Shown here one piece after another: positions 1 through 64,000 of a stretch of DNA of 64,000 nucleotides (within the stretch, counting starts at the first letter, position 1; every line of letters begins with the position of its first letter). Source of the stretch: Bacillota bacterium (GTDB lineage: Bacteria > Bacillota > Clostridia > Peptostreptococcales > Anaerovoracaceae); contig JAFYYP010000053.1 in the NCBI GenBank assembly GCA_017557505.1, positions 1 to 64,000 of the forward strand, in the 5' to 3' direction. Under the pieces are notes generated by a model. That model had not been told where the DNA came from. It did not search any database and worked only from the letters and a program-made list of their open reading frames with translations. Position numbers and translations under genes: made by a program.

Positions 1-1376
1 ATTCCGTAGAGCTTTTTCAATTCTTCGATGCGCTCCGGGGAAGGCGCGAAGAAGTAGTGCTTGACCTTCGGCTCGGTGCCGGACGGACGGACGACGACCT
101 TGCTGCCGTCGTCGTATTCGGTGACGGAAGTCTCGGGCTTGGGCAGATCCGGGTCGACGACCACGTCGATGGTCTTGGAGTAGACCGGCCCGTACTGCGC
201 GTTGAGTTCGTCCAGTTTTTCCGCCGCACTGCTGCCCTGCTGCTTGTAGTAAGCGGCGGCCTGGCACAGCAGTCTGGCACCGACGACGCCGTCCTTGTCG
301 CGGGCGTACTGACCGATGATCATGCCGTTGCTCTCTTCGAAGGCGAAGCCGAACTGCTCCTGCGTGCGGTCCATGCCGGCAGCGATGAACTTGAAGCCGA
401 CCGGGGTCTTTTCGACGTCCATGCCTTTCGCTTCTGCGATGCGGTCCGCCAGGGGGGTGGACACGAACGAAGAGATGAAGGTCTTGCCGGACAGGTCGCG
501 CGTATCGCACAGGTAGCTGAGCACGAGCACGCCCTGGTCGTTGCCGGAGAGGAGGCGGTAGCCATCTTCGGTCTTCACCATCGAGCCCACGCGGTCGCAG
601 TCGGGGTCGGTCGCAACGATGATGTCGGGCTGGATCTCCTTGGCATATTCGAGCGCCAGGCGGTAGACGGCCGGGAACTCGGGGTTGGGCTGGCCGGTGG
701 TCGTGAAGTTGCCGTCGGGCTCCATCTGCTCAGGCACGGTAAAGAGGTCGTAGCCGTCGGCCGTGAGGGTCTCTAAAACGGGCTTACAGCCGCTTCCGTT
801 GAGCGGAGTGTAAATGACCCTAAGAGGTGCGCTTTCGCCGCCCTGCGGGGCGTTTGAGGCCCTTCTCATGGCATCCAGATAGGCAAGGTATACTTCCTCC
901 GGCACGTAAGTCGGGACAAACGGTGTTTCAGGCCGTCCGAAGACCTCTTCATCGGGAATCTTGCCGATTTCCTCCTGCACGACGTCCGCGTCCTCGGGCA
1001 GCACCTGGCCGCCGGTCGCGCCGTACAGTTTGTAGCCGTTGTATTCCTTCGCGTTGTGGCTGGCCGTGATCATGACGCCCGCGTCTGCCTGCAGATAGCG
1101 CACGGCGAAGCTCAGCACCGGCACCGGCATGATCTCTTCGAACATCAGCGCGCGAATGCCGCATTCCTCGAGCGTCTTCGCCGTCTCCAGCGCGAATTCG
1201 AGCGAATTGTTGCGCGAGTCGCGGGAGATGACGGCGAGCAGGTCTTTGCCGGGCTTGGTCTTCTTCAGCCAGCCCGCGACGCCCATCGTGGCGAGTCTCA
1301 CCGTGTCCGTGTTCATCTGTCCGGGCTCGGGGCCCATAATGCCGCGGATGCCCGCGGTACCGAATTTAAGTTCCAT
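1..1376 (-). CDS. phosphoglucomutase/phosphomannomutase, 3' end cut by window
   Basis: Interconverts hexose-1- and hexose-6-phosphates in the cytosol, supplying sugar-1-phosphates for envelope glycans. The frame is open from ATG 1376 to the window edge (458 residues, so only the last few are missing). It has the phosphoserine loop TASHNAKEYNGYK (Ser about 106), the metal loop DPDCDR (about 256-262), the sugar-binding EESNG and the C-terminal phosphate site RPSGTEPK, which is the full alpha-D-phosphohexomutase set. AAAGGAG lies just before the ATG. The start overlaps the end of the upstream membrane glycosyltransferase by 11 bp, so it is the last visible gene of the 5.3-0 kb operon. Whether glucose or mannose is preferred cannot be read from the sequence. 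Confidence 0.95.
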   Translation of the reverse strand, partial: MELKFGTAGIRGIMGPEPGQMNTDTVRLATMGVAGWLKKTKPGKDLLAVISRDSRNNSLEFALETAKTLEECGIRALMFEEIMPVPVLSFAVRYLQADAGVMITASHNAKEYNGYKLYGATGGQVLPEDADVVQEEIGKIPDEEVFGRPETPFVPTYVPEEVYLAYLDAMRRASNAPQGGESAPLRVIYTPLNGSGCKPVLETLTADGYDLFTVPEQMEPDGNFTTTGQPNPEFPAVYRLALEYAKEIQPDIIVATDPDCDRVGSMVKTEDGYRLLSGNDQGVLVLSYLCDTRDLSGKTFISSFVSTPLADRIAEAKGMDVEKTPVGFKFIAAGMDRTQEQFGFAFEESNGMIIGQYARDKDGVVGARLLCQAAAYYKQQGSSAAEKLDELNAQYGPVYSKTIDVVVDPDLPKPETSVTEYDDGSKVVVRPSGTEPKVKHYFFAPSPERIEELKKLYG

Positions 1377-2958
1377 GTATCTCTTCTCCTTTCTCTGAAG
1401 GTTTCTTCCGTAACATCCAGGGGGCGGTGCCTGCGACTTCTGCGCCGCCTGCCGCCAGCAGGGCGAACACCGGGAACAGCACCACCTGGTAGCGCCCCTG
1501 CGCTTCGCTTAAGAGGAACAGCAGCGCGTAGCCGTAAAACACGAGCCGCAGATAGGTCTCGGCGGGGTTCCTTAGGAAGATCGCAAGGATGCCTCCCAGC
1601 GCCACAAGACCCATCACGCACATGTAGTACGCAGCCGAGCTCTTCGTGATGACGTGGCCGGGGTCGAAGTCGATCTCGTCGAGCTCTTCGCGGCTGACGG
1701 ACCAGTCGTGGAATTCTTCGCCGGTCTCTTCTTCCCAGATCGCGACTTCGTCGTACAGGGTCTTGACCCATTGCGTGATCCCGATATCGGCCTTCCAGTC
1801 CGTCTCCATCTTGGCGCGCAGCGTCTCTTTCAGGGAGTCGGGGTGTGCGCGGAGGTCGTCCTTGAGCATCTGCATCAGCTCGTCCATCACCTTGTCGTAG
1901 TCGTTGTCGTACTGCTCGGCCAGCTCGTAGACCTTCATGCCCTCTTCTTCGGTCCACACGCCGCCTCCCTTGGAATTCAGGCCGATCCACAGGAAGTGGG
2001 CCGTGGCGTTCCTGGCGACGGGCATCTCGAGGTAGCCTTCCAGCCAGCGGTAGGCTCTTTCCTTGACAGCGGTCGAAAGGGCAAACATGACCGCGATGGC
2101 GAGGATGAGGGACAGGATCTGCTTGCCCAGGCCTCTCTTTCTTTTGGCGGTCTCGCTTCGCGTTTCGCCGCTCAAAGGTTTATATTCCATCAACAGGAAC
2201 AGAAATCCTGTTGCAAAGGACGCTATCAGAAATACTGGGGAGAACTGCTTGAACAGGTCCGTCGCGCCGGCGGAGAGCCCTGCCAGCAGGGCCAGGACCG
2301 CGCACGGCCAGCGCTTTTCGCGAAGCTCCCAGGCGAGGATGCCGAGAAAGCTCGTCAGGGCGATCCCCAGCATCGCCAGGTGTTCGTTGCTGGTCACCGA
2401 GGCGTAGTACGACAGCGACGGCCAGAAGCATGCGATCGCCGCTGCGATCATCGCGGCCCGCTGGCGCTTCCAGATGCGCCGCGCGATCAGGTAGACGAGC
2501 AGCACGGTTACCGCGCCGGTCAGCAGGTTGAAATACACCGCGTTGCGGTACTGATACGGCTGACTGCACAGACCGTTCCACCATTCCAGCACACGCGGGT
2601 AGAACGCCCAGTGTGTGAAGATCGCTTCCTTGGCCTGCTTTACGCCGCGCACCGAATCCATGACCGACGCGAAGTCGTACTTCATGGTCATGTGCGTTTC
2701 GATCAGATGAAAGCAGTGGTAGCGGTACTGGAACGCCGCGCAGCCCCACAGGGGCGCCGCCAGCCAGTCGGGGAACTTCGGCAGTTCTATCGGGACAAGG
2801 CACAGCGCCACGCAGCCCAAAGCGGCCCACAGCCAGGGCTGCAGGACGAAGCCTTCGTATTTCGCCGCGCCGAGACTGCTCATCTTCAGGATGAAGAACG
2901 GCAGACCTGCGAACAGCAGCGCAAATATTGTGTACAGCGCGATGCCGGTTTTTCTCAT
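1366..2958 (-). CDS. polytopic membrane glycosyltransferase-like protein
   Basis: A 530-residue integral membrane protein with many hydrophobic segments over the first two thirds and a more polar stretch (about residues 330-430) before further membrane helices. This resembles the GT39/ArnT/PMT class, which moves sugars from polyprenyl-phosphate donors at the outer face of the membrane. Its start overlaps the stop of the GT2 gene by 4 bp (ATGA). GT2 enzymes of that type make polyprenyl-phosphate sugars, so the pairing supports a donor-synthase plus transferase couple. I did not identify a definite catalytic motif; assignment rests on topology and neighbours. Confidence 0.65.
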   Translation of the reverse strand: MRKTGIALYTIFALLFAGLPFFILKMSSLGAAKYEGFVLQPWLWAALGCVALCLVPIELPKFPDWLAAPLWGCAAFQYRYHCFHLIETHMTMKYDFASVMDSVRGVKQAKEAIFTHWAFYPRVLEWWNGLCSQPYQYRNAVYFNLLTGAVTVLLVYLIARRIWKRQRAAMIAAAIACFWPSLSYYASVTSNEHLAMLGIALTSFLGILAWELREKRWPCAVLALLAGLSAGATDLFKQFSPVFLIASFATGFLFLLMEYKPLSGETRSETAKRKRGLGKQILSLILAIAVMFALSTAVKERAYRWLEGYLEMPVARNATAHFLWIGLNSKGGGVWTEEEGMKVYELAEQYDNDYDKVMDELMQMLKDDLRAHPDSLKETLRAKMETDWKADIGITQWVKTLYDEVAIWEEETGEEFHDWSVSREELDEIDFDPGHVITKSSAAYYMCVMGLVALGGILAIFLRNPAETYLRLVFYGYALLFLLSEAQGRYQVVLFPVFALLAAGGAEVAGTAPWMLRKKPSEKGEEIHGT

Positions 2959-3908
2959 TCGTTAACGTTTTTCTCCTGCAGCACGTACTGCGGGCGGTTC
3001 TTCACTTCGAGGTAGGTCTTCGCCAGGTACTGGCCCAGGATGCCGATGCCTAAAAGCTGGATGCCGCCCAGGAACAGGATGATGCACACCAGGGAGGGCC
3101 AGCCTGCGACCGGGTCACCGTGCAGCAGCGCGCGGAAGAACACGACGAGCAGCGCGATGAAGCTGACCGCGCACAGGCCGAATCCCGTGTAGCTCGCGAT
3201 GGCCAGCGGCGCCGTCGAGAACGCCGTGATGCCGTCGATCGAATACAGGAACAGCTTGTGGAAGTTCCACTTCGTCTCGCCGGCTGCCCTCTCGCGGTTG
3301 ACGTATTCGAGCCAGTGGGTCTTGAAGCCGACCCAGCTGAAGATGCCCTTGGAGAATCGGTTGTATTCGCTCATGGACAGGATCGCGTCGACCATGCGGC
3401 GGGTCATGAGGCGGTAGTCCCGCGCCCCGTCGACGATCTCGGTCTTGGAGATCTTGTTGATGAGCCGGTAGAAGCAGCGCGCGAAGAAGCTGCGGATGGG
3501 CGGCTCGCCTTTTCTGTCCGTGCGGCGGGTGGCGACGCAGTCGATCGGGTCTGTTTCGGGTGACTCCTCGATGATTTGCAGCATTTCCGGCAGCATCTCG
3601 GGCGGATCCTGCAGGTCTGCGTCCATGACCGCGACGTAATCGCCTTTGGCGTGCTGCAGTCCCGCGTACATGGCAGCTTCCTTGCCGAAGTTGCGCGAAA
3701 AGCTGACGTAGCCGCAGCGGCTGTCCTTTTCGTGCAGGGACCGCATGACAGCAAGCGTTCCGTCTTTGGAACCGTCGTCGACGAACACGAAATCCGTCTC
3801 GGCACCCATAGTTCGGAGCTGCTCCACGACGGGCAGCATGGCTTCGTAGTAAAGAGGCAGCGCCTCGACTTCGTTATAGCAGGGTACGACGATGCTGATT
3901 TGCTTCAT
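2955..3908 (-). CDS. GT2 glycosyltransferase, polyprenyl-phosphate sugar synthase type
   Basis: Probably transfers a sugar from a nucleotide donor to undecaprenyl phosphate on the inner leaflet (GtrB/Dpm1-like). The GT-A fold is clear: VVPCYNE at the N-terminus, VDDGS at 43-47, and a DxD metal site in MDADLQDPPE (Asp96, Asp98). Two hydrophobic segments (about 230-255 and 265-295) anchor the C-terminus, as in GtrB proteins. The 317-residue length is typical. The ATG directly follows the stop of the MATE gene and the gene ends in a 4-bp overlap with the membrane glycosyltransferase, so the three are co-transcribed. Confidence 0.92.
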   Translation of the reverse strand: MKQISIVVPCYNEVEALPLYYEAMLPVVEQLRTMGAETDFVFVDDGSKDGTLAVMRSLHEKDSRCGYVSFSRNFGKEAAMYAGLQHAKGDYVAVMDADLQDPPEMLPEMLQIIEESPETDPIDCVATRRTDRKGEPPIRSFFARCFYRLINKISKTEIVDGARDYRLMTRRMVDAILSMSEYNRFSKGIFSWVGFKTHWLEYVNRERAAGETKWNFHKLFLYSIDGITAFSTAPLAIASYTGFGLCAVSFIALLVVFFRALLHGDPVAGWPSLVCIILFLGGIQLLGIGILGQYLAKTYLEVKNRPQYVLQEKNVNE

Positions 3909-5273
3909 TTACATTCCCTCGATCATATTCTTCATCCACTTGCCGCTGCGGTAGCGGACGTAGAGGATGATTCCCTTGATGACGCTTTCAGCTTCGCATA
4001 AAAGCACGACGAGATAGATGGGCAGGCGCAGCACGAGCGCGCCGAAGAACGCGAGCGGGACCCGGATGGCCCACACGGTCGCAACTTCGCAGATGGCCGC
4101 GAACTTCGCGTCGCCGCCGCTGCGCATGGTGCCGACGACCTGGAACGCGTTATGGTTCTGCAGGGGCTGGCACAGCGCCGTGATCAGCAGGATGCGGTTC
4201 GTCCACAGCTGTGCTTCTTCCGTGAGCGTGAACAGACCGATGAACGGTCCGCGGCAGACGTACATGAGCGTCGCCATGAACACGGAGAACGCGAGGCCTG
4301 CGTGCAGCAGTTTTTTCGAGAGCGCTTTCGCGTACTCGTAGTTGCCCTGGCCGAGCTGTTCGCCCAAAAGGATAAGCGCTGCGGCCGACGTGGCGAAGCA
4401 CGCCATCAGGAAGAAGTCCGCGATGGAGCTCGCCGCCTTGTACGAGGCGAACGCCGTGACCCCCATGCGGCCGTACGCCGCGTTCTGGGCCGCCATGCCG
4501 GCGCTCCACAGCCCCTCGTTGATCGTCGTTGCGGCCGCGTTCTTCAGAACCCTTGTCATGAATTCGCGGTCGAACGCGAAGAATTCTTTTAGCGGACCCG
4601 CCAGCACGTTCTTTCGTCCGAAGACGAAGTACGCAGTCGCCAGCAGCTCGATGACCCGGCTGAAGACCGTCGCCAGAGCCGCGCCTCGCACCTCCATGCG
4701 GGGCAGGCCGAACTTGCCGAAGATGAGCGCGTAGTTGAGGATCGTGTTCGTGAAGAACGCGATGATCGTGATGTACAGCGGGATCTTCGTCTGCTGCGTG
4801 GACCTTAATGCCACCACAAGCGGCTGGGCCGCCGCGACGAGCAGGAAGTTGATGGCTGCGATGCGAAGGTAGCCGGTGCCGACGTCGTTGACGACGGGGT
4901 CGTTCGTGAACAGGGACAGCACCCAGTGCGGCGCGAACGCGCAGGCACAGAAGAACAATAAGCTCGCGGCCATGCAGAACGTCCACGCAACGCCGACGAC
5001 CTTGCGGATGTTCGGCAGATCCCTCGTGCCCCAGAACTGGCTGTAGAACGTGCTGCAGCCGGTGCAGAAGCCGAAGATCATCATCCAGTGCACGGAGAAC
5101 GCCTGCGTGGCGAGGCCCGTGCCGGTGAGCGCCAGTTCGCCCAGCTTGCCCACCATGACGGTGTCGACCAGGAAGAACGAGCTGGAGATCAGGTTCTGCA
5201 GCGCAATGGGCACTGCGACCGCCAGCAGCGTCCGGTAGAATTTCCGGTTGTCGATGTGGATGCCGTGTTCCAT
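3909..5273 (-). CDS. MATE family multidrug/polysaccharide-type exporter
   Basis: A 454-residue, about 12-helix transporter of the MATE group (MOP superfamily). These proteins exchange cations for organic substrates across the cytoplasmic membrane. The duplicated six-helix halves, the early ALQNLISSSFFLVDTVMVGKLG segment's family pattern (a long first helix pair with VDT and GxLG) and the length all match. It is the first gene of the operon leading to the glycosyltransferases and phosphohexomutase. A drug-efflux role is usual for the family; a role in glycan-linked export is possible from context only. Confidence 0.92.
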   Translation of the reverse strand: MEHGIHIDNRKFYRTLLAVAVPIALQNLISSSFFLVDTVMVGKLGELALTGTGLATQAFSVHWMMIFGFCTGCSTFYSQFWGTRDLPNIRKVVGVAWTFCMAASLLFFCACAFAPHWVLSLFTNDPVVNDVGTGYLRIAAINFLLVAAAQPLVVALRSTQQTKIPLYITIIAFFTNTILNYALIFGKFGLPRMEVRGAALATVFSRVIELLATAYFVFGRKNVLAGPLKEFFAFDREFMTRVLKNAAATTINEGLWSAGMAAQNAAYGRMGVTAFASYKAASSIADFFLMACFATSAAALILLGEQLGQGNYEYAKALSKKLLHAGLAFSVFMATLMYVCRGPFIGLFTLTEEAQLWTNRILLITALCQPLQNHNAFQVVGTMRSGGDAKFAAICEVATVWAIRVPLAFFGALVLRLPIYLVVLLCEAESVIKGIILYVRYRSGKWMKNMIEGM

Positions 5274-5280
5274 ACCCTTG

Positions 5281-5286
5281 ATTATA
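5281..5286 (-). promoter_or_regulatory. extended -10 promoter of the MATE operon
   Basis: On the minus strand TGATATAAT gives a perfect -10 hexamer with an extended TGN, 7 bp upstream of the MATE ATG (5273). The -35 region would fall inside the preceding terminator hairpin and is weak. The very short leader implies an almost leaderless transcript or a start slightly inside the annotated gene. Confidence 0.5.
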
Positions 5287-5297
5287 TCATACAGAAA

Positions 5298-5323
5298 AAG
5301 GATACGGAATATACCGTATCCTT
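5298..5323 (-). terminator. rho-independent terminator of the large surface-protein gene
   Basis: Perfect 10-bp stem AAGGATACGG/CCGTATCCTT with a 6-base loop. On the minus strand it is followed by TTTTTCTGT. It lies 85 bp past the stop of the roughly 2000-residue gene. The 85 bp between stop and hairpin hold nothing else that I recognise. Confidence 0.85.
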
Positions 5324-5408
5324 AAGCAGTGTGCAGGGACTGAGGAGCCGCCACGGCAAGCGAGTCGATCTCCCCTTGACGAGCGGTTCGAGGCGGTCCG
5401 AAAGCCCC

Positions 5409-8400
5409 TTAATAGTTTCTATGCAGCTGATAGTACGATCCGTACGACTGGTCGAAGATGATCGCCACGTCCCACGTGAGCGTCTCTCCGTCCGGATACC
5501 GAGCCGTGAACCTTACCGTTGCCGGCACCGGTTTCGCCGTGCCGATCGTCGTCAGCATCGAGCTGTGCCACAGCTGTCCGGTGAAGTTCACCTTGCCGTC
5601 TGTGACCGCTCCGCGCGTCAGCCGCGCCGTGTACTGCGGGAACTGCACGAGCACCGCGTCGACGGTGGTCGGCTCGCCGCCGGCCGGCGCGTTCAGCACC
5701 AGCACTTCGCCGGGCCAGAACATATTCGCCGGCCGCACGGCTGCTGTGCCCTTCTTCGCCTCGTTCCAGGCCAGGCGGTTGGATTCCCAGGCGGCTGTGT
5801 GGGTCACGCTGCCCGTGAGCGAACGCTCCTCCTTCACCTTGAACCGCATGGATTCGACGTCCGCCCCCTGCCCGTCGGAGACCGACACCACGATGTCGTA
5901 CGTGCCGGCCTCGGCTTTGGGCAGGCCGCTGAGCACGATCGCCGGGTACTTGCCCGAAGCGTCGGGTTTCAGGTCTTTGACCGTCTTCCTGCCGATGGGC
6001 TGGCTGCCCTGGTCTTTGTAGACCTCGATCGTAACGGTGAGCGGATCTTTGTCCTTGTCGTCCACCGATGCCTGCACGGTGTAGGTATTGCCCTGCTTGA
6101 CCGGCGAAGGCGACGTCTTAATATCCTTGATCCACGGCGCGTCGTTGCTTGGCCCGCTCTGGATGTAGAACGTGATGGACACCTTGTTCGACTCCTTGTC
6201 GTAACTTGGCGTGCCCGTGGAATCCTCCTGCCAGTGCGTGAGCGTGTACTTGCCGTCGATATAGAACTTCGTGACCGGCGCGGACAGGTCTTTGCCCGCC
6301 TGCGGGTACGGCCAGTCGGTCAGCGCCTCGTGCGTGTAGACCCAGTGCTGTTTTTTGCTCGGGTCGTTCTCCCAGTCGCTGTAGAAGATCTGGTAATTGA
6401 TCGTCTCGCCCTTGGCGTAGACCCGTGCAGGCTCTTCCTTTTCCGTCTTGAACGGCTGGATGGCCGTTGTCGCCCCACTGTTCGTCCATTTGGCGAGGTC
6501 GTTTTCGTCTTTGAAGCTGCAGACGAGCATCTCGGATTCCGATGACCCGCTGACGCTGTAGATCCGCAGGTTACTGATTGCCGTACCGTCCGGCGCCGTG
6601 AAGCGCACCCGCCCGCCGCCGGAAAAGATCAGGTCTTCGGCGTACAGCTGGCCCGCCGATTCGAAGAACCTGCCCTCTGCTACTGCGGCGGGGATCGCCG
6701 ATCCGTCGGACACGTAGAGCAGCAGGTCGGAAAACGCAATTTTTGCCCCGTAGTTCGTGTTGGCAGTCGCCTTGAGCGTATGCGAGTCGTTCAGGTTCTT
6801 CCAGACGAAGCGGACGTTTTCCGGCAGCGCGTACAGGGCCAGGATGCCGTTGCTCTCTTTCGTGTTGATGCCGTACAGCACGTCGTCGAAGCTCCAGTTC
6901 GCGCTGTAATAGCGAGTCTTTCCGGTATTCGAAGACGTATACGAACCGCCCTTGCCCGTGCCGGTAAAGACCGTGTACAGAGCCTGTCTGCCCGCCGGGA
7001 TCGTCAGATCGAGCGTCAGCGTCTTCGTGTAACCGCGCATCTCTTCGGAGGTCTTCGCGAACGCGTTGTTCAGCCCCGTGACCCGCTGGCAGGGATATGC
7101 GGCATAATGCAGCACCTGCTTCGGCGTCGTAAAACTGCCGGACACGTGGTGCATCGCTCCGTCGCCCTGCACGGACGAGGACGGCTGCAGCGTCTGATAG
7201 CCCGCCGTTTCCTGCGCCGCTCCTTCCTCCACGAGAAGCACTTTCAGGTTGTCGAGCCAAAACGAGCTTTCGTGATTGGACGTCTTCGTGCGGTCCTGCA
7301 CGGAGCAGCTCAGCGTATAGCTGCCGGGCGGCAGCAGAGAGACGTGCATGTACGTGCCGCTTGCGCGGGTCAGGCCTGCGGACGGAATGTCCAGAGCGAC
7401 GGCCGTTTCGCCCTCGCGGGTGAGGAACAGGCGCTTGGCGAGCGGGTCGCTTGCGTCACAGTCGTAGGCGTAGTCCGTCGTAAAGACCGCCTTGCAGCCT
7501 TCCGGCACCGTAAAGCGGACGGGGTAGTTTGATCCGCTCTGCGTATGCAGCCAGCTGTCCTCTTTTGTGCGCAGGTACCCGATGCGGTAGCGCCCTCCCC
7601 CGATCGCGGCAGAGTCCGCAGTGAAGAACTTGTCCACGGCGGTATCGTCGAAATTCTCGACGTGCGTGGCGATCACCCTGTAGCCGGACGTGTTGCCCGT
7701 CATGCCGGAAGGTATCGTCAGCTGCGCTTCCACGGAAAAGATATCCGTCTTCGCCGTCGTGTCGTATTCGTAAAAATACGTGGTGTCCGGCGCCAGACTG
7801 ACGTTCCGCACCAGGCTGCCGCTGCCCTTCAGCATGGCCGCGTTCTCACCCTGTGCCTTCAATGCCTTGATGGCCGCAGCCGCATTGTCCAGCGCGGAAG
7901 CCACGCTTTCCTGGGTCTGGGGTCCGTCCAGGGTCATGTAATAGCTGTAGTTCTTCGTCCCGGACAGGTGTTTTGCCTTCAGCCTCTCCTCCTCGTCCGC
8001 GCGGCTCTCCGCCACGTGTACGAACTGCTTGATGTCGGCGCGTCCGTCCAGGTTCGCGGTGCTGACGTCGTAGCGCAGGCTCTGATAACCGTGTTCCATG
8101 GGGAACCCCAAGGGGTTGCGGAAATCGCCGTTGAACGTGAACAGGACGGTGTCCAGATAGCGCTCGCCCGTGGAATACACGTAGTTGCAGCCTAGATCGA
8201 TACCGATGGCGCCGTTCTCATCCTCGAGCGCGAACACGACCGGATCGCCGAAATTCGGGTAATTGTCCTCTTTCGTGCGCCTGTCGCTGAACACGTCGTC
8301 CGTATACACAGCGCTGCACTGGCACCAGACCTCGTAGCTCTTGGGATAGCGCTCGTAGCCTGTCTGCGCGATGTAGTTGACCCGGCCGTTGCCGGTCCGG

Positions 8401-11400
8401 ACCGGGGTCACCGCCCGGGTATGGCTGCTGTTGCGCAGCGGAATGGTCTTGATCAGCAGATCGTCCGCGTCGAAGCAGTACGCATTGCCTCCGGACCAGG
8501 CGAATATAGCGCCGGCCGTGTCGATGGCGATGCCCTGCGTGTCCCGCGCGTACCCCGCCAGGGACCCTTCCAGCAGCGTACATTTCACCTTTTCCGAACC
8601 CGGATCGAACACGCCGCGGTACAGGCCGAGGCCCTTGCCCAGATCCGCTTTCAGCAGGAAATGGACCGCGCCGCCCAGATAGGCCGGACAGCTGATCTCG
8701 CCCGCGTACACGCATTTGAGCGCGCCGCCGGAGCGCCGCATACGGTAGATGCCGTTGTCCTTGAAAGCATAAATGGCTTCGGGCGTAACGAGGTTGAAGG
8801 TCCCGAGCGTCACGTCGAGCGTCGAGACGTACGTACCCGTGCGGATGTCGAACAGCGCGGTTTTGCTGCCGTCGATCAGATAGAGATACGTGCCGTCCGC
8901 GTCGAAGCCCCAGACCGCGTCGCGCAGCTCCGTCGGGCTGTTGAGGATGCTCTTCGTGACCGTAGTCGTCCAGACCACGTTGCCGTCCGCATCGCGCGCC
9001 GTGAGCGTGAACGGATAAGTATGGATGCTGTATTTCGGATTCGCGGCATACGTCTGTACCGTGGGTTCCAGCAGATAGGTATAGCGGCCGTCTGCGACGA
9101 TGTTGCCGCCGTCCCACATGCCTTTGAAATACGTGTGGAACAGCTGGCTTTCCCCGTCGCGGTAGTCTTTCGCGCCGTGGCCTCCTGTCGTGTTTTCCTT
9201 CAGTTCGCCGGTCTGATCGCCCGCCTTGGCCTGCCGGAAGTCCGCGCTCACATCGAGCGCGATGCCTTCGGACAGCATGGCGGCCTTCAGGCTAGGCGCT
9301 GCGGCTAGTACGTCCCGCTGCAGTTTGTCGGTCTCGGTCAGCACAAAGACCTCCGCGGTCTCGGTGCGCAGCAGATCCAGCCCGACCCGCGGCGCGACGT
9401 TGTCGACGTAGGACCTGTCGGTCGCCACGGCGGACAGACGGTCTGCCTCGGTCACGTACTCCTCGAGCGTCTCCTCCGTCCAGCGGTCTTTGACGGTCAG
9501 CCGCACCTCGAACGGTCCGACGCCCGTCTGGTGGAAGCGGATCTGCTTGCCGCTGCCGAAACTCAGATCGGCGTAACCGGGCATCGCCGGAATGCTCTGC
9601 CAACTGCCGCCTTCGCGCCTGTATTCCCACGTACGCTGCAGGGCGTCCCCGTCGGACGACGAAGCGCACAGCGCCGTGATGGAAGCCGTGTTGCTTCCTT
9701 CATTGCGATAATAGACCTCCTCCAGATCGATGGCCGCAAACGGCGGAAGATCCGGGTCGACGGGGAACGTTCCGTAGGCCGCGTCCGTGTTGCCGGCGGA
9801 ATCCTTCGCGTGGATCTCGTACGACAGATATTTGCCCTCGTGCCACTTCGTCAGGAAGTCCAGCTCCACGCACAGGAAACACTCGTCGGAACCGGCGTCC
9901 TTCAGGCTGCGGTACTTGATGTGCGCCGAATTAGCAGGCGCGTTTTCCGCCCCGCCGAACACCTTGGACACGGTGATGCTTTCGCCGCTTTCGGGCTCGC
10001 TCAGCTTGATCGTCAGCTCGTTTACCGGGGTTTTCGGGTTCTGCGCAACGGTAACGTACAGCACCTGCTTGCGGTTTTCCTTCTGCACGCCGCCGAGATC
10101 CTCGAGGATGGCCGGCGTCTTCAGGATCTTGATGCTCTTGGTATCCGTATCCTTCAGGCCGTTCGTGGCCTGCGCGGTCAGCCGCACCTGGTAGGTACCG
10201 GGCTTGCTGAACACGGCCACCGCGCCGGTCTTGCCGGACTTGCGGATAGTGCCGACGCCTTTCTGCACGATGGTGAAACTGCTTTTGCCAAGACCGAGTT
10301 CCGCAGCCCTCGCCGCGTTGATGTTCTTGCCGTCGACTGTGTACAGCGAGACGTCTTTCGCTGCCACGTCGTGACCCGCATAAGCCGTCTGCGGCAGGTC
10401 CAACTCCGCGCTGAGCGCGGAGATATCCGCCGGATCGACAGGTTCTGCCGGATCGGTTGGATCGACAGGGTCGCCCCCTCCGCCCGGGTTGCCGGGATCG
10501 TTCGGGTCGCCGCCGGCACCGGGACCGTCGCCGCCATTGCCTGGATCGTTTGGATCTGTGCCCGGGTCACCGCCGTTACCGGGGTCGTCACCCGGGTCGG
10601 GAATACGCAGGTCCGTAAACACCAGGCTGACCGGGAACTCGAAATGCAGCCCGCAAGCACCTGCCGCGGCGAACGTGCCGCTGCCGATACTGTAGCCGGC
10701 GGAATCGACGACGTTCATGCCCAGCGTGATCGGATGCCCGCTTTCGAGCGTCCCGCTCTTTCCCGTGATGAACGACGGGTGGATGGCGTTGCTGCCGGTG
10801 TCGGACGGGTCGACTTCGTTATAGTAGCCGAGACCCTGCACGGCGGACTGGCCGTTGCCGAACACCGAGTAGATGTTGCAGCCCCACATCTTGTCGACAA
10901 GGGGTACGGTGACCGCCATGCCGGGCACATAGTCGCGCAGCGACGCGCCGCTGTTGTTGAAGTGAAACACCGGCGTCGCGGTGAATTCTATTTTGCCATC
11001 TTTGAGGGTCACGTTCTGCGGGCCGCTCTCCGCGAACAGCATGGAGCAGTCGCGCCAGCGGTAATTCGCGAATTCGACCTGCCAGTCCGTGCCGCGCGTG
11101 CCTTCGGAGACCAGCGCCGCGATCTCCTGCGGCACGCTGATCGTAAAGACCGCCTGCTGGTTGGCCTGCAGATAGCTGTCCAGCGACGTGATGTCTCTAT
11201 CGTCGATGCGGATCTTGTCGTTGCCCGCGTTGCCGACTTTCCAGTAGCCGCCGGAATAGTGCCACATGTCGAGCGTCCAGACGCCCGAGACCTTGCCGAT
11301 CTGTTCAGAGGCTTTCGCTTCAGCTGCCGCGTCTAACGCGTATGCGGGAAAGCTGCCGAAGCTCAGCACCATCGCGATCAGGATGGCGGTCGCTCTTTTC

Positions 11401-11414
11401 AGGATCTTCTTCAT
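5409..11414 (-). CDS. very large secreted multidomain surface protein (about 2001 aa)
   Basis: No function recognised. An ATG at 11414 with AGGTGG five bases upstream fits better than the GTG at 11423. The N-terminus is a signal peptide (KK, hydrophobic core, AYA cleavage). A roughly 60-residue linker rich in Gly, Asp and Pro (about residues 270-330, DNA 10430-10610) separates an N-terminal domain from a long array of beta-rich segments. Near the C-terminus (about 1740-1850) a PKD/cadherin-like module with DKDKDPLTV and SDGQG motifs is visible. No sortase motif or SLH domain is present. The adjacent upstream gene encodes a three-SLH protein and is only 9 bp away, so the two probably act together at the cell wall. 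Confidence 0.75.
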   Translation of the reverse strand: MKKILKRATAILIAMVLSFGSFPAYALDAAAEAKASEQIGKVSGVWTLDMWHYSGGYWKVGNAGNDKIRIDDRDITSLDSYLQANQQAVFTISVPQEIAALVSEGTRGTDWQVEFANYRWRDCSMLFAESGPQNVTLKDGKIEFTATPVFHFNNSGASLRDYVPGMAVTVPLVDKMWGCNIYSVFGNGQSAVQGLGYYNEVDPSDTGSNAIHPSFITGKSGTLESGHPITLGMNVVDSAGYSIGSGTFAAAGACGLHFEFPVSLVFTDLRIPDPGDDPGNGGDPGTDPNDPGNGGDGPGAGGDPNDPGNPGGGGDPVDPTDPAEPVDPADISALSAELDLPQTAYAGHDVAAKDVSLYTVDGKNINAARAAELGLGKSSFTIVQKGVGTIRKSGKTGAVAVFSKPGTYQVRLTAQATNGLKDTDTKSIKILKTPAILEDLGGVQKENRKQVLYVTVAQNPKTPVNELTIKLSEPESGESITVSKVFGGAENAPANSAHIKYRSLKDAGSDECFLCVELDFLTKWHEGKYLSYEIHAKDSAGNTDAAYGTFPVDPDLPPFAAIDLEEVYYRNEGSNTASITALCASSSDGDALQRTWEYRREGGSWQSIPAMPGYADLSFGSGKQIRFHQTGVGPFEVRLTVKDRWTEETLEEYVTEADRLSAVATDRSYVDNVAPRVGLDLLRTETAEVFVLTETDKLQRDVLAAAPSLKAAMLSEGIALDVSADFRQAKAGDQTGELKENTTGGHGAKDYRDGESQLFHTYFKGMWDGGNIVADGRYTYLLEPTVQTYAANPKYSIHTYPFTLTARDADGNVVWTTTVTKSILNSPTELRDAVWGFDADGTYLYLIDGSKTALFDIRTGTYVSTLDVTLGTFNLVTPEAIYAFKDNGIYRMRRSGGALKCVYAGEISCPAYLGGAVHFLLKADLGKGLGLYRGVFDPGSEKVKCTLLEGSLAGYARDTQGIAIDTAGAIFAWSGGNAYCFDADDLLIKTIPLRNSSHTRAVTPVRTGNGRVNYIAQTGYERYPKSYEVWCQCSAVYTDDVFSDRRTKEDNYPNFGDPVVFALEDENGAIGIDLGCNYVYSTGERYLDTVLFTFNGDFRNPLGFPMEHGYQSLRYDVSTANLDGRADIKQFVHVAESRADEEERLKAKHLSGTKNYSYYMTLDGPQTQESVASALDNAAAAIKALKAQGENAAMLKGSGSLVRNVSLAPDTTYFYEYDTTAKTDIFSVEAQLTIPSGMTGNTSGYRVIATHVENFDDTAVDKFFTADSAAIGGGRYRIGYLRTKEDSWLHTQSGSNYPVRFTVPEGCKAVFTTDYAYDCDASDPLAKRLFLTREGETAVALDIPSAGLTRASGTYMHVSLLPPGSYTLSCSVQDRTKTSNHESSFWLDNLKVLLVEEGAAQETAGYQTLQPSSSVQGDGAMHHVSGSFTTPKQVLHYAAYPCQRVTGLNNAFAKTSEEMRGYTKTLTLDLTIPAGRQALYTVFTGTGKGGSYTSSNTGKTRYYSANWSFDDVLYGINTKESNGILALYALPENVRFVWKNLNDSHTLKATANTNYGAKIAFSDLLLYVSDGSAIPAAVAEGRFFESAGQLYAEDLIFSGGGRVRFTAPDGTAISNLRIYSVSGSSESEMLVCSFKDENDLAKWTNSGATTAIQPFKTEKEEPARVYAKGETINYQIFYSDWENDPSKKQHWVYTHEALTDWPYPQAGKDLSAPVTKFYIDGKYTLTHWQEDSTGTPSYDKESNKVSITFYIQSGPSNDAPWIKDIKTSPSPVKQGNTYTVQASVDDKDKDPLTVTIEVYKDQGSQPIGRKTVKDLKPDASGKYPAIVLSGLPKAEAGTYDIVVSVSDGQGADVESMRFKVKEERSLTGSVTHTAAWESNRLAWNEAKKGTAAVRPANMFWPGEVLVLNAPAGGEPTTVDAVLVQFPQYTARLTRGAVTDGKVNFTGQLWHSSMLTTIGTAKPVPATVRFTARYPDGETLTWDVAIIFDQSYGSYYQLHRNY

Positions 11415-11423
11415 GGCCGCCAC

Positions 11424-12617
11424 CTACTTCCACTGAAACACCGGCGCGTCCAGATCGAACGTGCCCGACAGCTGATAGGTGTCCGAGGCCAGCTTGTACT
11501 GCACCTGCGTTTTGCCCGTTGTCAGATCCTGTTCAGCGAACGCCAGACTGCTTTCCACCTTGCCGTTCTCCGCCGTGACCGTCACGAGAAGCCCGACAGA
11601 ACCGGCCGCTTTCAGGTCTTTCAGATCGAACGTGAATTCCGCGGAGCCCGCTTCTTTCAGGTCTTTGCGGTACGTGGGCATCTTCTCCATGCCCTTGCGA
11701 CAGACCCAGACGTAGCCGTCCAGCCCTGTGCCGTTCCTGTCGCACACCTGCACGTCGATCTTGCCGCCGCAGCCTTCGGGCAGGGCGGGCCAGTTCAGTT
11801 TGACGAGATACTTTCCGTCTTCTTTCACGAAGCGTGCCGAGGAAATGACTTCTTTCAGATAGCTGCGCACTGCAGGGTCCATGAACGTCAAAACCTGTTC
11901 GTCCCCCGTGCGCACAAGCGCGTGTTCTTCCTCCCGTTCCAGCAATTCTTCGCGGGTGGAAGGCTCCTTGGGCGTTGGTTTTGGCGGTTCCGCAGGCTCT
12001 TCCGGTGGCTCCTCCGGTTCCGTTTGACCCGGTCCGAGCACGCCGTCGAGCGCTACCATGGCGGCCGTGCTTTCCGCGCGGGTCAGGAAGCCGAGCGGAC
12101 GGAACGTGCCGTCGGGATAGCCGCTCAGCGTGCCGTAATAGGCGCACAGCGCGATCGCGTATTCGCGTTCGTCCGTCGCCTCCACGTCGCTGAACGTCTT
12201 GTCAGCCGATTTGACGTTCCTGCCGCTGCGGTCCGCATTGCGCAGCAGCCCTGCCATGATGAGCGCGACGTCCCTGCGCGGGATCGGCTCGTCGAGGAAG
12301 CGAGGCGAAACGTCCGCCTCGTCCAGGACTTCGGCGGCTATGGCTGCGTCGTAGAATTTGCGGGCCCAATGGGTGCCGGCGGCATCCTCCTTGCCCTTGC
12401 CCCGCATCGCCATGGCAAGGAATTCTCCGTAGGTCACCTGCCGGGACGGCCGGAAACTGCCGTCCGGATAGCCGGAGACGATGCCGAGATCCCTGGCCGT
12501 CTCCACGTAAGAAGCAAACCAGTCCGTCTGCCGCACGTCGGTAAACGGGCTTGCTGCGTAGACGGGCACTGAAAAGAGAAGGATCAGTGCCGCTGCAAGA
12601 GATATGAGTTTCTTCAT
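11424..12617 (-). CDS. secreted protein with three SLH domains
   Basis: Cell-wall-anchored exoprotein. The start at ATG 12617 (397 aa) is chosen because AAAGGA precedes it and a classic signal peptide follows (KKLISLAAALILLFSVPVYAA). Three SLH modules fill residues about 20-205; the key motifs are FTDV..DWFA, GYPDGSFRP and GYPDGTFRP. A Pro/Glu-rich spacer follows and then a C-terminal domain of about 150 residues of unknown fold. SLH domains bind pyruvylated secondary wall polymers. It is the first gene of a two-gene unit with the giant surface protein and may be its wall anchor (inference). Confidence 0.9.
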   Translation of the reverse strand: MKKLISLAAALILLFSVPVYAASPFTDVRQTDWFASYVETARDLGIVSGYPDGSFRPSRQVTYGEFLAMAMRGKGKEDAAGTHWARKFYDAAIAAEVLDEADVSPRFLDEPIPRRDVALIMAGLLRNADRSGRNVKSADKTFSDVEATDEREYAIALCAYYGTLSGYPDGTFRPLGFLTRAESTAAMVALDGVLGPGQTEPEEPPEEPAEPPKPTPKEPSTREELLEREEEHALVRTGDEQVLTFMDPAVRSYLKEVISSARFVKEDGKYLVKLNWPALPEGCGGKIDVQVCDRNGTGLDGYVWVCRKGMEKMPTYRKDLKEAGSAEFTFDLKDLKAAGSVGLLVTVTAENGKVESSLAFAEQDLTTGKTQVQYKLASDTYQLSGTFDLDAPVFQWK

Positions 12618-12696
12618 CCTTTCTTTGCCCCCGCGCAAAGAAGATGGCAATATTATACAGGAAATATTTACCATTTACAAGAGCGCTGAACAATAA

Positions 12697-12727
12697 AAAG
12701 ACCCGCGCTTTTTCAGCGCAGGCCTTT
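12697..12727 (-). terminator. terminator of the ECF sigma/anti-sigma operon
   Basis: Minus-strand hairpin AAAGGCCTGCGCT ... AGCGCGGGTCTTT (13-bp stem with two G-T pairs, 5-base loop) followed by TTTTTATTG, just after the anti-sigma stop. It separates this operon from the SLH gene. Confidence 0.85.
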
Positions 12728-12741
12728 CAGAAAGGAATGCG

Positions 12742-13557
12742 TTATTGCGGTCTTTCGTCGTACAGATACAGCATCCAGCCGTGATGCTCGTCAGCCGGGA
12801 ATCTCCTCAGCTGTTCGAACGTCGCGTGCAGCGTCGGGTAGACCTGTTTCTTGCCGTTCGTGTCCTTGACCTTCTCCAGCGCGGTCGTGATCCCGTACTT
12901 CTTGGACAGCATGGCGAGCAGTTCCGCAACTTCTTTGTCGTCGCCCTTCAGCGGAGTCTCTGATCCTTCCTTGAAGATCTCGACGTACACGCGGTACGTG
13001 ACCGCATTGTCGTATACGGCCATCGCGTCCTGCAGCGCCACGGAATAGCCCGTCTGGCCTGCCGCGGGCACCGCATAGCAGTACGCCGAGTAATCGCCCG
13101 GATAACTTTCGATCATCTCGGAGACAGCTGCGAGCTCTTCGTCCGACTCCATAGCCATGGGCGCTTCAGCCGGCGCTGCGGCAGGTTCGTTCTCGCGCGG
13201 TTCGCCGGCATCCGGTTCCGGAACTTCCGCCGGCTCCGCTTCCGCAGGCTCTGCCTCCGCGACGACCATACTGTCTTCGAGCTCCCCTTCTTCCATGGCT
13301 CCTGTGTAGTAGATCTCGCTGTCCGACGCATTCTTCGCCTGGTCTGCCATCGGGGCGTGCGCCATGCCGCTCTGCGAGACCCCCCATCCCGCAAAGAAGG
13401 CGATCGCAAGACAGGCCGCCGCAGCCACCCAGCGCCAGCGCGCCGGGAACGTCAGGAGCTTACCTTTCTCCTGATTTGCCGCCGGCTGACCCAGCGCCTC
13501 TTCGACCAGGTCGTCGTCGATATATCCTACTCCTTTGAGCAGATCAAAGCCTTTCAT
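12742..13557 (-). CDS. membrane anti-sigma factor-like protein
   Basis: Probably holds the co-encoded ECF sigma factor at the membrane. It is 271 aa with a short cytosolic N-terminus (YIDDDLVEEAL, frequent in Clostridia proteins paired with ECF sigma factors), one membrane helix (about 44-64), an acidic Glu/Pro/Ala-rich stretch and an extracytoplasmic domain that would sense the signal. The ATG overlaps the sigma stop by 4 bp, giving translational coupling. The signal is unknown. Confidence 0.8.
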   Translation of the reverse strand: MKGFDLLKGVGYIDDDLVEEALGQPAANQEKGKLLTFPARWRWVAAAACLAIAFFAGWGVSQSGMAHAPMADQAKNASDSEIYYTGAMEEGELEDSMVVAEAEPAEAEPAEVPEPDAGEPRENEPAAAPAEAPMAMESDEELAAVSEMIESYPGDYSAYCYAVPAAGQTGYSVALQDAMAVYDNAVTYRVYVEIFKEGSETPLKGDDKEVAELLAMLSKKYGITTALEKVKDTNGKKQVYPTLHATFEQLRRFPADEHHGWMLYLYDERPQ

Positions 13558-14108
13558 ATCCGAACCCCCTCTTTCTCCAGATAGCCCCTGAGCTTATTGC
13601 GCGTGCGGAGCAGCGAACTCTTCACCTTGCTCTCGCTCACGCCGAGGGCTTCCGCCACCTCCGCGACGGATTCCGCCATCAGATAACGCCGTACGAAGAT
13701 CCTGCGGTTGTCTTCGCTCTCGCCGCGGAGAAAACTGCTCAACAGAGCGCCGATCTCCTGCGGTTCGAAGTCCAGCTCCGCCGCCCGGTCCGGGATGCAG
13801 GCCTGCATTTCGTCGGTCAGCTCCACGATCTGCGCGCTGCGCTTGGCTGCGTTCCTGTGTTCCAGCATGCCGAGCGCCGCATTGCGGCAGATCTTCAGGA
13901 TGTACGCGAGGAAATGCACGGGCCGGTTGGGCGGGATGGAATTCCAGGTCTTCAGGTACGTGTCGCTTTCACACTCCTGAGCGTCCATGTCGTCGGCCAG
14001 GATGCGCAGCGCGACGGCTCTGAGTTTATGGCCATACGAAACCCGGGTCTGCTCGATCGCAGCCTCGTCGCGCGCGAAATACAGTTCTATGATCCTGGCA
14101 TCTTCCAA
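13554..14108 (-). CDS. ECF-type RNA polymerase sigma factor
   Basis: A 184-aa sigma-70 family member with region 2 (about residues 15-85, with AECESDTYLKTWNSIPP-like helix and the -10 recognition segment) and region 4 (about 120-175, ending in the helix-turn-helix SVAEVAEALGVSESKVKSSL). There is no region 3, as is normal for ECF factors. It is first in the operon with the anti-sigma gene. The regulon is not visible, but the neighbouring SLH and giant surface genes are candidates by position. Confidence 0.92.
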   Translation of the reverse strand: MEDARIIELYFARDEAAIEQTRVSYGHKLRAVALRILADDMDAQECESDTYLKTWNSIPPNRPVHFLAYILKICRNAALGMLEHRNAAKRSAQIVELTDEMQACIPDRAAELDFEPQEIGALLSSFLRGESEDNRRIFVRRYLMAESVAEVAEALGVSESKVKSSLLRTRNKLRGYLEKEGVRI

Positions 14109-14154
14109 AGCAATACCTCTTTTGCCGTAAGGGCCTTACACTATAAAAGACGGG

Positions 14155-14183
14155 AAGATGCGCGCAGGGGTTGCACGCATCTT
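14155..14183 (-). terminator. probable terminator of the giant repeat-protein gene
   Basis: Minus strand AAGATGCGTGC ... GCGCGCATCTT (11-bp stem, one G-T pair) starting 14 bp after the stop of the 2287-codon gene. It is followed by CCCGTCTTTT, a modest T tract. Confidence 0.6.
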
Positions 14184-14196
14184 ATAAATTTGCGTT

Positions 14197-17100
14197 TTAA
14201 TGCGGAGCGGGACCCGCCTGCGGGCCGTCCTTCTTCTTTTCCTCTTCGTGGATGGCGTTCTGCGCTTCCTGCACGGCAGGCTTCACCTGACGGTACGTCG
14301 CGTCCAGCCACTCCTTGGCTTCCTTCGGGGCGTCGCCGAAGCCCTGCACGTAGTTCGTGAAGTGCTGCGGGTCTTTCTGCGTGCGCTCCATACCTTCGAT
14401 CAGGGCCTTGTAGGCCGCCGGATCGTTGACCGCGGCCCAGATCGTCTTCTTCATGGCCGGGTCATCCTTTAAGCGGAGCGCCTCCGCCTTCATATCCTCG
14501 TAGTCCACCTGCTTGCCCTGATACTTGGGCGACTGCGACAGGTTGTACAGCGCGACGGTCTTGCAGGTCTGCATGGCGAAGCGGTTGATGTCGTTCTTCT
14601 CCATCTGCGCGTTATTCCGCAGCTGCAGGGAATCGTTCAACTTCTGCAGGTTTTCCTTGAACTGCGCCATGGGCGTGCCGGGCTGCGGCTGAACGATCTG
14701 TACGGGCTGCGCGTTGGCAGCCTTCATGCCTTCTCTCATCTTGTCCGCGTCGGGCAGCGTGAGCGTGGTGTTCAGCTGTTCCTGCGCGAACTTGCGGTCG
14801 GACAGGCACTTCGTCACGTACTTCTGATAGGTCTTGTCTTCCGCCAGGTGGGGCCTGCAGGCCTCTATGGCTTCCGGGGTCACCGGCTTGCCGGCTTTCT
14901 GCAGCAGGGCCGAGATGTACAGCGTGCCGAGGCTGTTTTCGACCTCAGACGGCTCTACGACGGGCTGCTTTAAGGTCTGGTCCAGGCTCTCGCGCGTCTT
15001 GTTGAACGGCGAATCCAGGTCGCCCTCGATCTTCAGCGGCGTGTTGTCCCAGCCGAACTGCGGCCAGCCGACCGCTTCGCGTGCCTCGGGCTCCGGTTCA
15101 GGCTGCGCCTGATCTTCGGGCTTTGCCTGTTCTTCCAGATGAGCGCCTTCTCCTTCGCCCTTGATGTCGAACTTCTGTCCGTTGATGTCGATCTCCAGAT
15201 CGTCCTCTTCCGGCGCCGGCTGCTCAGGCTGCGGTTCGGGCTGTGCCTGCTGCTGGTTCTGCTGCACGTTCGCGCCGCCCAGATTGAGCTCGCGCACGTG
15301 ATCCACGAACGCCTTGTGCTTCGCGTCGAACTCGTTGTCCGGGGAATTGAAGACGTCCAGAACGTAATGCTTGAGGAGTTCGGGGTTCCTGGTGAACGTC
15401 TCCTTCAGCATCTGGTATTCTTCCGACTGCTCATAGTCTTTGATCGCGTCCGTCTTCTCCTGCGTCGACGCGTTGCGGTTGTTCGTGACCGCGCCGTTGC
15501 GCTTCCACGGAATGATCTCCGCGATCGTGAACCAGGCGCCCGGCATGAAACTGTTCGCCATAGCCGGCGTCTTGATGGACATATCGGCAAAGTTTATCGC
15601 GCTGGTCATCTGATCCCAGGTCATGACGCCCTGATAGCCGAAGAATTCGCCGCGCAGATGCTGGCCGTTCCTGGCGTTATCCTCCAGCATGTCGGTATAT
15701 TCCTTATCCTCCAGCACCTTCTTGTACTGCGCCTGGATCTCGGCGTTCGTAAAGTAGACGCGGTCGGGATTCGTGTGCAGCAGCTTGTTGACTGCCGTCG
15801 CGCGCACGCAGTGGTCGAGCGCGACGTCTTTCTGGCCGCGCATCCACGAGGTCATCCCCTTGCCGGTCGTGTTCTTGTAGAGGCCGTCTCTGGGACCCTG
15901 CATCGTATTCTTGCGCAGATAGAACAGGATGTTGCTGGCCGGATCGCTGCCCGGTTTAGCTTCCTTGCCCTGCGCGATGGCGTTCTGATCCAGCAGCTTC
16001 GCGAGGTCCGCGCCGGACGCGCCGCCCTCCGCAGCGTTCAGGAAGGATTCGAGCGCCTGCGGGTCGTTCGCCATCTTCTTCACGGCGTCCTTGAAGCCGG
16101 GCACCGTCTGGATGAACTGTTCCTGTTCAGCCTGCTGCTGCGTGTTCGGCAATTCGTCCGCCGGGATGACCTTCAGCAGCGCCTTGTTCAGCACGCCTGC
16201 GATCTGACCCTGGAGCCTCTGTTCTCTCTGCTCCGGCGTCTCCCCTGCGGGGGCGTTGCGGACCTGGGCTGCCGCGTTACGCACGGCCAGATTCGGGTCG
16301 ACCGGCGGGATGGCAAGCCCTGCCTCACGGATCTTGGTGACCAGCGGATCCGTAAACACTTCCTTCGAATGATATTCTTCCGCTGCCAGTACGCGCAGGT
16401 CGCCCGCGTCCTTCAGCGCGTTCACGTACCCTGCGACGACCTGCGGGTCCTTCAGCCGTTCGTTCAGGTCGCCCAACATGCTGTCCACGCCTTCCGTTGC
16501 CTGCTCGCGGAGTCCTGCGACAACACCGCTGTTCGGATTGTCGTAGACCGTTACCTCGCGCTTCATCAGCTGCGGATCCTGCGGCGCGGTCACGATGACG
16601 CGGCGGTCCAGGAACATCTCGCGGATGTTCTTGGCCAGCTCCTGCCTCTTCACCTCGTCGTTCGCGATCGCAGCGGGATCTTCCTGCGCCGCGGCCTGGA
16701 TGCCGGCCAGCGCCTGGTTATAGTTGTTGCCTATGGTATGGGTATCCTTCATGGGTACGGAAGGATACTTCTCCATGAATTCGTCGGTCAGCTGCTCGTA
16801 GGCCGCCTTGAATTCGGAGGGCGGCAGCTTGAACAGGTTCTGGATCCTGTCGAATTCCTTCACGTCCGCCTGGATCGCGTTCTCGATCGCGCGGTAGCGC
16901 TCGGAGAACTGCACCTGGTTGACGGAAAGGCTTAAATCTCTTGCGCTCAGATAGGCGTTGGACATCTCCCTGCCGGACAGGCGCGCGTCGATGGCGCCGG
17001 CCAGCTGGTTCGCGACCATGCCGTATGCGAATCCGGCAGCCTCTCCTCTGCCTTCCGCTTCCATCTTCTTCGCGTTCTGCAGCTGATTGCGGTACTCCGC

Positions 17101-20100
17101 CAGCTTTTCCGTATCGGACCAGCGCTGGATGCCGCCGCTGTTGAACACGGCCTGGCGCAGCTGGAGGGGGCTTTCCAGACGGGCGTTCAGACCCGCCATG
17201 AACTTCTGATCGTTCTTGAGCGCCTCGACGCCCTGATTGATCTCCGCCTCGGAAAGGAACGTCTTTTCCGGATGCTCGGCGTAGAGGCGGTTCATGGCCG
17301 TAAAGCGCAGATAGTCGTCTCTGCGGGCCAGTTTCTGCGCCTCGGACGCCCACTTTTCCTCCGCGTTGCCCGCCAGCAGGTCCGCGTACTGATCCGCCAT
17401 GACCTGGGCGTGCACTTCGTGCAGGATGTCGGGATTTCTCAGGTCGTCCGGCGCGTTCTGCAGCCTGTCCTGGGCCGCCAGGCCGTCGATCATCTGCGCC
17501 AGGTCGGCGCCGGAAAGACCGTTGTCCACGCCGTCCAGCAGGTTGTTCAGTTCCTCCGGGCTCTTCTTCAGGATGTTCATCGCGTTCTGGAAGTCGTCCG
17601 TTCTGGCCAGCTTGCCCGCGCTCGGACCGAGCTTTCCCCGTGGGGGGATCTGCTCATAGGGAATGCCGTCCTTTTCGTATTGGGTGACCAGGAACAGCTC
17701 CGCCAGAGCCTGGTCCATGTCCTCTGTGCGGCCCTGCTGCTGCATCGCGCGCAGCTGGCCGGTGAGGACCTTCTTATGGTTCGCGTAGCCGGGCTGCACG
17801 CCGGGCAGACGGACGGAGCGTTCCTCCATCACATCGAAATAGTTCTCGTCAGCCGTTGGCTCGATGTCCGCGAGGCTGCCGCCTGCCAGCAGATAGTCGT
17901 TGATCTGCTGATAGCTGACCGAACTGCGGATCTTCGCCTCTTCCGCCGCCAGTTCCGCCGGCGTGATCAGAGCGTCCGGGAATGCCTGGTTCTGCAGGCT
18001 GGAGAGCGCCATGAGCTTTGCCACTCTGTCTGCGTCGGACAGGTTCAGATCCAGCCAGACGTTCCGTTTCTGATTCGCGATGGTGTGCTCCATCGCCGTG
18101 GACGGATCGGCGAACAGGGCGTCCATCTTTTCCTTTACGCCCGGCCGCTCCAGATACTCGTTCGCAGCGTTGTTGACCAGGGTCAGCCGCAGCATTTCCT
18201 CCGCGCGGCCGGGATGCCTGACGTCGTGTTCGCGCATCGCGTGCATCCTGGCGTAGGAGCGGATCAGCCGCTGCTTATCCTGCGCAGACCACTGCCTGTT
18301 CTGACCCTGCGCGTTCGTCAGGGTCTGCTTTTCCCTTTCCGCCCACTGCGCCGCGGTCAGGTGGGAGAACGTTCCGACCAGGGGATCGATGAATTCGCCG
18401 CCCTGGGCCCGGTTGTACCGCGCCTTCAGCGCGTTCAGATCCGGAGCGTTCTTCACGCTCCTCATGGCCTGGGATGCGGCGGGCGCACTGGCCTTGATCT
18501 CGGCGATCGCGTCCGCATAGACCGGATTGTTGCGGATCTGATCCTCGATCTGATGCAGGCGCTGCTCGGAAAGACGCGCATGGGCGCCTTCCGGCGATTC
18601 GAGGGTCATCTGGCGCAGCGCCATCGCGCGTATCGTGTGTTCAGCCAGCTGCTGACGGCCTTCCGTGTTTCTTGCCAGCGTTTCGTTGGAATCCTGCGGA
18701 TTGAAGTAGGGCTGCAGCGCCTCGTATGCGGCGCCGATGCTTCCCGGCCGGAATTCGGGATACGGATAGGTCCTGCGCAGGGGCACGACGTGCTGCGCGT
18801 GGGCCTGCGTGAACTCGTCGCCGGACTTGCTGAACGTGTTCTCCATCAGTTGGCGTCCCAGTGCCTCGCCGTCCTGCTCGAGCCCGCGGACCAGCGCCAG
18901 ATGGGCGTCGCCCAGCTTGACAGTATTCGTTTCCGCTCGCATGTCCTGATCGGTAATGACGGCATTGTCGCTGCCTGCGCGTCTCTGCAGATTGCGGACC
19001 GCGGTCATGCAGGCGAGTTCATGCGCCAGCAGGGGCTTGATCGCGTCGGCGCTGTCCGTGTCGTCGTGCATCTGCTGGAGATAGCTCTCCGCGAGCTGCC
19101 TGTGCTTTTCGTAGCGCAGCGATGCGAGGCCTGAGGAAGCCTTCTGCAGGTCTTGCGTATTCTGTATCTTGCCTCGGACGGATCCCATGAAGACGTTGTC
19201 GGCGCGAAGCGCTTGCTCCGCCTCGTTGATCTCTTCATCCGTCACGTACGGGTTGCGTTCTTCGTCATCTCTATGCGCATCGCGGACGTTGTTGAGCGCC
19301 GCGAAGCGGATGAATCCGTTCTCCGCCTCCTGCTGCTCCTGCTCGGAATAGGTATGGTTCAGCAGTTCGCTGATCCGCGTCTCTTCCGCATCGACCATGT
19401 TTTCGATGCCGCCGCGCGCGATCTTCCTCAGATTCTGCTGCAGGGCTTCGTATTCGATATCGACCGAGAGCGCTTCGGACAGTTCCTGCGCCTTTGCGGG
19501 ATCGGTCAGTGCCGTATCGACGGCTCTCTGGATCTCGCTCTCGTCCGGCGCATTCTGGATCGCCTCGTTCAAAGCGTCGGGAGACAGGTGTTCCGTACCG
19601 CCGTGCTCGCTCTCATAGGCCAGCTTCTGAAGCGCCATGACCTTGATCGCAATGGGTCTCAGCCGGCTCGTCTGCGTCTGCGTCAGGGGGCCGCCTTCCA
19701 GTCCCTGGTTCCGCAGTTCTTCCTTCGCGCTGTGCAGCTGCTCCGCGATGGTCGGATAGCTGATAGTCTGGAAATTGCGCAGCATGGGGTTTCTGTAAGC
19801 GTCGGGATTCGCGCGGTAGTTGCGCGACATCTGCGGCCGGTATCCCCTCTGGATGGCCGTGGTCAGCTCATTCATGTGCTCCCAGCTGCGGTTCGCCGCG
19901 GCCAAGGCGCCGTTCACGAACGGGGCTTCCGAGGCGTTCTGCACGATGGCGTTGATCTCGTCTGCGTCCAGTCTTGCGTTGGGGCCTGCGGGGTCGGTGA
20001 CCATGATATTCTGCAGCGCTGTCGCGCGCAGGACGTGCTCGCGGTACGTCGCCTGCTGGCTCGCCGTCAGAGGCTGCCCGCTGATCCTGCGCATTTTTGT

Positions 20101-21060
20101 CAGATCGCGCAGGACCCGGACGGAGTCGTTGAATTCCTGCTCCACGGTGCGGCCGGGCACCTCTGTGTATTCCGGACGGGCGAAGCTCACGTAATCGTCG
20201 TGGTTGACGTAGCGGTCGTCGTTGAGTCCCTTCTCCTCGTTATACAGCGTCTCGATCTCGCGGGCCGTGTGCAGCGGCTGATCGTTTGCGGGCCGCGGCG
20301 CGGGATGCTGCGTGTATTCCGCGTACAGCTTCAGGACGTTTTTCTGGCGGGTATTGCCGAATCCTCTGGTGCGGTTGCTCCTCTTGCCCTGCGAATACGC
20401 GTCGAGCGTGCGGAGCATTCTGTCGTCGTCCGCCTTGCTCAAGGGCATGTTGCCTTCCAGCATGGCGATCTGGCGGCGGACTTCCGATTTGACGTTCTCG
20501 AATTCTCTGCTGTTGCTTCCTCTGCGGATGCCGGGCACGTAGTAGCCGTTCTTGGTCGCGTCCAGTTCCTTTAAGACCTGGCGCAGCACGACGGCGCGCC
20601 TTGCCCTGTCCTGCTGCGGCAGCACGTCCTGGTCTATGGTCTGCGGCTGGAATCTGTCTCCGAGCTGCTGGTCGATCTGATCTCTGAACGCGTGCTGCGC
20701 GTTGCGGCGCTCCATCCGGTTCAGCGGGAGTTCCACCGGCTGCGTCTGCATCGCTTCCGCGTATGCGGGGTCCTTCATCAGACGGTCCGACATCGCCTCG
20801 ATGCTCTTCGAGCTGAACTGACGGGGATACCCCTGCTCGATGTGCGCCTGCGCGTCCATGGCGTTCTGAACGGTCAGATACAGGCAGGAGTTCAGCTCCG
20901 CCTTCCTGTTGCGGTATTCGGCACTGTTGCGGTCGAGTTCTTCGTCCTCGTCCAGCCGCTCCAGTTCGTCCATGATGGCGCCGGCATAGCGGTATGCGGC
21001 AGCCTGGTAGTTGCGGGTAAGCTCTCTCAGCTGTTCCTGACTGTAATTCGGTCTAGGCAT
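14197..21060 (-). CDS. giant cytosolic helical-repeat protein, 2287 aa, function unknown
   Basis: No family recognised. It has no signal peptide and no membrane helix, is rich in Gln, Ala, Glu and Asn, and is almost wholly alpha-helical by residue pattern. A degenerate module recurs: a helix with A..AL..L, an acidic capping turn such as LSEAEIN, VTDEEIN, LDADEIN, FTNAEIQ, then a helix containing D..[YF]. I place copies near residues 93, 362, 495, 608, 705, 830, 953, 1033, 1270, 1772, 2063 and 2187. A second motif, SGADLA(Q/K)(M/L)(I/L)D, occurs near 1187 and 1683. A Pro/Gln/Glu-rich linker lies near 1930-2010, and the tail ends KKKDGPQAGPAPH. Its promoter carries the same tandem element as the divergent kinase-like gene. 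A scaffold or a translocated effector is possible; neither is shown. Confidence 0.85.
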   Translation of the reverse strand: MPRPNYSQEQLRELTRNYQAAAYRYAGAIMDELERLDEDEELDRNSAEYRNRKAELNSCLYLTVQNAMDAQAHIEQGYPRQFSSKSIEAMSDRLMKDPAYAEAMQTQPVELPLNRMERRNAQHAFRDQIDQQLGDRFQPQTIDQDVLPQQDRARRAVVLRQVLKELDATKNGYYVPGIRRGSNSREFENVKSEVRRQIAMLEGNMPLSKADDDRMLRTLDAYSQGKRSNRTRGFGNTRQKNVLKLYAEYTQHPAPRPANDQPLHTAREIETLYNEEKGLNDDRYVNHDDYVSFARPEYTEVPGRTVEQEFNDSVRVLRDLTKMRRISGQPLTASQQATYREHVLRATALQNIMVTDPAGPNARLDADEINAIVQNASEAPFVNGALAAANRSWEHMNELTTAIQRGYRPQMSRNYRANPDAYRNPMLRNFQTISYPTIAEQLHSAKEELRNQGLEGGPLTQTQTSRLRPIAIKVMALQKLAYESEHGGTEHLSPDALNEAIQNAPDESEIQRAVDTALTDPAKAQELSEALSVDIEYEALQQNLRKIARGGIENMVDAEETRISELLNHTYSEQEQQEAENGFIRFAALNNVRDAHRDDEERNPYVTDEEINEAEQALRADNVFMGSVRGKIQNTQDLQKASSGLASLRYEKHRQLAESYLQQMHDDTDSADAIKPLLAHELACMTAVRNLQRRAGSDNAVITDQDMRAETNTVKLGDAHLALVRGLEQDGEALGRQLMENTFSKSGDEFTQAHAQHVVPLRRTYPYPEFRPGSIGAAYEALQPYFNPQDSNETLARNTEGRQQLAEHTIRAMALRQMTLESPEGAHARLSEQRLHQIEDQIRNNPVYADAIAEIKASAPAASQAMRSVKNAPDLNALKARYNRAQGGEFIDPLVGTFSHLTAAQWAEREKQTLTNAQGQNRQWSAQDKQRLIRSYARMHAMREHDVRHPGRAEEMLRLTLVNNAANEYLERPGVKEKMDALFADPSTAMEHTIANQKRNVWLDLNLSDADRVAKLMALSSLQNQAFPDALITPAELAAEEAKIRSSVSYQQINDYLLAGGSLADIEPTADENYFDVMEERSVRLPGVQPGYANHKKVLTGQLRAMQQQGRTEDMDQALAELFLVTQYEKDGIPYEQIPPRGKLGPSAGKLARTDDFQNAMNILKKSPEELNNLLDGVDNGLSGADLAQMIDGLAAQDRLQNAPDDLRNPDILHEVHAQVMADQYADLLAGNAEEKWASEAQKLARRDDYLRFTAMNRLYAEHPEKTFLSEAEINQGVEALKNDQKFMAGLNARLESPLQLRQAVFNSGGIQRWSDTEKLAEYRNQLQNAKKMEAEGRGEAAGFAYGMVANQLAGAIDARLSGREMSNAYLSARDLSLSVNQVQFSERYRAIENAIQADVKEFDRIQNLFKLPPSEFKAAYEQLTDEFMEKYPSVPMKDTHTIGNNYNQALAGIQAAAQEDPAAIANDEVKRQELAKNIREMFLDRRVIVTAPQDPQLMKREVTVYDNPNSGVVAGLREQATEGVDSMLGDLNERLKDPQVVAGYVNALKDAGDLRVLAAEEYHSKEVFTDPLVTKIREAGLAIPPVDPNLAVRNAAAQVRNAPAGETPEQREQRLQGQIAGVLNKALLKVIPADELPNTQQQAEQEQFIQTVPGFKDAVKKMANDPQALESFLNAAEGGASGADLAKLLDQNAIAQGKEAKPGSDPASNILFYLRKNTMQGPRDGLYKNTTGKGMTSWMRGQKDVALDHCVRATAVNKLLHTNPDRVYFTNAEIQAQYKKVLEDKEYTDMLEDNARNGQHLRGEFFGYQGVMTWDQMTSAINFADMSIKTPAMANSFMPGAWFTIAEIIPWKRNGAVTNNRNASTQEKTDAIKDYEQSEEYQMLKETFTRNPELLKHYVLDVFNSPDNEFDAKHKAFVDHVRELNLGGANVQQNQQQAQPEPQPEQPAPEEDDLEIDINGQKFDIKGEGEGAHLEEQAKPEDQAQPEPEPEAREAVGWPQFGWDNTPLKIEGDLDSPFNKTRESLDQTLKQPVVEPSEVENSLGTLYISALLQKAGKPVTPEAIEACRPHLAEDKTYQKYVTKCLSDRKFAQEQLNTTLTLPDADKMREGMKAANAQPVQIVQPQPGTPMAQFKENLQKLNDSLQLRNNAQMEKNDINRFAMQTCKTVALYNLSQSPKYQGKQVDYEDMKAEALRLKDDPAMKKTIWAAVNDPAAYKALIEGMERTQKDPQHFTNYVQGFGDAPKEAKEWLDATYRQVKPAVQEAQNAIHEEEKKKDGPQAGPAPH

Positions 21061-21094
21061 AGTCTGCTCCTTTTTCCTTCGTTAAGATATGCTT

Positions 21095-21130
21095 ACTATA
21101 CAGGGCGTTGTCCAACAAATATCCAACAAA
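21095..21130 (-). promoter_or_regulatory. tandem TTTGTTGGA element and -10 of the giant gene
   Basis: On the minus strand TTTGTTGGATATTTGTTGGA (two 9-bp direct repeats, period 11 bp) at 21130-21111, then 10 bp, then TATAGT at 21100-21095. The position overlaps where a -35 box would be. The same element occurs at 22205-22224 before the kinase-like gene with an 11-bp gap to its -10, so it looks like an activator site or a special promoter class. Confidence 0.7.
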
Positions 21131-21131
21131 C

Positions 21132-22124
21132 TTAAATGTTTTCTTCGTTTTTCTGTCCGGCCGCGGCGTTCACTTCGGGACCTGCCACGCCGGGCTTCCA
21201 GTTCAGGACGTATTTCTTCGCGTATTTCGCTTCGACCTTCGCGTTGAATTCGGCTACGTCGTCCTTCTTGATGCGGTCGAACCAACCCTTCCTGCGCAGG
21301 TACAGCAGGACGAGGACGTAGACCGCGTCGATCGCGACGGTCACGAGCAGGCCTTCGACGCTGATCTCGGAGCTCAGCGGGCTCAGTCCGAACCCCGCCA
21401 GGTAGAACGAGACCATGTTGTTGACGATATGGATCGCTGACGAAGCTTCGATTCCTCTTGAGATCCATGCCATGAGTCCCATGGCGCAGCCCGTCGCGAG
21501 GATCGTGAGCCTGCCCACCATGTTGTACGGGTGCATGCTCATGAAGATGGCGGCCTGCAGGATGACTGCAATAACGGGGATGCGGAACCACCCGCCGAAC
21601 GTCTGCATCAGCAGACCGCGGAAGATGTATTCCTCGGCGACGCACTGCAGGGGTCCCAGGATGGTAAGCAGAATAAACCCTGCGGCGGTAAATTGGTTAT
21701 TGAACGGATACGGATCGATCAGTTCCAGGACCAAAATTGGCACGCCGCAGACGATGAATGCGATGAGCATCAGTTTGGCGAACAGGCCCCAGTCCCAGCC
21801 GCCGCGGGCCGAAGAATACGAGGAGAACGGCCTGTCGCGCATGATGAGCGCAGCAAGGGCCAATATCGGGATCGCGATGGCGAGCGACCCCAGGTTCAGC
21901 AGCGCGCCTTGCGCGGTGGAGACCTCCATCGTGTCGTAGCCGCCTGCGATGTTCTGAACAAAGTTGAAACCGCCGGTCGCGATGGCGCCTGCTGCGACCA
22001 GGGCTATTGTGGCGCCAAAGTAGATCACGCCGAAGATGAGCGCGACCAGGATGGGCTTGAACCAGCGGTAGGAGAGAAAGCGACGCGGGTACGTCGGGTA
22101 TTCGTGTTCGGGTACGGGTTTCAT
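21132..22124 (-). CDS. CPBP family intramembrane metalloprotease
   Basis: A 330-aa polytopic membrane protein (about eight hydrophobic segments) with the CAAX protease/bacteriocin-processing (CPBP) signatures EEYIFRGLL (about residues 165-173) and a downstream HIVNNMVSF in a later helix. These supply the glutamates, Arg and His/Asn of the active site in the family. It presumably cleaves a substrate within or near the membrane. The C-terminal tail after the last helix is cytosolic and charged. It sits between the giant repeat gene and the kinase-like gene, and its stop is one base from the tandem operator of the giant gene. Confidence 0.9.
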   Translation of the reverse strand: MKPVPEHEYPTYPRRFLSYRWFKPILVALIFGVIYFGATIALVAAGAIATGGFNFVQNIAGGYDTMEVSTAQGALLNLGSLAIAIPILALAALIMRDRPFSSYSSARGGWDWGLFAKLMLIAFIVCGVPILVLELIDPYPFNNQFTAAGFILLTILGPLQCVAEEYIFRGLLMQTFGGWFRIPVIAVILQAAIFMSMHPYNMVGRLTILATGCAMGLMAWISRGIEASSAIHIVNNMVSFYLAGFGLSPLSSEISVEGLLVTVAIDAVYVLVLLYLRRKGWFDRIKKDDVAEFNAKVEAKYAKKYVLNWKPGVAGPEVNAAAGQKNEENI

Positions 22125-22163
22125 AGATAGATCCTTTCTCGGGCCATTTCTTTCGTACCTTAT

Positions 22164-22192
22164 ATTTTATCGTTTTTGCGAAAAAAAGTGAA
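22164..22192 (-). promoter_or_regulatory. promoter of the CPBP gene
   Basis: Minus strand TTCACT (22192-22187), a 17-bp spacer, TAAAAT (22169-22164), 40 bp upstream of the CPBP ATG; AGAAAGGATC serves as ribosome site. Confidence 0.55.
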
Positions 22193-22204
22193 CTGCCCGT
22201 CTTC

Positions 22205-22241
22205 TTTGTTGGACATTTGTTGGATTTGGCTGTGGTAAAAT
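22205..22241 (+). promoter_or_regulatory. tandem TTTGTTGGA element and extended -10 of the kinase-like gene
   Basis: TTTGTTGGACATTTGTTGGA at 22205-22224 (repeat period 11 bp), 11 bp, then TGG-TAAAAT (extended -10, hexamer 22236-22241), 47 bp before the ATG. It is 19/20 identical to the element in front of the giant gene and equally placed. AAGGAG lies just before the start codon. Confidence 0.7.
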
Positions 22242-22288
22242 GGTAGCGTAAAAAAGGAATAACTGCATTTACCATAAGGAGAACGACC

Positions 22289-24574
22289 ATGGCAGACCCG
22301 AACGAATTGAAAGAACTGCAGGATCTGTACGAAGAACTGCAAAAAACGGCGCAGAAAACGCCGGAATACGAAGCGTTCCTGACCGCGCTCAAGGCCCTGA
22401 ACGATAAGATGTCCGTCCTGTACACAAAGGACGCTTACGGACGCATCCCCCTCGTCAGACAGGAGGAAAAAGACGAGCTGCTCGCCCTGCACCGGACGCT
22501 GGGTGAAAAGGCGGAAGGGTTCCTGGCAGACACCGGCGGCATGGCCAAACAGACCGTCGGCACCGTCAAGAAGCTGGCGGGGCTCAACAACGCGTTCCAT
22601 TCCGCGACAAAGAACTACGATCCGGCGAAGAAAAAAGCGCTGCACACGATCCACGAAGAGGCGCGTACGCCCGTGATCGACACGCGCAACCAGCAGCTGA
22701 AGGCCCAGCTGGGCGGCGCGCAGAACAGGCGCCAGCCGCTCACGTTCCTCGACCCTGCCGGAAAGGAGATCTCCGGCGTCTTCATCCCGGAAAAGTACGA
22801 AAACGGCGCGAAGAACATCTTAGATGCCTTCACAAAGGGCGACGCATTCCAGAAGGCAAGGACCGCCAACGGCAAGCGGACCATGATGGAGATCGTGAAC
22901 CACTTCAAGGAACTGAGCGACGATAACGGAAAAGACCCGTTCGAAACGGCAAAATACATGGTCAGGATGGCGGAGCGCGGCACGGATCCCCCGAAGTTCA
23001 CCGCGAAGTCCATCGCCAAATACATCAACAATACGAATCTGCACTATGCGCTGCGGGGCAGCACGATCCAGACCGAGATCGGCCAGAATGCGCTCTCCTC
23101 GCTGGCCAACACGCTCAATGCGAACTACCAGAGCATGATCATGAACGCGGATGCCAAGATCCCGGCGGGGGCCCGCATCGACACCCGCAACGCTGCCATG
23201 AGCTCCGTCGCGGAACTGCTGGACGTTCCGGATCTCGTCGCGCGGGCCAAGCCCATGCAGCTCATCGACGAGAAGGGCAAGATCGTGAACGGCACGTTCA
23301 TGATGGCTGCCGAGGGCATCGATACCAACAACATCCCCAAGGAAGCATCGAACTACGGTCTGAGTGCAGCCAACGGCACGAACGGCAATGCGTTCAAGCA
23401 GATCGCGGACCTGCAGGTGCTCGATTACATCTGCGGCAACATCGACCGCCACGCCGCCAATTTCTTCATGAAGTTCGACAAGAAAGGCAAGCTGATCGGC
23501 GTGCAGGGCATCGACAACGACTGTTCCGGCGGATTGGTCGTACCCAAGCACGGAAAAGGCCACAATCGCATGGTGGGCACGAAGGAGATGCAGGTCATCA
23601 GCCAGTCCATGTACACGAAGCTGAAGAACATGACCCCGGAACAGCTGAAGTTCGCCCTGCGCGGTTTCGGCGTTTCCGAAGAGGAGATGGATGCCCACGT
23701 GGCGCGCGTGAACCAGATCATAGATGCGGCGGATAAGAATATCGATTACTACAGAGAGCATCCCACGACGAAACCGGTGGCGGGCAGGCTGATGATCGTA
23801 CCGGACGATCAGTTCAGAAAACTGAAGCTCGCGGATCTGGCCGCGTACAAGATGCTCAATTATCAAGGCCAGCAGGTACCTGTTGCCACGAACCTGTTCG
23901 CCCACGTCAAGGATAACCTGCAAGAAATGCACGCGATGTACGAAGAGCAGGAAGCAGAGCGCCAGAAGGAGCACAAGGAATTCGAGACCATGAAGAGCGA
24001 AGTGGCCATCGGCGAGGACAACCGCGCGAATCCCGGCGCGATCAGGCGCCAGCAGCAGAAAGCGGACAAGCTGTATAACGAGATGGACAAGCGCACGAAT
24101 TTCTGGAAGTTCTTCTGGAAGTCTTCGAAGAAATACGAGGACATGGAAACAGCCATGAAGAACTACAAGAACTACCAGAAGGAGCTGCTGACCCGTCTGG
24201 AGCTGGCGCAGGATCCGAACTATACGGGCAAGTCGAAGAACGCGAACCGCAATTTCGACCGCGAAGCAGTCGTTTCCAAGGAAGACCTCGAAAAGCTGCA
24301 GGAGCTCGGCCAGAAGGTCTACGACACGGCCAAGATCTACACGGACGGCAAGGCCGCCAAGAACGTCGACGACATGGGTTCTTACGAGCGCAAGCGCTTC
24401 GAAATCGGCAACATGTCCAAGGCGTTCGGCAAGCAGGCGAAGAAACCTCTTACCGTCGAAGAGCTCAAGACCATCGCCGCGAACGAAAAGCTGGCACAGG
24501 AGAACGAAGAGCGCACGGCCGGCAACAAGAAGGAAGCCGAAGACCGCAAGAAGGGTCCGGCGCCGCAGGCGTAG
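22289..24574 (+). CDS. kinase-like protein with DRH...IDND catalytic signature, 761 aa
   Basis: Proposed ATP-dependent kinase of the PI3K/PI4K-HipA-FAM20 type. The signature CGNIDRHAANFF (Asp386, Arg387, His388, Asn391) followed 18 residues later by GIDND (Asp409, Asp411) matches the catalytic-loop plus metal-Asp arrangement of those folds. Two beta-hairpin-like segments of the form LxDxxGKxxxGxF lie near 150-165 and 328-343 and could form the nucleotide lid. There is no signal peptide or membrane helix. Flanking regions (1-140 and 530-760) are charged, Lys/Glu-rich and helical or coiled-coil; the tail is DRKKGPAPQA, like that of the giant gene. The substrate (lipid, protein or small molecule) is unknown. 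It is the first plus-strand gene and is divergent from the CPBP gene. Confidence 0.7.
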   Translation: MADPNELKELQDLYEELQKTAQKTPEYEAFLTALKALNDKMSVLYTKDAYGRIPLVRQEEKDELLALHRTLGEKAEGFLADTGGMAKQTVGTVKKLAGLNNAFHSATKNYDPAKKKALHTIHEEARTPVIDTRNQQLKAQLGGAQNRRQPLTFLDPAGKEISGVFIPEKYENGAKNILDAFTKGDAFQKARTANGKRTMMEIVNHFKELSDDNGKDPFETAKYMVRMAERGTDPPKFTAKSIAKYINNTNLHYALRGSTIQTEIGQNALSSLANTLNANYQSMIMNADAKIPAGARIDTRNAAMSSVAELLDVPDLVARAKPMQLIDEKGKIVNGTFMMAAEGIDTNNIPKEASNYGLSAANGTNGNAFKQIADLQVLDYICGNIDRHAANFFMKFDKKGKLIGVQGIDNDCSGGLVVPKHGKGHNRMVGTKEMQVISQSMYTKLKNMTPEQLKFALRGFGVSEEEMDAHVARVNQIIDAADKNIDYYREHPTTKPVAGRLMIVPDDQFRKLKLADLAAYKMLNYQGQQVPVATNLFAHVKDNLQEMHAMYEEQEAERQKEHKEFETMKSEVAIGEDNRANPGAIRRQQQKADKLYNEMDKRTNFWKFFWKSSKKYEDMETAMKNYKNYQKELLTRLELAQDPNYTGKSKNANRNFDREAVVSKEDLEKLQELGQKVYDTAKIYTDGKAAKNVDDMGSYERKRFEIGNMSKAFGKQAKKPLTVEELKTIAANEKLAQENEERTAGNKKEAEDRKKGPAPQA

Positions 24575-24603
24575 CGGCTGGTGAGTTCGTCATTCGTAAA
24601 ATA

Positions 24604-24657
24604 TTTATCGTTAAACGATAAAAAATAGTTGACACGCGATAAAGGCAGTGCTATCCT
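24604..24657 (+). promoter_or_regulatory. promoter and palindromic operator of the DUF2975/HTH pair
   Basis: Consensus promoter TTGACA (24629-24634), 17-bp spacer, TATCCT (24652-24657). Just upstream is the palindrome TTTATCGTTAAACGATAAA (24604-24622, 9-bp arms around one base), and a further half-site CGATAAA lies at the start of the spacer. This is a likely binding site for the co-encoded HTH protein. Confidence 0.7.
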
Positions 24658-24712
24658 ATGCTTGCAAACAGGCAAGCAAAAGGGGTATTGCCTTTTTCAA
24701 AGGAGGTCAACT

Positions 24713-25303
24713 ATGGAACAAATGAAAAGAACAGCCCGGGGGCTGGACGTCGTCTTCAAGATCCTTGCGATCCTGGCCATCGTCGGCATCGCCATCCTGG
24801 CTGTGATCAACATCGCCGGCTTCGCCGTCGGATACGATAAACTGTACGAGCCGAAAGCCGTATCGTTTTCGATCAGCACCCAAGGCTATCACATCGACGC
24901 GAAGGATCTGGGTACGCCGCAGCAGATCGGCAGTTTTATCCTGATGCTGTCCCTGTCGGCCGCGGTCAGCCTGGCGGCGGTCTGGTACGGCATCCGCATC
25001 ATCCGCCACATCCTCGCGCCGATGAAGGAAGGTCAGCCCTTCCGCGAGGGCGTCGGCCGTGATTTCAGGAAGCTCGGTTGGTTCGTGATCGCCTACGGCA
25101 TCGTCTACAATATCTTCGATCTGTTCATCAAGAACCTGCTCGCCTTCCGTCTCCTGCCCATCGCGGGCGACGGACCCGTGACCGTCGGCATCGAACACCG
25201 CCTCGACCTGACGTTCCTCATCATCGCTTTCATCCTCTTCCTCTGCTCGTACATCTTCCGCTACGGCGAGGAACTGCAGCAGCTCTCGGACGAGACGGTC
25301 TAG
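24713..25303 (+). CDS. DUF2975 membrane protein
   Basis: A 196-aa protein with four hydrophobic segments (about residues 15-40, 75-97, 120-140, 160-180), matching the DUF2975 family of unknown function. ATG 24713 is chosen because a strong AAAGGAGGT lies six bases upstream; the open frame extends further up without a ribosome site. It is paired with a YozG-type HTH gene 10 bp downstream, the standard arrangement for this family. A role in sensing or signalling at the membrane is an inference. Confidence 0.85.
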   Translation: MEQMKRTARGLDVVFKILAILAIVGIAILAVINIAGFAVGYDKLYEPKAVSFSISTQGYHIDAKDLGTPQQIGSFILMLSLSAAVSLAAVWYGIRIIRHILAPMKEGQPFREGVGRDFRKLGWFVIAYGIVYNIFDLFIKNLLAFRLLPIAGDGPVTVGIEHRLDLTFLIIAFILFLCSYIFRYGEELQQLSDETV

Positions 25304-25313
25304 GAGGTGCGCC

Positions 25314-25532
25314 ATGATCATACTCAGACTCGACCGCGTCATGGCGGACCGCAAAATGTCTTTGAACGAGCTTTCGGAGAAGGTAGGCGTCTCGAACGTG
25401 AACCTCTCCAAGCTCAAGACCGGCAAGGTGAGCGCCGTGCGCTTCTCGACGCTCGATGCCATCTGCAAGGCGCTGAACTGCCAGCCCGGGGACATCCTGG
25501 AGTACACGCCCGGGGAGATGGAGGAAGAATAA
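25314..25532 (+). CDS. YozG-like Cro/CI HTH regulator
   Basis: A 72-aa single-domain helix-turn-helix protein: LNELSEKVGVSNVNLSKLKTGK is the family-style HTH (residues about 17-38) and ALNCQPGDILEY is the typical C-terminus of the YozG type. GGAGGTGCGCC precedes the ATG. It is co-transcribed with the DUF2975 gene and probably binds the palindrome at 24604-24622 to control the pair. Confidence 0.9.
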   Translation: MIILRLDRVMADRKMSLNELSEKVGVSNVNLSKLKTGKVSAVRFSTLDAICKALNCQPGDILEYTPGEMEEE

Positions 25533-25541
25533 GGCACATGA

Positions 25542-25567
25542 AAAACGGACCCGCATGGGTCCGTTTT
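25542..25567. terminator. bidirectional terminator between convergent genes
   Basis: Perfect 11-bp stem AAAACGGACCC/GGGTCCGTTTT with loop GCAT, with T runs on both strands. It ends the plus-strand HTH operon and the minus-strand SLH/DUF3472 gene. Confidence 0.9.
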
Positions 25568-25576
25568 GATATGCTT

Positions 25577-27103
25577 TTATTTCGCTGAGGGAACCACGGG
25601 ATCCGCAGTCGTCTGAATGGTGTATGTGCCTGAAATGTCCGCGTTCAATGCCGCAGTATCTTTACCGTAGCCGCACGTGATCCCGTAAAGTGACGTGCTA
25701 TTTGCACCGAAGGCATACGTTCCCTTTTTATTGCCCCACCAGGTATCGATCGACAGCTTTGACTTCGTGACGCTCTCCCATGTGCCAGTCTTCGCGTTTC
25801 TCACATAAATGTTCCTGTATTCGAAGGTCCTAACCATATTAGCTGTCTCGTAATCGTAATTCTCCATGAACTGGCTCATGGCACCGATGAAGCAGGAATT
25901 TTCAAGACCTGTGTCGAACGTACAGGCTTTCGTCCATCTATTGTCGCTGAGGTCCTGGAACCATTGCTCTACGAAAGTATGACCGCTCGCAGCATCGTTA
26001 TAGCAGGTAAGATACATGCGGTACCACTTCCCGGGCTCCCAGTGGTAATCGGCGATGTAGTTCGTTCCCTCGCCTTCACCCGTAAAGGTATTCGTATGAT
26101 CCGTTGCCGGATAGACCCTCTTTGCATTGACCTTGTGACTGGTTCCCGCAGAATCTTTATAGGTGATCTCCCAGAAAGACATAATCGACTGCGGTCCGGA
26201 AGGATTCTGCTGCAATCCGGCATACGCTCCTCCCCCGTCGGTAATGGTACCGTTCGCTGCCAGAGAACTTGTATCCATCGTCCAGTTGCACAGCGCCCAG
26301 TACGTTCCCTTCGGCGCCTGATCTGCCTTGAAATCGATCAGGAACCCGGTATATCTTCCGCTTTGGTTCGATAGAACTGGATCGGAGTAGATGTTATGCG
26401 CCATCAGTCCGTTTGGATTCGATTCGGACGGTACAGGATCCGGATAATTCAGGACTTTCTTCCAATTGACCTCAACCGTCGGCTTCACCGACTTGAGAAC
26501 GTTCCCTGATAGTCCGTCGACCAACTTTCCACCGTCCTTTTTAGCAGCAAACAACGCGTTGTACGAAACGATGACGACGTCACCTCTGAGGAATGATTCA
26601 TTATTCGCCTTACGGTATTCTCCTGCTGTGATGCCGAGGGTGTCGGCAAATTTCCAGGACTCATTCCACGTAAAATCGCTTCCGTTCCTGTAACCGAGTG
26701 CACCTAAAAGGAACGTTATATACTGTGCCGCGCTGACCCGGTCATTCGCACCGAACTTTGTCGCGGAAATACCGGACGTCAATCCGTTTGTATAGGCATA
26801 CCCCACATAAGGTTTTGCCCAATCGGCGACATCGGTAAAAGGCGTGACCCATTCACCGGATCTGGCCTCATCAGACTTGCCGAGCAGCGCGACCAGCAGC
26901 GCGATGGCTTCCTGCCGGCTGAGAGGCTTCTCCAGAGCATAGATCGGTTTTCCGGCGTCATCTGTTCCGGTGCCGCTGAAAAGCCCCAATTCGTGAAGAG
27001 CATCTGCTGCGGCAAGAGATCTCGCCAGATCTGCAGCAAAGACGGAAACACTGCAGAAAAAAATAAGAACGATCGAAAGGATCAAGGCAAATATACGTTT
27101 CAT
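25577..27103 (-). CDS. secreted SLH and DUF3472 domain protein
   Basis: Exported wall-bound protein. ATG 27103 (508 aa) has AAAGGACC five bases upstream and begins a signal peptide (KRIFALILSIVLIFFCSVSVFAA). SLH-type modules occupy about residues 25-185 (LSRQEAIALLVALLG, FTDVADWAKPYVGYAY, ANDRVSAAQYITFLL). The C-terminal half (about 215-490) fits DUF3472, a lectin-like beta-sandwich: WEPGKWYRMYLTCYN, WFQD, SFMEN-like SQFMENYDYETANMVR and YRNIYVRNAKTGTW are its hallmarks. The ligand is probably a glycan (inference from fold). Convergent with the HTH gene. Confidence 0.8.
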   Translation of the reverse strand: MKRIFALILSIVLIFFCSVSVFAADLARSLAAADALHELGLFSGTGTDDAGKPIYALEKPLSRQEAIALLVALLGKSDEARSGEWVTPFTDVADWAKPYVGYAYTNGLTSGISATKFGANDRVSAAQYITFLLGALGYRNGSDFTWNESWKFADTLGITAGEYRKANNESFLRGDVVIVSYNALFAAKKDGGKLVDGLSGNVLKSVKPTVEVNWKKVLNYPDPVPSESNPNGLMAHNIYSDPVLSNQSGRYTGFLIDFKADQAPKGTYWALCNWTMDTSSLAANGTITDGGGAYAGLQQNPSGPQSIMSFWEITYKDSAGTSHKVNAKRVYPATDHTNTFTGEGEGTNYIADYHWEPGKWYRMYLTCYNDAASGHTFVEQWFQDLSDNRWTKACTFDTGLENSCFIGAMSQFMENYDYETANMVRTFEYRNIYVRNAKTGTWESVTKSKLSIDTWWGNKKGTYAFGANSTSLYGITCGYGKDTAALNADISGTYTIQTTADPVVPSAK

Positions 27104-27120
27104 AAATGGTCCTTTAAACA

Positions 27121-27726
27121 CTATTCATCAGAGAGTTTCATCCAGTACGGCAGCTCGGGCACTTCGTTCGGGCCGAGCGGCACCTTGACGTCAGTGCGCT
27201 TTTCGTCGTACAGCTCTTTGTGCCAGCGCATGATGTATGCCGGATCGTACGGCTCGCCGCCTGCCAGCATGGCCTGCCAGCGCATGCCGCAGGTCGCCAT
27301 CTCGTAGGCGGGCACGAAACCGTTGCGCTCATAGAACGCGATGCGCCTCCTGCGGATCGTATTCTCTTCTTCGGAGGCATCTGCAACGGGCATCTCCGAT
27401 TCGAGCACGAGCGGCCTGCCCTGCTCTTTCAGCCAGCCCAGCATCCTGGCGCCCCAGCCACCGTTGCGAAGGGCCCCTGTGACCCCCAGATAATCCAGCA
27501 GCACCAAAGGAATGCCGGGCCGCTTCCACAGGCAGGCAAAGCCGGCGGGAAGGCTCTGCGGGTCATCCGGGAACAGGCCCCAGATCTCGTAGCGGTCTTC
27601 TTTCAGCAGCCGTTCGACGTCATCGCGCGGCTTGATCTCATTCGGAGCAAATCCTTCCGGCAGCAGGTACGCATACCAGTAGTCGCGCTCTTTCTCATCC
27701 ATCAGCCGGAACACAGCCTTGTCCAT
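27121..27726 (-). CDS. GNAT-like acetyltransferase
   Basis: A 201-aa protein with the GNAT pattern: a beta-strand GFACLWKR, LLDYLGVTGALRNGGWGARML around the acetyl-CoA loop (here NGGWGAR rather than RGxGxG) and RRIAFYERNGFVPAYEM at the C-terminal beta-alpha unit. The substrate is unknown. It lies 9 bp after the upstream 226-aa gene, so the two may be co-transcribed. Confidence 0.75.
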   Translation of the reverse strand: MDKAVFRLMDEKERDYWYAYLLPEGFAPNEIKPRDDVERLLKEDRYEIWGLFPDDPQSLPAGFACLWKRPGIPLVLLDYLGVTGALRNGGWGARMLGWLKEQGRPLVLESEMPVADASEEENTIRRRRIAFYERNGFVPAYEMATCGMRWQAMLAGGEPYDPAYIMRWHKELYDEKRTDVKVPLGPNEVPELPYWMKLSDE

Positions 27727-27735
27727 GCGTCCCTC

Positions 27736-28416
27736 CTACTGCAGGTGCCACGTTTCGCCGTTGGGCATCACCATGACGTCGCCCGGCAGCACTTCCAGGA
27801 TATTACCTTCCAGATCACGGACGACGGTCTCTTCCCAGTAGCGGTAATCTTCTCCGTCGCCCTCTTCGTGCCACTTGTTGAAAAACAGACGGTTTCCGTC
27901 GCGCAGGAAGAAACTCTCGTGGCCGTCCATTTCAAAGCTTATCCGCTCAGGCCAATAGATCTCGAACAGCCCTTCGTGACCCTGCCGCCGCAGCGTCAGC
28001 GGGGCGGTATTCAGCCCGAGGTTGTAGCAGTCTTTGATGGAGTCGAGCGGCAGTTCGACAAATACGCCGGTTTCGCACGACGCGCAGTCGAAGCGCAGGA
28101 TCTGCACCAGGTTCTGCGGAAAAACGACGTTCAGGATGTACACGGAGCCGCCCAGATAGACAGGCCTTTCGCAGTAGCTGCCGGCCTTTTTAGGTACGGG
28201 GAAAAAGACCGTCCCGTCCGGGTAGCGGACCAGGCAGAGCGCCCTGCCCTCGATCTCCCTGCCCATCTGAAACAGCTCTTCCGCCTCGTACAGGTCTCCA
28301 TGTTCGTAACCGATTCCGTAATACCATTCGTCCGTGCCGCCCGGCACGGGTTCAATGTATGTGATCCCGCCCGTTTCTATCGTCTTCATTCCGTCTGTCT
28401 TGCCCTTCTGGTTCAT
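27736..28416 (-). CDS. uncharacterised 226-aa protein
   Basis: No family recognised. A soluble, acidic, beta-rich protein with many aromatic residues and no signal peptide; it reads like a cytosolic protein of one or two beta-sandwich or beta-roll domains. A second in-frame ATG at 28389 is possible; neither start has a strong ribosome site. It is followed closely by the GNAT gene and preceded by a terminator, so the pair forms its own unit. Confidence 0.65.
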   Translation of the reverse strand: MNQKGKTDGMKTIETGGITYIEPVPGGTDEWYYGIGYEHGDLYEAEELFQMGREIEGRALCLVRYPDGTVFFPVPKKAGSYCERPVYLGGSVYILNVVFPQNLVQILRFDCASCETGVFVELPLDSIKDCYNLGLNTAPLTLRRQGHEGLFEIYWPERISFEMDGHESFFLRDGNRLFFNKWHEEGDGEDYRYWEETVVRDLEGNILEVLPGDVMVMPNGETWHLQ

Positions 28417-28434
28417 ATTCCGGGGAAAAGAAAA

Positions 28435-28462
28435 CCCCTGCCTCTATCATATCGTGCAGGGG
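28435..28462 (-). terminator. terminator of the TetR-GNAT operon
   Basis: Minus strand CCCCTGC ... GCAGGGG (7-bp stem, 14-base loop) followed by TTTTCTTTT, 18 bp after the GNAT stop at 28480. Confidence 0.75.
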
Positions 28463-28479
28463 CTTTCTTTTTCAAGCCT

Positions 28480-29112
28480 TTAGACCAGCTGGCCGGGCAG
28501 TTTCTTTTTCTCCATGGGCGGGAACAGCGCGTCGAAGTGCTCGAACGCATCCGGGTCTTTTTCCGCCGCAAAGTATCCTTCGGGCGGTCCGTATACGCCC
28601 GTGACCCCGTCCAGGTACCCCGGGATCAGCTCACGGCACAGGAAGAACGACGCGTCCGCTCCCTCCGGCAGATCGTGGTAGCGGATGCCGAAATCGCTCG
28701 CATAGGTGAATCCGCTCTTTCCATAGAAACCGATGTTGCCTTCGAAGCACAGCGCGCCGCAGCCGAGTTCTGCCGCCTTTTCCAGCGAATAGTCGAGCAG
28801 GATCTTGCCGTAGCCCTGCCGCTTCAGGTCGTTTGCGATGCAGATCGGTCCCATGGTGAAGATGGGAACGTCCTTGCCGCCGTCCGCCTTGATGACCGCC
28901 CGCATGAACATGTTCTGCCCGATGATCCGTCCGTCTTTTTCCATGACGAAGTCCAGTTCCCTGACGAACGCAGGGTCATCGCGCAGGCAGTGCAGCACGT
29001 AGTGCTCATAGCAGCCCGGACGGTATACGTTCCAGAACGATTCGCGCACGAGGGTCTCCACCGCACGGTAGTCGTCCGGCATTTCTCTGCGGATCACGAT
29101 GTTATTTTCCAT
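28480..29112 (-). CDS. GNAT N-acetyltransferase in a TetR operon
   Basis: A 210-aa GNAT enzyme: GPICIANDLKRQGYGKILL is the acetyl-CoA loop (QGYGK) and GFYGKSGF the C-terminal signature. The N-terminal part IRREMPDDYRAVETLVRESFW is typical of the YhbS-like group. The start overlaps the TetR gene end by 11 bp, so it is under TetR control. A detoxifying acetylation induced by its substrate is the simplest reading (inference). Confidence 0.85.
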   Translation of the reverse strand: MENNIVIRREMPDDYRAVETLVRESFWNVYRPGCYEHYVLHCLRDDPAFVRELDFVMEKDGRIIGQNMFMRAVIKADGGKDVPIFTMGPICIANDLKRQGYGKILLDYSLEKAAELGCGALCFEGNIGFYGKSGFTYASDFGIRYHDLPEGADASFFLCRELIPGYLDGVTGVYGPPEGYFAAEKDPDAFEHFDALFPPMEKKKLPGQLV

Positions 29113-29725
29113 TCTTCTTACCCCTTTTCTTTTCAGCCGCCAGCTGCTCCGCGGTGCGGTCTAAAAGATCGTCCAGCAGCGCGAGCGCGGCGTTCTTGTT
29201 CCCCGTTCCGTCGTACACGCTGTAAAGAAGGAACATCTGCGCATAAAAACGCACGGCCAGTTCCTTCGGCCGCGGCATGTTCTGCGCCGCGAACAGGTCC
29301 GCCATGTAGCCGACCGGTCCCGAAACAAGGTACTGTTGGTACAGCCTGCCCATCTCCGGGCTGCGGAACTGCTCGAGCGTGAGCATCTTGCGGAAGTTCG
29401 AAGCGAATTCGTCTTCGGTCCAGTAGCGGAACATCGCCTTGCTGAACGCGAGGATGTTCTTTGGGTCAGCCTCCTCATACGCGTCCGGCATCTCCTCGGC
29501 CGTTCCTTCCGGCACGCCGTGTTCCGCCGCCTGTTCGGCATCGCGTTCTTCCATGCAGCGCACGATGCTGTCGAAGATGTCGCGCTTGTTCTGATAGTGC
29601 CTGTACAGCGCGCCTTTCGTGATGCCCAGCGCGCCTGCGATGTCGCTGACCGATACGGCCTCGTAGCCGCCCTTTGCGAACAGCTGCAGCGCGGTGTTCA
29701 GGATCTTTTCTCTGGTGTCTGCCAT
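29102..29725 (-). CDS. TetR family transcriptional repressor
   Basis: A 207-aa repressor starting at ATG 29725 (TGAGGA eight bases upstream; the open frame further up is not coding). The HTH is canonical: ILNTALQLFAKGGYEAVSVSDIAGALGITKGALYRHYQNKRDIF at residues about 8-51. The rest is the ligand-binding helical domain. It precedes and overlaps the GNAT gene. Two palindromes in its own promoter indicate autorepression. Confidence 0.95.
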   Translation of the reverse strand: MADTREKILNTALQLFAKGGYEAVSVSDIAGALGITKGALYRHYQNKRDIFDSIVRCMEERDAEQAAEHGVPEGTAEEMPDAYEEADPKNILAFSKAMFRYWTEDEFASNFRKMLTLEQFRSPEMGRLYQQYLVSGPVGYMADLFAAQNMPRPKELAVRFYAQMFLLYSVYDGTGNKNAALALLDDLLDRTAEQLAAEKKRGKKNGK

Positions 29726-29747
29726 GGTTGTATTCCTCAAATAAAAA

Positions 29748-29797
29748 GTAAACGCCTGTTTACTACAGAGTATAGTAAACGAGCGTTTACTTGTCAA
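29748..29797 (-). promoter_or_regulatory. TetR promoter with two operators
   Basis: On the minus strand TTGACA (29797-29792), 17-bp spacer, TATACT (29774-29769). The spacer is filled by the palindrome GTAAACGAGCGTTTAC (plus-strand 29775-29790). A second copy GTAAACGCCTGTTTAC lies at 29748-29763, 27 bp downstream centre to centre. Binding would block RNA polymerase directly. Confidence 0.85.
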
Positions 29798-29846
29798 GCC
29801 GTACTTGTGCTTTCAGTCGATGACCCGCAGAACAGACCCAGTTCCG

Positions 29847-30104
29847 TCAGCACTCGATCTCCGCTTCGCCAGGGCTTCCCTCTTCGTAAAGAACCCGCAC
29901 GGAAGCGCCTTTTGCAGGAGGTTCGTCCCCTGCGTGGATCCACTTTCTCTTCGTGTATTCCCTGCCGTCAACCGTGTACGACACTTTGATGACGTACGGG
30001 AACGTCGCGCCGTCCAGCGGACCTTTGCGGATGGGCTTTGTATTCACTTTCAGCCACCACTGCTTCGATACGGAAATCACTGTTCCTGTCGTTTCTTTCT
30101 TCAT
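29847..30104 (-). CDS. small beta-rich protein, DUF3592-like
   Basis: An 85-aa protein without signal peptide: TGTVISVSKQWWLKVN, YVIKVSYTVDGREY and GASVRVLYEEGSPGEAEI resemble the extracytoplasmic beta-domain of DUF3592-type proteins but here lack membrane helices. It overlaps the GNAT gene by 4 bp and is the last gene of the long 34.8-29.8 kb cluster. Function unknown. Confidence 0.7.
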   Translation of the reverse strand: MKKETTGTVISVSKQWWLKVNTKPIRKGPLDGATFPYVIKVSYTVDGREYTKRKWIHAGDEPPAKGASVRVLYEEGSPGEAEIEC

Positions 30105-30589
30105 TGCCTTGCCTCTTTCTGCATCCCTTCCGGCAGCTCCATCTCGTGCTCCATCGGAACAAAGCCGTACTTTTCATATAACGGTCTTCCGGCGTCCGTC
30201 GCTTCAAGGGTAATGGCGGTGATCCCGGCCTTTCTGCATTCCTCGACGAGCAAGCCCAGCGTCTTCAGCGCGATGCCGCGCCTTCTGTACGCGGGCTTCG
30301 TGTACATGTTCATGATGTAGGCCTTGCGTCCGGACGGGTCGTGGTACGTCGGCATCACCTGATAGAAGCTGACCCCGCCGGCACCGACGAAGCTGTCCCC
30401 GTCATACACCAAGTACGCAACGTGCGTACCGTCCTGCAGCGCCTTTTCGTAATAGATCCGGGACTGCCCGCGCACCTCTTCCATATCCACGTCGTCCGAG
30501 AGCAGGTTGGCTGCCCGCAGCACTTCGATCCTCGTTTCGGTCAGCACATCGAGATCCTCGAGCGTGCATCTTCTGTACGTCAGGTCCAT
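30101..30589 (-). CDS. GNAT N-acetyltransferase
   Basis: A 162-aa GNAT protein with YIMNMYTKPAYRRRGIALK (acetyl-CoA-binding RRRGIA loop) and LEATDAGRPLYEKYGFVP (final beta-alpha-beta). Lies 4 bp after mutM and overlaps the small downstream gene by 4 bp. Substrate unknown. Confidence 0.88.
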   Translation of the reverse strand: MDLTYRRCTLEDLDVLTETRIEVLRAANLLSDDVDMEEVRGQSRIYYEKALQDGTHVAYLVYDGDSFVGAGGVSFYQVMPTYHDPSGRKAYIMNMYTKPAYRRRGIALKTLGLLVEECRKAGITAITLEATDAGRPLYEKYGFVPMEHEMELPEGMQKEARQ

Positions 30590-30593
30590 GCAT

Positions 30594-31427
30594 CTATCCT
30601 CTTCGTTCTTTCTGGCAGACCGGGCAGAATACGCTGCCCCGTCCTCCGACTGCTATTTTCTCGAGAGTCGCCCCGCATACGGGACAGGGTTCCCCCGCAT
30701 GTCCATACACGCGCAGAAAAGGCGTGTTGCGGTAATCTTTTCCGCCGGTCTTCAGATAATCCTCCTGGGGGATCTGATTCTTTTCCACGTAGAACGCGAT
30801 GATCTGCGGGATCTGCTCTGCGAGCTGCTGCAGCTCTTTTTCTGTCAGTTCGCAGCACGGTGTTTCCGGATGGATCCGGCAGGCGAACAGGATCTCGTCC
30901 GCGTAGATGTTGCCGATGCCCGCGACCACGCTCTGGTCGAGCAGCATCTCCTTGACGGGCCTTCTTCTGTTGCGCTGTTCTGCAAGATAGGCGGCAGTGA
31001 TCCGCGGATCGTCCGGTTCAGGACCGAGTTTATCCATCCCCGTGACACAGTCTTCTTCGCCTTCCGCAAGATACCAGAAGCGTCCGAAGCGGCGCACGTC
31101 GGCATAGCGCATCTCTTTTCCGTCCGGCAGTTCCAGGATCAGATGCGTATGCTTTTCCATGGGATAATCTGCGGGGGTCACCAGCAGCTGGCCCGTCATG
31201 CGCAGGTGAAGCACCAGTCTGCCGCCTTCCGCGAAGGAAAAGAGCAAAAACTTTCCGCGGCGCCCCATGCCGGTAAACGTTCTGCCGGCAAGCGCTGCGC
31301 AGAACTCTTCCGCGGACGGATGGGCGATCACCCCCGCGTTGACGATGCGGACAGCCTCGATGCGCCGGCCGGTGATCTGAGGCTCCGTGACCCTTCTGAC
31401 GGTTTCCACTTCCGGAAGTTCAGGCAT
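30594..31427 (-). CDS. mutM: formamidopyrimidine-DNA glycosylase
   Basis: Base-excision repair enzyme that removes oxidised purines (8-oxoguanine, FapyG) and nicks the strand. The N-terminus PELPEVETVRR gives the catalytic Pro2 and Glu3. The helix-two-turn-helix contains DQSVVAGIGNIYADEILF, and the C-terminal zinc finger is CPVCGATLEKIAVGGRGSVFCPVCQ in pattern (four Cys). The 277-aa length is normal. It lies 18 bp downstream of the phosphotransferase-like gene. Confidence 0.97.
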   Translation of the reverse strand: MPELPEVETVRRVTEPQITGRRIEAVRIVNAGVIAHPSAEEFCAALAGRTFTGMGRRGKFLLFSFAEGGRLVLHLRMTGQLLVTPADYPMEKHTHLILELPDGKEMRYADVRRFGRFWYLAEGEEDCVTGMDKLGPEPDDPRITAAYLAEQRNRRRPVKEMLLDQSVVAGIGNIYADEILFACRIHPETPCCELTEKELQQLAEQIPQIIAFYVEKNQIPQEDYLKTGGKDYRNTPFLRVYGHAGEPCPVCGATLEKIAVGGRGSVFCPVCQKERRG

Positions 31428-31445
31428 TCGTCATTTTCCTTTCTT

Positions 31446-32237
31446 TTACCCGCCTATCATTTCCATCGCCGCGATTGCGCGCAGCATCTCCGGATCTATT
31501 TTATCCCTTCCGTAGGCATCCAGGAACCGGTCTGAATACTTCGTCGTTCCGAGGTTGAAGTTGAGCGTCCAGATGCCCCAGGCGACGTCGATGTGACGGT
31601 CGCCGATGCCGCCGTTGCCGAGATCGATATAGCCGGAAAACTTCCAATTGTCCAGGATGACGTTCGGCAGGCAGTAGTCGCCGTGGAGAAGCACACCCTT
31701 TTGCAGCAGAGGCAATGCTTCTTCCGCGGCCCGTTTCGCCTCTTCGAAAGAGCCGAATTCCCACATGCCCCAGAACAGATCCGGCTCGTAGGCGCGGCTG
31801 TCGAATCCGCGAAGCACAGATTCCGTGTAAGTCCGGATGCGGTCCGGGACGGGGCAATCCTTCGCTTCGGTTTCGTGCAATTCGCGCAGCAGAGTAGCTG
31901 TGGTATCGCAGAGGCGCTTCGGGTCCGCCAGGTACTGCGCATCGGTGCAGTCCTCCCCGGGAACGCGCCCGGTGAGCAGATAATCGCATCCCTCGTGTGT
32001 ACCGTAATACAGCACCTCTGCCGAAAGGTGCAGCGAGTGGAAGTACGCCGTCATCAGGGCTTCCGTCTGCAGCGAACCTTCCGCTGCCTTCTTTAGGAAG
32101 AATCCACCGTCTTTGTCGATATACACGACCCGGGCTTCCTCAGAGCAGCTGCTGTCATAGACCTTAGCGTCCTTCAGATGATCCGCCAGTTCTTCCGACC
32201 ATTCTGCAATATTCAGTTGGACCGGTGTTCGTTTCAT
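31446..32237 (-). CDS. aminoglycoside-phosphotransferase-like kinase
   Basis: A 263-aa APH-fold enzyme: catalytic loop HGDYCLPNVILD and metal motif YIDLGNGGIGDRHID, the closest pattern being APH(3'). Members phosphorylate aminoglycosides or other hydroxylated small molecules in the cytosol. ATG 32237 is chosen over 32252 because its ATG overlaps the TGA of the preceding GNAT remnant (ATGA), a typical coupling. The actual substrate, and whether it confers resistance, cannot be told. Confidence 0.85.
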   Translation of the reverse strand: MKRTPVQLNIAEWSEELADHLKDAKVYDSSCSEEARVVYIDKDGGFFLKKAAEGSLQTEALMTAYFHSLHLSAEVLYYGTHEGCDYLLTGRVPGEDCTDAQYLADPKRLCDTTATLLRELHETEAKDCPVPDRIRTYTESVLRGFDSRAYEPDLFWGMWEFGSFEEAKRAAEEALPLLQKGVLLHGDYCLPNVILDNWKFSGYIDLGNGGIGDRHIDVAWGIWTLNFNLGTTKYSDRFLDAYGRDKIDPEMLRAIAAMEMIGG

Positions 32238-32478
32238 TCGGCGGATTCCCAATCCTTCTTTTCCAGCCTGTACTGCTTAAACCCTTCCTCTTCGCCCAGA
32301 TAGCGGAATCCCAGTTTTTCCAGGATGTGCTGGCTCCTCGCGTTCTTGACGAGCGATTCCGCGAAGATGTGCTCCATGCCCAGTTCATCGAACGCGTACG
32401 CAATGGCGAGCTTCTCCGCCTGCGTTCCCTCGTCATGGGCTGCAATGAAATATCCATTCCGAACTTCTCCTCCATCAT
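32234..32478 (-). pseudogene. GNAT acetyltransferase remnant (C-terminal half)
   Basis: Reading the frame that ends in TGA at 32236-32234 gives GYFIAAHDEGTQAEKLAI, then AYAFDELGMEHIFAESLV, KNARSQHILEKLGFRYLGEE: a clear RimJ/RimL-type GNAT C-terminus of about 75 residues. There is no start codon and the frame runs into the end of the methyltransferase gene, so the N-terminal half has been lost by deletion. The stop still overlaps the next gene's ATG, showing the original operon order. Confidence 0.8.
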
Positions 32479-33143
32479 TTGATCGCGTAGATCCCCATCT
32501 GCATGTAGCTGATCCAGAAGACGTGAACGGCCGAAAAGCCTGTCTTCTTCAGCAGTTCGACGTGCTGCGGCACGGTCAGCGGGAAGTAGTTGACCCCGCA
32601 GCGGGCGTTGTGCGCCAGCGCTTCTTCCGCCGTTTTGCCGCGGCGCTGCTGGTATCTGCCCCAGCGCAGTAATTCCTGCTGTTTGACGGCAGGGTCGTCC
32701 GGAACGACGTTCTCGAAGCAGATGAAAATACCGCCTTTCTTCAAGGCTCGGTATACGTTTTTCACCGCAAGCTCCCGTTCTTCTTCGTGCATGTAATGAT
32801 GCGACTGGATCGCGGTCACGACTTCGAATTCATCTTCGAAACGGATATCCGTCGACTTTTCCAGAACATACTCGATCTCGTACGCCTGCAGCTTTGCCTT
32901 TGCCTGCTCCAGCATCTTTCCGGAAGGATCGACGAGCACGAAGCGGGCCCCGGGAAAGCGCGCAAGGGCCTTTTCCTCGAGCGTTCCCGTGCCGCAGCCC
33001 AGGTCGAGCCAGCGGATCTCGGAAAAGCCGCACTGTGCTGCGACGTCCATCGTCTGATCGTAGAATTCGCTGTAATAGGGTATGGTCTTGTTGATCTCCG
33101 CGTCGTACTTCTGAGCGGAGAGCGGCGTGGTATTATCGTTCAT
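32475..33143 (-). CDS. class I SAM-dependent methyltransferase
   Basis: A 222-aa methyltransferase with SAM motif I WLDLGCGTGTLEEKAL (about 44-59), motif II FVLVDPSGKML and motif IV-like EVVTAIQSHHYM. The substrate is unknown. Its ATG overlaps the upstream fusion gene by 4 bp, and its end abuts the deletion in the GNAT remnant. Confidence 0.9.
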   Translation of the reverse strand: MNDNTTPLSAQKYDAEINKTIPYYSEFYDQTMDVAAQCGFSEIRWLDLGCGTGTLEEKALARFPGARFVLVDPSGKMLEQAKAKLQAYEIEYVLEKSTDIRFEDEFEVVTAIQSHHYMHEEERELAVKNVYRALKKGGIFICFENVVPDDPAVKQQELLRWGRYQQRRGKTAEEALAHNARCGVNYFPLTVPQHVELLKKTGFSAVHVFWISYMQMGIYAIK

Positions 33144-34756
33144 TCTGCCACTCCTTCTTCAGGATAGCGTACTGACAGGTGTTCTCCGGCGTCTGCCCCG
33201 TGCAGATAGTCTTCGACAAACGCTTCTGCGTCCTCATACTGCCGCAGGTTCACGCCGGCGTGTTCGCACGTCTGCTTATACCGTTCCAGCAGAGCCTCGA
33301 AGGCAGCGGCGGTCGCTTCGAGATCGTCCGGGTCGTAAGCTGCCATAACGTCGTACGTGCCGATCTCATATGCGCTACCGACCACGTCTTCCAGCATGGT
33401 GCGAAAACTCAGCAGGCTCATCAGGGCAAGATGCCGGTCGACCGTTTCGGCAGCCACGCGCATCTTTCCGCGCCAGTTGGAGACCATCTCCTCCCAGGTG
33501 CCCTCCAGATCGTCCGGTCCGGGCGCCTTTTTCGCCGGTTCAAGTGCCCCGCGGACTTCCCGGAACGTTCCGGTGACCCTGAAAAGCAGCTCCGTCGCCG
33601 CTTTCCGCAGTTCGTCCGCATCCTCTGCCGCAGCGACCATGTCTATGAGCGCGCAGAGGTCATCCGGCCTCTTTTCTAAGGATGCAAGTTCCTCAAAGCG
33701 GTCCTTCACGCCCACCCTGTAATACCGTTTGTTCAGCATGGCCAGGCCGTCCTCCAGACAGTAGACCATGGCGGCGCTCCACAGACGCATGTCCGGGAGC
33801 GTTTCCGCAGTCTGCGCCAGCGCATAGCAGTGTTCGGCTTCCCGCAGGTGCTTTTCCGCCTTGGCCAGGTCAGCCTCACCGAAAGGCGCCGCAAGCACCG
33901 CCTGCGCCTGCCTGCGCAGAGCTTCCAGCCTTTTCTCGCATTCTTCCCCGGCACTCCAGACGATCTTCGAATCCATGAGCTTGGCGATGTGGGGACTTTC
34001 GAAACGCGCCAGTTCACCGAGTTTCTCCCAAGTAACGCAGTACAGGTCATGGCCCACCTGCAGATCGTCCTGCACAAAGGCGGCTGCCAGCTGCTTTCCC
34101 GCTTCGTCGTTGATCACGATCAGCAGATCCAGATCCGAGCGCGCGTGGATACGGCCCGTCGCAAACGACCCGTTGATGCCGACCAGAGCCAGCGATCCCG
34201 GGCAGGCGGCCTGCGCTTTTGCGATCACGGCGTTTATGATCTTCTGATTTCTTTCCTGCAGCATTTCGGCCAGATCGAGTTCCATGTAAATGGAGGTCTG
34301 CTCACCGTCTTCGGGGAGCAGATGTGCCGGCGTGTCTTTACGTCGGAAGCCCAGCTTCTCGTACAGCGCGATCGCTTTTGCGTTCTGCGGATCTGGATCG
34401 ACCCAGACCGTCTTTGCGCCGTTTTCGAACGCTTTTCCTATCGCGAAAGAGAGCGCCTCAGCTGCAATGCCCCTGCCCCGCGCGAAACCGAACAGCTTGA
34501 TGTCCAGCGCCGCGCTGCTCCCGTGCTCCCTGTCGATCTCGTAGAACGTTTCGCCGCAGTAGACGCCGTCTTCGAAGACCGAAAAGTGGTCGAGCTGCGG
34601 TCTGCCCGATTCGATCCACCGGTACCAGCCCTGCATGTCTTCATCCGTCTGGAGCAGCCCATCGGGGAATCCGACGAAGCGCATCACGTCTCCGTCCGCC
34701 CAGAGCCGCTGAACATTTTGGAGATCTTCTGCTGTTGTCTGTCTTATTTCAACCAT
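33140..34756 (-). CDS. GNAT acetyltransferase fused to a nucleotidyltransferase
   Basis: A 538-aa two-part enzyme. Residues 1-160 are a GNAT domain (FARGRGIAAEALSFAIGKAF; NAKAIALYEKLGFRRK). Residues about 165-290 are a Pol-beta-type nucleotidyltransferase with GSFATGR at 196-202 and the metal aspartates in RSDLDLL (Asp208, Asp210), as in aminoglycoside adenylyltransferases. The C-terminal 240 residues are helical and may be the substrate lid. Both halves are families that inactivate antibiotics, but the fusion's target is unknown. It begins the cluster that runs down to 29.8 kb. Confidence 0.85.
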   Translation of the reverse strand: MVEIRQTTAEDLQNVQRLWADGDVMRFVGFPDGLLQTDEDMQGWYRWIESGRPQLDHFSVFEDGVYCGETFYEIDREHGSSAALDIKLFGFARGRGIAAEALSFAIGKAFENGAKTVWVDPDPQNAKAIALYEKLGFRRKDTPAHLLPEDGEQTSIYMELDLAEMLQERNQKIINAVIAKAQAACPGSLALVGINGSFATGRIHARSDLDLLIVINDEAGKQLAAAFVQDDLQVGHDLYCVTWEKLGELARFESPHIAKLMDSKIVWSAGEECEKRLEALRRQAQAVLAAPFGEADLAKAEKHLREAEHCYALAQTAETLPDMRLWSAAMVYCLEDGLAMLNKRYYRVGVKDRFEELASLEKRPDDLCALIDMVAAAEDADELRKAATELLFRVTGTFREVRGALEPAKKAPGPDDLEGTWEEMVSNWRGKMRVAAETVDRHLALMSLLSFRTMLEDVVGSAYEIGTYDVMAAYDPDDLEATAAAFEALLERYKQTCEHAGVNLRQYEDAEAFVEDYLHGADAGEHLSVRYPEEGVAE

Positions 34757-34772
34757 ATATTATTTTACAATC

Positions 34773-35147
34773 CTATTCCCTGCTGTGAATCCAGGCGAGC
34801 AGGTCCTCGTAACTCATTCTGCCCGAAGCGACGCCCAGGCCAGTTTCCACGATATCTTCATCTGTCAGGTTCAACCGAATGCCGTTGACCTCGAGAAACG
34901 TCAGCATGATATGCATGCCGATACGCTTGTTCCCATCGACAAAGGCGTGGTTCGAGATCAGAGAATAACCCAGACGGGCACCTTTCTCTTCCTTGCTCGG
35001 GTAGAGTTCCTTGCCGTCAAACGTTGCGAACGCGGATTCGAGCGCGGAATCCAGAAGACCTTCGTCCCGAATGCCGATCTCGCCGCCCGATTCCTGCGCA
35101 ATGAGCTGATGAAGCAGTTCTGCCATATCTAACGAGATCCGGATCAT
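34773..35147 (-). CDS. doc: Doc-type Fic toxin
   Basis: Death-on-curing toxin, 124 aa. The Fic motif is HAFVDGNKR (His67 to Arg75), the compact Doc version; Doc phosphorylates and inactivates EF-Tu in the known system. IGIRDEGLLDSALESA is the other conserved Doc signature. The ATG overlaps the antitoxin stop by 4 bp. Catalytic residues are intact, so the toxin should be active unless bound by its antitoxin. Confidence 0.93.
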   Translation of the reverse strand: MIRISLDMAELLHQLIAQESGGEIGIRDEGLLDSALESAFATFDGKELYPSKEEKGARLGYSLISNHAFVDGNKRIGMHIMLTFLEVNGIRLNLTDEDIVETGLGVASGRMSYEDLLAWIHSRE

Positions 35148-35386
35148 TTCGCCAGCTCCTTGAAAGCATTCAAATGTTGACGCAGAATACGCTGCGCCAC
35201 GAACAGGATCTTCTCCTCGTCCGACATTTCGATCCGGGGGTTTTTCTCCAGATTGATCAGGGCGTACTGAGGTTTGTTCCGCTTATATATGATGATCTCT
35301 CCAACCCGGTCCGCCATATGGACCGCCCTGGAAAAATGCTGATTTGCTTCCGTGATGGAAAGTGTATTCTGAGTGTTCACAATCAT
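35144..35386 (-). CDS. phd: Phd-type antitoxin
   Basis: An 80-aa Phd/YefM-like antitoxin: the N-terminal DNA-binding part is LSITEANQHFSRAVHMADRVGEIIIYKRNKP in pattern, and the basic/acidic C-terminal tail would wrap the toxin. The start is ATG 35386, with AAGGAGG nine bases upstream; the much longer open frame upstream overlaps the flavoprotein gene and is not real. It would neutralise Doc and repress its own promoter. Confidence 0.9.
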   Translation of the reverse strand: MIVNTQNTLSITEANQHFSRAVHMADRVGEIIIYKRNKPQYALINLEKNPRIEMSDEEKILFVAQRILRQHLNAFKELAK

Positions 35387-35405
35387 AGTCTGCCTCCTTA
35401 CAAAA

Positions 35406-35441
35406 AGGATAAAATAAAAATAGCTATTTTTCAAGCTATTT
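35406..35441 (-). promoter_or_regulatory. phd-doc promoter and operator
   Basis: Minus strand TTGAAA (35434-35429), 17-bp spacer, TATCCT (35411-35406). The perfect 16-bp palindrome AAAAATAGCTATTTTT (35416-35431) covers the spacer, and another half-site AGCTATTTTT lies at 35435-35444. Position implies autorepression by Phd. Confidence 0.75.
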
Positions 35442-35472
35442 TTACTCGAACTTTCTATCGCGAAAACAGGAC

Positions 35473-36618
35473 TCACAGCCTCCGGTACAGTTCCTTCGGG
35501 TCTAGGCCGTTCCGCTTGGCCGTCCGGTTCCAGCTTGCGTTGGCGATGGCAAGATATACAGACCGCGGGAAATGCGCCGGTCCTGCGCAGATCTCTTCCG
35601 TTCTGCTGCCGGTATCGATGACCTCCGCCAGGTTGGCAATCCCTTGCAAGACTTCCCGGGTCACGCCGAAACCGGTTGGAGACTGCGCCATCAGCGTGCC
35701 GATCACCTCGCCTGCGCCGATGCCCAGACCGCCGCAGTACACGAAGTCCATGGCGCTGCACCACTGCCGCACGGCGTCGAAGAGATTGACGAGCTGCTGG
35801 GTCTCGTACAGTCCCATGTTGGCCAGCACGTAGACGTTTTTCCGGCTGCCGCGGTAGCCGCGCTGCATCGTTTCGAAGAAGCGCACGACCTGCGAAGGCA
35901 GCCCGTCGACGTACAGAGGCATGCACAGGACCAGTGCTTTTGCGTTTTCTACGGCAGGAAACAGGCCGGTCACGTCGCTGAGATGATCGCGCAGCAGGAG
36001 GGTTTCGCTTCCCGTTTTCAGCTGCGCGGCGAGTTTTTCCGCCAGGATCGCGGAGTTGCCATTGGCCGTGCGCATGCTGCCGTTGAGCAGCAGGATCTTG
36101 CCGGACGGTTTCCCTTCGGTGCGCACCCAGGCCGCCGGAAGACCCCCGCCTTCGCGGAAGATCACCTCCTTCACGTACCCACGGATGTTGGTGCAGACCG
36201 CCGTGACGTAGCGGAACGCGGCCGCCTTTTCTTCCTGATCCAGATCGTGACCATAGAAGATGAATGAGAACGGCTTCGTCTCATCGTAGCGCTTCTGGTG
36301 ATGCGATTCGCCGCCCACGAACGCGAGCTGCGGCAGCACGTAGCCGAGACTGCGGTCGAACACATTCTTCACGAAGCCCGAGAATCCGCCGTAGGTATAT
36401 CGGCTGATGACGACGACTTCGTCCGCATGGTGGATCAGAGCCCCCATGTTTTCGTAGCCATCCTTGATGACGCAGCGCCCCGGGTCTTTCGTCCAGCAGC
36501 TGAAGCAACCCACGCAGGGCCGGATGGAGCCGTTGTCGGAAATGGCTGTGCAGTCACCGAAATCTGCGGCGATCTTTTCCCATTCTTCCGTTGTCAGGTC
36601 GTGAATGACGAGCTTCAT
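35473..36618 (-). CDS. tandem flavodoxin-fold NAD(P)H oxidoreductase
   Basis: A 381-aa protein made of two flavodoxin-like halves. The N-terminal half has a Cys-rich loop PCVGCFSCWTKDPGRCVIKD, typical of iron-sulfur or substrate-binding FMN reductases, and SRYTYGGFSGFVKNVFDRS. The second half starts at about residue 172 with KILLLNGSMRTANGNSAILAEKL (FMN phosphate loop) and MPLYVDGLPSQVVRFFE. The N-terminal half lacks the usual GSPR phosphate loop, so only the second may bind FMN well. It is 5 bp downstream of a GNAT gene. Confidence 0.75.
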   Translation of the reverse strand: MKLVIHDLTTEEWEKIAADFGDCTAISDNGSIRPCVGCFSCWTKDPGRCVIKDGYENMGALIHHADEVVVISRYTYGGFSGFVKNVFDRSLGYVLPQLAFVGGESHHQKRYDETKPFSFIFYGHDLDQEEKAAAFRYVTAVCTNIRGYVKEVIFREGGGLPAAWVRTEGKPSGKILLLNGSMRTANGNSAILAEKLAAQLKTGSETLLLRDHLSDVTGLFPAVENAKALVLCMPLYVDGLPSQVVRFFETMQRGYRGSRKNVYVLANMGLYETQQLVNLFDAVRQWCSAMDFVYCGGLGIGAGEVIGTLMAQSPTGFGVTREVLQGIANLAEVIDTGSRTEEICAGPAHFPRSVYLAIANASWNRTAKRNGLDPKELYRRL

Positions 36619-36623
36619 TTCAG

Positions 36624-37073
36624 CTATTTCTCCAGCATCATCCGCATCGAAGCCGTTTCGCCGTCAAATCCGGTCTCCTCGAACCCCATGCGCCGGTATA
36701 GCCCGTAGCCGACGCTCATGACGGCGGGCTTTGTCGTGAACCGGACTTCTTCGAACCCCAGTTCCCTGCACCGGTCGAGCATCGCGTTCATCAGCAGCCT
36801 GGCATAACCTTTTCCCCTGTATTCCGGCTGGATATACAGCCTCTTTGCTTCACAGGAGCGCCCGTCGATGTTGCGGATCGCAATCGTTGCGATGGGCTTT
36901 CCATCTTCGTATCCGATCAGAAACGCCCCTCCTTCATAAAACGCCCCCAGGTCGGCCAGTTCTTTTTCCAGGGTCACGAAGCAGCTTTCGGCGCCTTTGA
37001 TCTGCGAGTATTCCCGGATCAGGGTCTTTGCCGCTTCAAAATCGTCACAGTCTCTGATTTCAAATAACTTCAT
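36624..37073 (-). CDS. GNAT N-acetyltransferase
   Basis: A 149-aa GNAT protein: CEAKRLYIQPEYRGKGYARLL (acetyl-CoA loop RGKGYA) and GLYRRMGFEETG. Situated between the ABC exporter gene and the flavoprotein gene in the same direction. Substrate unknown. Confidence 0.9.
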   Translation of the reverse strand: MKLFEIRDCDDFEAAKTLIREYSQIKGAESCFVTLEKELADLGAFYEGGAFLIGYEDGKPIATIAIRNIDGRSCEAKRLYIQPEYRGKGYARLLMNAMLDRCRELGFEEVRFTTKPAVMSVGYGLYRRMGFEETGFDGETASMRMMLEK

Positions 37074-37108
37074 TTCATTTCCTCCGTATCCCTAAGTTGC
37101 TGAAGCCA

Positions 37109-40100
37109 TTACTCCGACCGCAGCGCGGCCACCGGGTCGCTCTTCGCGGCCTTCATGGACGGTATGATGCCTCCGATCAGCGTCAGGACGATGCTGAGGA
37201 GGATGAGCGCAAGAGCCGACGTGACGGGCAGAGAAGCGCGTACGTTTGCATCGGTCAGGCTGCGGATCAGGGCGTTGATCGGCGGCAGCGCCGCGTACGT
37301 GATGCCCACGCCGAACAGCCCTGCCAGCGCGCCCGTAATGAACGTCTCCGCGTTGAAGACCTCGGAGATGTTGCGTTTCGAGGCGCCGATCGCGCGTAGG
37401 ATGCCGATCTCCTTCTGGCGTTCCAGCACGCTGATATACGTGATGACCCCGATCATGACCGAGGATACAACGAGCGAGATGGAGATAAACGCGATCAGCA
37501 CGTCGCGCACAACGTCGATGATATCCGTGACCGAGCCCATCAGCATACCCACAGCGTCGGTATAGGCGATCACCTTGTCGTCTTCTCCAGCGTCACGCCT
37601 TGCCTCGTTATACCCGTCGATGATGTCCTTTACCCTGCCTTTGGCCTCGAAATCCAGGGGGTAGATCGTGATGGTATCAGGTTTATTTCTGTCCGCGTAG
37701 CCGAATTTGCGCAGATTCGACTCGTAGCTGCTGTCTTCCGGCGCGTACATGGACATCATCAGGCTGCTGAGATCGTCCATGGTCATGGCGAACTGGAACG
37801 CGTTCTCCAGCGCGGAAGCGTCGAAACGGAAAGCGTTCATCGCCTGCTTGCTCAGGCCGGCCGCCATCACGGACATGGACTGGCGCAGCCTCTTCTGCAC
37901 GGCGTCGCTCACCGTCTGCATGACTTTATCGAACGCCGGCTGCAGACTGTCTTTGAGGATGTTGTTGAGGTTCGTCCGCTCGACTAGGGCGTTCGCCGCA
38001 TTGCGGAGGGCCGCAGCGCCTTCTTCGGTCTGCAGGTATTCGCCCAAAAGCGCAGGATTCAGACCTTCTTCGGAACCGTTCGCTGCCGCGTAGGCCTTGA
38101 ATCCTTCCGTCACGCCGCTGAAGATCTGCGCAAGTTCTTCGCGAGAGATGGACGTCTTCGAAGCCTGTTCGATGATACTTTCCAAAGAGATGTCGTCCGC
38201 GCTGAGGTTCGAAAGATCGATGTCCGACAGGTTGATGTCCGGGAAGTTCAGCGCGGAAAGGTTGATCGCGCCGGGGTCGAAACTGAACGCCTTGGCCAGC
38301 GCGTCCGTATCCACCGAGAACAGCGACCCCAGGTCGATGTCGCTGCTCTGTTTTTCCTCACCGAACGCAGCTCCCGTCAAGACGTTGATCTCCGGATCAG
38401 CGAGCTGCGCCTGTACGAGCGGGCTTTCCGCAGCGTCCGCCATCAGGTGTTCGACCAGGGAGGAAGGATAGCCCACGCCCATCGTCAGGACCGGATAGGA
38501 ATTGTCTTCCTTGGGCTGCACGACGCCGACGATCGTCAGGTCCTCTCCCGCGCGCACGACGTCCGCAACGAATTTTGCGTCCGAACTGTGGTTGACCCAC
38601 ATCCCGACTTCCTCATCATACGTGTACAGGTCCGCCGCGTGGATCACCTTGAAGCTGCGGCCAAGGAAATCGCCGTAACGGTATGTCACGTCCGACTCCT
38701 TGACCTCGATCTCCGTGCCGTCCGCGAACGCCTGCACCATCTTGTCGAGTTCGGCCGGATCCTTCAGACCGATGGCGTACAGGCACATGTCCGCAATCGC
38801 ACCGCGGGAACTCAGTACCACGACGCATTCGTTGGAATTCTCCGGCCAGCGCCCCGCCTTCACGTCGTAGCCGTCCTGATACAGTTCCCCGTTCTCGGGA
38901 AGCGGCGCGAACGAATCCGAACTGCTGAAGGCAGACCACAAAGCGTTGCCGCCGCTGCCAGAAGAAAAACCGAGCGCCGCAAAGCTCTCGTCCGGATTGA
39001 TCTGCCGCACGCCGCTTTCCTGCTCGAGATAGATCTGCGGCACGATGTTGTAGTTGTACTCGATGGCCTGCACGTTGTCGTAGATGTCGCTCTCTCCGCT
39101 CTCGAAATATGCGCGCAGCGACCCGAGATCGTTCGTGACCATCTGCTCGAAGAAGCCCGAAAGCATCGGGATCTCGCGGACGTCCTGCTCATCTGCAGGC
39201 TCATCGCCGTCCTCTTCTTTCTCGTCCTGGCCGCCCTGATCGCCCATCATGGCCGCCATCATTGCGGACTGAAAACTCGTGTCCGTGATCGTCAGCGGGT
39301 AGTTCTGCAGCGCCTCCGCTTCGATGTCCGCCACGTAGCGGTTGACCCCGTTGGAAAGCGACATGATGAGCGCGATGCCGATGATGCCGATGGACCCTGC
39401 CAGCGCCACGAGGATGGTGCGCGCCTTCTTCGTCCACAGGTTGTTGAACGAGAGCGCGAGCGCCGTGCCGAACGACATGGAGGCCTTGCCCATGTTCCTG
39501 TGAACGGCCGGGCCGTTGTCTGCCGCTTCCGGTTCAAATGGATCCGTATCGTCTTCGATGACGCCGTCTTTTAGACGCACGATGCGCGTGGCATACTTTT
39601 CGGCCAGTTCCGCGTTGTGGGTCACCGTTACGACGAGACGGTCTTTTGCCACCTCTTTCAGCAGGTCCATGACCTGCAGGCTCGTATCGGAATCCAGCGC
39701 GCCGGTCGGCTCGTCCGCCAGGAGGATGTCCGGGTCATTGACGAGGGCGCGTGCGATCGCGACCCGCTGCATCTGCCCGCCGGAAATCTGGCTGGGCTTC
39801 TTGTACATGTGCTCCGACAGGCCCACCTGCTCGAGCGCCTTTTTCGCCTTTTCGACGCGCTCGGCTTTCGAGATGCCGCCGATGGTCAGCGCGAGTTCCA
39901 CGTTGGAGAGAAGCGTCTGGTGCGGGATGAGGTTGTACGACTGGAACACGAAGCCGACGGAGTGGTTGCGGTAGGAGTCCCAGTCGCGCGAATTGTACTG
40001 TTTCGTGGAGATGCCGTTGATGACCAGCTCGCCGTCGTCGTAGCGGTCCAGGCCGCCGATGATGTTTAAAAGCGTCGTCTTGCCGCTGCCGCTCTGGCCC

Positions 40101-40210
40101 AGGATCGCGACGAATTCATTCTCTCTCAAAGACAATGAAACACCCTTGAGCACCTGCTGCTCAAGGCTGGCGGTCTTGTATGATTTTTTGATGTCTTTCA
40201 GCTGCAGCAT
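37109..40210 (-). CDS. ABC exporter with fused ATPase and FtsX-type permease
   Basis: A 1033-aa MacB-like protein. The N-terminal ATPase (1-225) has Walker A GQSGSGKT, signature SGGQMQ and Walker [14 protein letters not shown] membrane helix near 265-290 is followed by a very large extracytoplasmic region (about 290-890) and three C-terminal helices with the FtsX motif [30 protein letters not shown]. Such proteins move peptides or lipoproteins, or transmit mechanical force, at the membrane. No periplasmic adaptor is encoded nearby. The gene begins 18 bp after the alcohol dehydrogenase. Confidence 0.93.
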
Positions 40211-40228
40211 CTGCCGGGGGATCTGAAC

Positions 40229-41428
40229 TTAACGGCAGGCCTTGTAGATCGCGACGATGTCGTCGTAATCGAGCACCTTGAACGAGCCGATCTTGCGCTT
40301 ATGATCGTATGTGCATTCCGTCGCGATGGCTTCGATCTCTTCGTCCGTCGGTCTGTCACCCAGCAGCTCCGTGAGCGACAGGGGCATGCCGAGACTCTTG
40401 AAGAACGCGTTCGTGCGCAGGATGCCTTCCTCTGCAGCCTTTTCGTCGTCCAGTTCGGAGATGCCGTAGACCTTGCGCGCGAACTGCGCGAATCTTGCGA
40501 CATTCTCTCCCATGACGTAGCGGCTCCAGGCGGCCCAGACAGCAGTCAGCGTGGCGCCGTGCGTAGAGTCGTACAGCGCGGAGATGGCCATGCCGAGCTG
40601 GTGGCAGGCCCAGTCGCCTTCGCGGGCCGTATCGCCCTGCGCGCCAATGCCCGTCAGTCCGACGTGCGAAACGCTGCCGCACCACATGATCTCGCTCATC
40701 GCCTCGTAATCCAGCGGGTCATTCACGCCTATCGGGCCGTATTTGATGATGTCGCGGAACAGGCCTTCGGCGATCTCGTCCGTCAGGTGGTTGCCCAGGA
40801 TCGCGGCGAAATACCGCTCGGACGTGTGCATGAAGATGTCCGCAGCGCCTGCGCCGATCTGATAGACAGGAAGGGTCATGGTCAGTTCGGGGTTCATGAT
40901 CGCGAACTTGCAGCGGTTGAAATCCGTCGTGATGCCGCGCTTCGTCGGCGGGTTCTTCCCATCGTTAGTCAGGACCGCGGAGTTGCTTGTCTCGCTGCCC
41001 GCGGCGGAAATGGTGAGGATGGCGCCGACCGGAAGGCTCTTCTCCACCTTCGTACCGGACCAGAAGTCCCAGATGTCATGGTCGGGGTTTGCAATAGCGT
41101 GCGCAACACCTTTCGCCGAATCCAGAACGCTGCCGCCGCCGACCCCCAGCACGAAGTCCGCGCCGAAAGCCTTGCCTTCTTCAGCCATATGCCGCGCGGT
41201 CGAGACCAGCGGATTGGGCACGACGCCGCCCATGGCCAGCGCCTCGAGACCGCCTTCCTTCAGGTTATCCGTAACGCGGTCGATCAGGCCGCTCTTCTTC
41301 GCGGACTGACCCCCGTAAACGACCAGCACGCGGCTGCCGCCGTACTTCTTTACAAGGTCCGCGGTGCGAAGCTCCGTATCGGGTCCGAACACGATCTCCG
41401 TAGGGGCGTGATATACAAATTTCTTCAT
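40229..41428 (-). CDS. iron-containing alcohol dehydrogenase, BdhA/YqhD type
   Basis: Reduces aldehydes to alcohols with NAD(P)H, as in butanol fermentation. 399 aa from ATG 41428 (AAAGGAG upstream; the longer frame to 41503 lacks a ribosome site). The Rossmann part has VLGVGGGSVLDSAKGVAHA, and the metal ligands are in the FMHTSERYF, HVGLTGIG and DSTHGATLTA segments. The C-terminus is the typical YDHKRKIGSF form. It has its own promoter and precedes the ABC exporter. Confidence 0.93.
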   Translation of the reverse strand: MKKFVYHAPTEIVFGPDTELRTADLVKKYGGSRVLVVYGGQSAKKSGLIDRVTDNLKEGGLEALAMGGVVPNPLVSTARHMAEEGKAFGADFVLGVGGGSVLDSAKGVAHAIANPDHDIWDFWSGTKVEKSLPVGAILTISAAGSETSNSAVLTNDGKNPPTKRGITTDFNRCKFAIMNPELTMTLPVYQIGAGAADIFMHTSERYFAAILGNHLTDEIAEGLFRDIIKYGPIGVNDPLDYEAMSEIMWCGSVSHVGLTGIGAQGDTAREGDWACHQLGMAISALYDSTHGATLTAVWAAWSRYVMGENVARFAQFARKVYGISELDDEKAAEEGILRTNAFFKSLGMPLSLTELLGDRPTDEEIEAIATECTYDHKRKIGSFKVLDYDDIVAIYKACR

Positions 41429-41477
41429 GACCGTTCTCCTTTCGTTCCGGTTCGTGAGTACATTTTCAACTGTCTTC

Positions 41478-41483
41478 ATTATA
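41478..41483 (-). promoter_or_regulatory. -10 box of the alcohol dehydrogenase
   Basis: Minus strand TGGTATAAT: consensus hexamer with extended TGN, 50 bp upstream of ATG 41428. It directly abuts the upstream terminator hairpin. Confidence 0.6.
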
Positions 41484-41489
41484 CCATAA

Positions 41490-41517
41490 AAGGCGGTCCC
41501 CATAGGGGTACCGCCTT
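41490..41517 (-). terminator. terminator after the XRE/zinc-ribbon gene
   Basis: Minus strand AAGGCGGTACCCC ... GGGGACCGCCTT (12-bp stem with one bulge, loop of 3) followed by TTATGG. It belongs to a set of GGTACC-containing hairpins seen again at 49.3, 50.3 and 50.6 kb. Confidence 0.75.
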
Positions 41518-41536
41518 GCCCGCTGCGCCTTTGCGT

Positions 41537-42301
41537 CTATCTTTTCTTGTACAGCACGAGTTCGGGATTTTTCCCTTCCGCCTCGTACGTGCAGATCAGG
41601 ATGAAGTCCATGTTCGCAAGTACCCCGAAGCAGAGCCCGGGCACGATCTCCGACTCCAGCTGGTTGCCCAGATAGGTCGTGTTATCGTCGAGGAATTTCA
41701 CTTCCGCACCGCTGGGCAGCCGGTACGCGAGGTTCACGTACTGCCCGACGAGCGCGTTCAGTTGTTCGAGCTTGGGCATACCCTCGATGTGCAGAGCGTT
41801 GATTTCCTCGATCAACTGCTGTTTGAACGCCTCGAACTGCCCGCCGTCGCCGAGTTCTTTATAGCGCTTCCAGTAATCCAGCGTCGGCAGCATCTGCTTC
41901 ATGTACGCGCGGGCCTGCTCTTCGCTAAAGCCCTCCGCCACCATGTGCGGCACGCATACGTCGATCAGGTTGTCCATGTCGCTGTAGGTGTAGGTCCCGT
42001 CCGCATAGCACCATTTGCAGTAGTGCTCGTTGGGCGAACCGTCCTTGTCGCGACCGATCAGCGAATCGTCCAAAGGCATGCCGCAACACTGGCAGATCAG
42101 CTTGTGCGGTGACCCCAGCAGCGTGTTGATCGACACATTGAACAGCTTCGAGAGCAGTTTGAGTGTCTCGGTGTTCGGCACGGTCTCGCCGGTCTCCCAG
42201 CGGGAAACGGCCTGGCGGGTCACGAAGACCTTCTCGGCCAGCTCGTCCTGCGACAGATTGTTCTTCGTTCTCAGTTCATAGATGACGTCTTTCGTACTCA
42301 T
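41537..42301 (-). CDS. XRE regulator with zinc-ribbon and C-terminal sensor-like domain
   Basis: A 254-aa protein. Residues 1-62 are a Cro/CI HTH (LSQDELAEKVFVTRQAVSRWETGETVPN). A zinc-ribbon follows with four Cys (CQCCGMPL and CKWCYADG, about 70-95), characteristic of a Clostridia family that also carries a helical segment with MLPTLDYWKRY. The C-terminal 80 residues look like a small effector-binding domain. It may control the divergent or adjacent alcohol dehydrogenase (inference). Confidence 0.85.
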   Translation of the reverse strand: MSTKDVIYELRTKNNLSQDELAEKVFVTRQAVSRWETGETVPNTETLKLLSKLFNVSINTLLGSPHKLICQCCGMPLDDSLIGRDKDGSPNEHYCKWCYADGTYTYSDMDNLIDVCVPHMVAEGFSEEQARAYMKQMLPTLDYWKRYKELGDGGQFEAFKQQLIEEINALHIEGMPKLEQLNALVGQYVNLAYRLPSGAEVKFLDDNTTYLGNQLESEIVPGLCFGVLANMDFILICTYEAEGKNPELVLYKKR

Positions 42302-42372
42302 ATTCAGTCCTCCTGACCTTCATTCTAATACGGGAAGGCCGGCAATGCACGCAACCCGCTGTTGCTATCGTT

Positions 42373-42744
42373 TCAGAAATCGCTGAACCCCAGGAACTCC
42401 ATCAGACCGTCGACGCTCGCCAGCTCCTCCTTTGTAAAGCCGTAAGAAACCGCAGGATATTTCTCTGTCAGTTTGCCCAGAAACGCCCAGAAACTGCCGT
42501 CGAACCACTCTGCCGGGAGATCGAACGAATTGCCCGCACCGTCCCAGTGACCCGAAGAACCCGGCCATCCGACCTGGACAGCAAGCGCGTAGCTGCCGTC
42601 GCTCCTCTTTTCGAAGGCATAGCGCTCCAGGCGTTCCGGATGCTTCTCGTCGCCCATCATGCGGGGCGCTCCGGCCTTGAGAAAATCAAATACCGTGAAC
42701 GTTTTCGTCACGCTGAGATATGACGATTCCTTTCCGTAATCCAT
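42373..42744 (-). CDS. uncharacterised 123-aa protein
   Basis: No family recognised. A small soluble protein rich in Phe, Trp and Gly with no signal peptide or membrane helix. It lies 13 bp after the radical SAM gene, so it may be the last gene of the AmmeMemoRadiSam operon. Confidence 0.6.
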   Translation of the reverse strand: MDYGKESSYLSVTKTFTVFDFLKAGAPRMMGDEKHPERLERYAFEKRSDGSYALAVQVGWPGSSGHWDGAGNSFDLPAEWFDGSFWAFLGKLTEKYPAVSYGFTKEELASVDGLMEFLGFSDF

Positions 42745-42757
42745 ATCTTTCGTCCTT

Positions 42758-43606
42758 TCAGCAATTCCCCGTGTATACGTATTCCAGGTTCTCGCGGGCG
42801 ACCTCCGCCAGACGGTACACTGTCCGCACGTCTGTCGGGCCGCGGTCCTGCATGTGGAAGCGTGGGAAAAAGCGCGAAACGTGCAGCGGGATGCTCTCTC
42901 CGTCGGGATTCTTCAGCCGGCTGACCCAGGCTGAAAGCTCGCGCATCTCCTCTTCGGAGTCGTTTTCACCGGGGACGATCAGCGTCGTCAGCTCCACGTG
43001 GCAGAAAGTTGCGGCTGCCTCGATGAAATCCATCACCATTTTCCGGTCGCCACCGAGCACCTTGCTGTAATAGCGGTCGGTAAAGCCCTTCAGGTCGATG
43101 TTCATGGCGTCAATATAAGGCTTTAACTCTTCCAGCACGGAAAGCTCCGCCGTCCCGTTCGTGACCAGCACGTTTTTCAGGCCCTTTTCGTGCGCGAGTT
43201 TTGCCGCATCGCGTACGAATTCGTAGCCGATGAGCGGCTCGTTATACGTGAACGCGATGCCGATGTTGCCGCGGGCCTTCAGCTGTTCCGCAAGATCTGC
43301 CAGTTCTTCCGGGCTCAACGTTTCCGCCTTTTCCGCGAACCGTTTGGCCTGCTCCGACCAGGAAATATCGTAGTTCTGGCAGAACGGGCAGCGCAGATTG
43401 CAGCCGAAACTGCCCGCGGACAGGATCCAGCTGCCGGGGCAAAAGCGCGATAAGGGTTTCTTTTCGATTGGATCGAGCGCCAGCGAGGTGATGCGGCCAT
43501 AGTTATACGCCGCTACACGTCCGTCCTTTGCGGTCCTGCCGCCGCAGAATCCGATCTGTCCCTCCTCGATCTTACAATGCCGGAAGCAAACGCTGCAAAC
43601 AGCCAT
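42758..43606 (-). CDS. amrS: AmmeMemoRadiSam radical SAM enzyme
   Basis: A 282-aa radical SAM protein with the [4Fe-4S] motif CNLRCPFC (Cys69, Cys73, Cys76) and an N-terminal Cys cluster CSVCFRHC plus Cys21, the standard features of AmrS. It is adjacent to the partner proteins Memo and AMMECR1, here fused in one gene. The trio is widely conserved and thought to modify a nucleic acid or protein base radical-dependently; the substrate is unknown. Confidence 0.93.
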   Translation of the reverse strand: MAVCSVCFRHCKIEEGQIGFCGGRTAKDGRVAAYNYGRITSLALDPIEKKPLSRFCPGSWILSAGSFGCNLRCPFCQNYDISWSEQAKRFAEKAETLSPEELADLAEQLKARGNIGIAFTYNEPLIGYEFVRDAAKLAHEKGLKNVLVTNGTAELSVLEELKPYIDAMNIDLKGFTDRYYSKVLGGDRKMVMDFIEAAATFCHVELTTLIVPGENDSEEEMRELSAWVSRLKNPDGESIPLHVSRFFPRFHMQDRGPTDVRTVYRLAEVARENLEYVYTGNC

Positions 43607-43617
43607 GACGATACCTC

Positions 43618-45003
43618 TTAAAAATGCCTTACGACTTCGAAACGCTGCAGGCTGTAGGGCTCGTCCTCGCGGATCCCGCCTTTCTGCCGCGCGATGCGGA
43701 TCTGCTCTTCGACCGTGTCTACGCCGTCCAGATTCGGCAGCAGCAGACCGCGCTTATAGCCATGGCTGACCACGACGCCGTAGCGCTTAACGTCGAGCTG
43801 CGCAGGCGAATCGATGCTCTCCATGTCGCCCAGCACGTCCACGCTGATCTCGAGGCCGGACAGTTCGTCCGCCCTGACCGGGCTGAACCTGGGGTCGCGC
43901 GAACAGGCGCTGATTGCATTCTGCACGATCTCCTCTGCGATGTTCTTCTGAGTCGATGCGATCGTGCCAATGCAGCCGCGCAGCCGTCCGTTCTCGTGCA
44001 GCGAGACGAACGTCCCGGCGCGCTTCGTCAGCATCTCGGCCGGAAGATTCTCCGGCACGGAGAGCGGTTTGTGATTGCACACCCAGCTTTCCACGGAAGC
44101 CCTTGCGAGCCGCACGTACGCGTCGCTCTTTTCGGCTTTTTCCGCGCATGCCCGGGTCATTTTTCCCTCGTAATCCTGCAGGAAATGCCTGCTTTCATCT
44201 GGTCCGTCCGGGTAGAACGTACAGATGCCATAGCCCACGCCGGTCACGTCCTGATGGGAAAGAGCCTCCGCCTTCACGCGCAGACCGTCGAACGCGCCTG
44301 CCATGATGACGAAGGAGCGGTGGCCGCACTCCGCAGCCTTGTCGCAGAAGTCCTCGCTGAAATCGAACAGTTCGCCGAACGCGGCTCTGCCGCAGACGTC
44401 CATGATGCGGCGGTCGTATTCCGGCCCTTCCTTGGCAAATCCATAGGGGCCGTAATCCTGCAGTTTATGGGAAAGGTCGCCGCTAGCGATGAGTACCGTC
44501 AGTCTGCCGAGATCCCCCGCAGCCTGCGCGATCATCTGACCGAAGCGGTAGTGGTCGGTCAGCGGCAGGCCGGAAAGCCCGATACGCACAATCTTTCCTC
44601 CCTGATACTTGTTTCGTATGAACCACAGCGGCACCATCGTGCCGTGGTCGAGCGCCGCGTCCCGTTCGCCCAGCATGCCCGCAGGAAAACCGGCCGCATC
44701 CGCCAGCGCGCAGATCCGCCCGACGAGCTCCGTATCGTACTGCTCCGAAAAGCACACCAGGGGCGCGTGGAACTGACGGAAGGAACCCTTCGCACCGCTG
44801 CCCGGCGAGATGTGGAAATAGTCCGCGTACATCACAGAGTGCGGACTGGTGATGAGAATCGTATCCGGCTTTAGCGCGGCCACTTCCGCAGCGACCTGCT
44901 CGTACGCGCGCGCCGTTTCCGTCACCTGCGCTTCGCTGCCCCGGCCGACGGCCGGAACGATCATGGGCGGGTGCGGTACCATAAAAGCGGCAAGAATAGG
45001 CAT
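43618..45003 (-). CDS. Memo-AMMECR1 fusion of the AmmeMemoRadiSam system
   Basis: A 461-aa protein from ATG 45003 (AAAGGAGG upstream). Residues 1-265 are a class III extradiol-dioxygenase/Memo-like domain: VPHPPMIVPAVG (metal His), SPHSVMYADYFHIS, DLSHK (metal His). Residues about 280-461 are the AMMECR1 domain: GTFVSLHENGRLRGCIGTI and HGYKRGLLLPNLDGVDTVEEQI. AmrA and AmrB, usually separate or fused in this way in Clostridia, act with the downstream radical SAM enzyme. Confidence 0.93.
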   Translation of the reverse strand: MPILAAFMVPHPPMIVPAVGRGSEAQVTETARAYEQVAAEVAALKPDTILITSPHSVMYADYFHISPGSGAKGSFRQFHAPLVCFSEQYDTELVGRICALADAAGFPAGMLGERDAALDHGTMVPLWFIRNKYQGGKIVRIGLSGLPLTDHYRFGQMIAQAAGDLGRLTVLIASGDLSHKLQDYGPYGFAKEGPEYDRRIMDVCGRAAFGELFDFSEDFCDKAAECGHRSFVIMAGAFDGLRVKAEALSHQDVTGVGYGICTFYPDGPDESRHFLQDYEGKMTRACAEKAEKSDAYVRLARASVESWVCNHKPLSVPENLPAEMLTKRAGTFVSLHENGRLRGCIGTIASTQKNIAEEIVQNAISACSRDPRFSPVRADELSGLEISVDVLGDMESIDSPAQLDVKRYGVVVSHGYKRGLLLPNLDGVDTVEEQIRIARQKGGIREDEPYSLQRFEVVRHF

Positions 45004-45020
45004 ATGATCGCCTCCTTTAT

Positions 45021-45170
45021 TCATTTATAGCGGAAATACTTCTCGCCGTCATGCTGAAGGGTATCCTTGTTGACATCCCAGTGATCCGATTGCCAGTAGA
45101 AGACCCTTCCTTTATCCGTTTGCAGAATATGTTGTTCCATATCCTTCACCCTCTCAAGTTTTTTAGGCAT
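45021..45170 (-). pseudogene. remnant of an alpha/beta-hydrolase N-terminus (49 codons)
   Basis: A short frame beginning ATG 45170 or, better, 45140. MEQHILQTDKGRVFYWQS followed by DHWDVNKDTL reads like the first strands of a clostridial alpha/beta hydrolase, then jumps to QHDGEKYFRYK and stops with no LHG or catalytic segment. It lies 3 bp after the VOC gene stop. Best read as an internally deleted hydrolase; a genuine 39-residue small protein cannot be excluded. Confidence 0.45.
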
Positions 45171-45173
45171 ATC

Positions 45174-45545
45174 TCAATTTGTCCCTACAGGGGTTCCTAC
45201 TTCGATGAGGTTGCCGTCCGGGTCATAGAATCTGACGACCCGCTGTCCCCAGCTGTGCGTCATCAGGCGATTGACGTATTCAATGTCAGGATAAAGCTTT
45301 TCCAGCTTTTTTACAAATCTTTCGATCTCCGGCTCTTCAAAATACAGCTCAGTTTGATTGCTTTGCGGAATCACGCGTCTCCCCGTAAACCGCTCCCAGT
45401 GTTTTTCTTCCTGGAGATACAGATTTCCGGACAGTTCCATATTGCCATCATAATCCCGAATCAACTCGAAGCCAAACAGATCCTGATAAAATTTCAATGC
45501 TTCATTGCAGTTTTTTACAATGATAAGGGTTCCTTTGAATTTCAT
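45174..45545 (-). CDS. VOC (glyoxalase/bleomycin-resistance) family protein
   Basis: A 123-aa single-module pair of the vicinal oxygen chelate fold: NCNEALKFYQDLFGFEL at the N-terminus and MTHSWGQRVVRFYDPDGNLIEV at the C-terminus with a metal-type Glu. Possible ligand-binding or detoxifying protein; substrate unknown. It starts 6 bp after the CDP-alcohol transferase gene. Confidence 0.9.
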   Translation of the reverse strand: MKFKGTLIIVKNCNEALKFYQDLFGFELIRDYDGNMELSGNLYLQEEKHWERFTGRRVIPQSNQTELYFEEPEIERFVKKLEKLYPDIEYVNRLMTHSWGQRVVRFYDPDGNLIEVGTPVGTN

Positions 45546-45551
45546 GAACTT

Positions 45552-46040
45552 CTATTCTCTTTCTGTTCTGATGAAATGACCTTCCTGAATCGCAGCGAAT
45601 GTTGCTGCCGCACAGACAATAACCGCAGAATATTTCAGCGGAACAGCGCGAATCATCAGCGGGAATAGAAACAACAGCGCTCCTGCCACCTTGTTCATAA
45701 CCGAATGAACAGCCACAAACCTCTTCTGTACGGCAAATCCTGAAACGATATTAACGGACTTTATGAGGGCGATCATTCCGGTCCAACCATACAGCCATGC
45801 AGGAATACGCAGGACCGGAAGCAGTTTGATCAGGCATGCAACCACAAACACAAAGTCTGCAATCGTATCCAGCCTTGCCCCGGGATTGCTTACGGTATCT
45901 GTTTTTCTCGCCACAAATCCATCCAGCATATCAGACACCCCGGCAGCTATGTAAAACACATAAAAGGCAGAAGAAAACACCGGACAGAAAAGCAGAACGA
46001 TACTGGCGGCTATTCTGGAAAACGTTAATGTGTTTGCCAT
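45552..46040 (-). CDS. CDP-alcohol phosphatidyltransferase family protein
   Basis: A 162-aa membrane enzyme with the full signature D-x2-D-G-x2-A-R-x8-G-x3-D-x3-D (SDMLDGFVAR ... GARLDTIAD, about residues 37-61), which binds Mg and the CDP-lipid. About five membrane helices. Members make phospholipid head groups; the acceptor alcohol is not determinable. Confidence 0.9.
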   Translation of the reverse strand: MANTLTFSRIAASIVLLFCPVFSSAFYVFYIAAGVSDMLDGFVARKTDTVSNPGARLDTIADFVFVVACLIKLLPVLRIPAWLYGWTGMIALIKSVNIVSGFAVQKRFVAVHSVMNKVAGALLFLFPLMIRAVPLKYSAVIVCAAATFAAIQEGHFIRTERE

Positions 46041-46057
46041 ATACCTTCCGGGCCCTT

Positions 46058-47344
46058 TCAGTTTTCTTCAGTCAGCAGATTCAACGGAGTGCATTCGTAG
46101 ATCAGGATCATTGCATCATACAGGTATTCCGGTTCACAGTAGAGCCTGACAGTATCCTGAAGAATGGTATTCCGAATGCTGTAGCCCTCTCCCAGAGTGC
46201 CTGTATAAATGGAGTCATGTATATACTTGTATACTTCCGTTCCTTCGCTGACCGTGGAAAAATCCAGATAATACGTGCCTATCCTCTTCGCCTGATAAGC
46301 CAGAATATCCCCTGAAACAAACCTGTGATTGGATCTTCTGCCGCTGCCGGACGGCATATTGCAGTCCGTAATAAAGTAGTCTGTGCCGATGGCATGGTAC
46401 GAATCGCCCAGTTCATCCCGGATAAACGAACCCATCGTCCGCGTATAGTTCCCTGCATAGCCGATATGTCCGTTATGCCCTGTGATCATCATCCTTGACC
46501 CGTCCAGGGATTCCGACAGTTCGATGACCTTCAAAGCCATCATCTGGTCACGGTACTGGCCTCCTTCGACCATGCCGTTGTCCCCATCGTATCTGGCAGC
46601 CAGTTCTCTGGTGCGAAGGACATTTTCGATGCAGTCCAGGATACGTTCGTAGTTATACAGATCCTGATATGCTTCCCGGCCGTTTTTCAGGGCGATCCCC
46701 AAACGATCGAGCATTTCGAATCCTTCGCGCAGGCCCGTATCCCTGAAACTCACACCGCTGTTCAGATAGACGTCGAAAACATCAGCCAGCCCCACGCCTT
46801 CCGGGATGGAATTATTTGCTGCAAAATCCAGGATCAACTTCAGATCCACGTCCGGATTCTGCAGATCGAATCCATAGAATGACAGTTTATCGCCGTGCGA
46901 CCGGTTATAGTCTTTCATCCATTCGATCAGATCTCTGATGTCCTCGGTTTTGTAGATCGTAAAGTTGATCCGGCTCATCACTTCGTCGATCGACATCCCT
47001 GAATGACCGTTGATGTAATCGTTGACGATCACCCCTTCACCGTAATCCATCTCCATGGCAAAACAGTCGACATTGTATTGATCCGCCAGCACTTTCAGAA
47101 CGTCCAGCTTCAATTCCTGGAACTCGGCATTTCCGTGCGAAGCCTCACCCAGGCCGATCACTTTTACGTTCTCCTGTATTGTCAGTTCTTCTATGCTGCA
47201 GGCCACGTCTTCGATTCCGTCGATCTTAACTTTTGCCCGCAGTTCTGGCATTTTGATCAGATAAATATCCAGAGCCCCCAGCCCGAGCATCAATACCAGA
47301 AACAGCACTGCCATAACTTTGCCGATCTTTTTCAGAGCTTTCAT
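46058..47344 (-). CDS. erythromycin-esterase family protein, membrane-anchored
   Basis: A 428-aa member of the EreA/EreB hydrolase family with GLGEASHGNAEFQELK (catalytic His, about 67-76), CFAMEMDYGEG, FYGFDLQNP and MITGHNGHIGY. An N-terminal hydrophobic helix (about 10-28) places the enzyme outside the cell or at the membrane, whereas classical EreA is cytosolic. Family role is hydrolysis of macrolide or other ester/amide bonds; the native substrate here is unknown. The start is 2 bp after the isochorismatase stop. Confidence 0.85.
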   Translation of the reverse strand: MKALKKIGKVMAVLFLVLMLGLGALDIYLIKMPELRAKVKIDGIEDVACSIEELTIQENVKVIGLGEASHGNAEFQELKLDVLKVLADQYNVDCFAMEMDYGEGVIVNDYINGHSGMSIDEVMSRINFTIYKTEDIRDLIEWMKDYNRSHGDKLSFYGFDLQNPDVDLKLILDFAANNSIPEGVGLADVFDVYLNSGVSFRDTGLREGFEMLDRLGIALKNGREAYQDLYNYERILDCIENVLRTRELAARYDGDNGMVEGGQYRDQMMALKVIELSESLDGSRMMITGHNGHIGYAGNYTRTMGSFIRDELGDSYHAIGTDYFITDCNMPSGSGRRSNHRFVSGDILAYQAKRIGTYYLDFSTVSEGTEVYKYIHDSIYTGTLGEGYSIRNTILQDTVRLYCEPEYLYDAMILIYECTPLNLLTEEN

Positions 47345-47346
47345 TT

Positions 47347-47868
47347 TTACCGCCTTATTCTTATTACCGTTTCCTTCGATTCCATGTACTCCGCCAGCGT
47401 TTTGACCTCACAGCCCTTTTCAGCGTAATAGGAGAGCATCTCAGGCATCTTCTTCAGATCGTAGCTCGTCACGCAATCGGAGACGACATGCACCGTATAG
47501 CCTGCCTTGGCCATATTGAAGCAAGTGGATTTTACACAGGCTGTGGCATCCGCACCGGTAATATAAAACTCGTCGATGCCGCTTTCCCGGATGTACTCCG
47601 AGAACTCTTCGCTGGTCAGCGCATTGGCCTTTGTCTTAACAAAGATATGGTTCGATACTACCTTCAGTTCCGGGGCAAACTCCGCGCCTTTTGTGTCCGG
47701 TTTGAACGTCCGCGTACCAGGCGACAGATTGTTGTGCTTGATATAGAGGACCGTCATTCCCAGCTCCGCGGCCCAGTCAATGGCAGCATTGATGTTGTCG
47801 ATGATATCCCTGTAGTGTTTCGTAATATCATTCTGTATGTCGATCACGACAAGCGCTTTTTTATTCAT
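47347..47868 (-). CDS. isochorismatase-family cysteine hydrolase
   Basis: A 173-aa cytosolic hydrolase with the catalytic triad in its usual places: Asp10 (VVIDIQND), Lys78 (FVKTKANA), Cys111 (TGADATACVKST). Members act on amides such as nicotinamide or N-carbamoyl compounds. Follows the small membrane protein gene by 12 bp, in a TetR-type-controlled cluster. Confidence 0.92.
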   Translation of the reverse strand: MNKKALVVIDIQNDITKHYRDIIDNINAAIDWAAELGMTVLYIKHNNLSPGTRTFKPDTKGAEFAPELKVVSNHIFVKTKANALTSEEFSEYIRESGIDEFYITGADATACVKSTCFNMAKAGYTVHVVSDCVTSYDLKKMPEMLSYYAEKGCEVKTLAEYMESKETVIRIRR

Positions 47869-47880
47869 TAGCTTAGCCCC

Positions 47881-48072
47881 TCACTTCGTTTCGTGATCCT
47901 GATCAGAAGCGTCGTTTTCCTTTTTATAGACTGCCGCAGCGGAAGAAAGACTCGCTCCGGCACCGATAAACACAATACCGTTCCAGAAGTGACCGTCAGT
48001 GATCATAAACACAGCTGCTACAAAAAAGGCAAGCGCGATAACAGGCATCCACTTTACAAACTGTTCTTTCAT
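47881..48072 (-). CDS. small two-helix membrane protein
   Basis: A 63-aa protein with two hydrophobic helices (about 9-25 and 31-48) and an acidic tail. Family not recognised. It is the first gene after a probable TetR operator and is co-oriented with the isochorismatase and esterase genes. Confidence 0.65.
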   Translation of the reverse strand: MKEQFVKWMPVIALAFFVAAVFMITDGHFWNGIVFIGAGASLSSAAAVYKKENDASDQDHETK

Positions 48073-48085
48073 TGTTGATTCCCCC

Positions 48086-48107
48086 TTAACGTCCTATCGT
48101 TCGTTAG
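48086..48107. promoter_or_regulatory. probable TetR operator before the small-membrane-protein operon
   Basis: Inverted half-sites TTAACG and CGTTAG separated by 10 bp, with CGTTCGTTAG identical to the site at 48863-48872 before the TetR gene. It lies 14 bp upstream of ATG 48072, overlapping the ribosome-binding region and early leader. Confidence 0.6.
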
Positions 48108-48180
48108 CCATATGCTGGAAAGAAAACCGGTCAGCCGTCTCCAGTCTGACCGGCGATTGAAACCCCTCATTCGAAAGGAC

Positions 48181-48798
48181 CTATTTCCGATAGATCTCGA
48201 AAAACTGCATCACGTGTTTCCTGACCAGTTCCATGACCTCGTCTTCCCGTGCCGGTTCGCGGTCGCACAGGTTGATCCAGACGGTGATCGGGGACGAAAA
48301 CTGTGCGGCCATGATCTGAGCGTCTGCATTTTTTAAGGTTCCCTCACGGATCAGGAATCTCATCATACCCCTAAAATAACGCAGCACATCCTCATAGTTC
48401 TGCTTTGTCTGAAGCTCTGCCAGTTCTGTATTGCGGAACTGCTCGATCATGAGCATCTTCCTGCCCTTGCTGATGTGCGGGTCATGCAGGATGTAGCGCA
48501 TCTGTCCCTGGATGAGCTTTGCCACATCTTCTGCGGTCATGCCGGCCTTATCTTTGGTGAATTCCGGATCGTCCCAGTCGGCACGTACAAAGATCGAATG
48601 GTCCGCGTATCCTTTCAGAACGGTTTCGACGACAGTGTCCAGAATATCCTGCTTATTGGCAAAATGGCTGTAAAGGGATGCCTTACGGACCCCTACCGCA
48701 TCGGCGAGCTGCGAGATACTGGTTGCTTCATATCCGTTGACAGCGAACAGATCCAGCGCTGCTTCCAGTATTTCTTCCCGTGTGTTGCTCTTTTCCAT
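48181..48798 (-). CDS. TetR family transcriptional regulator
   Basis: A 205-aa repressor: EILEAALDLFAVNGYEATSISQLADAVGVRKASLYSHFANKQDIL is the HTH (residues about 8-52). It probably represses itself and the downstream operon of small membrane protein, isochorismatase and erythromycin-esterase-like genes, because matching palindromes lie before both. Inducer unknown. Confidence 0.93.
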   Translation of the reverse strand: MEKSNTREEILEAALDLFAVNGYEATSISQLADAVGVRKASLYSHFANKQDILDTVVETVLKGYADHSIFVRADWDDPEFTKDKAGMTAEDVAKLIQGQMRYILHDPHISKGRKMLMIEQFRNTELAELQTKQNYEDVLRYFRGMMRFLIREGTLKNADAQIMAAQFSSPITVWINLCDREPAREDEVMELVRKHVMQFFEIYRK

Positions 48799-48854
48799 AC
48801 TTTACGCCCTCTTTCCACAATAGCGGTAATGCTGAATTACATTGCCCATTATAC

Positions 48855-48872
48855 CTAACGTTCGTTCGTTAG
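48855..48872. promoter_or_regulatory. TetR operator before its own gene
   Basis: CTAACGTTCGTTCGTTAG: 6-bp inverted arms CTAACG/CGTTAG around TTCGTT, 57 bp upstream of ATG 48798. Shares CGTTCGTTAG with the site at 48098-48107. Confidence 0.75.
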
Positions 48873-48913
48873 TCAATAATGATTCTGAAGATCTGCTTCA
48901 CCATTTTGCTATT

Positions 48914-49192
48914 TCAATACCCGAGGAATCGTTTCAGATCATTGTCAGGCAGAAGCTCCTTCTTGCCGAGCCCGAACGAATAGTCCGGAACGATCTCCAG
49001 ATAGCGGTTCAGGAACTCCTCGTAGGTCTTCGCCTCGAAGCAGTACGGCGTGATGAAAAAGTCCCTGCTGCCGCCGGTCACGCGATCTCCTGCGGTTACG
49101 CTCACTTTGTAATCGCCCGACTCCAGCTTATAGAAAACATAGCGCTCGAGATGCCAACCGTGCAGTTCGATCGAACCGAACGAAGGGGCGTA
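48914..49192 (-). pseudogene. truncated gene, C-terminal 92 codons
   Basis: The frame runs from just after a TGA (49195-49193) with no start codon to the stop at 48914. It reads SFGSIELHGWHLERYVFYKL, then DYKVSVTAGDRVTGGSRDFF and ends LPDNDLKRFLGY. The composition is that of a real protein, but I do not recognise the family. The N-terminal part has been lost. Confidence 0.55.
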
Positions 49193-49262
49193 TCAAATCA
49201 GTATTGGAAAGCAATAACAACACTGTTACAGATGCTCTGCCGCATCCTCCGGGCACGAAAAA

Positions 49263-49289
49263 AGACGGCACCCAACGGGTACCGTCTTC
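49263..49289. terminator. GGTACC-type hairpin, possible terminator
   Basis: AAGACGGCACCC ... GGGTACCGTCTT, 12-bp stem with one mismatch and a 3-base loop, with T runs on both strands. Downstream of a truncated methyltransferase gene. Confidence 0.65.
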
Positions 49290-49331
49290 TTTGTTTCTGT
49301 GTTGTGCGTACAGACTAACGCTTGGTTATCG

Positions 49332-49424
49332 TCAAACGAATCTGTAATCATTGAATTCTCCTTCTCCCGCTACAGTTTTATCATATCCATCTGCCCATAA
49401 GTCGAAACCTTTATTGTCAAGCAT
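49332..49424 (-). pseudogene. methyltransferase N-terminal remnant (30 codons)
   Basis: ATG 49424 with GGAGG upstream begins MLDNKGFDLWADGYDKTV, the very characteristic start of a clostridial class I SAM methyltransferase family, but after GEGEFNDYRFV the frame stops. The SAM-binding domain is missing, so this is a deletion remnant that kept its ribosome site. Confidence 0.75.
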
Positions 49425-49436
49425 AAAGCCTCCAAA

Positions 49437-49931
49437 TTAACTTTTACACTTTAAGATCATCCTGATTTCCGTGGCTCCGATATTTGAACTGACCAGTTCC
49501 TCTCCGGTTGGGACGAAGCCGCACTTCTCATAGAAGCGGATGGCTCTTTTATTCTTTTTCAGTACCCAAAGACAGACCTGCGGGTAGTTCGTAAGCTGCT
49601 GAAGCCCTGCTTTCATCAACTTTTGTGCCACACCTTTTCCGTAATACTCTGCCAGCACGTACAGGGCAAAGATTTCTCCGGTGTCCGGGGCTTCATCACC
49701 ACGATCACCGAAGCCCACGAAGCCGATGACGCGGCCATTATCTTTTGCCACGATGAGATTATCCGGCCAGTTGTAGGCTATCTTTTCGCACTTTTCAAGC
49801 GTCAGGGCATCGAGATATTCCTGATCCACAAGACCGGGGTAAGCATCATGCCAAGACTTCCAATGGACATAGGCTTTGCCTCTGATCTCATCGTCTGATT
49901 CCATCTTTTTTATTTCGAGATTATTGATCAT
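49437..49931 (-). CDS. GNAT N-acetyltransferase
   Basis: A 164-aa GNAT enzyme: IFALYVLAEYYGKGVAQKLM (acetyl-CoA loop YGKGVA) and NKRAIRFYEKCGFVPTGEE. The start overlaps the end of a truncated upstream gene by 11 bp, the remains of an operon junction. Substrate unknown. Confidence 0.9.
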   Translation of the reverse strand: MINNLEIKKMESDDEIRGKAYVHWKSWHDAYPGLVDQEYLDALTLEKCEKIAYNWPDNLIVAKDNGRVIGFVGFGDRGDEAPDTGEIFALYVLAEYYGKGVAQKLMKAGLQQLTNYPQVCLWVLKKNKRAIRFYEKCGFVPTGEELVSSNIGATEIRMILKCKS

Positions 49932-50139
49932 CCTTTTTCTCCAACACAGCTCTTATTGCCTTTTCATAGTCCGTATTGATCAACACGATATTCTCCCCAG
50001 CTTGCTGAAAGCCCTCTATGTATTTCCAATTTTCTGCTTTCATGCTGTCGATCGTGCAGTACGAATCCTCCAGGCGGGATTCTATATCGGACGCATGATC
50101 TTTGATCTCCTCAAAGTGAGCGTCGATATATGGTATTTG
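49921..50139 (-). pseudogene. 3' remnant of an unidentified gene, 72 codons
   Basis: An open frame without a start codon, following a TAG at 50142-50140. It reads YIDAHFEEIKDHASDIESRL, DSYCTIDSMKAENWKYIEGF and ends AIRAVLEKKDDQ, a plausible helical C-terminus such as that of a P-loop kinase-like protein, but too short to identify. The stop overlaps the next gene's start, which supports an old coding origin. Confidence 0.5.
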
Positions 50140-50323
50140 CTACGAATTGATCTCAGATCATATTAACCTCTGCCAATGCATTTGCAATTATCAGTCTTAT
50201 TTCCAGAGTGCCAAATATCCGCATATAGTTTTTGCAGATGCTTTTGATTCAATATCTATATCCTCCTTTCAAACGTTTCTCGTAACGCATACTGACACTC
50301 TTACAAGCATAACCATACATTAA

Positions 50324-50354
50324 AAAAGCGGTACTTTTTCGATGTACCGCTTTT
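50324..50354. terminator. GGTACC-type hairpin
   Basis: Perfect 11-bp stem AAAAGCGGTAC/GTACCGCTTTT with a 9-base loop, with T runs on both sides. No intact gene ends here, so it probably marks the end of a lost one. Confidence 0.65.
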
Positions 50355-50593
50355 CTGTATTCTATGCTTCAACTTTTCTTGCGAGAACACCCACATGCAA
50401 CATCTGGAAATTTACACACCCATTTTTTGTCATGCGTAAATGTGCGTAAATTTATAGGGGTTTTTAGCGGGGAATACCCTGATTTTTCGAATTCTCAATG
50501 ACCCAAAACTGGCCTTTTTGACACACTCTTGTAACCCCTTCATGCACCGATAAAATGCTCAAATGCCTTGAAATTTCAAGCCCTATGTATCAA

Positions 50594-50624
50594 AAAAGTG
50601 GTACCCTTTTGAGGTACCACTTTT
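50594..50624. terminator. GGTACC-type hairpin
   Basis: Perfect 12-bp stem AAAAGTGGTACC/GGTACCACTTTT with a 7-base loop. Very similar to the hairpin at 50324-50354; no intact gene ends at it. Confidence 0.65.
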
Positions 50625-50924
50625 CTGTGTTCTGTTTGACCAGCGTATTAACGCTTGGTTAATTCCCTTATCTCTTCGGAGACCGTCAGGCACTTCCGAA
50701 AACACCCGAGAAAACTGAGATGGTTTTGCGTTTTCCGCTCGGTTTTGCTTGATTCTAGCGGTTTCTGTAAGCAAAAATCGTGAACCCCGATTACAATCTA
50801 AACCCTGTATGGAGTGAGGATTTGCTGCATATGTGCTTCATACCCATTGCATCCCAGGGCGATGGAAGATGGCATAAAATGCGGGAATCCTCACCTTTTT
50901 ACTTCAATATGACCTTGCACATAA

Positions 50925-53900
50925 TTAACAGAAATACTTTATGAGTATATCTTGTAGCCGTTGTCTGTCTGACGATGCAATTGCCTTTCCCAATAAAGTA
51001 GATGATATAGCTGCTCGTATACTCTCTTTAACCTTGGTATTTTTCGCTATCTGTTCCAATGCATGCGAATAAAGGTTTAATAGCCATGAAACGTCAAACC
51101 GGCTAAAATCAAACCTCGCATATTCACAATAAAAATCAAACGCAGCGCTATTTCCAAGAAACTCTTTGAAGTCCTTCGCATTGAGTACGTTAATCAGACA
51201 CCAATAACCTACTTGGTCTAATTCTTCGTATGCTTGTTTAATAGGATATACAACAATCCCATTGCTACCATTATTCGTTTTAGCGGCATCTATTTTCTGC
51301 TTAAGGAAGGCTTTCAATTGAACCTTAGCTGCATTACTTATGTGCGCGTCACATTGCACAAGCATTTTGAACAAATCGAAGCTAAAATTCGTGGACATCA
51401 GTTTGTTTGCCCAGGTGATAAGCTTTTTCTGTTGATTCTTTGAAACATATCCGCAGTAGTGCTGAGTAATCTGGTAATACATCTGGGACAAATTATTATC
51501 TATAATCTGCGAGACTCTCTTTGACAGTCTTCGTGAATAGTATGTCTCCTCTGGTGCAGAAATGTAATGGACAAGATTGCAATAATTGATACCCGTGCTA
51601 GTTGAAAGCAACTCAAACCTCTCGCCCTTTTCCAGCGCAGCAATATGCTTGTCCAAATAGGAAATCAGAGTATTTTCTACAATTTTGCTCGTTGTAGTGC
51701 TGTACATTTTCTTGCGTGCCAGTTGACGATCAAGAAAGAGGATCTTATCATTTATCAGTATTTCCCTAAACTCTTGTGTGAGGATGAAGCCGCATATCTT
51801 ATCAACCAATCCCTGTGAAATGTTAACGTATCTAAGTAATGCGAGACAATTCTTGATTTGGGTTTGCAACCCAATAACATCAATGTTATTTTTTGAAGAT
51901 TTGACCGCATAACTATAGTAATCCAACAAGTTGTTTACAGCGATCTCAATCGAAGCCATATTCTGAAAATCGATTGTTTCGATATGGTATTTGCTCAAAA
52001 GTGCGATTATCTCTTTTGCATCAAAATACTCTATGAAACAGTGAAAATCAATTTCGTCAAAATAAACATCATTTCCATCAATAAACGGAAATGGCTGCTC
52101 GTGCAATACTTTCTTGCCCTGCGTAGAGTATTTGTATACTAACAGGGACATCAGATTTTTCACTGCACTTCTATACTCGGAGAACACATCTGCTACGATT
52201 CCATTTCCAAGCAGGAAATGCAAATAATCGTTTACCCTGCAAATCGCCTTACCACTGCTTGTCATGCCAAATTCTGTTGACCCCGATTCAATTGCTTTTT
52301 GAAGTTTTTGCCCGTCAGTGAAAGCATCATATGAATACTTATAAAGCATATTCGCACTATGAATATCTCTGAGGTTGTCATATGTATTTCGGAATTCTAC
52401 CGGAAGGCGTCTAAACAAGTTTTCAGCCTCTGAGTCATTTGGAGACAATGCTTCGACAGCGTCAAGATCGTAGCAGCGATACCATGTGTTAACATTCTTT
52501 ATTACTTTCCGTAGGCTGATGCAGTTGGATTCCGCAAAATAGTACAGCAGATAGTCCGCGTCCTTAAAAGCTTGCTTTGCGACCTCAGAAAAGTGAAAGA
52601 ACGCTTCGTCATACCGCCTTAGCCTAGATAGATAGAATGCTTTTTTATAGTTTTTATCTAGTGATTTATAATTCTTTTCAGAAAAAGCGTGCATAGCAGA
52701 ATAATTGAACAGAATACAATTCTTATCTGCAAACGGCACCTCGCCAGCAACAAAACGCCTGTATTTGTGACTTTCTTCTACCTCAAGTATTCTCGCTTTT
52801 CTGAAGACATTAAGAATGCAGCGGTATTTGGCCAATTCATCTTTTGTAAGGTTATTCTGTTGCGAATCTGTCATTAGATTAATGGCAAAGAATCTCTTTA
52901 GTAAAAGATCATCCCTTTGAGACAAGCCAATAACTCCGTTGTCACTAATTCTGATATATGGATACAGCCGTTTTGAAACGTCCTCGATTCGAATAGCATT
53001 CAAGCGCTCTAACGGTTGAAGCAAATTATACAGGATCTCAAACGCCTCGTCCTCTGATTTTCCATCCAATGACATCTTGGATTGATTCTTAAGCGCAGTA
53101 AAAATCACATTATAGCGGTCTAAATAATTGTCGATTGAAGAGATGAGTTTATTCCATTCGACAACTTTGAGCCCCTTCGACTGCTGATAAATAAGCTCAG
53201 TATCTGTAAGGGATGAATTGCCAACATAAAGGAAGATAGGCTCTCGGAAACTCCCTTTAAGTAGCATTTTCGTCCAATTAAGAATCAATTTAATATTATA
53301 ATCATTTAGGCTGTATCCTATAAAGACAACCGTGTTGGTGGAAAAAATGGATTTTACCAGGGTTTCAATTAATTTAAAGTTCTCACTATAGTTGAGGTAA
53401 TCCTCTTCTTTGAGTACAAAATTATTGTGTTTGAAATCTCCGTGTAGTTTTAGAATAAATCTATCTCCGTAAATATTCGGAACATCTTCATCCCGCGAAA
53501 CGACCTTAAAACTTTGGCAATACTGGATTGCCGCATCTTCCAAGAGCGTGTCATAGTTGGTGGTAATGAAGGACGCTGGATTTAAGTTTAACATCTCCCG
53601 GTGGATAGTATTTGGCAGCAAGCAAGAGGAATATAGCTGATCTTTGACAAATTTATAGTAATCTTCTTTGTTCTCTCCTAAAGAATAATAAAACATCTGC
53701 GGAATCTGAAGATACTCATCGGAAGAGTACTCATCTTTTCGTGCTCGTCCCAGTGTATCGCTTATTGCGTGAATCAGGCCTTTCCATGTTGGCGCTCCAG
53801 AGAGTGCCGATACACCTGCACCTACAAAAAATGTAAGCGCATTGTTCTGTGAAGCGTTAATTATTCTCTGAAATTCTCTTTCGTACATCGTCATCACCGT

Positions 53901-53927
53901 ATAGTGCATTAGTGTTTCTGCTTCCAT
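50925..53927 (-). CDS. SIR2-domain defence protein, about 1000 aa
   Basis: Probable anti-phage protein that depletes NAD+ on infection. The N-terminal 280 residues are a SIR2-like domain: GAGVSALSGAPTW (36-48), TTNYDTLLE (Asn124) and the catalytic-type His in LKLHGD (His162), then VFIGYSLNDYNIKLI. The remaining 700 residues are helical with no recognised domain. Length and layout resemble defence-associated sirtuins such as DSR2 (about 1000 aa), but family membership was not tested. Several nearby ATG or GTG codons (M7, M12, M14) could be the true start. AT-rich, unlike the genome to the left. Confidence 0.8.
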   Translation of the reverse strand: MEAETLMHYTVMTMYEREFQRIINASQNNALTFFVGAGVSALSGAPTWKGLIHAISDTLGRARKDEYSSDEYLQIPQMFYYSLGENKEDYYKFVKDQLYSSCLLPNTIHREMLNLNPASFITTNYDTLLEDAAIQYCQSFKVVSRDEDVPNIYGDRFILKLHGDFKHNNFVLKEEDYLNYSENFKLIETLVKSIFSTNTVVFIGYSLNDYNIKLILNWTKMLLKGSFREPIFLYVGNSSLTDTELIYQQSKGLKVVEWNKLISSIDNYLDRYNVIFTALKNQSKMSLDGKSEDEAFEILYNLLQPLERLNAIRIEDVSKRLYPYIRISDNGVIGLSQRDDLLLKRFFAINLMTDSQQNNLTKDELAKYRCILNVFRKARILEVEESHKYRRFVAGEVPFADKNCILFNYSAMHAFSEKNYKSLDKNYKKAFYLSRLRRYDEAFFHFSEVAKQAFKDADYLLYYFAESNCISLRKVIKNVNTWYRCYDLDAVEALSPNDSEAENLFRRLPVEFRNTYDNLRDIHSANMLYKYSYDAFTDGQKLQKAIESGSTEFGMTSSGKAICRVNDYLHFLLGNGIVADVFSEYRSAVKNLMSLLVYKYSTQGKKVLHEQPFPFIDGNDVYFDEIDFHCFIEYFDAKEIIALLSKYHIETIDFQNMASIEIAVNNLLDYYSYAVKSSKNNIDVIGLQTQIKNCLALLRYVNISQGLVDKICGFILTQEFREILINDKILFLDRQLARKKMYSTTTSKIVENTLISYLDKHIAALEKGERFELLSTSTGINYCNLVHYISAPEETYYSRRLSKRVSQIIDNNLSQMYYQITQHYCGYVSKNQQKKLITWANKLMSTNFSFDLFKMLVQCDAHISNAAKVQLKAFLKQKIDAAKTNNGSNGIVVYPIKQAYEELDQVGYWCLINVLNAKDFKEFLGNSAAFDFYCEYARFDFSRFDVSWLLNLYSHALEQIAKNTKVKESIRAAISSTLLGKAIASSDRQRLQDILIKYFC

Positions 53928-54096
53928 TCCAGCAAGCTTTCAAATAATCCAAGTTATCATTTTATTTCATTCCGGTTATCTTTCAAATAACTCTCCAGAG
54001 AACGATGTGACGGCCAAGAAAATGATAGGGATGGCTTTACAAGTCTTTAATATGTTCCGTAAGCGCCTTACGCATTTTCTTTAGACTAACTCACCA

Positions 54097-54615
54097 TTAT
54101 ACTGATGCGTGCTCTGAACAAAAACCAATCACTTCAATCCAGTCCGCCAATTTTAACAAATATATCTCTTTTGCTTTTTCTCTATCCGACGCCACTGCAA
54201 TTCCATATACTTTCCCGTGGGAGTAGACGATTGTCCAAATATATGAATGAATAATCTTATTACAAAGCTTCTCAAGATCTAGTTTTATCTCTTCAGCCTT
54301 TTCATAATCATAGTCTTCTACAGCCATATTATAGTAGATCCACTCCTCGTCGCCGATGAATGGATACTTTAATACGGGAACTCTATAGCGCATGATCTGA
54401 AGAGGAGGTTCATGCCATTGGTTTTTCCTTGAAATAGTTCTGGCCTCTTTTTCATTTTCTATAAGTTTGCGAATTATTGTCGCAGAATACAAAACCTCCC
54501 GGCTGATGCTATGTTCGATGAGATTCCTCAGTAACTTTCCGCCTGTATGCAGCCAAAACTGCAATTTGATTTTATGTCTATATAATTCTTTTTGCCAATA
54601 ATGGTCTAAAAACAA
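54097..54615 (-). CDS. uncharacterised 172-aa protein between defence genes
   Basis: No family recognised. Soluble, rich in Trp, Tyr, Glu and Lys; the first half is basic and helical and the second half (HSYIWTIVYSHGKVYGIAVA) resembles a small beta-sheet. It sits between the SIR2 gene and the RloB gene, each about 100-170 bp away, so it may be a separate or accessory defence gene. Confidence 0.6.
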   Translation of the reverse strand: MFLDHYWQKELYRHKIKLQFWLHTGGKLLRNLIEHSISREVLYSATIIRKLIENEKEARTISRKNQWHEPPLQIMRYRVPVLKYPFIGDEEWIYYNMAVEDYDYEKAEEIKLDLEKLCNKIIHSYIWTIVYSHGKVYGIAVASDREKAKEIYLLKLADWIEVIGFCSEHASV

Positions 54616-54717
54616 TAACTATTCCTCCACTCTTTTAGCCATTTGGTAATAACAAGTCAGATTGCATTATTTAGTTTTGATGTTTTTTACATAATCAATA
54701 ACTGTACATAGTATTTA

Positions 54718-55422
54718 TCATATGCTTTTTGGTTTCTCGTTTAGTATTTCTTCAATAATCTTTCCTATATTACTACTGACAACCCCTTTTATGCTATGAA
54801 TATCTTGGTTAATCAACTTCTCCTGAGCAATCGCCACATGTACATTTTCTGCCAATTCTCCAATAGCCGGGTTTCTTTTGGGGTTCATCCCTGTCAATCG
54901 ACGAAAAACATTTTTTGCGTGTGAATACTTATTGTTATCATCCTTGCTTAAGTATTCCACTTCATGATTCTTAATGACTTGTTCATAGCTTCCTCTGACA
55001 TGAAGAATCAAGAATAATTCAAAACCCGGATTTGTCACTGCAACTATATCTGTTTTCTCGATAGAAACTATCAACTCATCATACCCCGTCACCTTTTCTT
55101 CGAATATATCACCGTCAAAGACAATTATCATCTTATCCCGTTCGTGGTCGAAACCATTCTCTGGAAGATTCTTTTGCTTTTCTGCAAATATTGCCAAATT
55201 CTTGGGAAAAGAGATATCTCTATCTTCATCTGTCTTTTCCCAAAGCCGAATATCAATTAAAGGATGAATCCCCAATACTTTTCTTAAATCAATTAACTTT
55301 TTGAAATAAAACGTTTCGGTATTCGCTCCTTCACAAATAAAGAAATACTTTCTATATGGTTCAATCTGATCCTCCCCATCAGAAGAACGGCTGTTCCAAT
55401 TTGTATAAGTGTGTACTGGCAT
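54718..55422 (-). CDS. rloB: RloB-family Toprim-like nuclease
   Basis: A 234-aa RloB-type protein, the second component of AbiL/RloAB-like defence pairs. Toprim features are FFICEGANTETFYFKKL (Glu31) and MIIVFDGDIFEE (Asp103, Asp105). NPGFELFLILHV is the family's third block. Start codon lies 2 bp after the RloA stop, with the ribosome site AAAGGAG inside the end of rloA, so expression is coupled. Confidence 0.88.
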   Translation of the reverse strand: MPVHTYTNWNSRSSDGEDQIEPYRKYFFICEGANTETFYFKKLIDLRKVLGIHPLIDIRLWEKTDEDRDISFPKNLAIFAEKQKNLPENGFDHERDKMIIVFDGDIFEEKVTGYDELIVSIEKTDIVAVTNPGFELFLILHVRGSYEQVIKNHEVEYLSKDDNNKYSHAKNVFRRLTGMNPKRNPAIGELAENVHVAIAQEKLINQDIHSIKGVVSSNIGKIIEEILNEKPKSI

Positions 55423-55424
55423 AA

Positions 55425-56780
55425 TTATTCTCCTTTCTTAAAAGAGAATTGTCGGAAGACAGGAATGGCTCCATATCTTCCTTCAAGGTATGCTTTGCTC
55501 AACTTTTTGTCATATCTTTCTTTGAATCGATCAAGAGAATATATTTTACTAGCATTATCTGCATCTCTTTCAACAAACCAGATTTCATCTCTACGGAAGA
55601 GACTTTGATCCATTATGGTATCTTCGTGTGTTGTGAACACCAACTGCATCCTAATTTCATCATGCGCTTCCATAAATAATCGAAGGAACCGCTCTGTAAG
55701 TTTCGGATGAAGACTACGTTCCAACTCGTCAACAACAAAGACTGCATCTGGGCGATCTGTAAGAAGCATATCTATTAGGTCAAATAGCCGTTTAGTTCCA
55801 TCTGATTCTTCAGAAAAGCTGAAATCAAAAACTGACTTACCATGTTTTAATACAAGAGTCGTAATCTCCGGTTCAGAATTCTCTTTTATACGAATATTAA
55901 AGAATCCACCCTCCACTCTCCAAGTCATTTGAATGCTCGGCAAATTTGTAATCTGCATCTGTGCTTTCAAATGTGCAAAAATGCCCTGTACAATTTCCGC
56001 TGGAATCATCTTGCTCATCTCATCTATGGTGATCTGCCTTGTCTTAATATCAGTTATTCCCGTATCAAATGTCTGTATCAACCTACTGATATTATCCAGA
56101 GATTCATCATTGTAATATGCTTCTGTATTTGATATCCCAACATTTGGATTAATTACAATGATATTATCCATAATCCAGTTGAAGGCTTCAGGGAAAAAAC
56201 GAAGTTTGGGACTATTTTCGTATCTCTTACCACGGTTCATTTCTGTAAGGAAAAGACGAGTATCTTGACCTGAAAAGTCTTCAGAATAAACCTTGAACCT
56301 ACCTTTTTCCGTTGCAGATAGCTTTACATCTTCTCCTAAAACCGGAACTTTACTTCCTTCTCGGACAAATAGTTGATGTGCTCCGCCATCTTGCATTAAT
56401 TCATACAACCATTCTTCGGTTATTCTTCTTTGACTGAGTAGGGCAGAAAAACCATAGGCATAAAAAGTATCGCCTACAGTAAACTGTAATTCAAAAACAC
56501 TCTCACGTTCCTTGTTATCCGCTCTATTTCTGCAGAAATCAGTTACTGATCCAATAGGGAGGCCTTCAATCAGTGTAGCCTTAATAAACGCAAATGCAGC
56601 AACCAAATTAGATTTACCCGATGCGTTTGCGCCATATACAACTGCGTTTTTTAGCAGTTGAGTTTGTTTTATCTTCACTCGATGATTTTTATTATCCTGC
56701 ATCTTACTAGATGACAACATAGACAACTCTTCCTTCTGATCAAAGGACTTAAAGTTCTCAACCGTGATTTTGATTAGCAT
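55425..56780 (-). CDS. rloA: RloA-like AAA ATPase
   Basis: A 451-aa ATPase of the AAA15/SMC-like group that partners RloB. Walker A is GANASGKS (50-57), the ABC-type Walker B is FVVDELERSLHPKL, and QLVFTTHEDTIMD is the switch region. In AbiL and related two-gene systems the ATPase senses infection and activates the Toprim effector. First gene of the pair. Confidence 0.9.
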   Translation of the reverse strand: MLIKITVENFKSFDQKEELSMLSSSKMQDNKNHRVKIKQTQLLKNAVVYGANASGKSNLVAAFAFIKATLIEGLPIGSVTDFCRNRADNKERESVFELQFTVGDTFYAYGFSALLSQRRITEEWLYELMQDGGAHQLFVREGSKVPVLGEDVKLSATEKGRFKVYSEDFSGQDTRLFLTEMNRGKRYENSPKLRFFPEAFNWIMDNIIVINPNVGISNTEAYYNDESLDNISRLIQTFDTGITDIKTRQITIDEMSKMIPAEIVQGIFAHLKAQMQITNLPSIQMTWRVEGGFFNIRIKENSEPEITTLVLKHGKSVFDFSFSEESDGTKRLFDLIDMLLTDRPDAVFVVDELERSLHPKLTERFLRLFMEAHDEIRMQLVFTTHEDTIMDQSLFRRDEIWFVERDADNASKIYSLDRFKERYDKKLSKAYLEGRYGAIPVFRQFSFKKGE

Positions 56781-56844
56781 GATAGTTCCTCCTTTCCATG
56801 CTGCACATTTATTATAGTGCTAACTTGGAAGAGTTTCAATATAA

Positions 56845-56883
56845 AAATGTCTATTTGGAGATATAGTCTCTAAATAGACATTT
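56845..56883 (-). terminator. long near-perfect hairpin, probable terminator
   Basis: AAATGTCTATTT/AAATAGACATTT (12-bp perfect arms) plus an inner GAGA/TCTC, followed on the minus strand by TTTTATATT. It lies 176 bp past the Ntn-hydrolase gene and 65 bp before rloA; the remaining sequence between the genes (56884-57058) shows nothing else. Confidence 0.75.
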
Positions 56884-57058
56884 GATCTGGCGATCTTCGC
56901 TGATCTAGCCTATAATTTACATTCGAATATCTTATTATACCAAGGTAAAGTTCCGGTATTCTATTTGCGATACTAAAATTTATTCAAATCCTTATCATCT
57001 TCCCAGTCAATTCATTGTCTGAGTGAAATGCACATTACAAATGGGCTACTATATATAC

Positions 57059-57769
57059 TTATTTCAGCGACTCTTTCTGTAGCCAAGTGGTTATATCTGG
57101 TGTAATTACTAGGATATCAACCGCGCCACCGACCGTTTCAATAACATTTTTGAATCGCATTGTTTGAATAGTCGTTTCAACTGCATATCGCGCAAAATCC
57201 ACGGCATCTTGCAAAGTAAAGTAATTCCAAAGTATTTCGTCAAAGGGAAGATCCGTGTATTCGTTTTCTTTAGTTTTTAATGCCACTTTTTGTACTATTC
57301 GCGTTAGTGTATGAATCTCACCATCCCATGTTGCTCCTTGAGATGATGTGTCTATTTCTTCAACCTTTTTTGCTTTAACATTTAATTTGTATATGCGCTG
57401 AATTTTCTTCCCTTCATGACTATCATACCCAGCAACAATGAAATTTGTATTTGGAACTGAAGGAAGCTTATTAAAATAATCAATAATAATATAGGGCATA
57501 TCTTCCACTTTACAGTCTTTTGTTATTTCAGTACGAATCATATCTTGAATAAACCCTGTTATTGGTTTCCCTTGCAAAGACCCATCACCACAACAGGAAA
57601 TGCCAGCGCCATTGAAACAAATAAACGTTTTTTCAGTGGAATTGGTTGAATGAATCCCTATGCGCTGTACTATTTTATTCTCGACTGTTTGTGTATTTGT
57701 ATATGTCGTACGTCGATCGCTTGCTAATACTATTCCTTCATTCACATATACAGCTATCAAAAATGACAT
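57059..57769 (-). CDS. stand-alone Ntn-hydrolase (proteasome-fold) protein with N-terminal Ser
   Basis: A 236-aa protein resembling a proteasome beta-subunit. After Met removal the N-terminal residue is Ser1, and Asp17 (in LASDRRTT) sits exactly where proteasome beta subunits have Asp17; Lys31 in VENKI is near the usual Lys33. CFNGAGIS, NFIVAGYD and VDILVITP fit the remaining core strands. It has no proteasome partner, ATPase or Pup genes nearby. It could be an HslV/Anbu-like oligomeric peptidase or amidase. GGGAGG precedes the ATG. Surrounded by secreted-protein and defence genes. Confidence 0.75.
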   Translation of the reverse strand: MSFLIAVYVNEGIVLASDRRTTYTNTQTVENKIVQRIGIHSTNSTEKTFICFNGAGISCCGDGSLQGKPITGFIQDMIRTEITKDCKVEDMPYIIIDYFNKLPSVPNTNFIVAGYDSHEGKKIQRIYKLNVKAKKVEEIDTSSQGATWDGEIHTLTRIVQKVALKTKENEYTDLPFDEILWNYFTLQDAVDFARYAVETTIQTMRFKNVIETVGGAVDILVITPDITTWLQKESLK

Positions 57770-57797
57770 ATTTATACCTCCCTCTTAATTAGAATTA

Positions 57798-58301
57798 TTA
57801 TGGTATAGCGATGGAAAACGCATCTCCAGGCAATGTATTTAAGTCGAGGCTGAAGGATATAATCTCTCGTTCCTCGTTCAAATCGAATTTTCCTTTTACC
57901 TCAATATTTTTCCCAGCTCCTGGATAATGCAGAACTATGTTATATGTTTGATGCTGCCATTGACTGTCTCGATAAGAGGCTTTCAACTCCATGGTTTTCC
58001 ATTGGTCAGCAAAGTCTGTGCAAGATTTATCGAACAGGTATAAGTAATTTGCTTTCTGTATTTCAGTAAGGGCATCTTCCACACAAAATGGTGCCAACTC
58101 CGCATAATACGTATCGATTGCAGTCTGCAAATCTTCATTTTGCGACAATGCATCCAGATAAGTATTCATCCGGTCACCTTTATTGACCGTGAAAAACTCA
58201 ATCAAGAAATCCATTTCAGGCGTTGGTTCTGGGGGATCTCCCCGATAACAACCTGTTAGAACTGCTATCATCATAACTACAATCAAGACTGTCCTTTTCA
58301 T
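57798..58301 (-). CDS. predicted lipoprotein
   Basis: A 167-aa exported protein with a lipoprotein signal: hydrophobic VLIVVMMIAVLTGC with the lipobox LTGC (Cys18), then a Pro-rich spacer and a globular domain of about 135 residues. No family recognised. It lies 28 bp upstream of the Ntn-hydrolase gene in the same direction. Confidence 0.75.
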   Translation of the reverse strand: MKRTVLIVVMMIAVLTGCYRGDPPEPTPEMDFLIEFFTVNKGDRMNTYLDALSQNEDLQTAIDTYYAELAPFCVEDALTEIQKANYLYLFDKSCTDFADQWKTMELKASYRDSQWQHQTYNIVLHYPGAGKNIEVKGKFDLNEEREIISFSLDLNTLPGDAFSIAIP

Positions 58302-58381
58302 TAATATGCTCCTTCACATCTATTCGTTAAATAATATGGCGCAGAGGATGTACCTTTGCGCCATATACTATATCACTATTT

Positions 58382-59212
58382 CTAATTCCAACTTAAAACG
58401 GAGAAACCCCCATCACCCCAATACAGATTAATACAATTCTTTAAGGCCTCGGCTAGCCCTATTACATGAGAATTATACTGAGATACTGCATAGTATGTTC
58501 CATCGTAATAATTTGTCCAAGGAAATACAGAGCATGATACACGGTTCCGCGTCCCTGTAAAATGACCTGTTGTAGAGCCATTCCTCGCAAACCACGTTAC
58601 TTTGTTTTCTTGTGAAGATGTATAGTTATCCGGGATCCAAAAACTAGTTGCATCTAATGCTACACCAAATCCAGCCAGAATGTCTGCTGCGACCAGCGCT
58701 CCAATTCCAGGTAGGAAGGCTAATACTTGGCAGATAAACGCAACATATGTAACAAAGTTTTGGAAATGCCCCATGGTATTATAAGAAACCGTCGAATCGG
58801 TATTTATATGACTGACGCTTAATGTTCTGGAAAATGGGCTGCCCTGAACATAGTACTGATACGTGATCGTTCCATCATAGGTTTCAGGATTAGGCCGTAA
58901 TGGGGGATCTTTCAATAGTTTATTCATAACATCAACCATCATGATGTCTGAATATATGATTCTACTGTCTTCATATCCAACAGTGCTTATTATACCCTGC
59001 ATTCGATCTAATATTGCAGATTGTATGAGATCTCCATCTTGATACAAATCAAATTTTACAAAGACACCATCTTCCTGGAAGCTCAATGTATGTGCATCGT
59101 CTAATCTCACTTCGTTCTCTAAACACCATGATGCTTCCTCCATAGCATAAGTCGGTATTGTTGTTATGCAGAACAACACGAGTACAAGAGCCAATGATAT
59201 GATTCTTTTCAC
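58382..59212 (-). CDS. secreted protein with a glycine-rich hydrophobic hairpin
   Basis: A 276-aa protein starting at a GTG (59212) with AAGGAGTGAG before it. The signal peptide ends at TYA. A long hydrophobic Gly/Ala segment (FVTYVAFICQVLAFLPGIGA and following, about 150-185) could insert in membranes. It vaguely resembles large secreted bacteriocin-like proteins, but I could not confirm a family. No immunity gene is obvious. Confidence 0.7.
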   Translation of the reverse strand: MKRIISLALVLVLFCITTIPTYAMEEASWCLENEVRLDDAHTLSFQEDGVFVKFDLYQDGDLIQSAILDRMQGIISTVGYEDSRIIYSDIMMVDVMNKLLKDPPLRPNPETYDGTITYQYYVQGSPFSRTLSVSHINTDSTVSYNTMGHFQNFVTYVAFICQVLAFLPGIGALVAADILAGFGVALDATSFWIPDNYTSSQENKVTWFARNGSTTGHFTGTRNRVSCSVFPWTNYYDGTYYAVSQYNSHVIGLAEALKNCINLYWGDGGFSVLSWN

Positions 59213-59231
59213 TTTATCTCACTCCTTTCAT

Positions 59232-59408
59232 TTATATATTTACATTATGGACATTTCCTAGAACATTGACAGACGAACCATTAACTGTTATATCCGCAAC
59301 CAACTTACAATGTCCCCTTAGACAGGTACAATCCTTTTGTACTATTACTTTGTTCGTTGTTAGGCTCAGATCAATTTGGCTATTCCAATTCTGGCTAAAT
59401 TGGGGATT
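59232..59408 (-). pseudogene. decayed secreted-protein remnant in a 378-bp gap
   Basis: A 58-residue open frame with no start (opened by a TAA at 59411-59409): QFSQNWNSQIDLSLTTNKVI, then CTCLRGHCKLVADITVNGSS. A further upstream frame VNTSTILVQIKDDVRVGLY is interrupted by a stop. Looks like an exported gene broken by several mutations. Rest of 59213-59590 shows nothing recognisable. Confidence 0.4.
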
Positions 59409-59590
59409 TTAGTCCACCTCTGAGTGGCTAATATAGCCCGACTCTAACATCGTCCTTGATTTGCACTAAGATCGTACTAGTGTTGACACCTTATACAAAT
59501 ACGTCATAATAGTTGCGCCGGGTTCATTTGTTATTGCCGTTCACGTCACCGTTGTTCTATTACCCAAAGCAATACAATAAACAATGAACA

Positions 59591-59848
59591 TCACTTTTCA
59601 GAATAAAAGTATATAAGCTTTGCTAATAATAAACCAAGAAAGGCTGCAATCAACTTGAATCCATAATAATATAGCATAATAAACATTCCAAAGATGGAGT
59701 TGCTCTTATCAAAGAAGACTGCAAATGCAACTGCGCCGAGAATTAGTACTATTAGTAGACTCTTTCGCACAAAGGGATGAATTGCATACTTAAGAAAAAC
59801 ATATTGCATTAAAGCAAACGATAGTAGCACTATAATATTAGAAAGCAT
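59591..59848 (-). CDS. small membrane protein, three helices
   Basis: An 85-aa protein almost wholly hydrophobic (helices at about 2-20, 29-46 and 50-80). Unknown function. It begins 8 bp after the frameshifted lipase gene, so it may be its accessory or immunity-type partner; this is positional only. Confidence 0.55.
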   Translation of the reverse strand: MLSNIIVLLSFALMQYVFLKYAIHPFVRKSLLIVLILGAVAFAVFFDKSNSIFGMFIMLYYYGFKLIAAFLGLLLAKLIYFYSEK

Positions 59849-59856
59849 CGCCTATA

Positions 59857-61403
59857 TTATTGATTAAGGGAATTAACCTCTTCTGCAGAAAACTGACGAG
59901 AAGTGATTGTAGAATCAGAGATACATTTTGTATTCATGGTACTATAACTGTAAATGACTATTTTTTTATCAAGAACACTAGAGTACTCTTCAATTGTGTC
60001 ATAATAACCATTATTCATATATCCAATTCTTACTACGCCAGTAGCTACTATCTGATATTCGCCATCATTCATTGCATAATACTTTCTGTCAGTCTTTCCT
60101 AATGACCACACATTCCCTTTTCTGTTACCACTTATGTCGTATACGTATTCATCCTCCTCTGTAAGGATATTTCCATCACAATAAAGTATCGCGTCACTAT
60201 CCGCAATAATGTTAATTCGCCGATTATCAAGCCCCATGATCCACCCTTTTTCATTTATAGTTAGGTTTTCAGATGATAATTCATCACCATATTCATCATT
60301 AAATCCAGTAAGGTCGGAAGAATTTGCTTTACTAGCATATGAATTAATAATATTATGGATCCTTGACAAAACACTTCCATTACGAACTAGCGCTATATGT
60401 GTTGTTGAATACGAATAGTCAGGAGTACCCAAACCAGCACTTTTTAACAATACCGTTCCATCCCCTGCATTAGAATAGTTTAAATCTGTTATTTCGTAGT
60501 TTGAGTTCATAATGACTTTCTTTATGGTATTCTCACCATTTCCCGCCAATGTATAACAATCAACATCTGTAAAATTTTTTACATGAACACCACTATTATA
60601 TAGTGTGTTATGAAACGCTATTGCTGTGCTAAACATAGGTTTTACACTACCATCCGCTTTTTCCCCCAGTTTGCATTTGGTAATTGTGCCATCGGGTTTG
60701 AATAATTGGTCCCTCCAACCTTTATAGGATAAATCCCAGTTGTTGTATAGTACTTATTAGTTGGAAGCAATTGGTAAGCAGCATAGCTACAGGAACATAA
60801 GTTTTTTACAAACGTTTTGTATGCGAATGGATTTGCATTCTCCGGCAAAAACTCTAATAACGTTCCATTATCCATGACATTAATACATTTTGCCGAACCA
60901 ACAAATGGCGTCCCAATTGAGATAAATGCTTTTGTCTTTGCCCTATTGGCAGCACTATTTGCAAGATATTTACTTGCAACTAACCCTCCCATACTGTGTG
61001 CAATTAAAAACACTTCATTGTATCCGGATAATTCAGTAGCAAGCTTTGTTGCCGCTGAAGCGTTGTTTAGCCTGAAATCATAATCAAAAAAAATGATGTC
61101 ATATTCTGGATGATAAGTTGAATAGAGTGCCGTATACAATGTCGAATATATATCGAAGGCGCCATAATGATCAGAATCAAATGACTCAAGCGAGTATATT
61201 GATGTTCCATTTTCTGATAACCCTAACATCGTATAATTTGTACTAACCCAGACAGTTGTACCCGATGTGGTTCGTAAGGATGATCCCATTATCCCTGGTA
61301 TTATTACAATTGCTTTTGATGATGTGGTGGAGCTCGCGTTTGCTATGTCAACCACGCCAAACATAAGTGACAAGCAAAGCATAAAGCACATAATTTTTCT
61401 CAT
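59857..61403 (-). pseudogene. secreted alpha/beta-hydrolase (lipase-like) split by a frameshift
   Basis: Two adjacent frames together encode one exported lipase/LCAT-like protein of about 515 aa. The first (start ATG 61403, GAGGAA upstream) has a signal peptide, IVIIPGIMGSSLR and the nucleophile motif AHSMGGLVASKYL. The second (to 59857) supplies NAGDGTVLLKSAG, carrying the acid, and HIALVRNGSV with the catalytic-type His. The junction is a T5C5 run (60658-60667), where one missing base would cause the break: adding one base restores NWGKKADGSVKPMFSTAIAF as a continuous frame. Either a real lesion, phase variation, or a sequencing error in the run. Confidence 0.75.
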
Positions 61404-61480
61404 ACATTCTTCCTCACTGTTTATCAACGCTCACATCTTTAGGATCAATATAGATCGCCCTATTACACCATTTCTCTTCT

Positions 61481-61819
61481 CTACGGACATGTACCTGTTG
61501 TCGGTGTTGCTGTAAATGGTACGCCGTTAATTGTTCCAGAGGCTTCCAATCGATACGTTACCCCATGATTTACATCGCTCTTTTCCTCGATTTTAACTGT
61601 ACTAGTTCCTGATTTGCTCCATGAATCAACTAAAGTTGAACCCTGGTATAACGATAGTGTTACATTAATTGGCTTTCCACTTTGAATGACCGTGATCTTA
61701 CAGGTAGCTTTCGTCCCAGAGAATGTAAGAACAGGTGTTCCAACAGCTGTCGTTGCCGCATAGACCACAGTACTAAACAACAGAACTAATAAAAGCATTA
61801 ATACTAAAGTTTTTTTCAT
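61481..61819 (-). CDS. small secreted beta-sandwich-like protein
   Basis: A 112-aa exported protein: signal peptide KKTLVLMLLLVLLFSTVVYAA, then a Ser/Thr/Gly-rich domain with two Cys (KATCKITVIQSGK and the C-terminal GTCP) that could form a disulfide. Immunoglobulin-like beta fold is likely from the alternating pattern. AAAGGAGG precedes the ATG. Function unknown; neighbour of the lipase gene. Confidence 0.75.
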   Translation of the reverse strand: MKKTLVLMLLLVLLFSTVVYAATTAVGTPVLTFSGTKATCKITVIQSGKPINVTLSLYQGSTLVDSWSKSGTSTVKIEEKSDVNHGVTYRLEASGTINGVPFTATPTTGTCP

Positions 61820-61851
61820 GGTTCGATAATCCTCCTTTACTTATAAAAACG

Positions 61852-61882
61852 AAAAATCGGGCCCGAATTGGACACGATTTTT
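61852..61882 (-). terminator. terminator of the second ECF operon
   Basis: Minus-strand hairpin AAAAATCGTGTCC ... GGGCCCGATTTTT (13-bp arms with one mismatch and one G-T pair, 5-base loop), followed by CGTTTTTAT, after the anti-sigma-like gene. Confidence 0.8.
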
Positions 61883-61885
61883 CAA

Positions 61886-61895
61886 GGGGGGGGGG
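61886..61895. repeat. G10 homopolymer tract
   Basis: Ten consecutive G residues (C on the minus strand) immediately upstream of the terminator and 66 bp before the ATG of the small secreted protein. Slippage-prone; exact length may vary between cells or be a sequencing artefact. Confidence 0.9.
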
Positions 61896-61974
61896 CATTA
61901 AAATTGTTGATTGATTTCGTGATTTGCATAAACAATTCAAATGATAGATATAGGATGCTTGTATAGGACCATAA

Positions 61975-62682
61975 TTATTTCGTTATTACGGATTCTGCAA
62001 TCTTTAACAATGTACCCCTTTCCATTATGGCATCAAAGCAAAAGACATAATGCTTTTCATCATCCACCCAAATAACAGTCAGATTGTCCTCTATACTTTT
62101 ATCTGAGTACAAATCTGCCGTTTTATCCAGAATCTGCACAGTTTCATGTGAATAGTCACCAAGTGGAACATATTCCGTAAAATTGATTGGATCTGTCTGT
62201 TCATAATAAAACACAAAGGATTCTCCTGTTTCCGACTCATAAACATAATAAGCAGCTGTGTCGCTTTCATCTTTATCCACTAACTCAAACCTTTCCGGAA
62301 CCCAGCCCAAAGCATAGCGCACTTTTTGAGATTCGGCAGATTCAGTTTCAAAGAAATAGATGATGCGATCTTCCCATACCTCTTTCCACCAACGTACGAA
62401 CGCATCCCGGGCGGAAGCGTTTACGGTCAGGATGGCAGACAAGGATACCAACAGGGCTAGTACGACTGCAGCCACACTGCGGCCAATACGGCGGTTTCTT
62501 TGAGTGCGTGCAAATCGGTTATGCTGTCCTTTAACACTCGCGAAGAAGACATCCGAAACCACTGCTGCAGGCAAAAGGCCCGGTAGTGCATCGAGCATGG
62601 AACGATTGACCGCTTCACAGGCGGCTATAAGATCCATCGTACAGTATTCTTTTTTGGAAACAATCTCGACTCTGTTTTTCAT
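61975..62682 (-). CDS. membrane anti-sigma-like protein with DUF4367-type domain
   Basis: A 235-aa protein: cytosolic N-terminal part (about 1-65), one membrane helix (about 70-90) and an extracytoplasmic C-terminal domain with WVPERFELVDKDESDTAAYYV and YHYVFCFDAIM-like pattern of DUF4367. Overlaps the sigma gene by 4 bp. It probably controls the ECF factor next to it. Confidence 0.8.
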   Translation of the reverse strand: MKNRVEIVSKKEYCTMDLIAACEAVNRSMLDALPGLLPAAVVSDVFFASVKGQHNRFARTQRNRRIGRSVAAVVLALLVSLSAILTVNASARDAFVRWWKEVWEDRIIYFFETESAESQKVRYALGWVPERFELVDKDESDTAAYYVYESETGESFVFYYEQTDPINFTEYVPLGDYSHETVQILDKTADLYSDKSIEDNLTVIWVDDEKHYVFCFDAIMERGTLLKIAESVITK

Positions 62683-63197
62683 CTGTCTTCTTCCAACAAC
62701 TGCTTTAATTCCTGTTTCGCTCGTTGTAATCGTTTTATTGCAGCATCCCGGCTGATGCCAAGGATCTTTGAAATCTCCGCTGTAGAATAACCATGTAAAT
62801 ACCGAAGAAAAATGATATCTCTGTAGGGGTCACGCAACGAAGCGATTGCATCACTCAATTCATCTGTCCTCGGTGCAGGCACCGGCAGCGCGCGTTCTGA
62901 CATCTCAATCAGTACTTCTTCTGTTATTCCGCCACGTTTTCGAAGAATATCCAGACACTTATTCTTTGTGATAAGTACGACCAGATTCTTTGTTTTCGAA
63001 CTCAACGGATCTTTGATTTTAAAGATTATTTCAACAATGCTGTACAGCGCCGCATCCACTGCGATTTCCCGATCTGCCTGACTACTCAGGTACTTTTGCG
63101 CAACATAAAACATTAGATCTCGATATTTTTCGTAGATCAGGAGAAACCTATCCTTTTCTTCTGTTGTATCCAGCGCGTCCAAATATATCTGCAGCAT
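62679..63197 (-). CDS. ECF-type sigma factor in the island
   Basis: A 172-aa sigma-70 family factor: region 2 at about 15-85 and region 4 at about 115-165 (LRDPYRDIIFLRYLHGYSTAEISKILGISRDAAIKRLQRAKQEL in pattern). Region 3 is absent. It is AT-rich, unlike the ECF gene at 13.6 kb, and may direct the nearby secreted-protein genes at 58-62 kb (inference). Confidence 0.9.
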   Translation of the reverse strand: MLQIYLDALDTTEEKDRFLLIYEKYRDLMFYVAQKYLSSQADREIAVDAALYSIVEIIFKIKDPLSSKTKNLVVLITKNKCLDILRKRGGITEEVLIEMSERALPVPAPRTDELSDAIASLRDPYRDIIFLRYLHGYSTAEISKILGISRDAAIKRLQRAKQELKQLLEEDR

Positions 63198-63214
63198 ATA
63201 CTTTCTTCGCCAGG

Positions 63215-63230
63215 TAGTGTCGGTACACTA
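63215..63230. promoter_or_regulatory. palindrome in the leader of the second ECF operon
   Basis: TAGTGTCGGTACACTA: arms TAGTGT/ACACTA around CGGT, 17 bp upstream of ATG 63197. A possible operator; the region further up to 63351 has AT-rich promoter-like boxes but no gene. Confidence 0.5.
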
Positions 63231-63351
63231 ATACCCTCTCGCTTATATATACGATATTATATGCAAAAAGTGGACAGATGATTATATGGAATGTTTTTAG
63301 CGCTTCCTAAAAAGCTTCATCTAGATTTCGTAATAGCCTTGCACTTGAATA

Positions 63352-63999
63352 TTAATATCGATGCTTTGATTTTACTAGTTTTTCTATACAAGTATGTTTT
63401 TCATAATAATCACCATTTTGTATCTCCAGTCGTCTGGCAGCCAGCTCTTTCAATACGCTCACTTTCTGCCCTTGTGACTGTGGTTTGAACATTATCTCTA
63501 TCGGATCGTAAATGATTCCCTGCTGCTTCTGCAGTGCCTCCATTCTGGCTTTCGCCGCCTTATACGCGGCTTCGGCACTCTTTACATCATCAAATCCATT
63601 CTGCTTCGGAATCATTTCCAACTGGTTGCGGGTCAATTCTATTTGCCGTTGTAAGCCCTCTATCGTCGTCTCTGCGGCTCGTCTTTCCTTTCGATGGAAA
63701 AGATCCTTCGGGATAGCGTTTAACAACTCTGACAGTGCTTTTTGCCGTTTCTGAAGGGCATACAGTTTACGGTTGCACTTGTTCAATTTCTGATGGATCG
63801 TATTCATCTGCAGGAACTCCAATCTGGCCTTCCTATACTCTTTGTCTGACGCTTCGGTAATCACCGGCAAGGCTTCAGATTGCTGCTTCTTCATCAGAAG
63901 ATCCAGGAAGTCTGTCAGTACATCGATAGCAAAGCGCAGCAGCTGCGCGAACAACCCGGGATCATTTCCATTATTGCGGATCGACTCGCCAACCTTTTC
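63352..63999 (-). CDS. coiled-coil protein, N-terminus beyond window
   Basis: The frame continues to the right edge (codons visible from 63999), so the protein starts outside. The visible 215 residues end a basic coiled-coil: EKVGESIRNNGNDPGLFAQL, then Lys/Glu/Gln-rich heptads and a short basic tail KLVKSKHRY. The pattern, a helical tail after a DNA-relaxase body, is seen in mobilisation proteins (MobA/MobL or MobV-like), but no relaxase motif lies in view. It could equally be another coiled-coil protein. Confidence 0.5.
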   Translation of the reverse strand, partial: EKVGESIRNNGNDPGLFAQLLRFAIDVLTDFLDLLMKKQQSEALPVITEASDKEYRKARLEFLQMNTIHQKLNKCNRKLYALQKRQKALSELLNAIPKDLFHRKERRAAETTIEGLQRQIELTRNQLEMIPKQNGFDDVKSAEAAYKAAKARMEALQKQQGIIYDPIEIMFKPQSQGQKVSVLKELAARRLEIQNGDYYEKHTCIEKLVKSKHRY

Positions 64000-64000
64000 C

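What the first reader, a model, noticed from the sequence alone, without database searches (positions are those of the whole stretch)
14197..24574. Candidate new system: giant repeat protein, CPBP protease and atypical kinase
A 2287-residue helical-repeat cytosolic protein and a 761-residue kinase-like protein flank a CPBP intramembrane protease. The first and last share a promoter element with the same geometry and a similar C-terminal tail, and the trio is set in DNA of normal host composition, not in the AT-rich island. Together they suggest one co-regulated pathway, for example signalling on a protein scaffold or a host- or competitor-directed effector.
Basis: partly seen in the sequence, partly recalled or inferred. 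Interest (0 to 1): 0.88.

Follow-up and report, generated by a model that had tools for sequence, protein, structure and literature searches.

The report
Rumen bacteria's protein-injection system and effectors
A lipid-kinase-like gene and a giant helical-repeat gene carry the same promoter repeat as the type IV secretion machine of their own genome, so they are likely effector proteins that this machine would inject into other cells, perhaps rumen protozoa, a use of the machine that appears to be almost unreported in Gram-positive bacteria.

Summary
The giant (14197-21060) and the kinase (22289-24574) carry the same direct repeat, TTGTTGGA-N3-TTGTTGGA, 10-11 bp before a -10-like element, and similar C-terminal tails. 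The CPBP protease is a bystander: one same-genus genome keeps it where both genes are deleted, another has the pair adjacent without it. The repeat occurs seven times in the host genome (two mismatches allowed). One copy precedes a type IV secretion operon (pilin, VirB6, VirB4, VirD4), encoded beside a histidine kinase and an OmpR-type regulator. The other six precede the window pair, a second kinase and three proteins without a clear family. Of 50 kinase-bearing genomes, 43 carry the same VirB4 subtype, against 9-13 of 390 others across the class (habitat is a confounder). Some kinase genes lie within kilobases of VirD4 or pilin genes, and the repeat recurs before kinase genes of other families. 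The predicted kinase fold is closest to type II PI4-kinases and Fam20. Best reading: two members of a regulated T4SS effector arsenal of rumen Bacillota. Promoter, linkage, co-occurrence and predicted fold are computed; secretion, target and activity are inferred. Whether Gram-positive T4SSs serve as dedicated effector translocators is a long-standing question (PMC12857230), testable in cultured rumen isolates.

The parts
14197..21060 (-). Giant helical-repeat protein, 2287 aa; candidate T4SS effector. About 12 degenerate repeats (residues 54-106, 338-393, 467-522, 578-636, 678-715, 803-853, 1010-1052, 1245-1298, 1633-1668, 1746-1800, 2056-2088, 2160-2215)
   Evidence: ORF; 9 relatives besides itself; repeats; structure of residues 1180-1960
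14200..14235 (-). C-terminal tail of the giant (DGPQAGPAPH at its end); candidate translocation signal
   Evidence: similar tails in its relatives
21111..21129 (-). Direct-repeat promoter element of the giant, TTGTTGGATATTTGTTGGA
21095..21100 (-). -10-like hexamer TATAGT, 10 bp after the repeat
22206..22224 (+). Direct-repeat promoter element of the kinase, TTGTTGGACATTTGTTGGA
22236..22241 (+). -10-like hexamer TAAAAT, 11 bp after the repeat
22289..24574 (+). PI4-kinase/Fam20-like protein, 761 aa; candidate T4SS effector
22304..22624 (+). Residues 6-112: N-terminal four-helix bundle, possible membrane-docking part (suggestive only)
23438..23521 (+). Residues 384-411: catalytic loop NIDRHAAN to DND
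24548..24571 (+). C-terminal tail of the kinase (KKGPAPQA); candidate translocation signal
21132..22124 (-). CPBP intramembrane protease: a neighbour, judged not to be part of the system
   Evidence: PF02517; kept in G001 without kinase and giant; not between the pair in G004

Best explanation
The kinase-like gene and the giant gene carry the same 11-bp-period direct-repeat promoter that precedes a chromosomal type IV secretion operon in their genome, and their products are likely effectors that this machine would deliver into other cells, probably eukaryotic microbes of the rumen. Proposed working, step by step. (1) A membrane histidine kinase with an OmpR-type response regulator, encoded just upstream of the secretion operon, would sense contact or a host cue (genes and position shown; role inferred). 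(2) The activated regulator would bind the repeat, which lies where a -35 element would be, and switch on the secretion operon and the scattered effector genes together (repeat and geometry shown; binding inferred). (3) VirD4 would recognise the short, often Gly-Pro-containing C-terminal tail and pass the proteins to the VirB4/VirB6/pilin channel (genes and tails shown; recognition inferred). [quoted passage not shown] substrate inferred). (5) The giant repeat protein would act as a soluble scaffold or binding platform in the same target (inferred from architecture alone).
Against: No secretion, binding or activity was measured. G005 has no VirB4/VirD4 hit yet keeps an open 718-aa kinase-like frame (without a GP tail) and a kinase cut by a contig end. 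G007 has the T4SS but no kinase hit and no close repeat. 68 of 109 kinases lack GP in the last 12 residues, and several repeat-promoted proteins (378, 543, 603/604, 615, 900 aa) lack it too. 46 of 65 kinase upstream regions lack even the widened repeat. 7 of 50 kinase-bearing genomes lack the VirB4 subtype. The 4 core proteins match families of conjugative elements, and VirB4 is under its equivalog cut-off (538.8 against 590). Habitat confounds the co-occurrence. VirB1 and VirB8 were not identified.
Confidence: 0.7

Rival explanations
1. The proteins are T4SS substrates aimed at competing bacteria, not at eukaryotes.
Against: The closest solved folds are eukaryotic lipid kinases and Fam20. In the window the kinase and the giant are flanked by a CPBP protease, a membrane protein and a sigma/anti-sigma pair, none of which looks like an immunity partner; immunity was not searched for systematically.
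Confidence: 0.13
2. The T4SS is an ordinary conjugation machine, and the kinase and giant are accessory or cargo proteins of a mobile element that share its control.
For: Pilin, VirB6, VirB4 and VirD4 match families named for integrative conjugative elements. A frame that looks by eye like a MobV relaxase lies about 8 kb from the 543-aa gene on contig C9 (not searched further).
Against: Among the operon and neighbouring ORFs scanned no relaxase or integrase family was matched; not every ORF was scanned. The repeat-promoted genes lie on six different contigs of the draft. The kinase family itself is conserved with the machine across families.
Confidence: 0.1
3. The trio is an intracellular signalling pathway on a protein scaffold.
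For: The genes are neighbours, the giant and the kinase look soluble and share a promoter.
Against: CPBP is not tied to the pair. The promoter is shared with a secretion operon. The kinase family tracks a VirB4 subtype.
Confidence: 0.04

Closest known systems
Legionella Icm/Dot effector regulons (PmrAB, CpxRA)
   Same: Scattered effector genes switched on by winged-helix response regulators of two-component systems; CpxRA also controls secretion genes (PMC6989116, passages). A Legionella lipid kinase, MavQ, is a weak fold match of the kinase.
   Different: Gram-negative type IVB machine; here a minimal Gram-positive-type T4SS, another DNA repeat, unrelated giant and tail families.
Streptococcus suis 89K island T4SS
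   Same: Gram-positive T4SS with evidence for effector secretion, called the first such effector translocator (PMC12857230, passages).
   Different: Its reported secreted protein is a subtilisin-like protease; no dispersed regulon with a shared repeat is described in the passages seen.
Mycoplasma-type ICE conjugation machinery (Mbov_0395/0396/0397 families) and CD1115-type VirD4
   Same: Pilin, VirB6 and VirD4 reach these families' cut-offs; VirB4 is close to its own.
   Different: VirB4 below its equivalog cut-off; large secreted proteins in the operon; no relaxase or integrase matched among the ORFs scanned.
Type II PI4-kinases and Fam20 kinases (also CtkA, CotH, HipA/HipT)
   Different: Sequence below the Pfam cut-offs of both families; extra N-terminal bundle, C-terminal helical part and tail.
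Pho box of PhoB/OmpR-type regulators
   Same: Two 11-bp direct-repeat units (PMC4415409, passages), here 10-11 bp before the -10 element.
   Different: Unit TTGTTGGACAT instead of CTGTCAT; targets are secretion and candidate effector genes.

Membership tests
Type IV secretion system (machine) | VirB4 ATPase | tested here: met
   PF19044 74.2 bits, cut-off 25.8; NF045975 538.8 bits, under its equivalog cut-off of 590
Type IV secretion system (machine) | VirD4 coupling protein | tested here: met
   PF02534 167.6 bits, cut-off 20.1; NF045973 303.6 bits, cut-off 250
Type IV secretion system (machine) | Pilin and VirB6-like membrane protein | tested here: met
   PF18895 36.4 bits, cut-off 26.6; NF045848 139 bits, cut-off 90
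Type IV secretion system (machine) | VirB1-like and VirB8-like subunits | tested here: inconclusive
   No Pfam match among the operon proteins; mycoplasma ICEs lack them too (PMC12857230, passages)
T4SS effector translocator | Machine-dependent delivery of the proteins | not testable with these tools
   Needs an experiment
T4SS effector translocator | No relaxase/integrase in the locus | tested here: inconclusive
   None matched among the ORFs scanned; not every ORF was scanned and the genome is a draft
PI3/PI4-kinase (PF00454) | Pfam gathering score | tested here: not met
   26.2 bits, cut-off 27.1; a precomputed Pfam column lists it for this protein
PI3/PI4-kinase (PF00454) | Kinase fold with DRHxxN loop and metal-binding Asp | tested here: met
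PI3/PI4-kinase (PF00454) | Phosphoinositide kinase activity | not testable with these tools
   Needs an assay
Fam20 kinase (PF06702) | Pfam gathering score | tested here: not met
   16.8 bits, cut-off 26.8
Pho-box-like operator of an OmpR/PhoB regulator | 11-bp-period direct repeat in place of the -35 element | tested here: met
   TANNNT at 10-11 bp in 23 of 29 copies examined, 33 found
Pho-box-like operator of an OmpR/PhoB regulator | Binding by the encoded regulator | not testable with these tools
   Regulator has Response_reg and Trans_reg_C (28.2 bits, cut-off 26.2); in NC2004 the homologue shows only Response_reg
Toxin-type membrane-localisation four-helix bundle | Same bundle and lipid-binding tip | tested here: inconclusive
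CPBP/Rce1-like protease | PF02517 over cut-off | tested here: met
   50.4 bits, cut-off 22.4; judged a bystander

The most novel reading that the evidence does not exclude
Rumen Bacillota evolved, independently of Legionella, a dedicated, two-component-controlled type IV injection system with a broad effector arsenal (PI4-kinase-like enzymes, giant repeat proteins and several families without a name) that they fire into rumen ciliates or fungi: the first multi-effector, cross-kingdom T4SS of Gram-positive bacteria.
Probability: 0.45. Interest if true: 0.97.

Novelty: new variant of a known kind. Interest (0 to 1): 0.9.

Why it matters
[quoted passage not shown] suis 89K island as apparently the first case (PMC12857230, passages). 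This regulon offers a broader candidate: a conserved machine, a readable promoter repeat that points to its candidate effectors, a recurring C-terminal tail, and cultured rumen isolates that carry the same operon (Lachnospiraceae AC2029, YSB2008 and LC2019; NC2004 too, though its VirB4 frame holds a stop). If the targets are rumen protozoa or fungi, it would reveal a molecular layer of bacteria-protist conflict or symbiosis in the rumen. The repeat also gives a way to find unknown effector families by DNA pattern.

Tried and rejected

Limits of the counts. The original repeat is found with at most 2 mismatches before 7 of 69 kinase genes; 3 of them are in the window's genus (L120, L131, L141) and 4 lie in 2 MAGs outside it (L123, L129; L127, L137). 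The wider G/C variant was chosen, so one search is partly circular for it; 3 of its 19 are in the genus; its shuffles keep base composition only. Co-occurrence was tested in 50 genomes standing for the 74 loci; 24 loci were left out because they lie in a genome already listed or in the window's genus. The locus list itself was capped (160 confirmed stretches, best 80 kept). In one search at most two first-look candidates per genome were scored, so the background may be slightly low; the 450-bit line was drawn after seeing the scores.

Literature: searches listed no paper whose title or shown abstract start describes a rumen or gut Bacillota effector T4SS; the library holds open-licence papers only.

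Full report
1. What is there. The giant (14197-21060, minus) encodes 2287 residues without a family match over a cut-off, with about 12 degenerate repeats of some 58 residues found by a profile built on its own repeats. A 781-residue piece is predicted almost wholly helical, mean pLDDT 84.1. The 761-residue protein (22289-24574, plus) is kinase-like, and the 330-residue protein between them is a CPBP protease. The two large proteins lack strongly hydrophobic stretches.

2. The promoter. Both genes have an exact direct repeat TTGTTGGA-N3-TTGTTGGA (period 11 bp), followed by a -10-like hexamer after 10 or 11 bp. In five same-genus genomes 33 copies with at most 2 mismatches were found; of the 29 that I examined for it, 23 have TANNNT 10 or 11 bp downstream. 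The repeat sits where a -35 element would be. Two 11-bp direct-repeat units are how a pho box is built (PMC4415409, passages).

3. The regulon. In the window's genome the repeat occurs 7 times (reversed control 1). Besides the two window genes it precedes a kinase paralogue (C12), proteins of 661, 543 and 378 aa without a family match over a cut-off (C11, C9, C21) and, on C2, a 91-aa T4SS pilin. The pilin starts an operon: a protein of about 860 aa and one of 328 aa with signal-like N-termini (by eye), VirB6, VirB4 (1346 aa), a 1705-aa protein with a PLAT domain, VirD4. It runs from the end of contig C2 into the start of C21, which appear by eye to overlap. Just upstream lie a 604-aa protein, a SpoIIE-type phosphatase with sensor domains, a histidine kinase and a response regulator with a Trans_reg_C domain. 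The same repeat precedes the pilin in G002 and G004.

4. Same-genus comparison. Of 8 genomes of the genus, VirB4 and VirD4 are found in G000, G002, G004 and G007 and not in G001, G003, G005 and G006; these are drafts of 75-94% completeness. In G004 giant and kinase are adjacent and divergent, about 210 bp apart, with no CPBP between; the kinase runs off its contig. On another G004 contig a kinase gene lies about 3.2 kb downstream of VirD4. In G001 the window locus is syntenic over seven genes, CPBP included at 72% identity, but no kinase match remains there and the giant is reduced to its last 71 codons behind an exact promoter repeat. G005 also shows collapsed genes behind intact repeats, yet keeps an open 718-aa kinase-like frame and a kinase cut by a contig end, so co-loss is not complete. 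G007 has the T4SS without a close repeat and without a kinase hit. By my tally of the 33 copies, 3 precede pilins, 18 precede open candidate effector genes (1 of them the G005 frame), 1 a surface protein and 11 fragments or short decayed frames, 3 of which are in the T4SS-bearing G002.

5. Beyond the genus. Among 61 relatives a kinase is found in 6 and a giant in 4. The protein search found 154 kinase-family proteins, 120 listed, and 10 giants, the window's own included. A scan of named genomes gave 74 kinase loci, a capped list: 24 titles name rumen, omasum or abomasum, 20 bear RUG names (rumen uncultured genomes, recalled), 1 names cattle colon, and 29 do not tell the site. Titles include Lachnospiraceae, Oscillospiraceae, Erysipelotrichaceae and Acholeplasmatales. 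VirB4 of the same subtype (at least 450 bits) is present in 43 of 50 kinase-bearing genomes. Of 390 other genomes drawn across the class, 9 reach 450 bits in one stretch and 4 more in split stretches; none of the 390 has a kinase above 300 bits (two reach 88-113 bits). Fisher p is about 1e-40, but habitat is a confounder. In 7 of 74 loci (6 genomes, 2 of them of the window's genus) VirD4, pilin or VirB6 genes lie within the fetched flanks of the kinase. In L145 VirD4 is followed by an RsbW-like ATPase, a SpoIIE phosphatase, a 936-aa protein, the kinase and three further proteins without a family over a cut-off. A giant relative (28% identity) lies about 3 kb from a kinase in L148. Of 16 regions fetched around VirB4, 10 have a histidine-kinase or response-regulator homologue. 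The repeat or its variant lies upstream of the pilin in L218, L219, L224, L225 and L228 (5 of 16). The original repeat stands before 7 of 69 kinase genes with at most 2 mismatches, 4 of them outside the genus. A variant with TTGTTGC units and the same period raises this to 19 of 65 upstream regions, against 0.13 per shuffle and 0.4 at random positions; the variant was picked.

7. The tail. GP lies within the last 12 residues in 41 of 109 kinases of at least 680 aa, against a mean of 3.1 (largest 12) in 500 shuffles of the last 60 residues, and in at most 6% of the proteins at ten sampled places elsewhere. Among repeat-promoted proteins, those of 661 and 680 aa also carry it, those of 378, 543, 603/604, 615 and 900 aa do not. 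C-terminal signals are common in T4SS substrates (recalled).

8. Interpretation. Promoter, operon, linkage, co-occurrence, partial co-loss and fold agree on one reading: T4SS effectors under a two-component switch, similar in design to the PmrAB and CpxRA effector regulons of Legionella (PMC6989116, passages). The target is inferred from the PI4-kinase-like fold and the rumen setting. CPBP is a neighbour only.

9. Literature. Seven searches listed nothing that describes such a system. PMC12857230 (passages) calls dedicated Gram-positive effector translocators a long-standing question, with S. suis 89K apparently the first case. PMC6079354 (passages) mentions secretion systems of proteobacteria that survive in ciliates. 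What it works like is not membership: the Pfam cut-offs of PF00454 and PF06702 are not reached, and secretion is untested.

Noticed in passing
window 50925-53927 (-): A 1000-aa protein with an N-terminal SIR2-like region matching ThsA and Dsr1 models (best E 1e-26), in the AT-rich island: a candidate anti-phage defence gene.
   Followed up: partly
window 54718-56780 (-): Two adjacent genes match AbiL abortive-infection models (AbiLi E 8e-86, AbiLii E 1.8e-15).
   Followed up: partly
window 5409-14108 (-): A 2004-aa secreted-type protein, a 416-aa SLH-like protein and a sigma/anti-sigma-like pair follow the giant and are syntenic in G001 (L027).
   Followed up: partly
L027 5077-5293; L101 7254; L102 10677; L098 6820; L019 4039: Repeated internal loss: intact promoter repeats followed by little more than a start and/or a C-terminal tail of a candidate effector or surface protein. 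Why the ends survive is unexplained.
   Followed up: partly
L224 5847-6458: In front of the pilin, right behind an exact promoter repeat, a protein that joins an Xre-type helix-turn-helix to a receiver domain: another regulator type in this lineage.
   Followed up: no
L220 3473-5254: A secreted-type CotH kinase (PF08757, E 9e-36) directly upstream of the pilin.
   Followed up: no
L145 4694-6873; L042 2365-4518: RsbW-like ATPase and SpoIIE-type phosphatases beside VirD4 or upstream of the pilin: a partner-switching module may add control of the machine.
   Followed up: no
L040 5-850 (G000 contig C9): A frame that looks by eye like a MobV-type relaxase, about 8 kb from the repeat-promoted 543-aa gene.
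   Followed up: no
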